This document shows positions 1 to 54,661 of a stretch of 54,661 nucleotides of DNA, one piece after another. The notes beneath the pieces are model-generated. The model was not told the origin of the DNA, made no database searches, and was given only the letters and a program-made list of their open reading frames with translations. The stretch spans positions 1 through 54,661 of the forward strand of contig NZ_QAIL01000581.1 in assembly GCF_003061025.1 (NCBI RefSeq), written 5' to 3'. Numbering within the stretch: the first letter of the stretch is position 1; every line of letters starts with the position of its first letter. The DNA is from Pedobacter sp. HMWF019 (GTDB taxonomy: Bacteria > Bacteroidota > Bacteroidia > Sphingobacteriales > Sphingobacteriaceae). Made by a program: the position numbers and the translations under genes.

Positions 1-1
1 G

Positions 2-1366
2 AGTGTAGGAACGGATCTCAGTCAGCTTGAATTTTCCTGGCTGGTGTATAATAGCAATGGGGCATTAAGTTTGGCTGCGCCACGGGTTATCATTTCTAAT
101 GCGTATGAATTGAACTATCAGATTAAGGGTGATCCTTTTATTTTGGGGGAGCCTTATGTGGTGCGTTTAACCGTAAAAAATAAGAGCACCGGGGTCAGTT
201 TTTTTCTTAATTATAATATTATAATTGGAAATAAGTATGGTACCGGCTGGCTGGTTTTGGAAGATAAGAATGGCAGGGGGGATCTTTCTTTTGTATTTCC
301 GGATCATACGCTTGAACATGGTATTTATACGGACCGGAATACAACTCCACTGTTTGGTCCTAGAAAACTGGAACTTACACCTTTCCCTGTGGGAGATGAT
401 ATTTCTGCTGTAGGAAAACGTTTATATATTTTGGCACAGAGTGGGAGCCAGGAGTATAATTATTTAACGATGGTCAAAAAGTTCGACTACAGTTATGAGT
501 TTTTTAGTGCCCCTGCGGTCGAAAATCCTCAGGTAATGACCTGGACCAGTCAATATGTATATAGCGGGGTAAGGAATCCTGCACTGGGTGTCGTGATTAA
601 TAATAATAAGGCTCATTCTAATCTTGTCGGTGGTTTCCCGGGAGTGAAGAAATGGGGGGACGTGGCACTGAATCCTCAGGGCAGTAACAATTATTCTCTG
701 GCGCCTTTTGTTGTTGGTGGTCCAACCTATCCGGCGATTGTTTATGATAATAAAGATAAGCGTTTTTACCATATCAGGGCATATAATCCGAGCCCTGTAG
801 CGGGTTCTCTGGAAGCTTTTCCGTCGGGAGGGACTGCTGGTGTAAGTACGGTATTTGAGATGAATAATGTTGGAATGACAATGCTTTTTCAGGACTCGGC
901 TGATGTGGTGCATGAGTATAATGCCGTGATGAAGAGTGATGACAATCAGGCTTATTTGCTGAGGTATAAAACAACTAATACTACTGAGGCGCCTAATATT
1001 ACCCTGTCTAAAACCCTAATGAATGCACCAGGTATATTGTTGTACACCGCTGCCGCGGGATCAACTTCAACGCCACACATTTATTATAGTAATGACAATA
1101 GAGTGTCGCGTTATGAGACAAGTTCAAATACTGTAGTTGAAACGTTTGCCTTCCCGGTCGGGGAGCAGGTGACGGCTATAAAGTATGCGAAGTATACGCC
1201 AAACGATACTGATCCGGCGAAGAAAGCACGGCTGGTTGTTGCGACCTGGAATGGTACTGAAGGACGTGTGTATTATTTTACCATTAGCAGTACCGGAAGT
1301 ATGGGTACCTATACACATACGTTTGGGGGTTTTGGGAAGGTAGTGGATATGGCCTATAAATATTAA
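2..1366 (+). CDS. PKD-like family outer-surface lipoprotein, C-terminal part (5' end outside window)
   Basis: The frame is open from the first bases of the window, so this is the C-terminal ~454 residues of a longer protein; a GTG at 44 is internal and not a convincing start. Near the start the segment reads like an immunoglobulin/PKD-type beta-sandwich (LGEPYVVRLTVKNKSTG), followed by a long beta-rich part resembling a propeller or repeat surface protein. Such PKD-like lipoproteins typically follow SusC/SusD genes in Pedobacter-type genomes and precede a TlpA/DUF4369 protein, which is exactly the neighbour 21 bp downstream. I infer it is the accessory lipoprotein of an outer-membrane nutrient uptake locus whose SusC/SusD genes lie upstream. 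The signal peptide and lipobox are not in view. The family call rests on context and overall look rather than a catalytic motif. Confidence 0.7.
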   Translation, partial: SVGTDLSQLEFSWLVYNSNGALSLAAPRVIISNAYELNYQIKGDPFILGEPYVVRLTVKNKSTGVSFFLNYNIIIGNKYGTGWLVLEDKNGRGDLSFVFPDHTLEHGIYTDRNTTPLFGPRKLELTPFPVGDDISAVGKRLYILAQSGSQEYNYLTMVKKFDYSYEFFSAPAVENPQVMTWTSQYVYSGVRNPALGVVINNNKAHSNLVGGFPGVKKWGDVALNPQGSNNYSLAPFVVGGPTYPAIVYDNKDKRFYHIRAYNPSPVAGSLEAFPSGGTAGVSTVFEMNNVGMTMLFQDSADVVHEYNAVMKSDDNQAYLLRYKTTNTTEAPNITLSKTLMNAPGILLYTAAAGSTSTPHIYYSNDNRVSRYETSSNTVVETFAFPVGEQVTAIKYAKYTPNDTDPAKKARLVVATWNGTEGRVYYFTISSTGSMGTYTHTFGGFGKVVDMAYKY

Positions 1367-1387
1367 ATCACATAAAAACAAGATACA

Positions 1388-2503
1388 ATGATCCGATTAA
1401 AAAAAATAAAGAAGTATTTGGTGCCGAAGGTTTTCTTTGTAGCTGCAATGATCTGCAGCAGTGCTTCTGTTCATGGGCAGAGCTCCGGTAGCTACGTAAT
1501 TGACGGTCATATCGAAGGACTGGACAGTGGTAAGGTTTTTTTAAGTGCAACTTATCAGGGTAAAAATTTGACAGATTCTGTGGTGGTAAAAAATGGCAGT
1601 TTCAGTTTTAAGGGTAATATACCGGGTACATTGCTTTACGGTTTGCGATTTGGAAAGCAACATTACATAACTGTGGTTGTGCAGCCAAACGAAGAAATAA
1701 GGGTAAAGGGAAATCTTACAAACCTGGACAATGTGGAAATTTCCGGGGCTAAAGAGCAAAAGGTATGGGAGGAATGGATGAAGGTCTGGACAATGATCAG
1801 AAATCAGGCGGGGCGTCTTTATAAAATGGCCGATAGTATTGGCAAAGGAGACAGGACTGCTGTGGATGCTGGATTTGAACAATTGAATCTTCGGCTGGTT
1901 GATTCGGTGGAAGCTTTTGTTAGGCGGCATCCATCTTCGGCCATTGCGCCCTTTGTCATCACAGATCGTTTTGTCAATTACCCTAATCCGGAAAAAGCGC
2001 AAAGCAACTATGCTGTTTTGACTTCTGCAGGAAAGAATACGATTTATGGTAAGGAACTTGGACAGGCCATTTCTGTAAATGCTAAAACAGGCGTTGGTGT
2101 GAGACCGGATTTTACATTGCCTGACCGTGAAGGAAAAAGTTTTAAACTCTCTTCTTTAAAAGGTAAATTGGTATTGGTAGATTTTTGGGCAAGTTGGTGC
2201 GGGCCATGCAGAAAAGAGAACCCCAACCTGGTCAAGGCTTATGAGAAATACCATAGCCAGGGATTTGAAATTGTAGGTGTTTCATTGGATGATAAGAAGG
2301 AGGCTTGGATAAAAGCTATTGATGCAGACAAACTAACCTGGATACATGTATCTGATCTAAAAGGCTGGAAAAGTAACCTGGCTAAGGAATACGGGATCAG
2401 ATCTATTCCAACCAATTTCCTGGTGGATAGAAACGGAAAGATCATTGCAAAAGATCTGCGCGGGGAGGCTTTAGAAAAAAAGCTTTCTATGATTTACAAA
2501 TAG
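1388..2503 (+). CDS. TlpA-family periplasmic thiol:disulfide oxidoreductase with N-terminal DUF4369-like domain
   Basis: This is a 371-residue exported protein. A basic N-terminus and hydrophobic stretch end near VHGQ (about residue 31), a plausible signal peptide. Residues ~35-130 are beta-rich, with the Y-V-I-D-G-H-I-E-G-L pattern typical of DUF4369. Residues ~235-371 are an AhpC/TSA-TlpA thioredoxin fold with the active site W-C-G-P-C (Cys271 and Cys274) and a cis-proline region at RSIPTNFLVD. It should act in the periplasm as a disulfide reductase or isomerase. The start at 1388 is the only one that keeps the whole signal peptide. It lies 21 bp after the PKD-like lipoprotein gene, so the two are probably cotranscribed. 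Its electron donor and substrate are unknown. Confidence 0.9.
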   Translation: MIRLKKIKKYLVPKVFFVAAMICSSASVHGQSSGSYVIDGHIEGLDSGKVFLSATYQGKNLTDSVVVKNGSFSFKGNIPGTLLYGLRFGKQHYITVVVQPNEEIRVKGNLTNLDNVEISGAKEQKVWEEWMKVWTMIRNQAGRLYKMADSIGKGDRTAVDAGFEQLNLRLVDSVEAFVRRHPSSAIAPFVITDRFVNYPNPEKAQSNYAVLTSAGKNTIYGKELGQAISVNAKTGVGVRPDFTLPDREGKSFKLSSLKGKLVLVDFWASWCGPCRKENPNLVKAYEKYHSQGFEIVGVSLDDKKEAWIKAIDADKLTWIHVSDLKGWKSNLAKEYGIRSIPTNFLVDRNGKIIAKDLRGEALEKKLSMIYK

Positions 2504-2505
2504 TT

Positions 2506-2548
2506 GGTAATGGATCTTATAGCCTTTTAGGCTATAAGATCCATTACC
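2506..2548. terminator. Perfect 20-bp inverted repeat, likely bidirectional terminator between convergent genes
   Basis: Positions 2506-2525 and 2529-2548 are exact reverse complements around a TTT loop. The structure lies just after the tlpA-like stop codon (2501-2503) and contains the last codons and TAA of the convergent aminotransferase gene. No long T-run follows on the plus strand, so termination may rely on the very stable stem. Confidence 0.7.
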
Positions 2549-3714
2549 TCTAAAATGACGCTGCAAACCTGACGGATCTCCTCTTCTTTAATAATTAAAG
2601 GAGGGGCGATCCGCATGGCGGTTTCACAATGTAAAAACCAGTCGATCACCACACCGCGTTCTCTACATAGGGTACTTACTTTTTCTACCTGCTCAAAGCT
2701 GTCCAGCTGAATGCTCAGCATTAAACCTTTACCGCGAACTTCTTTAATTAGCGGATGGACAAGAAGCGTACGAAAAAGTTCTCCTTTTTTATTGACGTCT
2801 TTAACCAATTCTTCTTCCAGTATAACCTCCAGACTGGCGAGACCTGCACTGCAGGAAACAGGGTGGCCGCCAAATGTAGTGATGTGTCCAAGGATCGGGT
2901 TTTCTTTAAGTACACCCATAACTTCTTTATTGGCAATAAAGGCACCGATTGGCATACCTCCACCCAAGGCTTTGGCCAGTAATAAAATATCAGGAACGAT
3001 ACCAAAATTCTCAAAGGCAAATAATTGGCCGGTACGACCAAATGCGGCCTGAATTTCATCGAGAATCAGCAAAGCGCCAACTTCTGTGCAGCGGTTGCGA
3101 AGTTTGCTCATGTAATTTTCGGACGGAACCCGGATGCCGGCTTCTCCCTGAACGGTTTCTATGATCACACAAGCGGTTTCCTCTGTGATCATGGTAAGTT
3201 CTGCTTCTTCATTGAAGTGGATAAATTGTACATTAGGAAGAAGTGGACGGTAAGCTTGTTTATAATGCTCGTTTCCCATGACACTTAATGCACCATGAGT
3301 GCTGCCATGATAGGAATTGAAGCAGGAAATAATACCACTTCTGCCAGTATATCTTTTGGCGAGTTTTAAAGCGCCTTCTGTAGCTTCTGCACCAGAATTG
3401 ACAAAATAGACATTGTTCAATGTTTCTGGTAATACGGAGATGAGTTTTTGCGCAAACAGGATCATTGGACTTTGTACATATTCTCCATAGACAGTGAGGT
3501 GCATGTATTTATCCAGTTGTGCTTTTATGGCATCGATTACTTTTGGATGTCGGTGTCCGATATTGCTCACTGCAAAACCGGAAACCAGATCAATATAGGA
3601 TTTATTCTGTTTATCGTATAAATAGATTCCTTCTGCGTAATCGATTTCCAGTAAGTTAGGACTGGTGGAAGTTTGCGCGTTGTTGAGAAGGAAAAGTTGT
3701 TTGTTACTGATCAT
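2527..3714 (-). CDS. Class III PLP-dependent aminotransferase (acetylornithine/ornithine aminotransferase-like)
   Basis: This 395-residue fold-type I class III aminotransferase has all hallmark motifs: NSGAEATEGALKLAK (residues ~106-120, PLP phosphate binding), YHGSTHGALS, the PLP-ring aspartate in LILDEIQAAFGRTG (Asp219, Glu220), and the Schiff-base lysine in AKALGGGMPIGAF (Lys248). Length and motifs fit the family of ArgD, ornithine and 4-aminobutyrate aminotransferases, but the substrate cannot be fixed from sequence and no arginine genes are nearby. It starts 15 bp downstream of nhaA on the same strand, so the pair is probably one transcript. The 3' end is embedded in a perfect 20-bp inverted repeat. 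Confidence 0.9.
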   Translation of the reverse strand: MISNKQLFLLNNAQTSTSPNLLEIDYAEGIYLYDKQNKSYIDLVSGFAVSNIGHRHPKVIDAIKAQLDKYMHLTVYGEYVQSPMILFAQKLISVLPETLNNVYFVNSGAEATEGALKLAKRYTGRSGIISCFNSYHGSTHGALSVMGNEHYKQAYRPLLPNVQFIHFNEEAELTMITEETACVIIETVQGEAGIRVPSENYMSKLRNRCTEVGALLILDEIQAAFGRTGQLFAFENFGIVPDILLLAKALGGGMPIGAFIANKEVMGVLKENPILGHITTFGGHPVSCSAGLASLEVILEEELVKDVNKKGELFRTLLVHPLIKEVRGKGLMLSIQLDSFEQVEKVSTLCRERGVVIDWFLHCETAMRIAPPLIIKEEEIRQVCSVILEVMDLIA

Positions 3715-3729
3715 AAAATTATAAAAATA

Positions 3730-5046
3730 TTAGCTCTTTTTGGAAACGGATGTTCTTTTGAGGGCGATGGTGCCTAAAATACCTGCAACAACAGAGGCAA
3801 GCAGGATGCCGTATTTAGCTTGGTTGATCATGGTCTCACTTGTGAAGGCGAGATTGCTAATGAACAGAGACATGGTAAAGCCTACGCCAGCTAATAAGGC
3901 GACCCCCGTAATGTGGGTCCAGTTGGCCTGGTCTGGAAGACGGGAGATCTTTAACTTCACCATGAGCCAGGTAAAGAGTAAAATGCCGGTAAATTTGCCC
4001 ACAATGAGGCCGGTGGTAACCCCCATACTCACAGGGTTTAGTAATGCACTGAAAAAATCGGATCCTATGACCATGCCTGAGTTGGCTAATGCAAATAGGG
4101 GCATTATAATAAAAGCCACCCAGGGATGAAGGGTATGTTCAATCTTTTGTAAAGGAGTTTCTGCGGCGGTACTCAATGCCTTGATCTCTTCAATAGTCTG
4201 ATGCTGCTGAGGGGTGGTCAATGTACTGTTGCTGGGAATTTCCTGCTCAAAATCTGCAGCAAGTTTTTTAAGTTTTTTTGCATACATCAGTTCGTCGATC
4301 TTTGTAGAGGCTGGAATGGTAAAGGCAACCAATACGCCGGCAATCGTGGCATGAACCCCCGAAAGAAGGAAGCCCATCCAGACCACGAGCCCCATGATCA
4401 GATAAAATGCACTGCTTCTGATGCCCAGAAGGTTTCCAATCATCATGATCACCAGAAAGAGTCCGGCTATACCAAGTGGAATGAAGTTTAAGTCAGAACT
4501 GTAAAAAAAAGCGATGACCAGGACTGCCCCAAGATCATCGGCCACAGCTAAGGCAGATAAGAATACTTTTACAGAAGATGGGATATGTTTTCCCGCCATG
4601 GATAGCAGAGCAAGGGCAAAGGCAATGTCTGTAGCCATTGGAATCCCCCAGCCGTGTTCGGATTCCATTCCTTTATTTATGAAAAAATAAATCAGTGCGG
4701 GAACGATCATTCCGCCGAGTGCGGCCATCATCGGTAAGGAGGCTTTTTTTATACTGGAAAGTTCTCCGTCCATAAATTCCCTTTTGAGCTCCAGTCCAAT
4801 GACAAAAAAGAAAATAGCCATTAAGCCATCGTTGATCCAGATGTGCAGGGGTTGATCGAATACATGTTTATCAAAGCCTACTGACAAATGGAGATCCCAA
4901 ACCTGGTGGTAAGAATTGTGATATGGTGAATTTGCCCAAATAATTGCTGCAACAACACTGATCAGCAGAACAATTCCACTGGTATACTCCAGGTGGATAA
5001 ATTTGCTAACCGGGGCTATAATTTTATCAATAGGAGATTTCTGCAT
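3730..5046 (-). CDS. nhaA: Na+/H+ antiporter NhaA
   Basis: This inner-membrane antiporter of ~438 residues exchanges Na+ for H+ for pH and salt homeostasis. It has about 11-12 hydrophobic segments, the family patterns WINDGLMAIFFFVIGLELKRE and ATDIAFALALLS, and the essential aspartate pair in ALAVADDLGAVLVIAFFY. A hydrophilic loop around residues 260-300 is longer than in E. coli NhaA (~388 aa). The frame can be opened at a TTG at 5073, but I chose the ATG at 5046 (MQKSPIDKII). The longer version would overlap a good -7 element (5071-5078) and adds residues untypical for the family. It is the first gene of a probable two-gene unit with the aminotransferase. Confidence 0.95.
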   Translation of the reverse strand: MQKSPIDKIIAPVSKFIHLEYTSGIVLLISVVAAIIWANSPYHNSYHQVWDLHLSVGFDKHVFDQPLHIWINDGLMAIFFFVIGLELKREFMDGELSSIKKASLPMMAALGGMIVPALIYFFINKGMESEHGWGIPMATDIAFALALLSMAGKHIPSSVKVFLSALAVADDLGAVLVIAFFYSSDLNFIPLGIAGLFLVIMMIGNLLGIRSSAFYLIMGLVVWMGFLLSGVHATIAGVLVAFTIPASTKIDELMYAKKLKKLAADFEQEIPSNSTLTTPQQHQTIEEIKALSTAAETPLQKIEHTLHPWVAFIIMPLFALANSGMVIGSDFFSALLNPVSMGVTTGLIVGKFTGILLFTWLMVKLKISRLPDQANWTHITGVALLAGVGFTMSLFISNLAFTSETMINQAKYGILLASVVAGILGTIALKRTSVSKKS

Positions 5047-5070
5047 AGTGTATCTATTTAGGGCGTATGG

Positions 5071-5078
5071 CAAAAATA
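5071..5078 (-). promoter_or_regulatory. Probable Bacteroidota -7 element for nhaA
   Basis: On the minus strand this reads TATTTTTG, an exact match to the Bacteroidota -7 consensus TAnnTTTG. It lies 24 bp upstream of the nhaA ATG at 5046. No clear -33 TTTG is seen at the expected spacing. Confidence 0.45.
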
Positions 5079-5183
5079 GGGTTTTATATTAAAATAAGAT
5101 TTTAATATTGGAGAGTCTGTAAACAATTAAAACCAGAAGGTTTGTTTATTGTTCCTACTTTTACAGTTCTAAATTAGAGTACG

Positions 5184-5486
5184 ATGGCAAATTTTTCAGA
5201 AATTATAAAATCGGATAAACCTGTTTTGGTTGATTTTTCTGCTGAATGGTGTGGTCCTTGTAAAATGATGGCACCGATATTAGGTCAGCTTAAGGGGATG
5301 ATCGGAGATAAGGCAACGATACTTAAAGTGGATGTGGATAAGAACCCTTCTGTTTCGAAGATCTATCAGATTCAGGGTGTACCTACCTTAATTTTATTTA
5401 AGGGGGGGCAGATCAAATGGAGACAGTCTGGGGTTATACAGGCTAGTCAGTTAAAAACTATTATTGAGGGGGTAATAAACAGCTGA
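5184..5486 (+). CDS. trxA: Thioredoxin
   Basis: This is a complete single-domain cytoplasmic thioredoxin of 100 residues. The active site W22-C23-G24-P25-C26 sits after VLVDFSAE, and the cis-proline loop [11 protein letters not shown] is present near residue 66. There is no signal peptide. It would be reduced by thioredoxin reductase and in turn reduce cytoplasmic disulfides. It is divergent from nhaA, and its stop is only 6 bp from the stop of the convergent acetyltransferase gene; no clear terminator is visible between them. As genomes of this group carry several trx genes, the symbol indicates family rather than proven primary thioredoxin. Confidence 0.93.
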
Positions 5487-5492
5487 AACTGA

Positions 5493-6041
5493 CTATGTAA
5501 TTATTCTTTCTTTGATTTTAATGGCCGGATTTCCTGAATAAATTGTAAATGTATCCAAATTAGAGGTGGCTACTGAACCTACTGTCAATACAGCATGTGC
5601 TCCGACTGTAATACCCGGGCATACGATTGCCCCAGTTCCTATCCATGCGCCATCTTCTACTGTAATTCCTGCATTGCGGAGGTCAAAGGTACTTTTTGTG
5701 TAATCGTGATTTCCTGTGAGCAATATAGCTTTCTGCGAAATACAAACGTTGTTTCCTATATGGACCTCTTCCAGGTTTTCTATGTAACAATCCGAGAGCC
5801 AGGAGTGGTTGCCTAATGAAAATTTCCATGGATATTTAATGTGGATAAAGGGTTTGATGCGTACGTCTTTCCCGATTTTTGCACCAAATAACTGTAGTAT
5901 GCCGACGAGCAAGGTGCTGCATGGAAGCAGGCCGGACCTGAACAACAACAAGCTGGTCAAATACCAGAGGCTGATTTTAAGTTTACCTGCCCCCGGATGA
6001 TAGGATCCTTTGTTAAAGGCTTTTCTTAGTTTTGTTTCCAT
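5493..6041 (-). CDS. WcaF-like colanic-acid-type O-acetyltransferase (left-handed beta-helix)
   Basis: This 182-residue hexapeptide-repeat acyltransferase is related to the WcaF family. Residues ~60-170 carry imperfect [LIV]-G-x4 turns (IGKDVRIKPF, LGNHSWLSDC, IGNNVCISQ, VEDGAWIGTGAIVCPG, VGAHAVLTVGSV) and the catalytic-type histidine in LLTGNHDYTKSTFD. Proteins of this type transfer acetyl from acetyl-CoA to sugars of surface polysaccharides. Its start lies inside the 3' end of the upstream GT2-exosortase gene (29 bp overlap). It is the last gene of the minus-strand polysaccharide operon and probably decorates the polymer made by it. Confidence 0.88.
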   Translation of the reverse strand: METKLRKAFNKGSYHPGAGKLKISLWYLTSLLLFRSGLLPCSTLLVGILQLFGAKIGKDVRIKPFIHIKYPWKFSLGNHSWLSDCYIENLEEVHIGNNVCISQKAILLTGNHDYTKSTFDLRNAGITVEDGAWIGTGAIVCPGITVGAHAVLTVGSVATSNLDTFTIYSGNPAIKIKERIIT

Positions 6042-7419
6042 ATTGGTTCTTAGAACGTACCCATGTCATGATCAGGAACCCCATGATACTGTAGGTAATG
6101 AGGTTGAATAGAAAATGTAGGTTTATCCTATAGCCTGGCCGCCAGTAGAGTGTAATGAGCAACAGGCGGAGTAGATTGAGACTTTGGAAGCTTGCTGCCC
6201 CTAACAGCAGGAATAGTAATTTAGATTTAATGGATTTGGAGTAAGCCATGACAAACGCTGTGAATGCACTCATGATTCCATAACCGAGACAAGAGTAGAC
6301 CAGGTGAAAACCAGATCTGCCGGTAACATGGAGGTTAAAAATACTTTTTTTTACTTCATATCCCATCAGGTTCAACAAGGCTGCAGAAGAGGAAATATTA
6401 ATTTCACGCCAGTATCTGATATAGTTGAGGTGCTGGTCCAACCATTGATTGTAGAACCTTCCGGGAGTTGTTATTCCTATAAAGGCGAGGTTACCGATAT
6501 AGAGGAAAAAGAAAAACAGAAGAAACCTTAAGGCAAATTTTCTGCCGATGGGGGGGTGCGGTTTTATGCCTTTTAATCTGAACTGTTCTTCAATTTTTAT
6601 GTCAACAATTAACCTGAACCAGAATGCCTGGAGGAAATGGTATAAGATACCGGTTGCTCCATCCAATATTCCTTTTTGGATGAAGAGACGAAAAGCAAAG
6701 TAAAGATAGGGTCTAAGGTATCTTGGAAAGGTATTCCACAATTGTTTTAACCAAGCTATACGTTCATTGGGGCCAGCCCACAGGTTGGTTCTACAGGTTT
6801 TAACGGGGGTGTATAGGAGCCGGTTGACTTCTTCTTCTGCGAGAAGATCGCTGTAACGATTGTGTTTTTCCAGCCAGAAGGAAATGTTGTTCTCTTTTAG
6901 ATTTTCTTCAATCAAATATCCTTTTCTCCATATTTGCGTTGGTCCGGAAACCAGAAAACGATGGTCCATATTCTGGCTGAGATCGGAATAACCGATATTG
7001 TACCGGAACATCTTGAGCATATATTTAGGAAAGTAGCCTCCATGTTTGATCCACTGGCCTCTGAAAAGGTACTTTCTGTTGAAATAGATTCCGGTTAAGT
7101 GATGATGGTTCTGGTGTTTGAAGTTTTTGAGCTGAAGGTACAGCTCTGGACTAAGTATTTGATCTGCATCAAGTCCAATCACCCATGGTGTACGTATAGG
7201 AAAGATATGGAGGGCATAGTCCCATTGTTTAGGATGGTTGTCAAAGGAGCGGCAGGTATATTGAACCTGATAGGTATTGCAAATATCGAGGGTTTTGTCT
7301 GTACTGCCGGAGTCTAAAATGAAAATGGGGGCTTGAAGTCCCTTTATGGAATCCAGTAGTTTGGAAAGATGTATTTCTTCGTTGAAAGTAAGGATGATAA
7401 AGGTGTAATCAGTTTGCAT
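6013..7419 (-). CDS. GT2 glycosyltransferase fused to a C-terminal exosortase domain (XrtY-like)
   Basis: This is a 468-residue two-part protein. Residues ~1-260 are a family 2 glycosyltransferase: FIILTFNEEIHLSKLLDSI, ILDSGSTDKT, and a D-x-D-type IGLDADQ at 81-87. Residues ~295-455 are a multi-spanning membrane domain with the spacing of the exosortase/archaeosortase triad: Cys377 in YSCLGYGIMSAF, Arg418 in SLNLLRLLLI and His435 in NLHFLFNLITYSIMG. Exosortases are membrane cysteine proteases/transpeptidases that process PEP-CTERM-like sorting tails and usually sit in exopolysaccharide loci. From memory (unverified), annotation databases use the name exosortase Y for such Bacteroidota proteins. 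The ATG at 7419 overlaps the upstream GT4 gene by 11 bp. No PEP-CTERM-type substrate is seen in the window. The exosortase assignment comes from motif reading and needs a profile search. Confidence 0.8.
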   Translation of the reverse strand: MQTDYTFIILTFNEEIHLSKLLDSIKGLQAPIFILDSGSTDKTLDICNTYQVQYTCRSFDNHPKQWDYALHIFPIRTPWVIGLDADQILSPELYLQLKNFKHQNHHHLTGIYFNRKYLFRGQWIKHGGYFPKYMLKMFRYNIGYSDLSQNMDHRFLVSGPTQIWRKGYLIEENLKENNISFWLEKHNRYSDLLAEEEVNRLLYTPVKTCRTNLWAGPNERIAWLKQLWNTFPRYLRPYLYFAFRLFIQKGILDGATGILYHFLQAFWFRLIVDIKIEEQFRLKGIKPHPPIGRKFALRFLLFFFFLYIGNLAFIGITTPGRFYNQWLDQHLNYIRYWREINISSSAALLNLMGYEVKKSIFNLHVTGRSGFHLVYSCLGYGIMSAFTAFVMAYSKSIKSKLLFLLLGAASFQSLNLLRLLLITLYWRPGYRINLHFLFNLITYSIMGFLIMTWVRSKNQYGNKTKKSL

Positions 7420-8593
7420 TTTTTAAGGTTTGTTGGTACATTTCCTGATAAAGAATGGTTAGACGAGGTGCGGAGAAATCTTTCAGAATTTGTTTGGGTG
7501 CATATTTTCTGATTTCAGCCCTTTTCTGAATATCCTTATAGGCTTTGTAAAAGGTATGTGTTAAGTCTGTAATACTGGATTTGCAGATCCAGCCAAGATT
7601 ATGTTGAAGTACATAAGCTGCTAATCCAACTTCTCTGGTCAGTAGAACCGGTGTGCCACTGGCAAGACTTTCTATGACCACGTTGGCGAAATTTTCATTT
7701 TGGGAAGGTAAAACCAGTAGATCGTGTTTTTGGATAAAATCAAATTTCTCCTGTTCGTTGAGATAACCTGCCCAGTTGATGTACTGATGTATGTTTAAAT
7801 GAAAGCTTAGATTCTTTAATGACCAGACGTAATCGGGGCAACCTTGACCGGCTATGGATAAGTTCCATGCAAATTTAGTTCTGCTCAGCGCTCTAAGCAG
7901 TAGATCAAGTCCTTTTTTTTCTTCTATCCTGGAGAGAAATAGAAATTGGAAAGCTTTCTTTTTGGTTGTATAACAAGTTTTGGAGCTCTGTTTCTGATGG
8001 AAAAGGGAGCTTGGACAGTTGATGAAATTGGGAATAATATAGAGTTCTTTTGGTCGTAGTCCTATCTTGTGGATATCTTCCTTTTCCTTTTCTGAGGTGG
8101 TATGGACAATACATTGCTTCAGTAGCCAGCTTCCAATGGCTTTATGAAAGAGTTTCTTTCCCAATGATTTTCTGTTTTGCAATGTATACGGGGTAAGCAT
8201 CCCTCTGGGTGATAAAATTACAGGTATGTGGTACCATCTGGCCAGTGCTGTAGATAAAATGGCAACCATATTCCACCAGGAATGGATATGGATAATCAAA
8301 TGTTGTTTGCGATGGTTTTTAATTTGTTTTCGAAGATTCCAGAGTAAAGCAGGCGAAAAATGACTGTGGTCTTTTGTGAGGCGTTTAAAATACCAGACTT
8401 TAACGTTGTCCAGTAAACAGGTAAGATTTGTTGGGGTCTGCAGAGCGGATTGCCCATTGGCATTGGTAGTCAGAACTTCGATTTCTAAATGGCTTTTGAC
8501 CAGTTCCTCGCATAGTTTAGAAACAGAGGTAATGGTACCACCATAGAAGTAAGCGGGTTTATAAGATGGCGTGATCTGGAGGACTTTTAGCAT
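7409..8593 (-). CDS. GT4-family glycosyltransferase of the exosortase-associated polysaccharide operon
   Basis: This 394-residue GT-B fold enzyme begins MLKVLQITPSYKPAYFYGG, with a glycine-rich N-terminal donor/acceptor loop. Residues ~200-360 form the GT4 C-terminal domain, including FLFLSRIEEKKGLDLLLRAL and the retaining-GT E-x7-E motif in QNENFANVVIESLASGTPVL. It should transfer a sugar from a nucleotide-sugar to a lipid-linked precursor on the cytoplasmic face. It overlaps the Wzy-like gene by 7 bp and the GT2-exosortase gene by 11 bp, which indicates tight translational coupling. Donor and acceptor are unknown. Confidence 0.93.
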   Translation of the reverse strand: MLKVLQITPSYKPAYFYGGTITSVSKLCEELVKSHLEIEVLTTNANGQSALQTPTNLTCLLDNVKVWYFKRLTKDHSHFSPALLWNLRKQIKNHRKQHLIIHIHSWWNMVAILSTALARWYHIPVILSPRGMLTPYTLQNRKSLGKKLFHKAIGSWLLKQCIVHTTSEKEKEDIHKIGLRPKELYIIPNFINCPSSLFHQKQSSKTCYTTKKKAFQFLFLSRIEEKKGLDLLLRALSRTKFAWNLSIAGQGCPDYVWSLKNLSFHLNIHQYINWAGYLNEQEKFDFIQKHDLLVLPSQNENFANVVIESLASGTPVLLTREVGLAAYVLQHNLGWICKSSITDLTHTFYKAYKDIQKRAEIRKYAPKQILKDFSAPRLTILYQEMYQQTLKNAN

Positions 8594-10005
8594 GGTTTAA
8601 TTTTTTGAAGTATTTGAAAATGTTTGAGGAGATGGAACAGCAAGAGCATCATAAAAAAGCCGTATGTTATGTTGTTGATTAGAAATTCCCAATTATTTCC
8701 GCGCCAAAGCGGTTGAAAAAAGCCGTTGAAGATGATAATGCATCCTAGTGGATAACCGCCAAATATGTTTTCAGCTTTATTGCAAAGCCATTGGGCAATT
8801 AGACCATAAAGGAACATCGCTACAAAAACAATCAAAGTACCCCCACTCAGATAGGCATCGGTTACTGGCCGGGTCTTCGCAGAAGCTGCAGATAAACGGT
8901 TTACAGCTCCGCAGGTATATACCCTTTCCATAGAGACTTTCTCTGTATTGGGTTTTTGACTCCAGAAAGTTCTTGGAATTAAGGCATAGAAGGAGTTTCT
9001 TAAAATTTCGAAGCCATAATAGGGTTGCTGGTCTGGTACGGATTTGATATACTGGCAAAACATATCTGTTTCACTGAAACGGTAGGTTAAGAAATTCCAA
9101 TTGTTATCACTGATCTTGGCTCCTTCGGAACCACTAAGCAGAAATTCGAATGCTTCCCGACGGACATCCTTTGATGGTTTGTGATTATTCCAGGATGAAG
9201 TCCTGATCATCAGGCTGAGGGTAGGCAAGGTGTATAACAAGAGGTAGAGCAAGGGAAGGAAGAAGATTAGAACTGTTTTTCTAAAGTAGGGGAAGGATAT
9301 GAAGCCGATCAGCAGCAGGTTAACAAGGAGACTTTCTTTGTAGCCACTTAATGTTTCACTTAAGAGTTGTAAACTGAGGGCTGCTCCGGCAAGTGTTATC
9401 TGAAATGGTCTCCTGTGGAAAAATCCGGAGATGAATAAGTAAGAAAGACAGCATGCAGATAAATGGAGTAAATAGTATTTGATTTGCAGAAATGAGGGAT
9501 AGTGATCCAGTACTAAAGTACAGAGGAAAGAGATGAAATACAGGCGGATCAATAGCGGAGTCAACTGCATTGTACATTGGTATTTCTGAAACAGAGTTTT
9601 GGTTTGATACTGTATACCTGTAACTAATCCGATATGTCCAAGAAGGGCTATTTGCTGGGATTTAGCGATTATAAAAGTTTGTGGGCTAATAATGAAATTA
9701 CCTTTTACCGACTCCAAGTATTTGTACCCAATATGATCTGCAAAGTAGAATATGGAGGTGCAACACATGAAACCTGCAAAAATGAGTTGTATCAGAACAA
9801 TGGGGCGCATAACCTGCAAAACCTGTGTTTGGTTGCTGTTTGTGTATTTCCATGGCGAAAAAAGTGTGTAGTAAAAGATAAACCAGGATCCTGAAAAGGC
9901 AATTAGATAGGACAGAACAGGGTGATGTGCTAATGCGAGTGAAATGAGCCAGGGTATGGCAATTGTAAATAAGTTCTGAATTTTCGTAGAGGATGTTAAA
10001 GACAT
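8587..10005 (-). CDS. Wzy-like polysaccharide polymerase (multi-pass membrane protein)
   Basis: This 472-residue protein has about 10-12 hydrophobic segments and one large hydrophilic loop at roughly residues 265-385. The loop holds a block typical of O-antigen polymerase-like proteins (NSFYALIPRTFWSQKP), and helices follow. Wzy proteins join repeat units in the periplasmic leaflet. The position among glycosyltransferases and a Wzz/BY-kinase supports this role; sequence conservation in the family is weak, so the call relies on topology, the PRxxWxxKP-type block and context. From memory, similar Pedobacter proteins are labelled exosortase Y-associated Wzy-like. It overlaps the preceding gene by 10 bp and the next by 7 bp. 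Confidence 0.8.
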   Translation of the reverse strand: MSLTSSTKIQNLFTIAIPWLISLALAHHPVLSYLIAFSGSWFIFYYTLFSPWKYTNSNQTQVLQVMRPIVLIQLIFAGFMCCTSIFYFADHIGYKYLESVKGNFIISPQTFIIAKSQQIALLGHIGLVTGIQYQTKTLFQKYQCTMQLTPLLIRLYFISFLCTLVLDHYPSFLQIKYYLLHLSACCLSYLFISGFFHRRPFQITLAGAALSLQLLSETLSGYKESLLVNLLLIGFISFPYFRKTVLIFFLPLLYLLLYTLPTLSLMIRTSSWNNHKPSKDVRREAFEFLLSGSEGAKISDNNWNFLTYRFSETDMFCQYIKSVPDQQPYYGFEILRNSFYALIPRTFWSQKPNTEKVSMERVYTCGAVNRLSAASAKTRPVTDAYLSGGTLIVFVAMFLYGLIAQWLCNKAENIFGGYPLGCIIIFNGFFQPLWRGNNWEFLINNITYGFFMMLLLFHLLKHFQILQKIKPC

Positions 10006-11111
10006 TTTAGTGTGCTTTTAACTTGTTCATAAAAGTTCCATTTAGAGATGAGTTCGGCTGAAGCGATGCCTGCCCTTTCAAGTTCTTCATTACACTGAAG
10101 AAGCTGGTCGAGTTTTGTAGTCAAATCATTCAGATCATTATTTTTAAAGACCATTCCATTAGTTGCTGTAACAAGGTCAGTAGCAGCGCCACACTGGTCG
10201 GATACCAGTACTGCTTTGCCGCAAGCCATGGCTTCATTAATAGAAAGACCCCAGGTTTCATGTAAAGAGGGCAAACAAAAAAGATTGCATGCTTTATAAA
10301 AGGAGGGCATGTTTTTTTGATTTTGAAAAGGGAGGATATGGATGTTCGGGTGTGTTTTAGCTTCTTTTTCTAGAAGGGTTTGAAGTGGTCCGGAACCAAT
10401 GTAAAGAAGATGGTGGTTCTTTTTGTTCAATTTTCTGAATGCTTTTAGAAGTAATATCGGGTTCTTTCCTTTGTTGAATTTTCCGGCGAAAAGAAGGAGG
10501 CTGTCTGTTTCTTTTAACCCAAGACTTTTGCGGATGAATGTACCCGAGCCGGTTGAATTGAAGCGTTCGTTGTCTACACTATGTGGAAGAAAATGGAGTT
10601 TTTCTTCCTTAACACCATAATACTTAAAATAAGCCTTGTTGTTGGTTCCTGCGTATAGTATGGTGTCTGCATGACTATATAGCCAGGTGAGGAAGATCTT
10701 TTTGAAAGGTCTTTTCCATAATGGGTATTTACCAGGTAAAATGGAGTCTCCCCTGAAAATGATTTTAACTTTGCCTTCAAAATGCCTTATAATTTTGAAA
10801 TGACTTAGATTTGACCAGCCATAAATCAACAGGTGCCGGGGGTTGAATTCTTCGATTTGGTGGAAGGCATCTGGATTGATGATTCCCAAAAAATGGTGCG
10901 TTCCTGGGTGTTTGGCTGTGTTTTTCAGGAAGGTGTAATCGTATCCTTCCAGGAGAGGAATATCCCAGTTGACCTGACAAAGAAACTTTCTGTCGTAAAG
11001 AGAGGTCGTTCCACAGGTGTAAAATACTTTAAGTGGGGTCCTTTTTGCCAGTAGTTGGAAGAATGGAGCATAGTATTGAATGGGATGACTGATTATAATG
11101 GCCAGTCCCAT
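9996..11111 (-). CDS. GT4-family glycosyltransferase
   Basis: This ~371-residue GT-B glycosyltransferase begins MGLAIIISHPIQYYAPFFQ, the usual opening of a GT4 subgroup. The C-terminal domain includes LLFAGKFNKGKNPILLLKAF and the E-x7-E motif in LHETWGLSINEAMACGKAVL. A GTG at 11129 would add six residues overlapping the previous gene, but I prefer the ATG at 11111 because family members start at this point; it leaves a 10-bp gap after the upstream stop. It is third in the minus-strand operon and overlaps the Wzy-like gene by 10 bp. The substrate is unknown. Confidence 0.92.
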   Translation of the reverse strand: MGLAIIISHPIQYYAPFFQLLAKRTPLKVFYTCGTTSLYDRKFLCQVNWDIPLLEGYDYTFLKNTAKHPGTHHFLGIINPDAFHQIEEFNPRHLLIYGWSNLSHFKIIRHFEGKVKIIFRGDSILPGKYPLWKRPFKKIFLTWLYSHADTILYAGTNNKAYFKYYGVKEEKLHFLPHSVDNERFNSTGSGTFIRKSLGLKETDSLLLFAGKFNKGKNPILLLKAFRKLNKKNHHLLYIGSGPLQTLLEKEAKTHPNIHILPFQNQKNMPSFYKACNLFCLPSLHETWGLSINEAMACGKAVLVSDQCGAATDLVTATNGMVFKNNDLNDLTTKLDQLLQCNEELERAGIASAELISKWNFYEQVKSTLKCL

Positions 11112-11121
11112 TTGCAGTTCT

Positions 11122-12249
11122 TTAATCACGGTCTAACAGGTTTTTAAGATGATATTTGTATTGAGGGTAATTGAAATAAAGAAGACACAGATGTTGTCGT
11201 GCATAGGCTGTTTCCTGTGGTGTTGCCTCCTCAAGATGGCTCAAAATCGTGTGATGAAGTGTTTCCAGGTCGTCCGGATCTATTAATGTACCCAGTGCAC
11301 CATTGGCTATTGCTTCTTTACTGCCGTCTTTGTTGCCACAGATAATTCGGCAACCTGTAGCAGCAGCTTCTGTAAAAACAAGGCCGAATCCTTCTTTTTT
11401 GCTTGGAAGGACAAAAATATCACATAGTAAATAGTGATCTGTAAGTGTCTTTTCGGGAATAAAGCCAATTATTTTGATATGATTTTGTAAGCTTTCTTTC
11501 CTGATCAGTTCCTGCAGGAAAGCCTTTTCTTCTTTGTCCGGGAGTCCGCCCAGGAGGTAACATATGTTGGGAAATCTCTCTCTTAATCTCTTTAGTATTC
11601 GTATCACATTCAAATAACCTTTATCACGTTCATTTGAACCGAGTCTGCAGATACTTAATAGTAGGGGTTGTGCGGGTTGTAAGTTGTAATGCGAAAGCAG
11701 GTAGCCAGGTTTATGAAGTATTCCTGGAATGTTGAAATAAGGATCCAGGCAGTTGTTCAATACGAAAGCATTCTGTCCTGTGATGCCGTGTTTTTTTTTG
11801 ATTGTTTCTGCTGTGAAATGGCTTACGCACCAAATTTGAATGTATTGCTTTATAAACAATACCTTCCATTTAGAAAGCTTTCCCCAGATTTCAATTCCAT
11901 GTGCGAGAAGGATGATCCTGGTGTTTGGCCTTAAAATTTTGATCATTAAAGCTATAGGAAGCAGGTGGATGTGACTTAGAAGGATATTTGGGTGTGACGA
12001 ACTCTTTGCAATAGCATGCAGTGTGAACAATAATTTTTGATTGTTAAACCCCTTGAACTGTGCGGATGGTATATATCTGGAATCTGCTTGTGTGGTTTGG
12101 TCTTTTAAGGAAAAGACCTGCAGTGCGGAGTTTCTTTCTGCACAAATATCTGACAGGGCTTTGCTCAACGTCCGGCATACTTTCTGAATTCCTCCGGTGT
12201 CGCAAAAGCTACTTAGCGTAAGGAATAGGATATCATGTTTTCTTTTCAT
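11122..12249 (-). CDS. GT4-family glycosyltransferase
   Basis: This 375-residue GT4 enzyme has the N-terminal FCDTGGIQKVCRTLSKAL (Gly-Gly-Ile-x-x acceptor loop), the mid-protein ILLAHGIEIWGK, and the C-terminal nucleotide-sugar domain with LLSICRLGSNERDKGYLNVI and the E-x7-E motif in KKEGFGLVFTEAAATG. It probably adds a residue to the polysaccharide repeat unit in the cytoplasm. Start and stop are coupled to the Wzz/BY-kinase gene by an ATGA overlap (12246-12249). Specificity cannot be inferred. Confidence 0.93.
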   Translation of the reverse strand: MKRKHDILFLTLSSFCDTGGIQKVCRTLSKALSDICAERNSALQVFSLKDQTTQADSRYIPSAQFKGFNNQKLLFTLHAIAKSSSHPNILLSHIHLLPIALMIKILRPNTRIILLAHGIEIWGKLSKWKVLFIKQYIQIWCVSHFTAETIKKKHGITGQNAFVLNNCLDPYFNIPGILHKPGYLLSHYNLQPAQPLLLSICRLGSNERDKGYLNVIRILKRLRERFPNICYLLGGLPDKEEKAFLQELIRKESLQNHIKIIGFIPEKTLTDHYLLCDIFVLPSKKEGFGLVFTEAAATGCRIICGNKDGSKEAIANGALGTLIDPDDLETLHHTILSHLEEATPQETAYARQHLCLLYFNYPQYKYHLKNLLDRD

Positions 12250-14516
12250 AGATCTTTGCTGTAGTTATCGGGTAGGTTATAGTATTCTTGTTGAAAATGA
12301 TCTTTCTCGAAGCCGTTTAGTATTAGAGAGATATTGGGTAACCTGAACTCTTTAAGTAGTTTTTCGGGCAGGGTAGCAGAATATTTTTTGGATATTCCGT
12401 ATCTAAGGATAAAGAGGTTAATATCTGATATCTTAAGTAGGGGAACGGTGTCTGAGACCAGGCCAACCGGAGCTGAATCGAGGAGGATATAATCGTAGGT
12501 CTTCTTTAGTTCTGCTATAAGCGCCTTCATTCTTGGGTGTTGCAGCAGTTCGGAGGGATTAGGTGGGACAGGCCCGGAGGGAATGAAACTGAGATTATTG
12601 ATAAAGGTCTTGTGGCAGATTTGAGAAGTTGTCTGCTGTCCGGAAAGATAATTGCTCAGGCCATAATGGTTGCTGATGGATAAATCGAGATGTAGCGCTG
12701 ACTTTCTCAGATCTGTAGCAATCATACATACTTTTTTATCGATTAAGCTTAATGAAGCAGCAAGATTCAATGAAACAAATGATTTGCCTTCTCCCGAATT
12801 GCCTGAAGTTATACAGATCACCTTATTGCTACTTTCTGTACAGAGGTAATCGAGATTAATACGGAGTGCTTTTATGGATTCTGAGAAATGGGAGCGGGGG
12901 TCTTCTATAGAAAGAACAGATGTAAGCCTTCTTTTTTTTGAATCTGTTCTTATATAACCTATTATTGGAAGAGAACTGAGTTCTTTCACTAATGAAGTGT
13001 CATATAACCGGGTGTTTAATTTGTGTTGCAGGAAGATGAGGAGCAAACCTGTTAGAAAACCTCCAAGCACGAAGTCGGTGTAGATTTGAATTGAAATAGG
13101 ATATACAGGTTCATCTGGTAGGGATGCATAGTCTATAATCTGTATTCCTGATATAATTGCGGCTGCGGCGATGCCTGCTTCCAGTTTTTTTTCTGAAAGG
13201 TAATTGTAAACTTTCTGATTTACTTCAAAGTCAGACTGTAGTTGTATAAAATCTTTTTCTGTTTTCGGAAATGAATGCAGCGTTTTGCGGAGTCCGGCAG
13301 TTTGATGAGAGAAGTAAGAAATGAGTTTTCCATATTGTTGCTCCTGATTTTTTAAGGTGGATTGAATAGATTGTTTGATATTGCTGATTTGGTTTTCTAC
13401 ATAAATAACGGGAGAGGCTTCGGGCTTGTAAAGCAGCAGAAGCTCTGTTTTTTTCTGTAGAAGGGAGTTGTAATTGTGCAGAAGTGCGATCAGCTGGGGG
13501 TCTTGGATGCCTTGCAAATTATAATTCAATTTATCTGTTGAGATTGGCTGATTTAAGCTTTTAAGGACCTCCCTGTTGATCAGGTTCAGGATAGATAACT
13601 GCTGTTTTTCTTTTTCAAGATCAGATAATTTAGTGATCATTTCTTTTGCGCTGGAAGAGATATCTGAAAAACCGCGGGCAGTTTTGAAGTTTTGTATTTC
13701 CGATGAGGAACGAAAAAGTACGATGGCCATTTTTTTTAACAAGGTGTCTATAAACAGGGAGGTTTGTTTGCTGGGCGCACTACGTTGTGATTTGTCGTAC
13801 TTTTGATATTCATTAAGGATAGCGTTTAGGATATCCCTGGCAAGGAAAGGATTCGGATCGCTAAATTGAAGCTTAAGAATATTTGTGTTTTGATTGTCGT
13901 CAACTTTCAGTTTTTCGATGATGTATTTAAGGAGGTTGGTTTCTTCATTGAATTTGAAGTGATAGTGCTGCGAAATATTTTTCCGTGGATTAAGAATCCG
14001 AAAAAGCAGGCCTGGAAGTACGACTATTGAGTTATACGCATACTTTCGGATGGTTTTCTTTCCTGCCAACAGGTACGAGAGTTGGAAGGCCTTTCTGCTG
14101 ACGGGTTCAAATTTAAAAAGTATTTTGTTGTAGTTTTTTCCACTTAATTCCAGGATTTGTATATCTAGGGGCTGGGCCGGATAGAGGTTGATCATCCTAA
14201 ATGGATGCGATACAAAAAAAGAAATTTTGTAATTCAAGGCAGTTATGGCTTTCCCGATTACATTTCTTGATGTCATTATTGTTTTCTCTGCTTCACTTTT
14301 GCTATTTCGGTCATAAGTATTTCTGATGGTGATGAGTTCAGAAAGCTCAGATCTTCGGTCCTCGAGTTTCAGAGATGCGCTAGCGCAGTATATAGAGGTA
14401 CTTGTATATTGGAACAGAAAGGCTAAACCGATAGATATAGCCATAACCGCTGCAATATAATTCCACTTTTTCAGGATCAAATCCCATGTTTTTAAATGAT
14501 GGTTTAAATTTTCCAT
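12246..14516 (-). CDS. Wzz/BY-kinase: polysaccharide co-polymerase with tyrosine-kinase domain
   Basis: This 756-residue inner-membrane protein controls chain length and export. A first membrane helix lies at ~18-36, followed by a Wzz domain, a long periplasmic coiled-coil region (residues ~230-440) with a GNVR-like end, and a second helix at ~490-512. The cytoplasmic BY-kinase domain has a Walker A in SGNSGEGKS (Lys578), an A' motif in MIATDLRKS and a Walker B in YDYILLDSAPVG. The C-terminal tail has only a few tyrosines (EYYNLPDNY) where Wzc-type kinases carry a larger cluster. It is the first gene of the operon; 95 bp of AT-rich DNA separate it from a divergent GT2 gene, so the operon promoter probably lies there, although no exact TAnnTTTG was found. 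Confidence 0.93.
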   Translation of the reverse strand: MENLNHHLKTWDLILKKWNYIAAVMAISIGLAFLFQYTSTSIYCASASLKLEDRRSELSELITIRNTYDRNSKSEAEKTIMTSRNVIGKAITALNYKISFFVSHPFRMINLYPAQPLDIQILELSGKNYNKILFKFEPVSRKAFQLSYLLAGKKTIRKYAYNSIVVLPGLLFRILNPRKNISQHYHFKFNEETNLLKYIIEKLKVDDNQNTNILKLQFSDPNPFLARDILNAILNEYQKYDKSQRSAPSKQTSLFIDTLLKKMAIVLFRSSSEIQNFKTARGFSDISSSAKEMITKLSDLEKEKQQLSILNLINREVLKSLNQPISTDKLNYNLQGIQDPQLIALLHNYNSLLQKKTELLLLYKPEASPVIYVENQISNIKQSIQSTLKNQEQQYGKLISYFSHQTAGLRKTLHSFPKTEKDFIQLQSDFEVNQKVYNYLSEKKLEAGIAAAAIISGIQIIDYASLPDEPVYPISIQIYTDFVLGGFLTGLLLIFLQHKLNTRLYDTSLVKELSSLPIIGYIRTDSKKRRLTSVLSIEDPRSHFSESIKALRINLDYLCTESSNKVICITSGNSGEGKSFVSLNLAASLSLIDKKVCMIATDLRKSALHLDLSISNHYGLSNYLSGQQTTSQICHKTFINNLSFIPSGPVPPNPSELLQHPRMKALIAELKKTYDYILLDSAPVGLVSDTVPLLKISDINLFILRYGISKKYSATLPEKLLKEFRLPNISLILNGFEKDHFQQEYYNLPDNYSKDL

Positions 14517-14611
14517 TAAATTAATTTTAGCCTTGTTAAGGTGTCATTTTATTCTTTTATTTAATTTATTAGTTTTAATTTTTATATTTAAAGTAAAACT
14601 ATTAATAATAA

Positions 14612-15358
14612 ATGAAAGTTAGTATAGTGAGTGTTGTTTTAAATTGCAAAGATTATATTGGTGATTGTATTCTAGCTGTTATCGGGCAGGACTATCCCGA
14701 AATTGAGTATATCGTAATAGATGGGGGTTCTACGGATGGTACATTAGATGTTATTCAACAGTACCAGGATCGTATTCATGTCTTTGTCACCCAAAAAGAT
14801 CAGGGTTTTTATGATGGGCTTAATAAGGGGATTGCCCTGGCAACGGGAGATATTATAGGAATACTAAACGCAGATGACGTCCTTGCCGCGCCTGAAACGA
14901 TTTCTATTGTTGTCCGTAAATTTATGGAAACACTGTGTTATGGGATATATGGGAATTTGGAATACACGGACAGGAAAGACATTGGAAAAGTAGTAAGGAG
15001 CTGGAAGCCTGGAGAATTCAGTCCGGAAAAGCTTAAAAGAGGATGGATGCCTCCGCATCCTACTTTATACCTGTATAGAGATCTCTATGATCGTTGTGGG
15101 AACTATTCAATGAATTTTGGTACTTCAGCAGATTATGAATTTATTCTAAGATTGTTTTGTTCATATGGAACAAGTCTGGTATATATAGATCAATTACTGG
15201 TGAAGATGCGTAAAGGAGGGATGAGTAATGCAGGTGTAAAACCATTCTTATGGGCTTGTATACACGACTACAGATCGCTGTTACTGCATGGATTTCACTG
15301 GCCTGTACTGATTACAATTTGTAAAAAGCTTAGAAAAATTAAGCAGTTTTTCTACTAA
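14612..15358 (+). CDS. GT2 glycosyltransferase (WcaA/WcaE-like)
   Basis: This 248-residue GT-A family 2 enzyme begins KVSIVSVVLNCKDYIGDCI, with the nucleotide-binding YIVIDGGSTDGTLDVI, the acidic motif ILNADD (D-x-D type) and MPPHPTLYLYRDLYDRCG near the acceptor region. It resembles the GT2 group used for colanic-acid-like polymers. It is divergent from the seven-gene operon but probably serves the same pathway. The ATG at 14612 follows an AT-rich leader. Confidence 0.9.
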   Translation: MKVSIVSVVLNCKDYIGDCILAVIGQDYPEIEYIVIDGGSTDGTLDVIQQYQDRIHVFVTQKDQGFYDGLNKGIALATGDIIGILNADDVLAAPETISIVVRKFMETLCYGIYGNLEYTDRKDIGKVVRSWKPGEFSPEKLKRGWMPPHPTLYLYRDLYDRCGNYSMNFGTSADYEFILRLFCSYGTSLVYIDQLLVKMRKGGMSNAGVKPFLWACIHDYRSLLLHGFHWPVLITICKKLRKIKQFFY

Positions 15359-15403
15359 AAAGACATAATTAGAAATATCTAACCTACCTAGATAGAATAT
15401 AGG

Positions 15404-15411
15404 TACTTTTG
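15404..15411 (+). promoter_or_regulatory. Probable -7 element for gap
   Basis: TACTTTTG is an exact match to TAnnTTTG. It lies 20 bp upstream of the gap ATG at 15432, giving a short leader. No good TTTG is seen at -33. Confidence 0.45.
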
Positions 15412-15431
15412 CGGAAAAATTAACTGTGTTC

Positions 15432-16427
15432 ATGAAGATAGCGATAAATGGTTTCGGTAGAATCGGGCGTGTTTTCCTACGTACGGCAATAGATAGAGGG
15501 GTTGATGTGATTGCGATCAATGATCTGGCAGACCCGGCAACCCTTGCACATCTGTTTAAATATGATACCGTACATCGTGGGTTTAAAGGTGAAGTCTCTT
15601 TTGATAAAGAAGCGCTGCTGATTAATGGTAAGCGGATTTTGGTATATTCCAATCCAAATGCAAATGAACTGCCCTGGGCTGAATTAGGAATAGATCTGGT
15701 ATTAGAGTCTACCGGTAAGCATACCTCAAGGACAGCAGCGTCATTGCACCTGCAGGCGGGAGCGAAACAGGTATTGATTTCAGCACCGGCATCAGATAAA
15801 GATATTCCAATGGTGATACTTGGTGTAAATGATGAGGAAATTGATCTGAAAGCGGATGTGATTTCCAATGCTTCCTGTACGACCAATAATGTAGCGCCAA
15901 TGGTTAAGGTGCTGGATGACAATTGGGGAATATTAGATGGCTATATTACAACCGTACATTCGATGACTGGGGATCAGAATTTGCATGATGCACCACATAA
16001 AGATTTAAGAAGGGCGCGCGCAGCTTCTGCTTCTATAATACCTACTTCTACAGGGGCGGCGAAGGCGATTACACATGTTTTTCCTCATTTGGACGGGAAA
16101 CTCGGCGGAGCCGGGATCAGAGTACCGGTCTTGAATGGTTCTTTGACTGATTTTACCTGTATTTTAAAGAATCCTACAACTATTGAAGAAATTAATGCAG
16201 CTTTTAGAAAAGTTTCTGAAAATGAGATGAGTGCTATTCTGGAATATACAGAGGATCCGATTGTTTCTGTTGATATTTTAGATAATCCCCATTCTTGTAT
16301 TTTTGATGCCCAGTTAACTTCTATTGTTGGAGATTTGGTTAAGGTTGTTGGCTGGTACGATAATGAATCAGGTTATTCTGCGAGGCTGGTGGATCTGGTT
16401 TTAAAAATTGCTGAACTTTATGATTAA
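15432..16427 (+). CDS. gap: Type I glyceraldehyde-3-phosphate dehydrogenase
   Basis: This 331-residue NAD-binding enzyme converts glyceraldehyde-3-phosphate to 1,3-bisphosphoglycerate in the cytoplasm. It has the N-terminal Rossmann motif NGFGRIGRVF, the catalytic S-x-A-S-C-T-T-N with Cys149 (classical numbering), the base histidine in TTVHSMTGDQ and the C-terminal WYDNESGYSARLVDL. A GTG two codons earlier (15426) is possible, but the ATG gives the family-standard start. It is followed by a GNAT gene overlapping by 8 bp and then pgk, so the next glycolytic step is encoded in the same unit. Confidence 0.97.
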   Translation: MKIAINGFGRIGRVFLRTAIDRGVDVIAINDLADPATLAHLFKYDTVHRGFKGEVSFDKEALLINGKRILVYSNPNANELPWAELGIDLVLESTGKHTSRTAASLHLQAGAKQVLISAPASDKDIPMVILGVNDEEIDLKADVISNASCTTNNVAPMVKVLDDNWGILDGYITTVHSMTGDQNLHDAPHKDLRRARAASASIIPTSTGAAKAITHVFPHLDGKLGGAGIRVPVLNGSLTDFTCILKNPTTIEEINAAFRKVSENEMSAILEYTEDPIVSVDILDNPHSCIFDAQLTSIVGDLVKVVGWYDNESGYSARLVDLVLKIAELYD

Positions 16428-16851
16428 ATTAATTACGGATAAAGATACGCTATCACTAAGGAGTACAGTGCTTAGAAATGGTGCCTCTGAGGATGATTGT
16501 ATTTTTCCTACTGATGGCGAGGGGTTTCACCTTGGGAGATTTGTGAAAGAAAAGCTGGTATGTATTGCCACGTTCTTTCCTGAAGATTATCCGGATCAGG
16601 GGGCGGGTGGATATCGCTTAAGAGGAATGGCAACAGATTCTGCTTTTGCAGGCAAAGGTTATGGAGCTCAAATTATAAATTTTGCAATAGATAAGCTAAT
16701 AGCTGAGAATGCTTCTTATATTTGGTGCAACGCACGCAGTTCTGCGGTTGGCTTTTATAAAAAACAGGGATTTGAATTGATCTCTGATGAATTTGAGGTC
16801 CCGGGAATAGGTATGCACTTTAATATGATGTACAACTTAAATAGAATATGA
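16420..16851 (+). CDS. GNAT-family N-acetyltransferase between gap and pgk
   Basis: This 143-residue single-domain GNAT protein has the acetyl-CoA pyrophosphate loop in [20 protein letters not shown] (R/Q-x-x-G-x-G/A type), the beta5 segment [19 protein letters not shown], and a C-terminal strand. I use the ATG at 16420, which overlaps the end of gap by 8 bp; an upstream TTG at 16408 is less likely. Its end overlaps the pgk start in ATGA. The acceptor is unknown. Its position inside a glycolytic operon raises the possibility of a metabolite or protein target, but this is inference. Confidence 0.9.
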
Positions 16852-18041
16852 AGACAATAGACCAATGCGATTTTAACGATAAAAAGGCTCTTGTAAGGGT
16901 AGATTTCAATGTGCCTTTGGATAAGGATTTTAATATTACAGATGATAAAAGGATGCGTGCTGCATTACCTACTATTAACAAGATTTTAAATGATGGTGGT
17001 GCTGTAATCTTGATGTCTCATTTAGGAAGACCAAAGGGTGGTCCTGAAGATAAATATTCTTTAAAACATATTCTTGGTGATCTTTCCAGGATGCTGGATC
17101 TGGAGGTGAAATTTGCTGATGATTGTATTGGTGAATCAGCTGTTGAAAAAGCGAAAAATCTGGAGCCGGGACAAGTATTGTTGTTAGAAAACCTTCGTTT
17201 TTACAAAGAGGAGGAAAAAGGAGATCGTGATTTTGCAGAAAAATTGGCCAGATTAGGTGATGTTTATGTAAATGATGCTTTTGGTACAGCTCATCGTGCT
17301 CACGCATCTACTGCAATTGTTGCTGAATTTTTTCCTCATGCCAAGTACTTTGGTTACCTGATGGCTGAAGAATTGAAAAATGCCGAAAAAGTAAATCACG
17401 GCGCTGTTAAGCCTTTCACTGCTATTATGGGTGGCGCTAAAGTTTCAGATAAAATTTTGCTGATTGAAAGTTTGCTTGAAAAAGTTGATAACCTGATCAT
17501 TGGAGGCGGTATGGCTTATACTTTTGCTAAAGCACAGGGTGGTGAGATCGGTACCTCACTTCTTGAAGAAGATCGGATGGCATTGTGTTTAGAATTGATG
17601 GAAAAGGCTAAGGCAAAAGGTGTTAACCTTGTTTTGCCGGTGGACACAGTCATTGCTGATAAATTTGATAATGAGGCTCAAAAGAAGGATGTAGATTCTG
17701 GTCAGATCCCTCAGGATTGGATGGGATTGGATATTGGTCCAAAATCTATTGCCTTGTTTTCTGATATCATCAAAAATTCTAAGACATTGCTTTGGAATGG
17801 TCCTATGGGAGTTTTTGAAATGGATAATTTTGCTCATGGAACACGTGCTATTGCGGATGCGGTTGTTGCTGCAACGCAGGATAATGGTGCTTTTTCCCTT
17901 ATCGGGGGAGGTGATTCTGCAGCTGCGATTGCTAAATTTAATCTGGAAGATCAGGTGAGTTATGTGTCTACCGGTGGTGGCGCATTGCTGGAATATATGG
18001 AAGGAAAGGAATTGCCTGGTGTAAAGGCAATTAATTCTTAA
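16848..18041 (+). CDS. pgk: Phosphoglycerate kinase
   Basis: This 397-residue cytoplasmic kinase makes ATP from 1,3-bisphosphoglycerate. It shows [14 protein letters not shown], the substrate arginines in [10 protein letters not shown] and [26 protein letters not shown], the hinge region [15 protein letters not shown], and the C-terminal nucleotide motifs WNGPMGVFE and GGGDSAAAI. Length is standard. Translation is probably coupled to the GNAT gene by an ATGA overlap. A hairpin terminator follows at 18097. Confidence 0.98.
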
Positions 18042-18096
18042 TTTGGTAAGATTTACTTTTTATTAAATTATTCTGATTGTCAGAGATATTTATTAT

Positions 18097-18134
18097 AGGC
18101 GTCTCGGTTTTTCCGAGATGCCTGTTTTGTTTTT
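18097..18134 (+). terminator. Rho-independent terminator after pgk
   Basis: An 11-bp stem (18097-18107 with 18113-18123, one G.U pair), a T5 loop and then GTTTTGTTTTT separate the gap-pgk unit from the dcw cluster. Confidence 0.8.
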
Positions 18135-18208
18135 ACCACTTGCTGTACAGCCTGTAAGGTGCTAGAATAGAAGAAAATGGTAAAAAACACCTATGTTGAA
18201 AACTTTTT

Positions 18209-18238
18209 GTGGTAGAATGTGGTAAAAAGTGGTAGAAG
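18209..18238 (+). promoter_or_regulatory. Tandem MraZ-box-like repeats (three 10-bp units)
   Basis: Three head-to-tail decamers start GTGGTA at 18209, 18219 and 18229 (GTGGTAGAAT, GTGGTAAAAA, GTGGTAGAAG). MraZ is known in other bacteria to bind short G-rich direct repeats with about 10-bp periodicity ahead of its own gene. A related copy, ATGGTAAAAA, lies at 18177-18186, and an inverted copy (AGTGGTAAAA on the minus strand) at 18131-18140. The array ends just before the presumed -7 element at 18243, a position suited to repression. Binding is inferred. Confidence 0.7.
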
Positions 18239-18242
18239 TACC

Positions 18243-18250
18243 TATTTTTA
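18243..18250 (+). promoter_or_regulatory. Probable -7 element for the dcw cluster
   Basis: TATTTTTA differs from TAnnTTTG only in the last base. It lies between the MraZ-box array and the mraZ ATG at 18278, leaving a leader of roughly 20 bp. Assignment is tentative. Confidence 0.35.
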
Positions 18251-18277
18251 CACTACATAAAAAGTGTACATATTATA

Positions 18278-18751
18278 ATGGTTCAATTGTTAGGAGAATT
18301 TGATTGTAAGTTAGATGCGAAAGGCCGACTGATGGTCCCTTCGAATCTAAAGAAACAATTGCCTAATGTTGAGCAGGAAGGATTGGTTGTTAACAGGGGT
18401 TTCGAGAAACATCTTGTCATCTATCCGAAAAAAGTGTGGGAGGGAATCGTGGAAGATTTGAGTAAATTAAATCCTTATGAACAGAAAAACAGGGAGTTTA
18501 TCCGTTATTTCACCAGAGGTGCGACAGAACTAAGCCTGGATGCGACAGGAAGAGTAAATCTTCCAAAGTCATTACTGGAATCAGTAGGGATTTCTATTAA
18601 TACGGAATTGGTGTTGGCTTGCCAGTTTGATAAAATAGAGGTCTGGTCTAAAACGGCTTACGATGCTTTGTTTGACCAGGAGCCGGAAAACTTTGCAAGC
18701 TTGGCTGAAGAGGTGATGGGAAATAAGAATAGGAGGGATGATGGAAAGTAA
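18278..18751 (+). CDS. mraZ: Transcriptional regulator MraZ
   Basis: This 157-residue protein has two AbrB/SpoVT-like swapped-hairpin domains: residues ~5-50 (GEFDCKLDAKGRLMVPSNL) and ~80-125 (GATELSLDATGRVNLPKSLLE). MraZ proteins form ring oligomers and regulate their own operon by binding tandem repeats upstream; such repeats are present at 18209-18238. It is the first gene of the division and cell-wall cluster and overlaps rsmH by 14 bp. Confidence 0.97.
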   Translation: MVQLLGEFDCKLDAKGRLMVPSNLKKQLPNVEQEGLVVNRGFEKHLVIYPKKVWEGIVEDLSKLNPYEQKNREFIRYFTRGATELSLDATGRVNLPKSLLESVGISINTELVLACQFDKIEVWSKTAYDALFDQEPENFASLAEEVMGNKNRRDDGK

Positions 18752-19646
18752 TTATCATGTTCCAGTAATGCTTGAGGCTTGCCTTGAAGGTTTGAATATA
18801 AAACCTGATGGGGTTTATGTTGATGTTACCTTTGGTGGCGGTGGGCATTCCAGAGCGATTCTTGAAAAATTAGGGGAAAATGGGGTGTTGATCGCATTTG
18901 ATCAGGATCCAGATGCTCAAAGAAATAAAATTAATGACCCAAGGTTTTTGTTTGTTGATCAGAACTTTGCCTTTTTAAAAAATAACCTGAGGTTATTAGG
19001 GTACAGACAAGTGGATGGAATTCTGGCAGATCTAGGTGTTTCTTCTCATCAATTCAATGAACCAGAAAGAGGTTTTTCTACCCGTTTTGATTCTTCATTG
19101 GATATGAGGATGGATAAGCAGGGTAAGTTGACAGCGGCAGATGTCTTAAATACTTATGCTGAGGAAGATCTGCATAAAATATTCGGGATTTATGGAGAGG
19201 TGAAAAATGCAAAATCCCTGGCCAGAACTATTGTCACTGCAAGGGCATCGGCTCCAATTATAACTCTAGCTGAATTTAAGAAAACGATTGCGGCACACAT
19301 TCCTAAAGGGAAAGAACATAAATATATGGCGCAGGTTTTTCAGGCCTTGCGCATTGAAGTGAATGGAGAGATTGATGTGCTGGAGCGTTTTCTGGAGCAA
19401 ACGGCAGATGTCATAAAGCCTGGCGGCCGCCTGGTGGTGATGTCTTACCATTCGCTGGAAGATCGCCCTGTAAAGAATTTTATTGCAAAAGGGAAGTTCA
19501 GAGGAGAGGTGGAAAAAGACTTTTATGGGAATCAGCAAAAGCCTTTTAATGTGATTACACGAAAGGCGATTATGGCAGATGAAGAAGAGCTGGTGAGGAA
19601 TACCAGATCCAGAAGTGCAAAACTTAGAATCGGAGAAAGAATATGA
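18738..19646 (+). CDS. rsmH: 16S rRNA (cytosine1402-N4)-methyltransferase RsmH (MraW)
   Basis: This 302-residue SAM-dependent methyltransferase modifies C1402 of 16S rRNA in the ribosomal P site. It has HVPVMLEACLEGL, the SAM-binding VDVTFGGGGHSRAIL, GILADLGVSSHQFNEPERGFS and the C-terminal SYHSLEDRPVKNF, all family signatures. Two adjacent ATGs (18738 and 18741) are possible starts, both within the end of mraZ. The stop overlaps the ftsL-like start by 4 bp. Confidence 0.97.
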   Translation: MMESNYHVPVMLEACLEGLNIKPDGVYVDVTFGGGGHSRAILEKLGENGVLIAFDQDPDAQRNKINDPRFLFVDQNFAFLKNNLRLLGYRQVDGILADLGVSSHQFNEPERGFSTRFDSSLDMRMDKQGKLTAADVLNTYAEEDLHKIFGIYGEVKNAKSLARTIVTARASAPIITLAEFKKTIAAHIPKGKEHKYMAQVFQALRIEVNGEIDVLERFLEQTADVIKPGGRLVVMSYHSLEDRPVKNFIAKGKFRGEVEKDFYGNQQKPFNVITRKAIMADEEELVRNTRSRSAKLRIGERI

Positions 19647-20065
19647 GTAACCGCTTCAGAGAAGATATAGAGGAAGAAGAGCCAGAGCCGGAAGAAGAGC
19701 CGGTGTTGAAGGTAAAAAAGGAAAAGGTAAAAAATACGGAAAGTGGAAGGACGTTTTTTACAAAGCTTTTTACTGAAGGCGTAGTGACCAAGGAAGCTGC
19801 AACGGAGATGTTGCCGTTTTTGTTGTTTATATCCTTTTTGTGTATGCTGTATATAGCAAACAGTCATATGGCTGTAAAGAACATAAGAAGTATAGATAAA
19901 TTAAATAAAGAAGTAAAAGAACTAAGCTGGGAGTATAAGTCTTTAAAAGCAGATCTGATGTTTAAAAGCAAACTGACGGAAGTGGCTAAAAAGGTAGATA
20001 CTCTTGGTATAAAAGAATTAACGGCGCCGCCGAAAAAAATTGTAATAGGTAACGATGAACATTAG
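19643..20065 (+). CDS. ftsL: FtsL-like divisome membrane protein
   Basis: This 140-residue bitopic protein has an acidic/basic N-terminal cytoplasmic tail (residues 1-45), one membrane helix around 54-72 (MLPFLLFISFLCMLYIAN) and a periplasmic coiled coil at ~75-115. Sequence conservation with proteobacterial FtsL is very low, but size, topology and position between rsmH and ftsI are diagnostic of the Bacteroidota FtsL-like family. It likely bridges FtsQ and the FtsW-FtsI synthase. ATGA overlap with rsmH and 11-bp overlap with ftsI. Confidence 0.85.
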   Translation: MSNRFREDIEEEEPEPEEEPVLKVKKEKVKNTESGRTFFTKLFTEGVVTKEAATEMLPFLLFISFLCMLYIANSHMAVKNIRSIDKLNKEVKELSWEYKSLKADLMFKSKLTEVAKKVDTLGIKELTAPPKKIVIGNDEH

Positions 20066-22151
20066 AGCGAACATATTATTGCGTGTTTATCTGGCTTTTG
20101 GCCTGATTGTACTGTTTGCCGTGGCAGTACTGATCAGGCTATGCGATGTACAGTTTGTGGAGGGACATAAATGGCGTGCCATGGCCGACAGTCTCTCTAC
20201 AAAGTATGTCAATGTGGAGGCGGCACGCGGTAATATTTATTCTAATGACGGAAGTTTGCTGGCTACCTCTGTTCCTGAGTACGAACTTAGAATGGACTTG
20301 TATGCGGGTGGTATAGAAGACCGAGATGTTTTTAATGGAAAGGTGGATTCGCTGGCCCTGCGTCTGTCACAGTTTTTTCAAGACAAAACACCTAAGGAAT
20401 ATTCAAGATACCTGCGGTCTGCAAGGCGGGATAGTGTTCGCTATCTGTTGATAAAACGTAAGGTGAATTATCAGGACCTGAAGACAATAAGGACATTTCC
20501 TTTATTTAATATAGGTAAATATAGTGGCGGACTAATCGCTATTCAGCAGAACAAAAGGATTCTGCCGTTTAAATCGCTTGCTGCAAGGACAATTGGCTAT
20601 AAGAATGAGAATGTGGCTAATGGTGTCGGTCTGGAAGGGACTTTCGGGAATTATATCAATGGAGAAAGCGGAAAAAGATTAGTGCAACGTATTGCCGGAG
20701 GGGTTTGGATGCCTGTGAACGATGAGGCAGAGATCGCACCAAAAGAAGGTGCCGATATTATTTCCACTATAGATATTAATATGCAGGATCTTGCACAAAG
20801 TGCTTTAGAGAAGCAATTAATTGCGAGTGATGCAGATCATGGATGTGTAATCTTGATGGAGGTTGCAACAGGAGAAGTGAGGGCAGTGGCTAATTTTACC
20901 AAAGTGGCTAAAGGAGAGTATAAAGAAACCTTTAATTATGCTATCGCAGGAAACCAGGATCCGGGCTCGACATTTAAAGTGGCCTCATACATGGCCTTGC
21001 TGGAAGATAAAAAAGTAGATACCAATACGCTTGTGGCTACTGGGAATTATAAAATCCCAGGACATATGATTAAGGACTCTCATGGTAGTATTGGCGTGGT
21101 TACGGTGAAAAAAGCATTTGAAGAATCATCTAACGCGGCTATTGCCCAAATGGTGGATCAGCACTATAAAGACAATCAGGCACAGTTTACTGATCATTTG
21201 TATGATTGGCACTTAAATGAGAAATTACGGCTCCAGATTCCTGGAGAAGCACAGCCGGTAGTTAAAAATCCGAAAAATAAAAGCTGGAATAAGAATATGA
21301 CGCTGCCTCAAATGGCTTATGGTTATGAAATGCAGTTAACACCTTTAAAGATGCTTTCTTTCTACAATGCTATTGCTAACAATGGAAAATACATCGCGCC
21401 AATCTTTGTGAAAGAAATCAGGAGATTAGGAAATCCTATTGAGCAGTTCAAGGCCCGTGTAGTTAATCCTAAGATCTGCTCTGATGAGACCATGAAAAAA
21501 ATGCATGCCCTGCTGGAGGGAGTGTTTACAGAAGGAACAGGAAAAAGCTTGGCCTCTCCTTTCTTTAGAATTGCTGGTAAAACAGGAACTGCACAGGTAG
21601 CAGACGGCAATAAAGGTTATAAAGCTAAAAAGCAATATCAATCTTCTTTTTGTGGTTATTTCCCTGCAGATCATCCTAAGTATTCTTTAATCGTAGTCAT
21701 TAATGATCCTAAAGGTACTTATTATGCGGCATTGGTTGCGGGTCCTCCTTTCAGAGAGATTGCAGACCGGATTTATGCCAGTGACATGCAGATGTATAAT
21801 GAAGTTTCAGACCGGTTGGTTGGAAATACAAAAAGTCCGGAAGCAAAGTCAGGACAGACCAAAGATGTTAAAAGAGTATATAATGCTTTTGGTATTAAAG
21901 CCTTGTATGCTGCTAAATCAGACTATTTCAATAGTGTGGATACCAGTAATGGAATCGTGTATGAGGAATACAGTGCAGTTAAAGGAGCAATGCCGAATGT
22001 GAATGGTATGGGCTTAAAAGATGCATTATACTTAATTGGTAATGCCGGGTTAAAAGCACAGGTTAAAGGTAGTGGAAAAGTGGTGAGTCAATCGATTCCC
22101 GCAGGAAGTAAAATTGGAAAAGGATTATCAGTACAAATAGAATTGAAATAA
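20055..22151 (+). CDS. ftsI: Peptidoglycan transpeptidase FtsI (class B PBP) with C-terminal PASTA domain
   Basis: This 698-residue septal transpeptidase has an N-terminal membrane anchor (~10-30), a PBP dimer domain (~55-230) and a transpeptidase domain with S305-T-F-K (nucleophile Ser305), S358-S-N360 and K509-T-G511. A PASTA-like domain occupies the last ~60 residues (MPNVNGMGLKDALYLIGNAG). It cross-links glycan made by FtsW at the septum and is the expected beta-lactam target. It lies between ftsL and murE with 1 bp to the next gene. Confidence 0.97.
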   Translation: MNIRANILLRVYLAFGLIVLFAVAVLIRLCDVQFVEGHKWRAMADSLSTKYVNVEAARGNIYSNDGSLLATSVPEYELRMDLYAGGIEDRDVFNGKVDSLALRLSQFFQDKTPKEYSRYLRSARRDSVRYLLIKRKVNYQDLKTIRTFPLFNIGKYSGGLIAIQQNKRILPFKSLAARTIGYKNENVANGVGLEGTFGNYINGESGKRLVQRIAGGVWMPVNDEAEIAPKEGADIISTIDINMQDLAQSALEKQLIASDADHGCVILMEVATGEVRAVANFTKVAKGEYKETFNYAIAGNQDPGSTFKVASYMALLEDKKVDTNTLVATGNYKIPGHMIKDSHGSIGVVTVKKAFEESSNAAIAQMVDQHYKDNQAQFTDHLYDWHLNEKLRLQIPGEAQPVVKNPKNKSWNKNMTLPQMAYGYEMQLTPLKMLSFYNAIANNGKYIAPIFVKEIRRLGNPIEQFKARVVNPKICSDETMKKMHALLEGVFTEGTGKSLASPFFRIAGKTGTAQVADGNKGYKAKKQYQSSFCGYFPADHPKYSLIVVINDPKGTYYAALVAGPPFREIADRIYASDMQMYNEVSDRLVGNTKSPEAKSGQTKDVKRVYNAFGIKALYAAKSDYFNSVDTSNGIVYEEYSAVKGAMPNVNGMGLKDALYLIGNAGLKAQVKGSGKVVSQSIPAGSKIGKGLSVQIELK

Positions 22152-22152
22152 A

Positions 22153-23610
22153 ATGCAGTTGCAGGAAATATTATATGGAGTAGCTATAACAGAACTGGTT
22201 GGATTAACCAACAGGGAGGTTAGCGCACTAACATTTGATTCCCGTCAGGTGGCGAAAGGATCAGTATTCTTCGCTATTAAAGGAACCTTGTCTGACGGAC
22301 ATTCCTATATTGCCCAAACTGTTGAGGCAGGTGCGGAGGTGATCGTTTGTGAGCAGATGCCATCGGAATTAAAAGAAGGAATAACCTATATACAGGTAGA
22401 GGATTCGCATATTGCTTTAGGCAAAGCGGCATCCAATTTTTATGAGCATCCTTCAGCTGGATTAAAGCTGATTGGAATTACAGGAACAAATGGTAAAACG
22501 ACCATTGCTACATTGCTGTTTAAATTGTTCCGTGCTTTGGGTTATAATGTAGGCCTAATTTCAACTGTTCAGAACCAGATTAATGAGGAGATTATTTTGG
22601 CGACACATACCACACCGAATCCAATTGCATTGAACGAGTTGTTGCAAAACATGGTGCGTAGCGGATGTGATTTTTGCTTTATGGAGGTAAGTTCCCATGC
22701 CGTTGCACAGCATAGAATTGAAGGCTTGGATTTTACAGGAGGAGTGTTCTCTAATATTACACACGATCACCTGGATTTTCATAAAACATTTGAGAATTAT
22801 CTGAAGGCCAAAAAGGCATTTTTTGATGCTCTGCCTAAATCTGCATTTGCCTTGACAAATGCAGATGACAAGAACGGAATGGTCATGCTGCAAAATACCA
22901 AAGCTTTAAAGAAAACTTATGCATTAAAGCAATTGGCTGATTTTAAAGCAAGAATTATTGAAAATAAATTTAGCGGGTTAAACCTGGATATTGATCATGT
23001 TGATGTTTTCTTTAAACTTGTAGGCTCTTTTAATGCTTATAACCTCTTGGCGGTATATGGAACAGCAGTTTTACTGGGTGAGGATAAATTTAATGTTCTG
23101 ACTCTATTAAGTAATCTTACTGGTGCTGAGGGGCGTTTTGACTATGTAAGTAATAAACTCAACATCATTGGCATTGTAGATTATGCACATACGCCAGATG
23201 CTGTGCAGAATGTATTGAGTACTATTCATGATATTAGAAAAGGAACAGAGCAGGTCATCACGGTGATTGGTTGTGGTGGCGACAGGGATAAAACAAAACG
23301 TCCGATTATGGCGCAGGTCGCTTGTGACTGGAGCGATAAAGTAATTCTAACTTCAGATAATCCCAGAACTGAGGACCCGCTTTCTATTGTGCAGGACATG
23401 GAGGCTGGTGTTTCGCCAACAAACAGACGTAAAACCCTGACTATAGTTGACAGAAAGGAAGCCATAAAAACGGCCTGTCATTTGGCTAAGCCTGGAGATA
23501 TTATTCTTCTTGCTGGAAAAGGTCACGAAAAATACCAGGAAATAAATGGTGTAAGGCATCATTTTGATGATAAGGAAATATTATTGGAACAACTAAACCT
23601 CATTAGCTAA
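22153..23610 (+). CDS. murE: UDP-MurNAc-L-Ala-D-Glu:meso-diaminopimelate ligase
   Basis: This 485-residue cytoplasmic Mur ligase adds the third stem residue. It has [16 protein letters not shown] in the UDP-binding domain, the ATP loop [11 protein letters not shown], the carbamoylated-lysine region and the C-terminal D-N-P-R-T-E-D-P motif, which marks meso-DAP rather than lysine specificity. It starts 1 bp after ftsI and shares a TAATG junction with mraY. Confidence 0.97.
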
Positions 23611-24857
23611 TGTTATATCATTTGTCAGAATATCTTCGCCAGCATTATGATATCCCTGGATTAAGGTTGTTTCAATACATTACCTTCAGGACTTCTCTTG
23701 CCATTATTATTTCCTTAATCATAACGACAGTTTATGGTAGAAGGTTGATCAATTACCTGCAGAAAAAGCAGGTAGGAGAAACGGTCAGAAATCTTGGATT
23801 GGAAGGGCAGATGCAGAAGCAGGGAACGCCAACGATGGGAGGGCTTATTATTTTATTAGGTATTTTAGTTCCAACATTATTATTGGCTAATTTGACCAAT
23901 GTATATGTTATCCTGATGATTGTGACCACGGTGTGGATGGGTGCTGTAGGTTTTCTTGACGATTATATTAAAGTCTTCAGGAAGAACAAAGAGGGGCTGG
24001 CTGGTAAATTTAAGATTGTTGGCCAGGTTGGATTGGGCTTAATTATTGGCTATACTATGTATTTTAACCCTAACATTGTAGTCCGTCAAACTGTTTCGGA
24101 GACAGAAAAACCGACTTCCACCGCTCCAATCATATTAAGAGAAAAAGGCGGGAGTTACTATTATACCCAGGATGTAAAATCTACGAAAACAAATGTTCCT
24201 TTCTATAAAAAGAATGAGTTTGACTATGCTAAAGTATTGAAATTCACAGGAAAGGGTTATGAGAAATACGCATTGGCTGTATTTCTGTTGTTTACTGTGG
24301 TGATTATTACGGGCGTATCCAATGGTGCTAATATTACAGATGGAATTGATGGCCTGGCTACGGGGACCTCAGCTATTATAGGCATAACGCTTGGCTTATT
24401 GGCTTATGTGTCTGGTAATACGGTGATTGCAGATTACCTGAATATCATGTATATACCGAATTCAGGTGAATTGATGATTTTTGCCGGTGCTTTTGTAGGA
24501 GCCTGTGTTGGCTTCCTGTGGTACAACTCTTATCCAGCCCAGGTATTTATGGGAGATACAGGAAGCTTGGCTATCGGTGGTATTATTGCAGCTTTTGCTA
24601 TTATGATCAGAAAAGAGTGGCTGATCCCTGTACTTTGTGGTGTATTTCTGATTGAAATACTCTCTGTTATGATACAGGTAAGTTATTTCAAATATACAAA
24701 AAGGCGTTTTGGAGAAGGCCGGAGGGTCTTTTTAATGTCTCCTTTACATCACCATTACCAGAAAAAAGGTTATCACGAAGCTAAGATCGTGACCCGTTTC
24801 TGGATCATCAGTATTTTACTGGCTATTATCACTATTGTAACCTTAAAAGTAAGATAA
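23610..24857 (+). CDS. mraY: Phospho-MurNAc-pentapeptide transferase MraY
   Basis: This 415-residue inner-membrane enzyme makes lipid I from UDP-MurNAc-pentapeptide and undecaprenyl phosphate. About 10 membrane helices and the conserved blocks [46 protein letters not shown] and [11 protein letters not shown] are present. It is ~55 residues longer than E. coli MraY because of a hydrophilic insertion at ~165-215 ([19 protein letters not shown]), which I recall as usual in Bacteroidota. It overlaps murE and murD by TAATG junctions. Confidence 0.97.
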
Positions 24858-26200
24858 TGGAAAAGCACAGGATCGTAATTTTAGGAGCAGGAGAAAGTGG
24901 AGTAGGTGCAGCAACCCTTGCCAGGAAGCAGGGTTTTGATGTTTTTGTATCCGATCTTGGACCTATTGCCGAACGCTATAAAACGATGCTGGAGGATCTG
25001 GGTGTTTCATTTGAAGAAAAGCAACATACAGAGGAATTGATACTAAACGCAACAGAGGTGATCAAGAGTCCCGGTATTCCAGGAACGGTACCTCTGGTGA
25101 AGCAACTAAGGGCTAAGGGAGTTCCGGTAATTTCTGAAATAGAGTTTGCAAAACGTTACACTCAGGCCAAAACTGTTTGCATAACGGGTTCTAATGGGAA
25201 GACGACGACGACTATGCTTACCTATCATATTCTAAAAAGGGCTGGATTGAATGTTGGATTGGCTGGTAATATTGGTAATAGTTTCGCAGCGCAGGTGGCG
25301 ACTGAAAATTTTGACTGGTATGTACTGGAGATTTCCAGTTTTATGCTCGATGACATGTACCAGTTTAAGGCAGATATAGCTGTCTTATTAAATATTACAC
25401 CTGATCATCTGGATCGGTATGAATATAAACTGGCTAACTATGCTGCATCCAAAATGAGGATTGTGCGGAATCAGACTTCCGTGGATTACTTTATTTACTG
25501 TGCAGATGATGAGGAAACCCTGAAAGTTTTAAAAAACACAAGGGTGGAGTCCAAACAATATCCTTTTTCGATCCGTAAAAAGATTGAAGAGGGGGCCTAT
25601 TTAGAAGGGAACAACTTACACATCAATATAAACCAAGAGGATCAACTAACCATGTCTATTTCAGATTTAGCCTTGCAAGGCAAGCACAACATCTACAACT
25701 CTATGGCTTCGGGAATCGTAGCCAAAGTGCTGGATATCCGGAATGCAACCATTCGAGAAAGTATGGGCGATATCAAGAATATCGAACACCGACTGGAACA
25801 TGTGGCCAAGATCTCTGGTGTTGATTATATCAATGATTCAAAAGCAACGAATGTAAACTCAACCTGGTATGCGCTCGAAAGTGTAAATCCACAGGTGATC
25901 CTTATTATGGGAGGAGTAGACAAAGGAAACGACTATGAGATGCTTCGTGAACTGGTACAGGGTAAGGTTAAGGCAATTATATGTCTGGGTAAAGATAATA
26001 AGCGGATACATGAGGCTTTTGAAGGTGATGTTGAGGTGATTGTAAATACATTCTCTGCACATGAGGCTGTACAAGTTGCTTATCATCTGGCTAAAAAAGG
26101 GGATACAGTATTGTTGTCTCCTGCGTGTGCAAGTTTTGATTTGTTTAAAAATTATGAAGACCGTGGAAATCAATTTAAGATGGCCGTGAAAGAACTATAA
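24857..26200 (+). CDS. murD: UDP-MurNAc-L-alanine:D-glutamate ligase
   Basis: This 447-residue cytoplasmic Mur ligase adds D-Glu. It has a Rossmann start ILGAGESGVGAATLA, KSPGIPGTVPLV, the ATP loop ITGSNGKTTTTML, NITPDHLDRY, and the C-terminal INDSKATNVNSTWYAL and LLSPACASFDLFKNYEDRG, all MurD signatures. It shares a TAATG junction with mraY and lies 4 bp before ftsW. Confidence 0.97.
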   Translation: MEKHRIVILGAGESGVGAATLARKQGFDVFVSDLGPIAERYKTMLEDLGVSFEEKQHTEELILNATEVIKSPGIPGTVPLVKQLRAKGVPVISEIEFAKRYTQAKTVCITGSNGKTTTTMLTYHILKRAGLNVGLAGNIGNSFAAQVATENFDWYVLEISSFMLDDMYQFKADIAVLLNITPDHLDRYEYKLANYAASKMRIVRNQTSVDYFIYCADDEETLKVLKNTRVESKQYPFSIRKKIEEGAYLEGNNLHININQEDQLTMSISDLALQGKHNIYNSMASGIVAKVLDIRNATIRESMGDIKNIEHRLEHVAKISGVDYINDSKATNVNSTWYALESVNPQVILIMGGVDKGNDYEMLRELVQGKVKAIICLGKDNKRIHEAFEGDVEVIVNTFSAHEAVQVAYHLAKKGDTVLLSPACASFDLFKNYEDRGNQFKMAVKEL

Positions 26201-26204
26201 AGAT

Positions 26205-27398
26205 ATGAGAGCTGTTCAGACGCTTTTAGAAAAAACCAAAGGAGACAGATGGATCTGGCTGATCATCATTCTGTTGTCTCTGATCTCTATACTTGCTGTT
26301 TATAGTGCAACCGGTACGCTGGCCTATAAACAAGGGAAGACTGTAGAGAAGCTCCTGCTCACCAAGCACTTGATCTTTGTGGTGATGGGGATTGGTATGA
26401 TCTATATTGCGCATTTACTGGACTATAAATACTATGCAGGAATATCTAAAGTGTTGATGGTCATAACTATTCCCTTACTGATCTATACACTTATTTTTGG
26501 AACGAACCTGAATGATGCTTCCCGTTGGGTGAAGATACCAATTATTGGTTTAACTTTTCAGACTTCCGATTTAGCGAAATTGGCATTGATTACATTCCTT
26601 GCCAGAACATTAACAAAGAAACAGGAGAATATAAAAGACGTAAAGAAAGCATTTATTCCTATCATGGCCTCTGTTTGCGCGGTGTTTGTTTTGATTGCAC
26701 TTGCAAATATGTCCACTGCACTTATGTTGTTTGGCGTAAGTATATTGTTGCTGATCATTGGAAGAATAAGTATTAAACAAATTTCCATTGTTTGTGCAGG
26801 AGGTTTTGTCCTGTTACTTCTTGTTGCGATGTTAGGCCCAAGAAGAGAAACGTATAAGTCCAGGATCAATACTTTTTTACATCCTGAGATGCAGCATTCT
26901 GACAAAACTTATCAGGCTGATCAGGCAAAAATTGCGCTGGCTGCTGGTGGTGTATTCGGAAAAGGACCAGGAAATAGTACACAGCGTAACTTTTTGCCAC
27001 ACCCTTATTCGGATTTTATTTTTGCCATAATTGTTGAAGAATATGGACTTTTTGGTGCAATGATCATTATTGTGCTTTACCTGATTCTGCTTTACCGATG
27101 TATACGGATCGTCACGCAAAGCCCTAAAGCGTTTGGTGCTTTACTGGCAGCCGGACTGAGTTTTAGTTTAACCATTCAGGCATTTGCTAATATGGCTGTT
27201 GCAGTGGGTTTAGGTCCTGTTACGGGTGTACCGTTGCCTTTAGTGAGTATGGGAGGAACATCTATGATCTTCACCAGTATTGCATTTGGTATTATTTTAA
27301 GTGTAAGCAGGGATATTGAGGAAAATGGTAAAAAGGGCAAGGATATTGAAGAAGAAATTAATAACAAAGTTATTGTAGGTGAGATTCCTGCAATGTAA
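26205..27398 (+). CDS. ftsW: Septal peptidoglycan glycosyltransferase FtsW (SEDS)
   Basis: This 397-residue polytopic SEDS protein polymerises lipid II together with FtsI. About 10 helices are seen, along with SRWVKIPIIGLTFQTSDLAKLAL, the catalytic-region pattern YQADQAKIALAAGGVFGKGPG, and the C-terminal TGVPLPLVSMGGTSMIFT. The basic/acidic C-terminal tail (~370-397) is cytoplasmic. Its position between murD and murG is standard for dcw and distinguishes it from RodA. Confidence 0.96.
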   Translation: MRAVQTLLEKTKGDRWIWLIIILLSLISILAVYSATGTLAYKQGKTVEKLLLTKHLIFVVMGIGMIYIAHLLDYKYYAGISKVLMVITIPLLIYTLIFGTNLNDASRWVKIPIIGLTFQTSDLAKLALITFLARTLTKKQENIKDVKKAFIPIMASVCAVFVLIALANMSTALMLFGVSILLLIIGRISIKQISIVCAGGFVLLLLVAMLGPRRETYKSRINTFLHPEMQHSDKTYQADQAKIALAAGGVFGKGPGNSTQRNFLPHPYSDFIFAIIVEEYGLFGAMIIIVLYLILLYRCIRIVTQSPKAFGALLAAGLSFSLTIQAFANMAVAVGLGPVTGVPLPLVSMGGTSMIFTSIAFGIILSVSRDIEENGKKGKDIEEEINNKVIVGEIPAM

Positions 27399-27409
27399 TA
27401 TTTAGAGAG

Positions 27410-28522
27410 ATGAAACCAACAAAAATAATTATTTCAGGTGGCGGAACCGGGGGACACATCTTCCCGGCGATTGCGATTGCCAATGCGCTTAAGCGTATGG
27501 AGGAGGGCTGCGAAATTTTATTTGTTGGTGCAGCAGGCCGTATGGAGATGGAGAAAGTTCCGGCTGCAGGATATAAGATCGTGGGCTTGAATATTAGCGG
27601 AATGCAGCGAGGCTCGATACTGAAAAATCTTTCTTTGCCTTTTAAGATCATTGGAAGTCTGAATAAAGCTTTAAAACTGATCTCTGAATTTAAGCCGGAT
27701 GTTGTAGTCGGCGTTGGTGGTTATGCTTCTGGACCATTATTATATGCAGCATCCTTAAAGGGTATTCCTTATTTGATCCAGGAACAAAATTCTTATGCGG
27801 GAATCACCAATAAATGGCTTGGGAAAAAGGCAGCCAAAATATGTGTGGCATTTGATCATATGGAGCAGTTTTTCCCTGCGTCGAAGATCCTTAAAACAGG
27901 AAATCCGGTACGGAAAGAAGCAGTAGATGTTTTTAATAAACATTTTGCGGGTGCAGAATTGCTGAAACTGGATCCTTTAAAGAAGACTATTCTGGTTACC
28001 GGTGGAAGTCTTGGTGCTGGAACATTGAATAAAAGTATAGAAAAACATTTACAAGAGATTCTGGATCAGGATGTTCAACTGATCTGGCAAACTGGAAAAT
28101 ATTATTATAAAGGAATTGTTGAGCGTTTGGGGGAGAATACCTATCCTCAGGTTAGGATCCTTGAATTTTTAAATAGAATGGACCTGGCTTATGCGGCGGC
28201 GGATGTGATCATTTCCAGGGCTGGGGCAGGAACTATCGCAGAACTTTGTCTGGTTAAAAAACCAGTAATCCTGGTGCCTTCACCGAATGTGGCAGAAGAT
28301 CATCAGACTAAAAATGCGCTCGCGCTTGCGAAAAATAATGCCGCAATTATTATTACGGACCGCTCAGCAGAAGACACACTGGTTGATGAGGCGCTGTCTT
28401 TATTAAATAATACAGAGAAGTGTATTGAATTGTCGCTGAACATTGGCAAAATGGCTCTGGCGGAAGCAGATGAGCAAATCGCTGAAGAAGTTTTAAAGTT
28501 AGCAGGAAGGAGAATGAATTAA
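27410..28522 (+). CDS. murG: UDP-GlcNAc:lipid I GlcNAc transferase MurG
   Basis: This 370-residue peripheral GT-B enzyme converts lipid I to lipid II. It has IISGGGTGGHIFPAIAIA at the N-terminus, GVGGYASGPLL, LIQEQNSYAGITNKWL, the donor-site TGGSLGAGTLNKSI, and SRAGAGTIAELCLVKKPVILVP with the EDHQTKNA block. It starts 11 bp after ftsW and ends immediately before murC. Confidence 0.97.
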   Translation: MKPTKIIISGGGTGGHIFPAIAIANALKRMEEGCEILFVGAAGRMEMEKVPAAGYKIVGLNISGMQRGSILKNLSLPFKIIGSLNKALKLISEFKPDVVVGVGGYASGPLLYAASLKGIPYLIQEQNSYAGITNKWLGKKAAKICVAFDHMEQFFPASKILKTGNPVRKEAVDVFNKHFAGAELLKLDPLKKTILVTGGSLGAGTLNKSIEKHLQEILDQDVQLIWQTGKYYYKGIVERLGENTYPQVRILEFLNRMDLAYAAADVIISRAGAGTIAELCLVKKPVILVPSPNVAEDHQTKNALALAKNNAAIIITDRSAEDTLVDEALSLLNNTEKCIELSLNIGKMALAEADEQIAEEVLKLAGRRMN

Positions 28523-29878
28523 ATGGAACTGGAAGCAATTAAAAGGGTATATTTTGTAGGGATCGGAGGAATTGGAATGAGTGCGCTTGCCCGTTATTTT
28601 GCTAAACGTGGCTGCCTGGTTTGCGGCTATGATAAAACCAGGACCAATCTCACTATCGACCTGGAGCGGGAAGGAATCTTGGTTTCTTACATGGATGATG
28701 ATTCTGCTTTACCGGTAAGTTTTCATGAAAAACATGAAGATACTTTAATTGTATATACACCTGCTATCCCTAAGAATTCTGTGTTGATTCACTTTTTCAG
28801 GCAACGAGGGTTTGCATTGAAAAAACGCTCCGAGGTATTGGGAATAATCAGCAAAGGACAATTTTGTATTGCAGTTGCAGGTACACATGGTAAAACGACA
28901 ACTTCCTCTATTGTTGCACACATTCTGACTCACAGCGGTTTTGGATGTACGGCTTTCCTGGGAGGGATAACGACAAATTATAACAGTAACTTTCTTTTAG
29001 GTGATAACCATGTAGTTGTAGTTGAAGCAGATGAGTATGACAGGTCATTTTTAACCCTTCATCCGGATCTGGCAGTGATTACTTCTATGGACGCTGATCA
29101 TCTCGATATTTATGGTGATTCCTCAAATTTACAGGAATCCTTCCATTTGTTTGCTGGTCAGCTTAAATCAGAGGGTACTTTATTTGTAAAAGCAGGTCTG
29201 CCTATTACGGATGGAATTACTTATAGTCTGGATAAATATGCCGATGTAAGCGGGTTAAATATCCGGGTAGAACAGGCACATTTTGTGTTTGATTATCATT
29301 CTGAAGCGCAGAATATCAATGACCTGAACTTGATGTTGCCTGGTAAACACAATGTGGAAAATGCGGTTGCAGCCATTTCTGTTGCCTTAAAACTAGGGAT
29401 TTCCCCTGAAAAAATAAAAGAGGCGGTGGCTACTTTTAAAGGCGTTAAAAGGCGGTTTGAGTATATTGTGAATTCTCCAGAGCATATTTATATTGATGAT
29501 TATGCCCATCATCCGGAAGAATTAAAGGCTTGTTTTGATGCGGTTAGGCAATTGTACCCGGATAAAAAACTAACCGTTATTTTTCAACCTCATTTGTTTA
29601 CCCGTACCAGAGATTTTGCAGATGATTTTGCACAGGTTCTTGGTACTGCAGATGATTTGATTCTATTGGATATATATCCAGCGAGGGAACTTCCTTTGGA
29701 AGGTGTAGACTCACAAATGTTACTGGATAAAATTGACCTGGCATCAAAAGCGCTTTACGGAAAAGCTGAGGTACTGGATGTGATTAAAAATAAACAGCCC
29801 GAGTTGCTTTTAACTGTCGGTGCCGGAGATATAGATACGATAATAAAACCTCTAAAAACAATATTGAGCCATGCTTAA
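28523..29878 (+). CDS. murC: UDP-MurNAc:L-alanine ligase
   Basis: This 451-residue cytoplasmic ligase adds the first stem-peptide residue. It has the UDP loop VGIGGIGMSALARYF, the ATP loop AGTHGKTTTSSIVAHIL, VEADEYDRSFL, TSMDADHLDIYG and the C-terminal IDDYAHHPEELKA. It begins directly after the murG stop and overlaps ftsQ by 8 bp. Confidence 0.97.
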   Translation: MELEAIKRVYFVGIGGIGMSALARYFAKRGCLVCGYDKTRTNLTIDLEREGILVSYMDDDSALPVSFHEKHEDTLIVYTPAIPKNSVLIHFFRQRGFALKKRSEVLGIISKGQFCIAVAGTHGKTTTSSIVAHILTHSGFGCTAFLGGITTNYNSNFLLGDNHVVVVEADEYDRSFLTLHPDLAVITSMDADHLDIYGDSSNLQESFHLFAGQLKSEGTLFVKAGLPITDGITYSLDKYADVSGLNIRVEQAHFVFDYHSEAQNINDLNLMLPGKHNVENAVAAISVALKLGISPEKIKEAVATFKGVKRRFEYIVNSPEHIYIDDYAHHPEELKACFDAVRQLYPDKKLTVIFQPHLFTRTRDFADDFAQVLGTADDLILLDIYPARELPLEGVDSQMLLDKIDLASKALYGKAEVLDVIKNKQPELLLTVGAGDIDTIIKPLKTILSHA

Positions 29879-30821
29879 AAGGATCAATTGGACATCAGTT
29901 TTGAAGGGGCTGGCCTGGGTAGTTTGCCTGGCCGGGGTGGTTGTGCTGATGAGTTTTGTGGGTGTAAAAAAGCACGCCGTGAAATGTACCAATGTGAAAA
30001 TCTTAATACCGGGTGCAGATAATTTTATAGAGCGTGAAGAAATTGATGCGATTTTGAAGCAGAGTCAGGGAACATTAATTGGTAGGAAACTGGAAGGCAT
30101 TAATCTGAACGACATAGAGCAAAAAATTAAATCCAATCCTTATATCGCTTTTGCTAAAATTTATGCAGACATGGATGGGGTGATTCACATTGAGATCAAG
30201 CAGAGGCAACCAATTCTAAGAGTGATCAATGCAGGTAGCCAGGATTTTTATATTGATAGAAACGGGCTTAAAATGCCGGTTTCAGCAAACTTTACTGCTA
30301 ATGTACTTGCAGCTAACGGGGATATCAATGAGCCCTTTGGCGGCAGGTTGGATACCTTGAAAACACAGTTGGCCCAGGATTTGTACAAGACCGCATTGTT
30401 CATCAAAAGTGATACACTTTGGGATGCACAGATTGAGCAGATTTTTGTAGATGACAGGAAAGATATTGAACTGGTGCCGAGAGTCGGTAATCAGCGTATC
30501 ATTTTAGGGAATGCAGATTCTCTGGATGTTAAGATGCGAAATTTGCTAACCTTTTATAAGAAAGCAATGCCTAAGGTTGGCTGGGATACTTATAAAACAA
30601 TTAATATTAAATATACTAACCAAATTGTGTGCGAAAGAAACAAGCTGGATTCACTCGCACCTAAAGTATATAAAGCACCCGAAATACGGAGAGATAGTGC
30701 CCCCGCAACCAAGAAAGTTATAGACTCTATGGTGTTGGATGCTATTCTCCAGGAGGAGGGTGCAAAACCACCTCCGGCAGCAAAAACAAAAGTGAAAACA
30801 GATACCAAGAAAAACAAATAG
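29871..30821 (+). CDS. ftsQ: Cell division protein FtsQ
   Basis: This 316-residue bitopic protein has a membrane helix at ~8-27, a POTRA-like domain at ~35-110 (EEIDAILKQSQGTLIGRKLEGI, NPYIAFAKIYADMDGVIHIEI) and an FtsQ beta domain to ~265. A basic, proline-rich tail (PPPAAKTKVKTDTKK) closes the protein. FtsQ links early and late divisome proteins in the periplasm. It sits between murC and ftsA as in other Bacteroidota. Confidence 0.93.
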   Translation: MLKRINWTSVLKGLAWVVCLAGVVVLMSFVGVKKHAVKCTNVKILIPGADNFIEREEIDAILKQSQGTLIGRKLEGINLNDIEQKIKSNPYIAFAKIYADMDGVIHIEIKQRQPILRVINAGSQDFYIDRNGLKMPVSANFTANVLAANGDINEPFGGRLDTLKTQLAQDLYKTALFIKSDTLWDAQIEQIFVDDRKDIELVPRVGNQRIILGNADSLDVKMRNLLTFYKKAMPKVGWDTYKTINIKYTNQIVCERNKLDSLAPKVYKAPEIRRDSAPATKKVIDSMVLDAILQEEGAKPPPAAKTKVKTDTKKNK

Positions 30822-30850
30822 TAATAAACTCAACAATCAATAATATAGTT

Positions 30851-32212
30851 ATGGGCAAAGAAAAATCTACCATGCAGTCTCCAATAGTAGTAGGCCTTGA
30901 CATTGGTACTACTAAGATCTGTGTGATCGTCGGTCGCAGGACGCAACACGGTAAAATTGAAGTACTGGGTATAGGGAAAGCAGAATCTGCGGGAGTAACA
31001 CGCGGTGTGGTCTCCAATATTCAAAAGACAGTCCAGGGCATTTCTCAAGCTGTTGAGGTGGCTAGCGGGCAATCCAACGTAGAGATACGTGTGGTAAATG
31101 TTGGTATTGCGGGCCAGCACATCAAAAGCCTTCAGCACCGTGGGATCCTTACAAGAAGAGAGTTAAATAATGAAATAGGAAAAAAAGATATCGACAAGCT
31201 GATCGATGATATGTTCAAACTGGTTATGCCCCCGGGAGAAGAGATCATCCATGTCTTGCCGCAAGAGTTTACCATTGACAACGAACCTGGGGTCAAAGAT
31301 CCGATCGGTATGGCGGGAGTGCGTTTGGAGGCGAACTTTCACATTATATCAGGACAGGTGACTGCGGTTAAAAATATTATGCGATGTGTGTCCAATGCTG
31401 GGCTGCAGACACAGGAGTTAATCTTAGAGCCTCTGGCTTCTTCCGAATCGGTGTTGAGCGAGGAGGAAAAAGAAGCTGGTATAGCTTTGGTTGATATTGG
31501 TGGTGGTACAACAGATATTGCGATCTTCCATGAGGGGATTATCCGTCATACGGCCGTGATTCCATTTGGTGGAAACAGCGTAACTGAAGATATACGAGAA
31601 GGTTGTTCTGTAATGAGGAATCAGGCGGAACTGTTAAAAACCCGGTTTGGTTCTTCGCTTGCAGAAGAAAATAAAGAGAACGAGATCATCTGTGTACCTG
31701 GGTTAAGAGGCCGGGAGCCGAAGGAGATTTCAGTAAAAAATCTAGCTTATGTGATCCAGGCCCGTATGGAAGAAATCATAGAGCACGTTTATTATGAGAT
31801 CAAGTCATCAGGCTACGAGAAGAAACTGATTGGTGGGGTGGTGATTACCGGAGGCGGTGCTTTATTGAAGCATTTAGCTCAGCTTGTGGAATATGTAACT
31901 GGATTGGATTGCCGTGTAGGTTATCCAAATGAGCATTTGTCCAAATATGAAGACATGCCGAAGACGATCTATGATGATCTGAAGAGTCCAATGTACGCAA
32001 CTAGTGTTGGTTTATTGATCAAAGGGATTCAGAAGGCCGAAGAGCTGATTGAGGAAATGAAACAACCAGGTGTCTATGTGGAAAAACAACAGGAAGTAAA
32101 AGAGAAAAGTAAGCGGAGCGGGGGTGGACTTTTTGATAAGTTATTGGCTAAAACTAAAGACTTTATCAAGGATGACATGAACGTGAGCGATGAAGATTAT
32201 ATTAAACCGTAA
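30851..32212 (+). CDS. ftsA: Cell division protein FtsA
   Basis: This 453-residue actin-like ATPase tethers FtsZ to the membrane. It has VVGLDIGTTKICVIVG (phosphate 1), GIALVDIGGGTTDIAIF (phosphate 2), GGVVITGGGALLKHL (adenosine motif), and a C-terminal region (FDKLLAKTKDFIKDD) that could form the amphipathic membrane helix, followed by a short acidic tail. The ATG at 30851 is 29 bp after ftsQ. An unusual 129-bp gap with repeated TTTTCCACA separates it from ftsZ. Confidence 0.96.
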   Translation: MGKEKSTMQSPIVVGLDIGTTKICVIVGRRTQHGKIEVLGIGKAESAGVTRGVVSNIQKTVQGISQAVEVASGQSNVEIRVVNVGIAGQHIKSLQHRGILTRRELNNEIGKKDIDKLIDDMFKLVMPPGEEIIHVLPQEFTIDNEPGVKDPIGMAGVRLEANFHIISGQVTAVKNIMRCVSNAGLQTQELILEPLASSESVLSEEEKEAGIALVDIGGGTTDIAIFHEGIIRHTAVIPFGGNSVTEDIREGCSVMRNQAELLKTRFGSSLAEENKENEIICVPGLRGREPKEISVKNLAYVIQARMEEIIEHVYYEIKSSGYEKKLIGGVVITGGGALLKHLAQLVEYVTGLDCRVGYPNEHLSKYEDMPKTIYDDLKSPMYATSVGLLIKGIQKAEELIEEMKQPGVYVEKQQEVKEKSKRSGGGLFDKLLAKTKDFIKDDMNVSDEDYIKP

Positions 32213-32215
32213 TAT

Positions 32216-32262
32216 TTTTCCACAAAACATGATTTTTCCACATTTCTAACAATTGTGGAAAA
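32216..32262. promoter_or_regulatory. Three exact TTTTCCACA 9-mers between ftsA and ftsZ (DnaA-box-like)
   Basis: TTTTCCACA occurs at 32216-32224 and 32234-32242 on the plus strand, and inverted at 32254-32262. It fits the relaxed DnaA-box consensus TTWTNCACA and differs by one base from TTATCCACA. The second and third copies form a 9-bp hairpin with an 11-nt loop. Whether it is a protein site, an RNA structure or both is open. Confidence 0.45.
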
Positions 32263-32341
32263 CGCCTGTTAAAAAAGTGTTAATATTACAAGGAGAGATG
32301 AACAGGTACAGCTAATTTTTAAATAACTGATTCATAAAGAT

Positions 32342-33979
32342 ATGCAGTTCGAAATGTTAAAAGATAAGTCATCAATCATCAAGGTTATTGGTGTTGGTGG
32401 CGGTGGTGGTAATGCGGTAAACCATATGTACCGTCAGGGAATTACTGGAGTGGACTTTATTATTTGTAATACCGATGCTCAGGCATTGGAATTTAGTCCT
32501 ATCCCAAACAAGGTGCAGTTGGGCGCAAGTTTGACAGAGGGAATGGGCGCAGGCTCTATCCCTGAAGTAGGTAAAAACTCTGCTATTGAGAATATAGACG
32601 ACATCAAGCAGATGTTGGGCAGCACAACAAAAATGTTGTTCATTACAGCAGGAATGGGTGGCGGTACCGGTACTGGTGCAAGTCCTATTATTGCACAGGC
32701 TGCTAAAGAATTGGATATACTTACCGTTGCGATTATTACAACGCCTTTCTCTTTTGAAGGAAAGCGTCGTAAAATGCAAGCGGAAGATGGATTGGATGAG
32801 CTGAAAAAATACGTGGATTCCTACCTGGTCATCTCTAACGACAGGCTGCGTGAAATTTTTGGTAACCTGACCTTGGGATCCGCATTCGCTCAGGCAGATG
32901 ATATTTTAACGACTGCAGCCAAAGGTATTGCGGAGATCATCACTGTTCCGGGATATATCAACGTGGATTTTAAAGATGTGCGTACAGTAATGAAGGACAG
33001 TGGGGTTTGTATCATGGGTAGTTTTGCCTGCGATGGCGAAAACAGGGCCCTGACTGCTGTGGAAGGTGCTTTAGCTTCTCCATTATTGAAAGATAATGAA
33101 ATTGAGGGTGCAAGGTATATTTTGTTAAATATCAGTTCCGGTGTTCGTGAAGTAACCATGGACGAAGTGACCATCATTACAGACTATATTCAGGACAAAG
33201 CAGGTCTTTCTGCTGATCTGATTTGGGGTAACTGTATTGATGAGAGTCTGGAAGATAAATTATCTGTAACTATTATTGCAACTGGTTTCCAAACCACAGA
33301 GCAACGTGCGCACGATAAGAAAAATGTGAAGAAGATCTCTCTTCTGACACCAGAAGAGGCGCCGTTGATCAAACCGGTAGAGCCTGTAAATTCTTTTATT
33401 GAGCCTAGGGTCCAGCCGGTTTCCAGCGAGCCCGTTTTAAAGGCTAAAGAGGAAATTAAACAATCTGACCTTTTTGGAGATTTGTTTAATGGAAACAGGA
33501 CCAGAAAGACTGAAGAGCCCGAAAATGCAGTAATCAGACATACACTTGTAGAAGAAGAAAAACCTTCGGCAGAAACACAGCAGGAATCAGGTTTTGAGTT
33601 TGAAATAAAACTTGCCGAAACAGATTTTGTTTTTGAAACTCCCGCAGCAAATTTTGGGACACCGGTTTCGCAGCAACAACCTGAACCTGTACAGGAAATA
33701 GGTTTGGACGATGATAAAAACGATGAATCTATAGAAGACCAATTAAAGAAATCCAAAGAAAGGATTTTAAGGTTAAAGGATTTAAGTATGAAACTGCGTA
33801 CAACCAATGGTTTACAGGAGCTCGAAAATGAACCAGCTTATAAACGTAAACAGATGCAGTTACAACAGGTTCAGCACTCTTCAGAGTCTCAGGTTTCCAG
33901 GTTTACGCTAAGTAATGATGAAGATGGAACTACAGAGATCAGACCAAACAATTCGTTTCTGCACGATAATGTTGATTAA
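32342..33979 (+). CDS. ftsZ: Cell division protein FtsZ
   Basis: This 545-residue tubulin-like GTPase forms the Z ring. It has VIGVGGGGGNAVNHMYRQG, the GTP tubulin signature GMGGGTGTG at 104-112, the T7-type loop region NVDFKDVRTVM, and a globular core to ~320. A long acidic disordered linker (~340-470) follows, then a C-terminal conserved segment (LENEPAYKRKQ) and a short tail. The long linker explains the excess over the ~383 residues of E. coli FtsZ and is usual in Bacteroidota. It is the last gene of the cluster, followed by a hairpin terminator. Confidence 0.98.
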   Translation: MQFEMLKDKSSIIKVIGVGGGGGNAVNHMYRQGITGVDFIICNTDAQALEFSPIPNKVQLGASLTEGMGAGSIPEVGKNSAIENIDDIKQMLGSTTKMLFITAGMGGGTGTGASPIIAQAAKELDILTVAIITTPFSFEGKRRKMQAEDGLDELKKYVDSYLVISNDRLREIFGNLTLGSAFAQADDILTTAAKGIAEIITVPGYINVDFKDVRTVMKDSGVCIMGSFACDGENRALTAVEGALASPLLKDNEIEGARYILLNISSGVREVTMDEVTIITDYIQDKAGLSADLIWGNCIDESLEDKLSVTIIATGFQTTEQRAHDKKNVKKISLLTPEEAPLIKPVEPVNSFIEPRVQPVSSEPVLKAKEEIKQSDLFGDLFNGNRTRKTEEPENAVIRHTLVEEEKPSAETQQESGFEFEIKLAETDFVFETPAANFGTPVSQQQPEPVQEIGLDDDKNDESIEDQLKKSKERILRLKDLSMKLRTTNGLQELENEPAYKRKQMQLQQVQHSSESQVSRFTLSNDEDGTTEIRPNNSFLHDNVD

Positions 33980-33998
33980 TACACAACTGAAATAAAAG

Positions 33999-34031
33999 AA
34001 AGCCTTAGCAAAACCACTGTTAAGGCTTTTC
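33999..34031 (+). terminator. Terminator after ftsZ
   Basis: A 10-bp stem (34001-34010 with 34018-34027, one G.U-type pair) is followed by TTTT. It closes the dcw cluster. Confidence 0.75.
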
Positions 34032-34049
34032 TCGTAAAAATGATTTGAG

Positions 34050-34057
34050 TAAATTTG
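34050..34057 (+). promoter_or_regulatory. Probable -7 element for the alpha-oxoamine synthase gene
   Basis: TAAATTTG matches TAnnTTTG exactly, 35 bp upstream of the TTG start at 34093 and just after the ftsZ terminator. Confidence 0.45.
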
Positions 34058-34092
34058 CAGCAAAAAATAAGTTAACTTAACAACATATAGAA

Positions 34093-35331
34093 TTGGATAT
34101 TTTTGAAAAGATAGCGAAGCATATGGGCCCAATTGGGCAGCACCAAAAATGGTCACATGGCTATTTCTCTTTCCCAAAATTAGAGGGAGATATTGCGCCG
34201 CATATGAACTTCAGGGGGAAAGAACATTTGGTATGGAGCCTGAACAATTACCTTGGCCTGGCCAACCATCCTGAGGTAAGAGAGGCGGATCAGAAAGGAG
34301 CAACTGATTTTGGGATGGCCTATCCAATGGGTGCCAGAATGATGTCTGGTAATTCTAAATACCATGAACAACTGGAGCAGGAGCTGGCAGCCTTTGTTGG
34401 TAAACCCGATGCTTTCTTATTGAACTTTGGTTACCAGGGAATGGTATCTATTATTGATAGCTTGGTAGACCGTAATGACGTCATCGTTTATGATGCGGAA
34501 TCGCATGCCTGCATTATTGATGGCCTGAGACTCCATATGGGAAAACGTTTTGTTTATAAACATAACGATATCGAAAGTGCAAGAAAGCAACTGGAACGTG
34601 CTACAAAACTTGTTGAACAAAGCGGTGGAGGGATTCTTCTGATCACGGAAGGTGTTTTTGGTATGTCGGGCGCCCAGGGGAAGCTTAAAGAACTAGTCGA
34701 TCTTAAAAAAGAATTTGACTTCAGATTACTGATTGATGATGCACATGGTTTTGGTACTATGGGTAAAACGGGTGCAGGAACTCATGAAGAACAAGATTGT
34801 ATTGATGGGGTAGATGTTTATTTTGGAACCTTTGCAAAGGCGATGGCCGGCATTGGAGCTTTTGTCGCTTCTACAGAAGAAATCACTAATTTCCTGCGCT
34901 ATAACATGCGATCACAGACTTTTGCAAAGGCCTTGCCTATGCCCATGGTCATTGGTCTGTTAAAACGTTTGGAATTGCTCAAAGGAAAATCTGAACTCAG
35001 AGAGAAACTCTGGAATATTGCTACTACATTACAGAAGGGCTTACGTGACCGTGGTTTCGATTTGGGGATTACCAATACAATGGTTACGCCCGTATTTTTA
35101 AAAGGCGAATTACTGGAGGCAACAGCCTTAACAATGGACTTAAGAGAAAACCACGGTATCTTTTGTTCAATTGTTGTTTATCCGGTTATTCCTAAGGGAT
35201 TAATCGAGCTCAGACTTATTCCTACAGCTGTTCACACACTGGAGGATGTACAGCGGACGCTTGATGCTTTTAGTGAAGTTGCTGAGAAATTGAAAAGCGG
35301 ATATTATAAGGAAAATCAATTTGAAATGTAG
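34093..35331 (+). CDS. Alpha-oxoamine synthase family PLP enzyme (serine palmitoyltransferase/KBL/BioF-like)
   Basis: This 412-residue fold-type I PLP enzyme shows LVWSLNNYLGLANHPEV, YPMGARMMSGNSKYHEQLE, DAESHACIIDGLRLH, the PLP-binding LLIDDAHGFGTMGKTGAGTH and the Schiff-base lysine in YFGTFAKAMAGIGAF (Lys249). Members condense an amino acid with an acyl-CoA; in Bacteroidota a serine palmitoyltransferase of this fold starts sphingolipid synthesis, but this sequence differs clearly from the well-known Sphingobacterium SPT, so the substrate is open. The reading frame is closed by a stop at 34078, so the start must be TTG 34093 (or a much later ATG at 34123 that would remove conserved N-terminal residues). 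Confidence 0.85.
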   Translation: MDIFEKIAKHMGPIGQHQKWSHGYFSFPKLEGDIAPHMNFRGKEHLVWSLNNYLGLANHPEVREADQKGATDFGMAYPMGARMMSGNSKYHEQLEQELAAFVGKPDAFLLNFGYQGMVSIIDSLVDRNDVIVYDAESHACIIDGLRLHMGKRFVYKHNDIESARKQLERATKLVEQSGGGILLITEGVFGMSGAQGKLKELVDLKKEFDFRLLIDDAHGFGTMGKTGAGTHEEQDCIDGVDVYFGTFAKAMAGIGAFVASTEEITNFLRYNMRSQTFAKALPMPMVIGLLKRLELLKGKSELREKLWNIATTLQKGLRDRGFDLGITNTMVTPVFLKGELLEATALTMDLRENHGIFCSIVVYPVIPKGLIELRLIPTAVHTLEDVQRTLDAFSEVAEKLKSGYYKENQFEM

Positions 35332-35352
35332 CCATTTATAACAACATAAGAG

Positions 35353-35388
35353 AAAGGCCTTTAAATGCATTTAAAGGCCTTTTTTGTG
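35353..35388 (+). terminator. Perfect 30-bp palindromic terminator
   Basis: 35353-35367 and 35368-35382 are exact reverse complements around GC, with a T-run continuing to ~35385. It terminates the alpha-oxoamine synthase transcript. Confidence 0.85.
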
Positions 35389-35449
35389 CTTGTTTGTTTT
35401 GTATTATGTTGATTTTCAGATTATTGTCTTTATATTGTACAAGGCTATA

Positions 35450-35477
35450 TGTGAATAACCGCCTTGATTGTGGAAAA
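35450..35477 (-). promoter_or_regulatory. Two DnaA-box-like sites upstream of the histone H1-like gene
   Basis: On the minus strand, 35450-35458 reads TTATTCACA and 35469-35477 reads TTTTCCACA. Both fit TTWTNCACA, in the same orientation and 19 bp apart. The second is identical to the 9-mer found three times before ftsZ. Function is not shown. Confidence 0.35.
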
Positions 35478-35592
35478 AAAGCGCATTTTGGCGATTTATT
35501 TCTTGTGTCAAAAGTTTTTTTATTAAAATAAACATGCTACTTTAGTAATAGAGTATAAACCTAACCTTAAAAACCTAAAAGAAGAATTAAAA

Positions 35593-35781
35593 ATGGCAAA
35601 GATCGAGAAATTCAATGAATTGAAAGACCTTATTAACGGTCTTGAAGCAGATGCTGACAAGTTTTATAACAAAGCGAACAGCGCTGCAGGTACACGCGTG
35701 AGAAAAGGATTACAAGACGTTAAAAACCTTGCTCAGGCCATCCGTTTAGAAATTCAGGCAGCTAAGAACAAAGAAGCATAA
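35593..35781 (+). CDS. Histone H1/Hc1-like small basic DNA-associated protein
   Basis: This 62-residue lysine- and alanine-rich helical protein (MAKIEKFNELKDLINGLEAD, NSAAGTRVRKGLQDVKNLAQ) resembles the Hc1/histone H1-like proteins of Bacteroidota. It has no signal peptide or membrane segment. The motif GTRVRKGLQD is the recognisable part. It is expected to bind the nucleoid, though biochemistry in this group is limited. It is a single-gene unit with a long AT-rich leader and is flanked by palindromic terminators on both sides. Confidence 0.85.
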   Translation: MAKIEKFNELKDLINGLEADADKFYNKANSAAGTRVRKGLQDVKNLAQAIRLEIQAAKNKEA

Positions 35782-35798
35782 GAATTGCAGATTTGTAT

Positions 35799-35842
35799 CT
35801 CATAAAAAAGGCCTTCAAATTTTTGAAGGCCTTTTTTATGAG
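35799..35842. terminator. Perfect 21-bp inverted repeat, bidirectional terminator
   Basis: 35799-35819 and 35822-35842 are exact reverse complements with a 2-nt TT loop; A- and T-runs lie inside the stem in both directions. It sits between the H1-like gene and the convergent dapA (stop at 35852). Confidence 0.9.
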
Positions 35843-35851
35843 ATTTACTTT

Positions 35852-36733
35852 TTAAGCCATCAGCTTTTTAAGCTGGGCAATAATTTGCTCTTCCAGTCCG
35901 GTAGAAACCCCAACCAGCGGTAATCTTACTTTATCTCCACAAATATCAAGATATTTTAGAGCTGCTTTTACGCCAGCTGGATTACCTTCTGCGAAAACAA
36001 GGCGGGTAAACTCTATTAAGCTTAAATGCGCAGGAGTAGCCTGAACAAACTCGCCTTGAAGGCATAGTCTGATCATCTCAGAAAGCGCCTTTGGTACCGC
36101 ATTTCCAATTACAGAAATAACACCAACTGCTCCAAGTGCCATCATAGGCAGAGCAACAGGATCATCCCCGGAGATCAGCATAAAACCTTCAGGTTTATCA
36201 CGGAGGATTTGATTAAATTGATCAAAACTGCCGGAAGCTTCTTTAGTACCGATAACATTCTTAAAATCCGTAGCAAGTCTGCAAGTCGTTTCAGGGCTTA
36301 CATTACTGCCTGTTCTCCCTGGTACATTATAGAGCAAAACGGGTAAAGTACTGGCCTCACTAATCGCTTTATAATGCTGGTAAATACCTTCCTGGGTAGG
36401 TTTATTATAATATGGGCTTGCAGATAAGATGGCATCATAACCATTAGCTTCAAATGTTCTGATGCTTTCTGTTACTTCTGCCGTATCATTGCCGCCAATG
36501 CCAGCAACAAGCGGCAGGCGACCATTATTAATTTCTGCAGTATATTCCCAGATCTTCTTCTTTTCGTCCTTATTGAGTGTTGATGCTTCTCCTGTAGTAC
36601 CTAAAGATACCAGATAGTCTACCTTTCCATGAACCATGTAGTTGATCAGGTTTTTCAACCCTTCAAAATCTACAGATCCATCTGCATTAAATGGTGTAAC
36701 CAATGCCACACCGGTTCCATGAAATTTTTTCAT
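35852..36733 (-). CDS. dapA: 4-hydroxy-tetrahydrodipicolinate synthase
   Basis: This 293-residue TIM-barrel aldolase condenses pyruvate with aspartate semialdehyde in the lysine/meso-DAP pathway. It has LGTTGEAST (Thr46-Thr47), YNVPGRTG with Tyr135, the Schiff-base lysine in IGTKEASGSF (Lys164) and SGDDPVALPMMALGAVGVISV. It supplies meso-DAP for MurE. It lies 10 bp downstream of ligA, in a probable operon. Confidence 0.97.
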   Translation of the reverse strand: MKKFHGTGVALVTPFNADGSVDFEGLKNLINYMVHGKVDYLVSLGTTGEASTLNKDEKKKIWEYTAEINNGRLPLVAGIGGNDTAEVTESIRTFEANGYDAILSASPYYNKPTQEGIYQHYKAISEASTLPVLLYNVPGRTGSNVSPETTCRLATDFKNVIGTKEASGSFDQFNQILRDKPEGFMLISGDDPVALPMMALGAVGVISVIGNAVPKALSEMIRLCLQGEFVQATPAHLSLIEFTRLVFAEGNPAGVKAALKYLDICGDKVRLPLVGVSTGLEEQIIAQLKKLMA

Positions 36734-36743
36734 TTTTAAATTA

Positions 36744-39447
<2,704 letters not shown>

Positions 39448-39544
39448 CGCTTTAAATGTAATGAAAATTGTTTGGAAAGCGGATGATCTTCAGGTCAATT
39501 TGGGGAGAAGAAGAATTCAATTTAACAGATAACATAGCTTTTCC

Positions 39545-39552
39545 TATATTTG
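39545..39552 (+). promoter_or_regulatory. Probable -7 element for tyrS
   Basis: TATATTTG matches TAnnTTTG exactly, 19 bp upstream of the tyrS ATG at 39572. The position 19 bp further upstream reads TTTAA, only a weak -33. Confidence 0.5.
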
Positions 39553-39571
39553 CCGCAAAAGGATAGAAACA

Positions 39572-40858
39572 ATGACCAATTTTGTAGAGGAACTAAGATG
39601 GAGAGGCATGTTGCAGGACATGATGCCTGGTACTGAGGAAAAATTAAATGAGGGCATGACATCCGGGTATATAGGTTTTGACCCAACAGCGGATTCATTG
39701 CACGTGGGGCATTTGACCCAGATCATGACGCTTATTCATTTCCAGCGCGCCGGACATAAACCTTATGCCCTTGTTGGGGGTGCTACAGGAATGGTAGGAG
39801 ATCCTTCTGGTAAATCTGACGAAAGAAATCTTCAGACAGAGGCTATGGTAGAACATAACCTGGCTGGAATGAAAAAACAACTTTCTAAATTTTTGAAATT
39901 TGAAGAGGCTGGTAATGGTGCAATAATGGTAAATAATAATGACTGGTTTAAAGATATGAACCTGTTTACTTTTATCAGAGACGTAGGCAAGCACATTACT
40001 GTTAATTACATGATGGCCAAAGATAGTGTGAAAAGACGTTTGGAAGGCGATTCTGGATTGTCCTTTACAGAGTTCTGTTACCAGTTGATCCAGGGTTTTG
40101 ATTTTTACTACCTCTGGAAACACCACAATTGTCTGGTCCAAATGGGCGGCTCGGATCAATGGGGTAACATTGTAACGGGTACTGAACTGATCAGACGCAA
40201 AGATGCAGGTACGGCCTTTGCGATCACCACGCAACTTATAAAGAAAGCCGACGGCACCAAATTTGGTAAAACAGAAAGTGGTGCGGTTTGGCTGGACCCG
40301 GAAAAAACCTCTCCGTATAAATTCTACCAGTTTTGGCTAAATGCTTCTGATGATGATACAAAGAAATGGATCAGAATCTTTACACTGAAAACACAAGCAG
40401 AAATAGAAGCTTTGGAGAAAGAACATGATACTGCACCTCATTTGCGTATTCTGCAAAAATCTTTAGCCGAAGATATTACGGTTAGGACCCATTCTGTAGA
40501 AGCCTTGGAGACTGCCATCAAAACCTCAGAGTTTTTGTTTGGCAATGGCTCCCTGGATTTTTTTGCAACTCTAAGTGATGCGCAGGTACTGGAGATTTTT
40601 GAAGGTGTACCTCAGCATAAAATTTCTAAGGCAGAGTTAGAGGGTGGAATGGATGCTTCAACTTTACTGGCCGAAAAAACAAGTGTATTCCCCTCAAAAG
40701 GCGAAGCAAAAAAGACCATACAAGGTGGTGGGGTTTCTTTAAATAAAGAGAAGATTAAAGAGGCTTCTGTTGTATTCAATGCAGCACATCTGTTAAATGG
40801 TAAATATATTATTATACAGAAAGGAAAAAAGAACTACTTTCTTTTAACAGCAGAATAG
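39572..40858 (+). CDS. tyrS: Tyrosyl-tRNA synthetase
   Basis: This 428-residue class I synthetase charges tRNA-Tyr. It has YIGFDPTADSLHVGHL (HIGH-type motif, His44-His47), LVGGATGMVGDPSGKSDER, VQMGGSDQWGNIVTG, and the KMSKS-type loop TKFGKTESG. The C-terminal S4-like RNA-binding domain occupies ~360-428 (SKGEAKKTIQGGGVSLNKEK). A single gene between divergent and convergent neighbours, closed by a strong terminator. Confidence 0.98.
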   Translation: MTNFVEELRWRGMLQDMMPGTEEKLNEGMTSGYIGFDPTADSLHVGHLTQIMTLIHFQRAGHKPYALVGGATGMVGDPSGKSDERNLQTEAMVEHNLAGMKKQLSKFLKFEEAGNGAIMVNNNDWFKDMNLFTFIRDVGKHITVNYMMAKDSVKRRLEGDSGLSFTEFCYQLIQGFDFYYLWKHHNCLVQMGGSDQWGNIVTGTELIRRKDAGTAFAITTQLIKKADGTKFGKTESGAVWLDPEKTSPYKFYQFWLNASDDDTKKWIRIFTLKTQAEIEALEKEHDTAPHLRILQKSLAEDITVRTHSVEALETAIKTSEFLFGNGSLDFFATLSDAQVLEIFEGVPQHKISKAELEGGMDASTLLAEKTSVFPSKGEAKKTIQGGGVSLNKEKIKEASVVFNAAHLLNGKYIIIQKGKKNYFLLTAE

Positions 40859-40878
40859 TTTAAGACTTTTATAAAAAG

Positions 40879-40913
40879 AAAGCCGTTAAATGTAAGCTTT
40901 AACGGCTTTTTTT
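40879..40913 (+). terminator. Terminator after tyrS
   Basis: A perfect 12-bp stem (40879-40890 with 40898-40909), a 7-nt loop and a T7 run. An A-run on the left side lets it also serve the convergent LuxE-like gene. Confidence 0.9.
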
Positions 40914-40943
40914 ATGAAATAATTGGACCGATATCTAATCCGG

Positions 40944-41924
40944 CTATTGTACCAGTAAATTACAGCCCCGGATGTCTGCATTGTCAAAACGACCCAGTAC
41001 TTCAAAAGAACCATCCGGGTATATTTTTCCTAGATCCTGCGTCGCAATAAAAGAGCAGGAATTCACATTGGCGAGGTCGATGATATTGATGCCGCCAGTT
41101 TGGTGGTTTCGAATTAAACTCAAAGGATCGTTAGTGTCGCGCAGTACAATTTTCATCCACGCAGGACAGTAAAAAATACCTTCTCCAAAAGAATAAGCTT
41201 GTGAAAGGAGCTCTGTCATTCCATATTCGCTGTGTATAGCACTTACGCCAAAACCAGCCTGAAGCAAATCATGAAGCTCTTCTCTCACCATTTCTTTTCT
41301 TTTGCCTTTCATACCCCCCGTTTCCATGACAATCAATTCAGGGAAATCCAGCCGATAGCGCTCAATAAAATCGAGCAGGGCATAAGTGACACCTATTAAA
41401 ATGGTTCTTTGCTTATTGTCTTGTAGTTTCTTTAGCTTCTGGTAGAGCTCGTCATGGTTGTGCAGGAAATAGCCACTATCGGGATGTTTGCTCTGTTTTA
41501 GTAATGCATCTACCATATATATCAAAGAAGATCCATCTCTTTCCAGGTAAGAGGGTAAGAGTGCCAAAAGGCAGGTATCTTCTATCTTCCCATAAAACAG
41601 TTCAAAAGCCTTGTTAAAACTATCTTCATAGATACTGACATCTGTAACCATATGACGGCTTTGGACCATGCCGGTTGTACCCGAGCTACTGAAAATAATT
41701 TCCGGTATTTTCGGATTACTCAGTACTTCATGCGTTTTAAAAAAGGAAATGGGTAGATAAGGGATATCCAGTACGCTGCTGATGTGAGCAGGAATGATGT
41801 TGAGGTGCCGGATATAAGATGCATATACTGCACAATGTTCTGCCTGATGTTTGAAAATGGCCAGTGCCGTTTCATCAAACTCAGAATCATTGTTGATGGA
41901 AAATATTTGCTGGATAGGATTCAC
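40944..41924 (-). CDS. LuxE-like acyl-protein synthetase
   Basis: This ~326-residue member of the LuxE/PaaK adenylate-forming group has SSSGTTGMVQSRHMVTD (Ser/Thr/Gly-rich ATP loop), VIVMETGGMKGKRKEM, SEYGMTELLSQAY (the aryl/acyl-activating Y-G-x-T-E motif) and IATQDLGKI/VLGRFDNADIRG. LuxE activates fatty acids and forms acyl-enzyme intermediates; in Bacteroidota this orphan protein's substrate is unknown, and no luxCD is near. The frame opens at GTG 41939, but GTG 41924 (VNPIQQIFSI) is the more natural start. It is last in a minus-strand trio. Confidence 0.82.
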   Translation of the reverse strand: MNPIQQIFSINNDSEFDETALAIFKHQAEHCAVYASYIRHLNIIPAHISSVLDIPYLPISFFKTHEVLSNPKIPEIIFSSSGTTGMVQSRHMVTDVSIYEDSFNKAFELFYGKIEDTCLLALLPSYLERDGSSLIYMVDALLKQSKHPDSGYFLHNHDELYQKLKKLQDNKQRTILIGVTYALLDFIERYRLDFPELIVMETGGMKGKRKEMVREELHDLLQAGFGVSAIHSEYGMTELLSQAYSFGEGIFYCPAWMKIVLRDTNDPLSLIRNHQTGGINIIDLANVNSCSFIATQDLGKIYPDGSFEVLGRFDNADIRGCNLLVQ

Positions 41925-41963
41925 CTTGCAAAAATACACAAGATTTTTGTTTTAGAATGCGCT

Positions 41964-42329
41964 TTAGCCAGCATGTTGTCCTGATTTTGTTTTTTTACAC
42001 AGGATAGCCTTGCGGAAATGATATCCGCAAATGCCGCTGATTGCTGCAATAAAACCACCAAGAATTCCAGTCAGTATCAATACCAGTATCCATGATTTTA
42101 CGGCGAGCATTTCTGCAATGCGCCCCGCCAATATATTGTGATTTGGAATGCTCTTAAACAGAGCCATACCAATCCACAATAGGAAAATTGCTGCAAAAGG
42201 AAACCATAATGATATTTTAGCAGTTTTTCCGATCAGACCACAGGTTACAAAACTGATGATCACAATGACCCACCATGGAAAGATGATCTGTAATAGAAAT
42301 GAAGCAATTAGTATAACAATAAAGACCAT
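41964..42329 (-). CDS. Small four-helix membrane protein of unknown function
   Basis: I do not recognise the family. The 121-residue protein has about four hydrophobic segments (residues ~1-17, 20-34, 38-58, 80-103) and a basic cytoplasmic tail (FRKAILCKKTKSGQ). It starts 3 bp downstream of the penicillin acylase gene and ends 39 bp before the LuxE-like start, so it is probably cotranscribed with both. Confidence 0.75.
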   Translation of the reverse strand: MVFIVILIASFLLQIIFPWWVIVIISFVTCGLIGKTAKISLWFPFAAIFLLWIGMALFKSIPNHNILAGRIAEMLAVKSWILVLILTGILGGFIAAISGICGYHFRKAILCKKTKSGQHAG

Positions 42330-42332
42330 AAT

Positions 42333-44768
42333 CTATTTGTTGGAGATGTGAAGGTTAGAAATTATTTTGGCGGATGGATCCTTTGGTGTCTGCATAAAGT
42401 ACAAGTCATACAATTCTCCCCTGGACCAGGTTTCGATCATATTGTCATAAAAGGGGCTGCCTGGATTACCAGACTGACCACCCGGAAATACCCCATGTCC
42501 TTTGGGGTTTTTACCCAGTTCAACCACCATTCTCCATGATGGCCCGTTCTTTTCACCAAGGGCATTAATGGTACTTTTTGCACCACCCATCATTAAAGTC
42601 TTTGAGCCCAGTCCGGGAATATTGGCTAAATGGGGTACATGGGTTTGTTTCACCCTGGCCCATTCCCAGTTCTTCCCGATAGGACCAAGTTTTTTTTCCA
42701 GGCTGTCACAGGCATATTTAAAAGATTCATTAACCAGATCGTTCAGTGTTTCCTTTTTGGAAGTCAGAACATTGTCAAACCATTTGGAGTTCGGGTCTTT
42801 CAGGATGAGCTCTATCGTCCTGTCCCTGGATGGATAACGCATTGGAATTCCTTTAATAGTGAAATCGTCATCCCATATGTCAAAAAACAAACGTGTAGAC
42901 CACAAATCAAAGACACTGGCGCCAATTTCTTTTGCATTATAATATTTATTCCATTTGCTGATGATGTTAAAGGCTTCCTTTTGCGTTGCGTTCAGGGCAT
43001 TGTTGTCTACGCGGCTGAGCAGGGCAGGAAGCAGATTCTCTGCAAAAATACTGTAAGCGTCACTTTGCATGAGTCGTATACTGTCGGCTGTCGCATTAGT
43101 CATCTTACTTAAACGATCATTGATGCGCTTTCCCCGTTCATAAGAACTGAATTCCCAGTTGATATAATAGGGATAGGTTTGATCGGTAGAACTCTGATTG
43201 GCAGAACTTACAAAATGACGCGGCGGATTTTTAACTGTGGGATTTTGTGAAGCAGGTATCCAGCCCTGCCAGTCACTTTTAGGGTCGCTGCCGTCCAGAA
43301 TAAATTTGCCCTGGTCCTTCCATTTTAAAGGAAATTTACCATTTGGTGTAATGGCAATATCGTTATCTGCGGAGGCAAAAATGAAGTTTTGCGCGGGAGC
43401 AGTATAATAGGTGAGTGCTTTTCGGTAGTCGGTATAGTTTTTTCCCCTGTTAAGGTAGTAGAAGGTCATGAGTTCATTTGACTTTTCATGGGCTATCCAC
43501 CTCAAAGCATGGCCTAAAGGAACATTGTCTGCCCTGGAAAGTTTCTCTGGTCTCTGGAAATAGACCACCGGCCCGTGATGGGTGTAAATTACCGTATCTG
43601 TTTCTGTGTGACTTCCTCTGATTTTAATTTTCTCCAGTCTTTCTGCGGTCCTGTTCCACTTGTTGTCGTACCAGTATTCTTTGTGACTATTGTCTTTAAA
43701 TTTAATTTGATAGAAATCCAGCACATCGGCTGCCACATTCGTTACACCCCAGGCAATATTCTGATTAAACCCTATAGTAATACCAGGCGCTCCTGGAAGT
43801 GAAACACCATAGGCATTTAAACCCGGAGCATGCAATTGTATCTGATACCAGATAGAGGGTAAGGTTAGATCCAGGTGCGGGTCATTTTCCAGAATTGGTG
43901 AACCGGAAGCTGTTTTTTCGCCCGACAATGCCCAATTATTGCTGCCAATTCCGTCTATTTTTTGCTTTGTTCTGATGTCACCGGTAACCATCTGATTGAA
44001 GGCCAAAGGAACTGCCGGAATAGGAAGAGGCTTAAAGTCCCATTTTGTACCTTTCGGGATGATAGGATCTTCTCTGAAAGGATAATCCGGGAAGAGATTA
44101 TTGGTTACCTCAGGGCCATATTTTTTAAGGATATTGGACATGTAAAATTCGTCGGAACCCATGGCCAGAACGGCCGACATTTGTTTGAGCAGCAAAGCAC
44201 ATTTAAGTGGGGTCCAGTCTTCAGGTACAAAATCAAGTATCTTATACTCCAAAGGGAGGTTCGCTTTGGAAAGAGAGTGGATATAGGCATTAATCCCTTC
44301 GGTATAGGCGGTCATCATCTCTTTGGATTTTGGGTCCTGCATCATACCTTCCAGAGAGTTTTCAGCACCATAAACCATTCCCATACGGCGTTGGTAACGG
44401 TCAAGTTCAATGGCCTTACTACCTACTACTTCGGATAAGCGACCGGCAGCAAAGCGGGTCTGAAAATCCATTTGCCATAAGCGGTGCATAGCGGTAACAT
44501 AACCCTGAGTATAATAAACGTCATAATCATTATTAGCAAAAATATGGGGGATCATCCGGTCATCAAAGACCACTTCAACACGGTCATGGGTACCTTTGAG
44601 CACAACCTTATGATTCAGGCCAATACCCGAGGGCTCCGCGTTTTGCCAGAATCCGGTAAAAGGATTTAGAAATTTCAGCAAAGGAGGGACAGCGCCAAAT
44701 TTGGTGTTGAAAATATAAACTAACAAAAGGGGGATGACGACACAGAATGTAGCTTTAACTTTATTCAT
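42333..44768 (-). CDS. Penicillin acylase family Ntn-hydrolase
   Basis: This 811-residue exported N-terminal-nucleophile hydrolase has a membrane/signal segment at ~7-22, an alpha part with HIFANNDYDVYYTQGYVTAMHRLWQMDF, and the autoprocessing junction at G275-Ser276 (IDGIGSNNWALSG), where Ser becomes the nucleophile. The beta part has ENDPHLDLTLPSIWYQIQLH, GAPGITIGFNQNIAWGVTN and FVSSANQ. The family includes penicillin G, cephalosporin and acyl-homoserine-lactone acylases; the substrate here is unknown. It is the first gene of the minus-strand trio and divergent from the TonB receptor. Confidence 0.93.
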   Translation of the reverse strand: MNKVKATFCVVIPLLLVYIFNTKFGAVPPLLKFLNPFTGFWQNAEPSGIGLNHKVVLKGTHDRVEVVFDDRMIPHIFANNDYDVYYTQGYVTAMHRLWQMDFQTRFAAGRLSEVVGSKAIELDRYQRRMGMVYGAENSLEGMMQDPKSKEMMTAYTEGINAYIHSLSKANLPLEYKILDFVPEDWTPLKCALLLKQMSAVLAMGSDEFYMSNILKKYGPEVTNNLFPDYPFREDPIIPKGTKWDFKPLPIPAVPLAFNQMVTGDIRTKQKIDGIGSNNWALSGEKTASGSPILENDPHLDLTLPSIWYQIQLHAPGLNAYGVSLPGAPGITIGFNQNIAWGVTNVAADVLDFYQIKFKDNSHKEYWYDNKWNRTAERLEKIKIRGSHTETDTVIYTHHGPVVYFQRPEKLSRADNVPLGHALRWIAHEKSNELMTFYYLNRGKNYTDYRKALTYYTAPAQNFIFASADNDIAITPNGKFPLKWKDQGKFILDGSDPKSDWQGWIPASQNPTVKNPPRHFVSSANQSSTDQTYPYYINWEFSSYERGKRINDRLSKMTNATADSIRLMQSDAYSIFAENLLPALLSRVDNNALNATQKEAFNIISKWNKYYNAKEIGASVFDLWSTRLFFDIWDDDFTIKGIPMRYPSRDRTIELILKDPNSKWFDNVLTSKKETLNDLVNESFKYACDSLEKKLGPIGKNWEWARVKQTHVPHLANIPGLGSKTLMMGGAKSTINALGEKNGPSWRMVVELGKNPKGHGVFPGGQSGNPGSPFYDNMIETWSRGELYDLYFMQTPKDPSAKIISNLHISNK

Positions 44769-44897
44769 TGCAGTTTAGTTAATAAATCGTCCTGTCGGAA
44801 CAAGCAATCCATTTAGTTTTCTAAGGCAATTTAATAAAACTTCGATCAATTTCCACCCTATCCAAATTTTCTAATCTTAATGTGGCTTAAAAATGAA

Positions 44898-44928
44898 TTT
44901 GTTAGTTTCATTAATTGTGTTAAATTTA
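44898..44928 (+). promoter_or_regulatory. Bacteroidota-type promoter for the TonB-dependent receptor
   Basis: TTTG at 44898-44901, 19 bp, then TAAATTTA at 44921-44928 match the TTTG-N19-TAnnTTTG layout with one change in the last base. The ATG at 44966 leaves a ~30-nt leader. Confidence 0.6.
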
Positions 44929-44965
44929 TATACACTAAGTTAAACCCAAATCTAAATTACAGCGT

Positions 44966-47854
44966 ATGATAAGAAATTTTACAAAAATTGCGTTGATTCT
45001 TCTGGTCTTTTGTTCTGTTGTGCCATCGGTACAGGCACAGTCTATTGCGATCAGCGGAACAATTACTGATAAACTCAGCCATGAACCGATACCGGGTGTG
45101 GGAATCATTGTTAAAGGAACTACGGCAGGGACCTCAACAGACCAAAACGGAAAATTTTCATTCAGTACAACGGAGAAAAGGCCATTTACTTTAGTCATTT
45201 CCTATATTGGATACGCTTCTGTGGAAAGGATAATTACAGGTCATACTGCGGCGCTGAATATAGAACTCGAACAGACGGGAATATTGGGGCAGGAAGTCGT
45301 AATTTCAGCCTCAAGAACACCAGAACGAATTCTGGAATCACCTGTCTCTATTGAAAGGATGGGACAAAGTACCCTTAAAGAATTGCCGGCTCCGTCTTTT
45401 TATGATGCCTTGGCCAATATGAAAGGTGTAGAGGTAAGTACACAAAGTTTGACCTTTAAATCAATCAATACAAGGGGCTTTAATTCCAATGGAAACAACA
45501 GGTTTAACCAATATGTGGATGGTATGGATAACCAGGCGCCAGGACTGAATTTTTCGGTAGGTAACATAGTGGGTATAAATGATCTGGACGTGGACAATGT
45601 GGAACTGTTACCGGGCGCGTCGTCGGCTTTATATGGAGCCGGGGGAATTAACGGGACAATGCTTATGACCTCAAAAAGTCCTTTTGAATATCAGGGGCCA
45701 AGTTTTCAGTTCAAGTCAGGAATTAACCATGTAAATGATAACAACAGCAGTACTCAACCATTTAATCAGTTGGATGTAAGGGTAGCCAAAGCCTGGAATA
45801 ATAAATTTGCAGTTAAAGCGACCTTCTCGTTCTTACAAGCCCAGGACTGGCAGGCAGATAATTATAGCAATTTTGACCGGGCATCCAGGACAGTTATTCC
45901 GGGAGATAGAAAGTCGGACCCCAATTATGACGGCGTGAATGTGTATGGAGACGAAGTTAGCCAGAACATGCGTAATGTAGCCCAGTCTGTTTTGAACGCC
46001 GGAACTTCTGCTTTTGTGAAGGGAGCATTAGGGTTGCAAACAGATCCTACAGCGTCCCAGATCGCCGCTTTTAAAGCCAACCCTGTTACTCAAGGCTATT
46101 TGACGAACTTTTTAAGTACCAATGCACAAATGAAGCCTTTTTATGCAGGTATTGTTACTAATCCAGGATTATTGCCCAACCAGAATGTGTCCAGAACAGG
46201 TTATGATGAAAGAGATCTGGTAGATTATAAAACACAATCTCTAAAGGTATCAGGAGCACTGCATTATAAATTTACACCTACTGTAGAAGCTATAGCTCAG
46301 GCGAACTGGGGAACAGGTACATCAGTATATACCGGTTCCGACCGTTATTCTTTGAGAAATTTTAGCATCGGCCAATACAAACTGGAATTAAATGGGCAGG
46401 ATTTCTTTGTGAGGGCTTACACCACGCAGGAGCGTTCAGGTGATTCTTATATCTCTTCTATTTTAGGAAGTTATATCAATGAGGTATCCAAACCTTCCAC
46501 ACAGTGGTTTCCTGAGTACGTAGGGACTTATGTTGGAGCAAGAGCACAAGGCGCAAGTGATGCCGCAGCGAACGCCGCTGCCAGAGCAGCAGCTAACCAA
46601 GGGCGATTTGAACCGGGTTCACCGGCTTTTGAGACGGCTAAAGATCAGATCATGAACACCACCATCGCCAGTACAGACTTTGCCAAAGGTAAATACGGCG
46701 CTAAATTTGATGATAAAACCAATTTGTACCACTATGAAGGTATGTATAATTTCAGCAATGCCTTTAATAATGTGGTAGAATTCCAGGTTGGTGCATCCTA
46801 CAGGCTTTTCCAGCTTCGTTCTGGAGGTACTATATTTGATGATTTGAACAGGGATATTGATATTAAAGAATACGGAAGTTTTGCTCAGTTAGGTAAGAAA
46901 TTTTTGGACGATAAATTAAAGCTTACTTTTTCAGGGCGCTATGATAAAAGTAAAAATTTTGATGGGCGTTTTACGCCAAGAATTACCGGGGTGCTTACTG
47001 TTGCACCAAACAATAATATCCGGGTTTCCTACCAAACCGGATATCGGAATCCAACTACACAAAACCAATATATAGACTTGTCTGTTGGCGGAGGATCGCA
47101 AAGATTAATTGGTGGTTTGCCTGAAATTCTCAATAAATACAACTTGTTTAGCAATCAGGCTTTTACGGATGTGAGTTATCGTGCGTTTTTGAATTCTGCG
47201 GCAACCGGAACACCTAATCCTGCTTTATTAACGCCTTATACCTTTGATCCCAGAGGGGTAAGACCAGAAAGTGTCCAGGCCTATGAAGTTGGGTACAAAG
47301 GTTTGCTGGGACCTAAGTTTTTGATTGATGCCTATGCCTACTATAACATCTACAAAGATTTTATTACTTCGGTAGATGTTTACCAAAGTAACGGAGCCGG
47401 TTCTTTTACGAAATTTGGAGTTCCTGTAAATGCTACTGGAAAAGTAACTTCGTATGGTGCAGCATTGGGCATAGATTATCTTCTGGGTAAATACAATCTA
47501 AGCGGTAATATATCCTATAATAAGATAGGCGATATTCCTGCTGACTATATCAATGATTTTAATACGCCTGAAATCCGTTATAATTTGGGTTTTGGAAATA
47601 AAGAAATCATTAAAAATATTGGATTTAACGTAAACTATCGCTGGCAGGGTAGTTTCTATTGGAACTCTTCCTTTTCTTCAGGAGAAGTTCCTGCTTTTGG
47701 AACGATGGATGCCCAGGTTAACCTGAAGATACGTTCCGTAAACTCTATGATTAAGATCGGAGGATCAAATATTTTGAACAAATACTATATTACTTCCTAC
47801 GGTAATCCTGCTGCAGGCGCAATATATTATGTAGCCTACGCTTTTAACCTTTAG
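44966..47854 (+). CDS. TonB-dependent outer-membrane receptor with carboxypeptidase-regulatory-like domain
   Basis: This 962-residue protein has a signal peptide ending near VQAQ (~25), a CarboxypepD_reg-like beta domain (~28-110, GTITDKLSHEPIPGVGIIVKG), a plug (~115-240, with VELLPGASSALYGAGGINGTML) and a 22-strand-type barrel ending in an aromatic C-terminus (YYVAYAFNL). It imports a bulky ligand using TonB energy. No SusD gene follows, so it is not a classical glycan pair; a siderophore or other ligand is possible. An Ala-rich stretch (SDAAANAAARAAANQG, ~530) is an odd loop insertion. It is transcribed alone, with a terminator behind it. Confidence 0.93.
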   Translation: MIRNFTKIALILLVFCSVVPSVQAQSIAISGTITDKLSHEPIPGVGIIVKGTTAGTSTDQNGKFSFSTTEKRPFTLVISYIGYASVERIITGHTAALNIELEQTGILGQEVVISASRTPERILESPVSIERMGQSTLKELPAPSFYDALANMKGVEVSTQSLTFKSINTRGFNSNGNNRFNQYVDGMDNQAPGLNFSVGNIVGINDLDVDNVELLPGASSALYGAGGINGTMLMTSKSPFEYQGPSFQFKSGINHVNDNNSSTQPFNQLDVRVAKAWNNKFAVKATFSFLQAQDWQADNYSNFDRASRTVIPGDRKSDPNYDGVNVYGDEVSQNMRNVAQSVLNAGTSAFVKGALGLQTDPTASQIAAFKANPVTQGYLTNFLSTNAQMKPFYAGIVTNPGLLPNQNVSRTGYDERDLVDYKTQSLKVSGALHYKFTPTVEAIAQANWGTGTSVYTGSDRYSLRNFSIGQYKLELNGQDFFVRAYTTQERSGDSYISSILGSYINEVSKPSTQWFPEYVGTYVGARAQGASDAAANAAARAAANQGRFEPGSPAFETAKDQIMNTTIASTDFAKGKYGAKFDDKTNLYHYEGMYNFSNAFNNVVEFQVGASYRLFQLRSGGTIFDDLNRDIDIKEYGSFAQLGKKFLDDKLKLTFSGRYDKSKNFDGRFTPRITGVLTVAPNNNIRVSYQTGYRNPTTQNQYIDLSVGGGSQRLIGGLPEILNKYNLFSNQAFTDVSYRAFLNSAATGTPNPALLTPYTFDPRGVRPESVQAYEVGYKGLLGPKFLIDAYAYYNIYKDFITSVDVYQSNGAGSFTKFGVPVNATGKVTSYGAALGIDYLLGKYNLSGNISYNKIGDIPADYINDFNTPEIRYNLGFGNKEIIKNIGFNVNYRWQGSFYWNSSFSSGEVPAFGTMDAQVNLKIRSVNSMIKIGGSNILNKYYITSYGNPAAGAIYYVAYAFNL

Positions 47855-47872
47855 ATACTTTTCTTATTCTCA

Positions 47873-47907
47873 CAGGCCCTGGTATTTTTTTACCGGGGCT
47901 TTTTTTA
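47873..47907 (+). terminator. Terminator after the TonB-dependent receptor
   Basis: An imperfect ~10-bp stem (47874-47884 with 47891-47900, one bulge and one G.U) is followed by T7. The remaining ~160 bp up to the GH31 gene hold a possible -7 (TATCCTTTG at 48030) but no gene. Confidence 0.7.
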
Positions 47908-48067
47908 TGATGAGCGTTCCATTTTTGCAAAGCTTTCCTTTTAAACAAGGCTCAAAATGACCAACAAGAAAAATCAAAAAACTTGATTAAAGTGTCAAAT
48001 ACAAATAAATGGTACTAATTATATATCTAAATATCCTTTGCTTTTAATATAAAAATTAACACTTTAG

Positions 48068-50590
48068 ATGTATAAAGTACACGATCTCAGGATTTCCAAT
48101 TTTTATACAAACGATTTCATGGAAGAAAGAAACGAACAAGGAAAAGAAATAAAAGACAACGAAAATATTCAGGAAATAGTTGAAGAAACCATCCAACATT
48201 TAAACAATCCGGTAACTGTTCTTAAACCTATAGTAAAGAAATACCTTTCGTCTGTAACTAAAGTGGTTACGGAAGGTAATAAATTTTTCTTCTCTGATGG
48301 CGACGCCAGGGTCGAAGTTCGCGTGGTAAGCGATGAAATTATTCGCGTAAGACTAGCTCCGCACGGTGTTTTTTTGGATGATTTTTCGTATGCAGTAAAA
48401 ACTGTGGATCAGAAGGTTACTACTTTTGGAATGGTAGAATTTGAAGACCGTTATTCTATCTCTACAAACACGATTACCTGCAACATCAGGAAGTCAGATT
48501 TCCTGATTTCATTTGTGGAAAATAGTTCGCAGATGGTGATGAGCGAAGACGAATCACCTATGCACTGGGAAGAAAATGTTGAATTTGGAGGTTATTATGT
48601 CTATGCTACAAAAAAATGTTTGCCTGAAGAGAACTTTTTTGGTCTGGGAGACAAGTCTGGTAATCTAAATTTAAGAGGCAGACATTTTCAGAACTGGAAC
48701 ACAGATGCCTACTCCTTCGGATGGGATCAGGATCCTTTATATAGAACCATACCTTTTTATAGCGGCCTGCACGATCATGCAGCTTATGGAATATTTTTCG
48801 ATAACACCTTCCGTTCCTATTTTGACTTTGGTAAGGAAGATGTATCCAAAACAAGTTTCTGGGCAGATGGAGGTGAGCTGCAATATTATTATATCCATGG
48901 GCCCCATCTGATGGATGTGGTGAAGCGCTATCAAACCTTGACTGGTACACACCCTATGCCACCAAAGTGGGCTTTGGGCTATCATCAGTGCCGCTGGAGT
49001 TACTATCCGGAGAGCAAGGTAAAAGAAATTGCTGAGGGGTTCCGTTCCCGGGATATCCCATGTGATGCCATTTACCTGGATATCGATTATATGGATGGTT
49101 ACCGCTGTTTCACCTGGAATAAGAAGTATTTTCCTGATCCAAAAAGAATGATCAAGGAACTGCTCAATATTGGGATGAAAACTGTAGTGATGATTGATCC
49201 GGGAATTAAAGTGGATGATAATTACTGGGTATTTAAAGAGGGCAAAGAGAACAATTATTTCTGTCGCAGGAGCGATGACTATTTTATGGAAGGGCATGTA
49301 TGGCCCGGACGATGCCAGTTTCCTGATTTTACCAATCCTACTGTTCGTGAGTGGTGGGGAGGGTTGTACAAAGAATTGGTAGATATGGGCGTTGCCGGTG
49401 TTTGGAATGACATGAATGAACCTGCTGTTTTTGGCTCAGGAACTTTTCCGAATGATGTAAGACATAACTTTGACGGCTACCGCGGGTCGCATCGAAAAGC
49501 CCATAACGTTTACGGAATGCAGATGGTCCGTTCTACCTATGATGGGTTGAAGAAACTCATGCGCAATAAACGTCCGTTCACCATTACAAGGGCAGGTTAT
49601 TCGGGCATGCAGCGTTACGGTTGTGTGTGGACTGGTGATAATGTAGCGACATGGGAACATTTAAAGATGGGAAATATTCAATGTCAGCGGATGTCTGTAT
49701 CCGGGGTTCCATTCTGCGGAACAGACATTGGCGGCTTTAGCGGCGAACCAGACGGAGAACTGTTTACACGTTGGATACAGATGGGGACCTTTTCGCCTTT
49801 TATGCGGGCGCACTCAGCAGGCGATACATCTGAACGTGAACCCTGGAGTTTTGGAGAGCCTTTTACCAGCATCAACCGAAAGTTCATAGAACTACGGTAT
49901 AAACTGATGCCTTATATTTATTCGGTATTCTGGGAACATCACCGTTATGGTTTTCCAATTCTAAGGCCTTTGGTGATGCTGGAGCAAGATAAAGTGAGTA
50001 ACCATTACAGACAGGATGAATTTACTTTTGGCGATAAGATCATGGTCTGTCCGGTGTTAGAACAGGGGGCTATATCCAGGATTGTTTATCTGCCAAAGGG
50101 AAAGTGGTATAATTTCTGGACCAATGAATTGCTTGAGGGGGAAAAGGAACATGAGATTGAAGCTCCAATAGAAAGCATGCCGCTGTTTGTGAAGGCTGGA
50201 TCTGTGATACCGGAATATCCGGTAATGCAATATGTTGGTGAAAAACATATTGATGAGGTGATGTTGAACGTTTATTATAGTGACTACGAAGTAAATTCTT
50301 TCTTCTTTGAAGATCATGGAGATACTTTTGCATATGAACAGGATATTTATTCAGAAAAGAAGTTCAGTGTAAGAGGTGATGCCGTATCTTTACTGATAGA
50401 GCAAACAACAGATGGACTGTATACACCAAATTATGAATTGTACAGCTATCAGGTCATTGGTATTCCATTTCAGGTGAAAAGGATCATTATTGACGACAGG
50501 GAGCTGACCGATTTTACATTGGATGAAAGTGGCCATCTTCGCTTTAAGTCTACTAAGAATTTTGGCGATATTAGAATATTTACTATATAA
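48068..50590 (+). CDS. GH31 alpha-glucosidase
   Basis: This 840-residue glycoside hydrolase of family 31 has an N-terminal beta domain (~60-260), a TIM barrel with WALGYHQCRWSYYPE, IPCDAIYLDIDYMDGYRCFTW and the nucleophile in GVWNDMNEPAVFG (Asp448), the acid/base region MRAHSAGDTSEREPW, and C-terminal beta domains. It releases glucose from alpha-glucans or maltooligosaccharides. No signal peptide is evident, so it is probably cytoplasmic. The ATG at 48068 is used; an ATG at 48119 is also possible. It is followed by glgB 31 bp later. Confidence 0.93.
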   Translation: MYKVHDLRISNFYTNDFMEERNEQGKEIKDNENIQEIVEETIQHLNNPVTVLKPIVKKYLSSVTKVVTEGNKFFFSDGDARVEVRVVSDEIIRVRLAPHGVFLDDFSYAVKTVDQKVTTFGMVEFEDRYSISTNTITCNIRKSDFLISFVENSSQMVMSEDESPMHWEENVEFGGYYVYATKKCLPEENFFGLGDKSGNLNLRGRHFQNWNTDAYSFGWDQDPLYRTIPFYSGLHDHAAYGIFFDNTFRSYFDFGKEDVSKTSFWADGGELQYYYIHGPHLMDVVKRYQTLTGTHPMPPKWALGYHQCRWSYYPESKVKEIAEGFRSRDIPCDAIYLDIDYMDGYRCFTWNKKYFPDPKRMIKELLNIGMKTVVMIDPGIKVDDNYWVFKEGKENNYFCRRSDDYFMEGHVWPGRCQFPDFTNPTVREWWGGLYKELVDMGVAGVWNDMNEPAVFGSGTFPNDVRHNFDGYRGSHRKAHNVYGMQMVRSTYDGLKKLMRNKRPFTITRAGYSGMQRYGCVWTGDNVATWEHLKMGNIQCQRMSVSGVPFCGTDIGGFSGEPDGELFTRWIQMGTFSPFMRAHSAGDTSEREPWSFGEPFTSINRKFIELRYKLMPYIYSVFWEHHRYGFPILRPLVMLEQDKVSNHYRQDEFTFGDKIMVCPVLEQGAISRIVYLPKGKWYNFWTNELLEGEKEHEIEAPIESMPLFVKAGSVIPEYPVMQYVGEKHIDEVMLNVYYSDYEVNSFFFEDHGDTFAYEQDIYSEKKFSVRGDAVSLLIEQTTDGLYTPNYELYSYQVIGIPFQVKRIIIDDRELTDFTLDESGHLRFKSTKNFGDIRIFTI

Positions 50591-50621
50591 CCTTATATAA
50601 ACCCAGTTTCAATCCGATATC

Positions 50622-52568
50622 ATGAGCAAGTCCTCAAAAAGTGTTTCTAAAAAACAAAGTACCCCGGTTTGGATCTATAGTTTATTTACAGATTTTGATA
50701 CTTCCTTGTTCATATCTGGTAAACATTTCCGCTTGTATGAGAAATTAGGTGCCCATGTGATGGAGGTTGATGGAACACCTGGAACTTTTTTTGCAGTTTG
50801 GGCACCTAATGCCCAGGAAGTTGGTGTTACGGGTGGTTTTAATCAATGGAGCAAGACTGCTCATACCTTGTACCGGAGGCTGGACAGTTCGGGCATCTGG
50901 GAAGGGTTTATCCCAGAAATAGGAAAGGGCGAGGTCTATAAGTATGCCATTAAGGGTTTTGACGGCATTGATACAGAAAAAGGAGATCCTTTTGCCAGTA
51001 GATGGGAGCACCCGCCACGTACAGCTTCTATTGTTTGGGATACAGATTATAGCTGGAAGGATAAGAATTGGCTGAGCAAACGGCCTAAATTAAATACATT
51101 GAGCCAGCCGGTTTCCGTCTATGAACTGCATTTGGGCTCCTGGCAAAGAGATCCGAGTGATCCTGAGCGGATTCTGACTTATAAAGAAATTGCAAATACA
51201 CTGGTACCCTACGTACTCGAAATGGGTTTCACCCATGTGGAGCTTATGCCCATTATGGAATATCCGTATTTTCCATCTTGGGGCTACCAGATTACCGGAT
51301 ATTTTGCTGCGAGTTCAAGGCATGGAACACCACAGGAGTTGATGTACCTTATTGAGCAACTCCATAAAAGTAATATTGCTGTGATCCTGGATTGGGTACC
51401 ATCTCATTTTCCAGGTGATGCACATGGTTTGTATAAATTTGATGGTACGCATTTATATGAGCATGCAGATATGAGGAAAGGTTTTCATCCAGACTGGAAG
51501 TCTTATATCTTTAATTACGATAGGAATGAGATCAGGTCTTTTCTGATCAGTAACGCCTTATTCTGGATGGATAAATATCACGCTGACGGATTAAGGGTAG
51601 ATGCCGTGGCTTCTATGTTGTATTTTGATTTTTCCAGGAAGGATGGAGAGGCGGGTACAAATGAATATGGGGGCAGTGACAATCTGGGAGCTATTCAGTT
51701 CCTGAAAGATATGAATGAAGCTGTATACGGAAATTATGAGGGTGTACTGACCATTGCAGAAGAAAGCAGTACATTTCCGGGCGTTACGCATCCGGTTTCG
51801 GAAGGAGGACTGGGCTTTGGTTTAAAGTGGATGATGGGCTGGATGAACGACACGCTCAAATATTTTAAGAATGATCCGATCAACAGAAAACACCATCATC
51901 ACCAGTTAACTTTTAGCATTACTTATGCTTTTTCTGAGAAATTCATGATGCCTTTTTCGCACGACGAGGTGGTGCATGGCAAATCTTCTATGATCTATAA
52001 AATGCCGGGAGATGAATGGCAGAAATTCGCAAACTTGAGGACTTTATATACTTACATGTTTACCCAGCCTGGAAGTAAACTCTTATTCATGGGGAATGAA
52101 ATTGCACAAAACGGAGAATGGAATTTTACAAAATCTCTGGACTGGGATTTGTTGCAGTATGATTCTCATAAAGGTATGCAGAATACTGTCAAGGCTTTGA
52201 ACCATTTGTACCGAACGGAGCCAGCATTATATGCTAATAACTATTCTTATGACAGTTTTGAATGGATTAATGCTGATGACGCACAGCAATCTGTTTATGT
52301 GTATATCAGAAAAGGATTGAAAGCTAAAGATACACTGATCGTCATCTTAAATCTGACGCCGGTGTTCCGGGAAAATTATAGAATTGGCCTACCCTTTAAA
52401 GCAGAGTGGAAAGAAATCTTTAATTCTGACGCCGTTGAACTTTTTGGAAGTGGCAAAATCTACGAGGGAACCTATTTGCCAGAGCAAGTGGGGTGTCATT
52501 TCAGAGAATATTCTATAAATATGGATATTCCTCCTTTAGGTGCCGTTGTTTTAAAACAGGCAAAATAA
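50622..52568 (+). CDS. glgB: 1,4-alpha-glucan branching enzyme
   Basis: This 648-residue GH13 enzyme introduces alpha-1,6 branches into glycogen. It has a CBM48-like N-terminal domain (FFAVWAPNAQEVGVTGGFNQW), a barrel with VYELHLGSWQRDP, VILDWVPSHFPGDAHGL, DGLRVDAVASMLYFD (nucleophile Asp327), the TIAEESSTFPG acid/base Glu at 380/381 and PFSHDEVVHGKSSM. A C-terminal all-beta domain follows. The residue pattern is that of GlgB rather than a general amylase. It forms an alpha-glucan pair with the upstream GH31 gene. Confidence 0.96.
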   Translation: MSKSSKSVSKKQSTPVWIYSLFTDFDTSLFISGKHFRLYEKLGAHVMEVDGTPGTFFAVWAPNAQEVGVTGGFNQWSKTAHTLYRRLDSSGIWEGFIPEIGKGEVYKYAIKGFDGIDTEKGDPFASRWEHPPRTASIVWDTDYSWKDKNWLSKRPKLNTLSQPVSVYELHLGSWQRDPSDPERILTYKEIANTLVPYVLEMGFTHVELMPIMEYPYFPSWGYQITGYFAASSRHGTPQELMYLIEQLHKSNIAVILDWVPSHFPGDAHGLYKFDGTHLYEHADMRKGFHPDWKSYIFNYDRNEIRSFLISNALFWMDKYHADGLRVDAVASMLYFDFSRKDGEAGTNEYGGSDNLGAIQFLKDMNEAVYGNYEGVLTIAEESSTFPGVTHPVSEGGLGFGLKWMMGWMNDTLKYFKNDPINRKHHHHQLTFSITYAFSEKFMMPFSHDEVVHGKSSMIYKMPGDEWQKFANLRTLYTYMFTQPGSKLLFMGNEIAQNGEWNFTKSLDWDLLQYDSHKGMQNTVKALNHLYRTEPALYANNYSYDSFEWINADDAQQSVYVYIRKGLKAKDTLIVILNLTPVFRENYRIGLPFKAEWKEIFNSDAVELFGSGKIYEGTYLPEQVGCHFREYSINMDIPPLGAVVLKQAK

Positions 52569-52805
52569 TTTAGAGAGGTGAATTGTGCGGAAAATTCTGT
52601 ACAACTGCTTCAAGACTAACGATATCAGGCGGGCTGAAGAAGCCGCAGATCTCTGAGGTCTTTCCGCAGCGTACGAGAATTTTCCGTAGCAAACTGCAGA
52701 GGAAGGAGGTGATCAGGGTTCTGTGCAGTTTTCTTCCCGGCTGGATAAAATGCGCTAAAATGAAGACTTCTATTGGGGTGAATCGTATCTAACGCATATC
52801 TGGTT

Positions 52806-52849
52806 GGGGTCTTGTTGGGGTAAGGGTACCTTTATCCCAATAAGACCTC
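52806..52849 (+). repeat. 22-bp self-complementary hairpin with G.U pairs
   Basis: The left half 52806-52827 pairs with 52828-52849 without any true mismatch on the plus strand; four positions are G.U. The central GGTACC would open into a small loop. The pairing is RNA-like and directional, since the minus strand would have A.C mismatches at the same four positions. Confidence 0.6.
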
Positions 52850-52981
52850 TGGCAGACCTCAAGCAGGATATGCGGGAGTATAGGTTAGGGTATATCGTGT
52901 ATAGACCTATGTGTGGAGATACCTGTGAATCAATCCATTTGATCCAGGCTTTATTGCAATTTGTCCGGGTAAGGCACCCAG

Positions 52982-53080
52982 AAAAAAAGAATATATCTGC
53001 AGAGAATGCCTTTTAAGGTTTGCGGACTTTTTCAGTCTACCTAAGCTTAAGCAGCATTCGAGCAGATGTATTCTTTTTTT
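52982..53080 (+). terminator. Long-stem terminator-like structure with 61-nt loop
   Basis: 52982-53000 and 53062-53080 pair over 19 positions with one G.U; an inner GAATGC/GCATTC helix extends it. The right arm ends in T7, the left begins with A7, so it could end transcripts from both sides. The loop contains a small GGACT/AGTCT hairpin. Confidence 0.5.
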
Positions 53081-53115
53081 AAGCTAATCTAAAAATCACA
53101 GAATACAACGTTCTT

Positions 53116-53481
53116 TTACATCACGCTGGTACTGTCTTTTTTCATCGTTTTCATGCGTTTTTTCATCGTTTTCATAGAGTGCATTTTACCCTCCATATTG
53201 ATCATGTCACCATTTTTCATCATGGAAGTTTTACCATCGGCCATTTTTACAGTGCCATCGGTCATGACCATTGTTCCATTTTTGAGGGTCATGGTTTCAG
53301 TCATCTCCATATGTTTTCCATCTTTCATGACCCACATTTTGCCATCTTTCATCATAATGTGATCATGCATTTTTCCCATTTTTTGAGTATGCATTTTTTT
53401 GTGCATCGTTGTGTCTTGTGCCATAGCAGCACTGCAGGTCAGCATAATTAATGCTGTAAATGCCATTAAGATTTTTTTCAT
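53116..53481 (-). CDS. Secreted Met/Lys-rich protein (DUF6799-like)
   Basis: This 121-residue protein has a signal peptide ending at SAAMAQ (~22) followed by a Met-, Lys-, His- and Asp-rich mature part. By my count 28 of 121 residues are methionine. Short repeats of the type M-x-D-G-K/T-x-x-M recur (MMKDGKMWVMKDGKHMEM, LKNGTMVMTDGTVKMADGK). From memory this fits the DUF6799 family common in Bacteroidota secreted proteins; the function is unknown. Met/His density suggests, but does not prove, metal binding. It is a single gene, divergent from a thioredoxin-fold gene. Confidence 0.8.
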   Translation of the reverse strand: MKKILMAFTALIMLTCSAAMAQDTTMHKKMHTQKMGKMHDHIMMKDGKMWVMKDGKHMEMTETMTLKNGTMVMTDGTVKMADGKTSMMKNGDMINMEGKMHSMKTMKKRMKTMKKDSTSVM

Positions 53482-53745
53482 TTTGTTGTTGTTTGTGTTG
53501 ATGATATTTTGTGTTTTGTTTGTTGCTTAGAATAATATTTTTGTTTATTAAACAATTTCAGTTTAAATAGGTTTTAAATGATTCGTGTATTTTATGGTAA
53601 AGAGGATCTGATCGATTATAAACACGACTATCCTGGTATTGTAGCGCACTGGTCATAATTAAAAATGATCCCGATTTCATTGCAGTTAATTAAATTAGAA
53701 TGCGATATTTACTTTTATATTTTTAAACCTGTTTAAGGAATAGTT

Positions 53746-54225
53746 ATGAAGTTTATGAAATCTTTATTTTTTGCGCTGATATGTTCTGTATTCTGTTTTA
53801 CAGTTGCTGCTCAGGTTCCAGCATCTATGCCTGATTTTAAGTTTTACACCTCCAATCAGACAGGGTTTACAAAAAATAATATTCCCGCCGGAAAACAATC
53901 GCTGATTGTTTTTTTTGATGCAACTTGCCCGCATTGCCAAAAGGTAGCAGGAGAACTTTCTAAAAAGACAAAAGAACTGAGTAAAATAAATATCTATATG
54001 GTTTCCCTGGATGAATTCAGGACCATAGATTATTTTATGGAGCATTATGCCAAACCTTTAATTGGATTAAAAAACGTGACCCTCTTGCAAGATCGGGATC
54101 ATGTCTTTATCCCACTGTTTGCACCTTCTAAATATCCTTCGGTGTATCTGTATTCTGCGGAAAAAAAGCTGAAATTCAATAATTCTGGAGAGGTAGAAGT
54201 TTCGAAGATCCTGAACAAACTTTAA
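53746..54225 (+). CDS. Secreted thioredoxin-fold protein (TlpA/redoxin-like, CPHC)
   Basis: This 159-residue protein has a signal peptide ending near VAAQ (~23) and a thioredoxin fold with the active site T-C-P-H-C (ATCPHCQKVAGEL), the pairing of DsbA-like oxidants as well as some TlpA-like proteins. A cis-proline region (SKYPSVYLY) and a short C-terminal helix follow. It probably acts on periplasmic thiols. The 264-bp gap to the divergent Met-rich gene holds only AT-rich DNA and a possible 26-codon frame. Confidence 0.85.
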   Translation: MKFMKSLFFALICSVFCFTVAAQVPASMPDFKFYTSNQTGFTKNNIPAGKQSLIVFFDATCPHCQKVAGELSKKTKELSKINIYMVSLDEFRTIDYFMEHYAKPLIGLKNVTLLQDRDHVFIPLFAPSKYPSVYLYSAEKKLKFNNSGEVEVSKILNKL

Positions 54226-54661
54226 ATACTTCTAAACTGCAGCCGACGGCTAGGGTTTTGTTTTTCTATTAATTTACGCTATCTTTATTAAAATGCGGTA
54301 CTATTTACTTATGGCCGCTTTTAAAATTCAATGGAAAAGTTAAGTGCATTTTATTTAAACAGTTTATTGTGTTTCGCCTGCAAATCGCAGCGTGCCTATC
54401 TGTCTTATGCACGTATAAATAGTTCCCATTCTCCCTTTGGATTTTCCTTCCAGCAGAGCAGCAAAGACTTTCTAGTTTAAGCCCCAATCCATTTAGCTTC
54501 AAGGTTTGGGGCAAATACATGGAAAATTTTATGGGTGTTTTTAGGCAGTTAGAGGAATTTTTCCTTTAAAGCACTTTGTTACAAACCTTTGATTTTCATT
54601 TGTAGATAAGCCCTCCGGGCTGGGAAGCAGAACGCGGTTTTACATAGATTGCGAAATTCAT
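54226..54661. other. Gene-poor end of the window
   Basis: I see no convincing gene in these 436 bp. A minus-strand frame of 71 codons (54305-54520) has no recognisable features. Small inverted repeats occur at 54482-54512 (GCCCCAA/TTGGGGC) and 54609-54621 (AGCCC/GGGCT). A gene may begin beyond the window edge. Confidence 0.5.

Follow-up and report, generated by a model that had tools for sequence, protein, structure and literature searches.

The sorting systems described so far that lie closest to the one analyzed here share several of its traits. In the sections of the report cited, the EpsH/PEP-CTERM system likewise combines a signal peptide, a tripartite tail, outer-membrane hosts, and an exopolysaccharide locus, and it was found by the same profiling logic, although its tail motif differs from ours (PMC1569441). 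The archaeosortase ArtA, paired with PGF-CTERM proteins, is another superfamily enzyme with acceptor-hinting gene neighbors: in the cited sections, archaeosortase neighbors pointed to enzymes required for lipid modification of the substrates, and those of Methanosarcina artA are phospholipid genes, whereas the neighbor of XrtY is a glycosyltransferase (PMC7157517). XrtF of Flavobacterium johnsoniae, also a variant exosortase from the Bacteroidota, is needed for biofilm formation and surface colonization, as is an adjacent partner gene with no assigned role, and its substrates are given there as not known (PMC10936215); in the parts of the work cited, this best-studied Bacteroidota exosortase is still without one (PMC10936215, PMC12188702). 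In MYXO-CTERM tails, according to the cited part of their description, the helix is preceded by an invariant Cys, a feature shared by the CPID and most CPLDTW tails discussed below, but myxosortase is of an unrelated protease family, and the candidate substrate of the window genome lacks that Cys (PMC11980579). The cited parts of this literature do not name the acceptor of any bacterial exosortase, and among the matches listed in the open-licence PMC literature, no paper deals with an exosortase system built on XrtY or on PID-CTERM. The name "exosortase X" does occur in two exosortase papers, standing in one of them for "exosortase XrtF".

The window, by which we mean the entire 54,661-nucleotide stretch from Pedobacter sp. 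HMWF019, contains the following run of genes.

5493..6041, minus strand: WcaF-type acetyltransferase, final gene of the run, overlapping the fusion gene (NF007797, 205 bits, cut-off 192)
6013..7419, minus strand: GT2-exosortase (XrtY-type) fusion, 468 aa (frame, NCBIfam and Pfam profiles, comparison with relatives)
6586..7419, minus strand: GT2 half of the fusion, residues 1-278 (Pfam match to residues 7-126; where relatives have the two genes split, the GT2 gene covers about 1-278 or slightly beyond)
6058..6540, minus strand: exosortase (XrtY) half of the fusion, residues 294-454 (NCBIfam profile)
7409..8593, minus strand: XrtY-associated glycosyltransferase XYAG1 (NF046085, 523.5 bits, cut-off 400)
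8587..10005, minus strand: exosortase Y-associated Wzy-like protein (NF046084, 533.7 bits, cut-off 420)
9996..11129, minus strand: glycosyltransferase, GT4 type (Pfam)
11122..12249, minus strand: glycosyltransferase, GT4 type (Pfam)
12246..14516, minus strand: Wzz/tyrosine autokinase for chain length control, opening gene of the run (NCBIfam and Pfam)
14612..15358, plus strand: divergent GT2 glycosyltransferase, on the far side of the operon start (Pfam)

The fusion gene is a single open frame of 468 codons, with many stops on the plus strand across the same interval. The original prediction, made from the letters alone, of a GT2 domain followed by an exosortase-like membrane domain was borne out by two profiles scoring over their cut-offs, namely Pfam Glycos_transf_2 (PF00535) on residues 7-126 (35.3 bits; gathering cut-off 23.3) and the exosortase/archaeosortase superfamily model TIGR04178 on residues 374-454 (30.6 bits; cut-off 23). 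The best model by far for residues 294-454 was NF046083, exosortase Y (142.4 bits, E 1.2e-41; 146.2 bits in the genome-set search), followed by XrtX (54.6 bits), with XrtF at 46.5 bits. NF046083 covers the 168-residue exosortase part alone, and the GT2-fused window protein falls short of its curated cut-off of 160; Pfam Exosortase_EpsH (PF09721) also stayed below its gathering cut-off (15.8 bits against 25.7), which leaves the protein outside the EpsH type. The anticipated exosortase assignment thus stands at the superfamily level and by best model but not by these two family cut-offs, and the label exosortase Y is supported as a type: judged by its profile scores, the exosortase half is a divergent XrtY-type domain and, by NCBI's rule, no full member of NF046083. 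The predicted polysaccharide-operon setting was upheld as well, since the fusion gene adjoins both of the partners named for XrtY by NCBIfam, each over its cut-off, and the order Wzy-GT4-GT2-XrtY-acetyltransferase is common to the window and two classic XrtY loci (read partly by eye).

The membrane domain carries the three residues singled out beforehand, at the predicted positions.

6289..6291, minus strand: codon of Cys377
6166..6168, minus strand: codon of Arg418
6115..6117, minus strand: codon of His435

Comparison of 82 aligned XrtY domains finds this triad, the same as that of the XrtY family, invariant (82/82 at each position). The adjacent position 434 is Leu in the window protein and His in 79/82 domains, so the His chosen beforehand is the invariant one. 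The count leaves out four frame-broken xrtY rows (L057, L058, L180, and L181), which are absent from the tree as well, and three loci without XrtY (L188, L196, and L197); tree and count each cover 53 of the 63 own-genus XrtY genomes, the other ten being seven classic genomes whose loci were not fetched, two with a broken xrtY (G060 and G074), and one with a cut xrtY (G041). An AlphaFold2 model of the fusion (pLDDT 80.9, pTM 0.59) shows a GT-A-like domain and four membrane helices, with Cys377, Arg418, and His435 at or near helix ends; by helix order, they should share one membrane face. A sequence search for a solved exosortase relative found none, its lone match (E 0.24) being chance.

Across genomes, GT2 and xrtY are normally neighboring genes, and they are fused in 9/63 own-genus and 34/72 Mucilaginibacter XrtY genomes. 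This adjacency is established by comparison: among own-genus loci with an unbroken xrtY, the GT2 is fused or directly upstream in 50/53, the other three (G086, G012, and G039) having no GT2 alongside; in four further own-genus loci, the neighboring GT2 is more distant (217-234 bits versus 430-521). The XrtY tree shows no fewer than six changes between fused and split arrangements, which makes the fusion nonessential, and on these sequence comparisons it is a variable joining of adjacent genes rather than a singular invention. By NF046083 score, we called XrtY classic at 228 bits or more and divergent (the window's type) at 198 or less, a split set after the PID-CTERM matches were known, though along a score gap. 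The classic group is one branch of the tree, and the divergent group is not quite one, in that 17 of its 19 genomes form a clade (support 83) while the 19 together do not. G041, G060, and G074, all with CPID matches, were counted apart from both groups.

While the original prediction considered the substrate of such proteins undefined, we found three families of tail-bearing proteins that track XrtY, and which are strong candidates by comparison. The first is PID-CTERM (NF046080), present in 18/19 own-genus genomes with divergent XrtY, the window genome included, versus 2/36 without XrtY (E<=1e-3, Fisher 2e-11). One genome has XrtY and no match (G032), two have weak matches without XrtY (G002 and G098), and 6/8 genomes from other families also carry PID-CTERM. 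The proposed search for short proteins ending in motif, helix, and basic cluster, performed by profile and not as a general scan, thereby yielded one protein in the window genome and families in its relatives. The former lies on a contig other than the window's (G000:C56:15381-15455), is 63 aa long, and scores 40 bits in the genome search and 39.4 as a protein (cut-off 26), which places it within PID-CTERM; minus signal peptide and tail, about 13 residues remain, EDPGLPGGDPDVP or close to it. We guess from the adjacent accession numbers that NCBI built this model for XrtX, but XrtX was rejected as the partner here, because none scored over cut-off in 99 own-genus genomes, and own-genus PID-CTERM therefore seems, from these profile searches, to pair with XrtY. 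PID-CTERM was likewise rejected as the substrate of all XrtY, given one weak match in 41 classic genomes.

Classic XrtY goes with a second family, of proteins ending in CP[IL]DDY, a helix, and a basic end (profile A1), which occur in 41/41 classic, 0/19 divergent, and 3/36 XrtY-less genomes (E<=1e-3, Fisher 1e-18), as well as in all 28 of the 28 classic genomes held out of profile building; from A1, L089 and L111 were omitted by choice and L096, L098, L100, L105, L106, and L107 by the script, and L091 has no motif match. In Mucilaginibacter-like genomes, NF046080 was discarded as the tail model, having exceeded its cut-off in only 2/32, for which reason profiles A2 (matches in 20/32 at E<=0.01) and A3 (27/32) were built. 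The CPLDTW mini-proteins of A3 are found in 64/72 XrtY-positive versus 4/28 XrtY-negative Mucilaginibacter genomes (Fisher 2e-12), leaving eight positives without and four negatives with a match, and in 53/61 versus 3/27 held-out genomes. NF046080 matched none of nine scanned CPID and CPLDTW proteins (four in one scan and five in another), and no NCBIfam model exceeded its cut-off on the scanned members. On the strength of this comparative evidence, all three families very probably pair with XrtY as its substrates.

Taken together, we consider it fairly probable that XrtY is one part of a two-part membrane enzyme that cuts the tails of small proteins and hands the new C-terminus to an acceptor. 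In the topology and cleavage reaction that we infer, the N-terminal GT2 half would be cytoplasmic and add a sugar to the glycan of this locus, while the XrtY half, with its four membrane helices, would hold the Cys-Arg-His triad at the outer membrane face. There, the triad would cleave from small secreted proteins a dedicated C-terminal tail, in which a P[ILV]D motif (CP[IL]D in many relatives) is followed by a hydrophobic helix and then by a basic end; in the window genome, the substrate would be the PID-CTERM mini-protein. The acyl-enzyme would then be resolved by transfer to an acceptor, and transpeptidation of this kind is likely, as opposed to mere cleavage. Because the GT2 partner is nearly constant, the likeliest acceptor would be a glycan, or a lipid-linked one, belonging to this locus; we give that not quite an even chance. 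A specific version is more tentative still: a single-chain glycan-peptide ligase. Its cytoplasmic half would place the acceptor sugar on a lipid-linked glycan, to which, after flipping, the periplasmic half would ligate the C-terminus of a dedicated ~13-30-residue secreted peptide; classic XrtY would mount a family of Cys-containing mini-domains, by the same chemistry, on the polymer of its 30-40 kb locus. As to the GT2 half, we discarded Cys S-glycosylation: the top PDB fold matches are the peptide S-glycosyltransferases SunS and ThuS, but at a TM of only 0.30-0.36 over the whole query and with many other GT-A enzymes close behind, and the window genome's own substrate has no motif Cys.

Alternatively, XrtY may join its processed substrates to a phospholipid, as is thought for ArtA, with the GT2 as an operon member only and the fusion as an accident. 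The lipid-based anchoring of archaeosortase substrates, with its requirement for phospholipid enzymes in the cited part of that work (PMC7157517), agrees with this, as do the repeated fused/split changes and the three loci in which xrtY has no adjacent GT2. However, none of the seven neighboring window proteins scanned is a lipid-synthesis enzyme, and the GT2 is otherwise kept at the side of XrtY, making this route unlikely. Less likely again is that XrtY cleaves only, the mini-protein being the precursor of a short secreted signal or matrix peptide, either linear or cyclized on its own N-terminus. Such a role would suit the ~13-30 residues between signal peptide and motif, the DPG[LFV]PGxDPDVP sequence recurring in 10/16 of the own-genus mini-proteins listed, and the one match per own-genus genome; yet the operon serves a polysaccharide, and the classic candidates number from one to nine or more per genome, are ~110-190 residues long, and look structural, less like pheromones.

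Co-occurrence by common descent, without a functional link, is quite improbable. It is true that the Fisher tests treat related genomes of one genus as independent and that groups with different tails cluster on the XrtY tree, but the tails contain all three parts of known sorting signals and go with XrtY rather than with Wzy: four own-genus genomes that keep the XrtY-associated Wzy without XrtY have neither PID-CTERM nor CPID matches, whereas 17/18 XrtY genomes without a Wzy over cut-off have tail-bearing proteins. Moreover, tails and xrtY are physically linked in differing arrangements, with a CPID gene on the xrtY contig, no more than 52 kb away, in 36/41 classic genomes (among 53 listed CPID matches); in L056, a mini-protein gene precedes xrtY by ~33 bases, and in L192, one sits between GT2 and xrtY. 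Counting against the substrate pairing, mini-protein or CPID genes lie close by in only 2 of the 54 xrtY stretches scanned besides the window, and neither was found within the window. Finally, a reading in which the exosortase fold, turned to glycan or lipid ligation, acts on no protein, which would fit the operon setting and the glycosyltransferase fusion, scarcely survives: in both genera, tail-bearing proteins keep close company with XrtY, they change from one XrtY group to another, and the triad is unchanged in all 82 domains.

In summary, our comparison provides one exosortase lineage with three candidate substrate families, and the enzyme attached to it offers a hint of what the acceptor may be. 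Two of these families have no NCBIfam model over cut-off among the members scanned, and one is nearly bare peptide; its mature form would have only about a dozen residues, so that mass spectrometry could read the attached group directly, and the hosts are ordinary soil bacteria. With probable targets named by genome comparison, the role of the fusion enzyme becomes directly testable, and if it is a glycan-peptide ligase, its product would be a peptide-capped surface polysaccharide.

A single frame of the window had been read from sequence as an exosortase domain fused to a GT2 glycosyltransferase within a polysaccharide operon, and profile searches bore out both the fusion and its setting. The GT2 domain occupies residues 7-126 (PF00535, 35.3 bits; cut-off, 23.3), and residues 294-454 match exosortase Y (XrtY; NF046083) best, at 142.4 bits (E = 1.2e-41; below the curated cut-off of 160), compared with 54.6 bits for XrtX and 46.5 bits for XrtF; with the superfamily model TIGR04178, the score of 30.6 exceeds the cut-off of 23. 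The gene belongs to a run of overlapping minus-strand genes, 14516 to 5493, in this order:

Run 14516-5493, minus strand, first: Wzz/tyrosine autokinase
Run 14516-5493, minus strand, next: two GT4 glycosyltransferases
Run 14516-5493, minus strand, after the GT4 pair: XrtY-associated Wzy-like protein (533.7 bits; cut-off, 420)
Run 14516-5493, minus strand, between the Wzy-like protein and the fusion: XYAG1, an XrtY-associated glycosyltransferase (523.5 bits; cut-off, 400)
6013-7419, minus strand: GT2-XrtY fusion gene, single frame, 468 residues
Run 14516-5493, minus strand, last, after the fusion: WcaF-type acetyltransferase

Named relatives retrieved with the fusion protein were mostly from Mucilaginibacter, with some from other Sphingobacteriales or unnamed Bacteroidetes and one from a Cytophagales bin. 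Outside the polysaccharide locus, window positions 18278-33979 carry what by eye seems an ordinary cluster for cell division and the cell wall, which extends from genes like mraZ and mraW as far as ftsA and ftsZ.

Cys377, Arg418, and His435, which the original prediction had named as the exosortase residues, proved invariant in all 82 aligned XrtY rows (52 own-genus loci, 29 named loci, and the window). An AlphaFold2 model of the fusion protein, based on 32 aligned rows (the window plus related-locus sequences), reached a pLDDT of 80.9 and a pTM of 0.59. Past the glycosyltransferase domain, it places a helix at 291-317, then an outer loop that contains a helix and some short strands, and further helices at 380-392, 397-425, and 434-455. 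Since Cys377 and His435 begin two helices, and Arg418 lies near the end of the antiparallel helix between them, the three residues should, in this model, all lie at one membrane face. Basic residues precede the first helix and also occur at the 392-398 turn and the C-terminus, which suggests that this face is outside and GT2 inside. The PDB fold matches, among the 50 listed, are all glycosyltransferases or their complexes (SunS, TarP, WrtF, and others), and a sequence search found no solved structure of an exosortase relative.

XrtY is matched (E<=1e-3) in 63 of 99 own-genus genomes, in a frame of 464-504 codons in nine of them and mostly of ~180-250 codons in the remainder. Gene order was counted in 53 own-genus loci with an unbroken xrtY (52 fetched loci plus the window): GT2 is (i) fused to xrtY in nine, (ii) immediately upstream on the same strand in 41, with spacing from a 134-base overlap to a 111-base gap, and (iii) not adjoining in three (G086, G012, and G039). 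The upstream GT2 is more distant in four of the 41 split loci (217-234 bits to the profile vs. 430-521 in the rest), and two extra loci with a broken xrtY (G074 and G060) have GT2 upstream too. In our Mucilaginibacter sample (100 genomes of the genus of G110, Mucilaginibacter aquaedulcis; XrtY called at E<1e-20), 34 of the 72 XrtY genomes have a fused frame. The 34 named loci, a sample biased by retrieval with a GT2-containing query, comprise 17 fused loci, 12 with GT2 then xrtY as two genes, two frame-broken copies in one genome, one GT2 alone, and two cut by contig ends. A quickly built tree of 82 XrtY domains, which has many weak branches and some long ones, shows at least six changes between the fused and split states. 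The fusion thus represents a standing GT2-XrtY gene pair that has repeatedly been joined or split. Both fusion gene copies of Mucilaginibacter phenanthrenivorans (L180 and L181) are broken at about residue 384, in the exosortase part, leaving frames of 401 or 390 and 104 aa. In G086 and G012 (loci L052 and L053), XrtY is short (171-175 aa), lacks an adjoining GT2, and sits on a contig other than that of the Wzy gene.

By NF046083 score, XrtY is either classic (228 bits or more) or divergent (198 or less, the window's type). The PID-CTERM sorting tail (NF046080, E<=1e-3) was found in 18 of 19 own-genus genomes with divergent XrtY (exception, G032), one of 41 classic genomes (G068, weak), two of 36 without XrtY (G002 and G098, both weak), and none of the three with a cut or broken xrtY (divergent vs. 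without XrtY, Fisher 2e-11; like all our Fisher tests on the XrtY-tail pairing, this ignores relatedness of the genomes). At E<=1e-4, the counts were 16 of 19, zero, one, and zero, respectively. Seventeen of the divergent genomes form one tree branch (support 83), while G044 and G039 are placed elsewhere with weak support. The window's own genome has one PID-CTERM gene only:

Contig C56 of the own genome (G000:C56:15381-15455): PID-CTERM gene, 63-residue protein

This mini-protein comprises a signal peptide, EDPGLPGGDPDVP, IDGG, a hydrophobic helix, and a basic end. DPG[LFV]PGxDPDVP precedes the tail in 10 of the 16 own-genus mini-proteins examined, and the remaining six differ. A BadF-type kinase gene is common to 19 of 20 own-genus PID-CTERM stretches, and 18 of these also have an RND efflux operon (both named by eye); 16 of the 20 hold a relative of a 1019-1080-residue protein, with a type IX secretion tail in both members scanned. 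In nine of those 16 stretches, the protein occupies one 1019-1080-aa frame, and near the own-genome PID-CTERM gene (L157:10543-13685, C56) it is split into two frames, 786 and 258 aa. In G039, the mini-protein gene lies ~33 bases ahead of xrtY on the same strand. PID-CTERM also occurs in six of eight genomes from other families of the class.

The CPID proteins, whose discovery began from the weak G068 match, have ~110-190 residues, with a signal peptide, a variable Cys-containing part, and the tail xCP[IL]DDYxxxLIxxxxGxGFFxxRK. No NCBIfam model was over cut-off in the seven scanned, four of which had sub-cut-off matches to PExPT-CTERM and Loki-CTERM, and Pfam gave zero matches in four scanned. 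A profile (A1) built from 18 tails of 14 genomes matched (E<=1e-3) 41 of 41 classic and 0 of 19 divergent genomes, 3 of 36 without XrtY (G029, G047, and the 81%-complete G035), and all three with a cut or broken xrtY; held-out classic genomes outside the profile set matched in 28 of 28 cases. At E<=0.01, the respective counts were 41, 2, 6, and 3. With 53 of the listed matches measured, a CPID gene lies within 52 kb of xrtY on the same contig in 36 of the 41 classic genomes, mostly at 23-41 kb and at 1.8 kb in G048; in the remaining five, the CPID matches listed sit on other contigs. The whole loci of G036 and G048 run from a tail-gene array through export, chain-length, and glycosyltransferase genes (by eye) to Wzy, GT4 (by eye), GT2, XrtY, and acetyltransferase, and G048 has one additional tail gene just beyond the acetyltransferase end. 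Since CPID arrays (L267:600-4320 and L266:13770-18860) also carry VPLDDY, VPLDDF, or TPLDDY tails, A1 undercounts substrates per genome. In L057 (G074) and L058 (G060), a classic xrtY is in pieces or has stops, yet CPID-tail genes remain in the genome.

A single PID-CTERM rule for all XrtY is contradicted by the scarcity of NF046080 in Mucilaginibacter-like genomes (two genomes out of 32 over cut-off, and six at E<=0.01). The search was broadened from NF046080 via tail profile A2 and then A3, yielding mini-proteins of ~64-97 residues with the C-terminus CPLDTWVIxLAxxAVIFAAxHLxxKQK or near it; two scanned gave no NCBIfam match over cut-off. A3 matches 27 of 32 named-locus genomes (10 of 15 outside the profile set); G127 (A2) and G129 (NF046080) have other tails, and G108, G115, and G124 have no tail protein by NF046080, A2, or A3. 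Among own-genus genomes, A3 occurs in one of the 12 divergent ones given (G097, not the window's) and, at E<=1e-3, in none of 36 without XrtY (two at 3e-3). In the Mucilaginibacter sample, A3 is present in 64 of 72 XrtY-positive vs. 4 of 28 XrtY-negative genomes (held-out, 53 of 61 vs. 3 of 27). One of those four, G137, has a GT2 gene truncated by contig ends, and its xrtY may therefore be missing from the assembly rather than from the genome. The three tail profiles matched only 2 of 54 xrtY stretches beyond the window, L056 and L192 (in the latter, between GT2 and xrtY on the opposite strand); mini-protein genes thus lie mostly elsewhere in the genome.

Shared descent of XrtY and tails was weighed against a functional link. 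Four own-genus genomes (G018, G046, G065, and the 80%-complete G073) have the XrtY-associated Wzy over cut-off without XrtY, and none of them has a PID-CTERM or CPID match; among the 18 XrtY genomes in which no Wzy scores over cut-off, 17 have a substrate match. Further, tail type differs among XrtY groups (classic branch support, 99), and XrtY-tail gene linkage occurs in differing arrangements. Because tails follow XrtY rather than Wzy, differ by XrtY group, and are variously linked, the pairing appears from these comparisons to exceed shared descent. The XrtY and XrtX models found no second exosortase in own-genus genomes, and these searches therefore offer no alternative enzyme for the tails there. 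Nine Mucilaginibacter genomes (G143, G155, G157, G160, G161, G176, G177, G187, and G217) have weak XrtY matches (34-46 bits; frames of 193-217 aa; three matches in G177), which are probably another exosortase family.

NCBIfam already has models for XrtY, for PID-CTERM, and for the Wzy and XYAG1 partners of XrtY. Apparently new in the literature, as far as the matches listed show, are (i) the pairing of XrtY with substrates, (ii) the CPID and CPLDTW tail families, and (iii) the GT2-XrtY pair as a recurrently fused unit. Exosortases are believed to cleave tripartite tails and may be transpeptidases (PMC1569441; PMC11980579). For archaeosortase, PMC7157517 relates that gene neighbors pointed to phospholipid enzymes, which later proved necessary for substrate lipid modification; the neighbor of XrtY is instead GT2. 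Since 50 of 53 own-genus loci have GT2 next to xrtY or fused with it, the same reasoning tentatively points to a glycan or glycolipid of the polysaccharide locus as the XrtY acceptor, a proposal whose chances we put slightly under even. The very small size of the substrate argues that the system requires no more than a tail and a short peptide, with the product serving as a polysaccharide cap or anchor, or as a released peptide.
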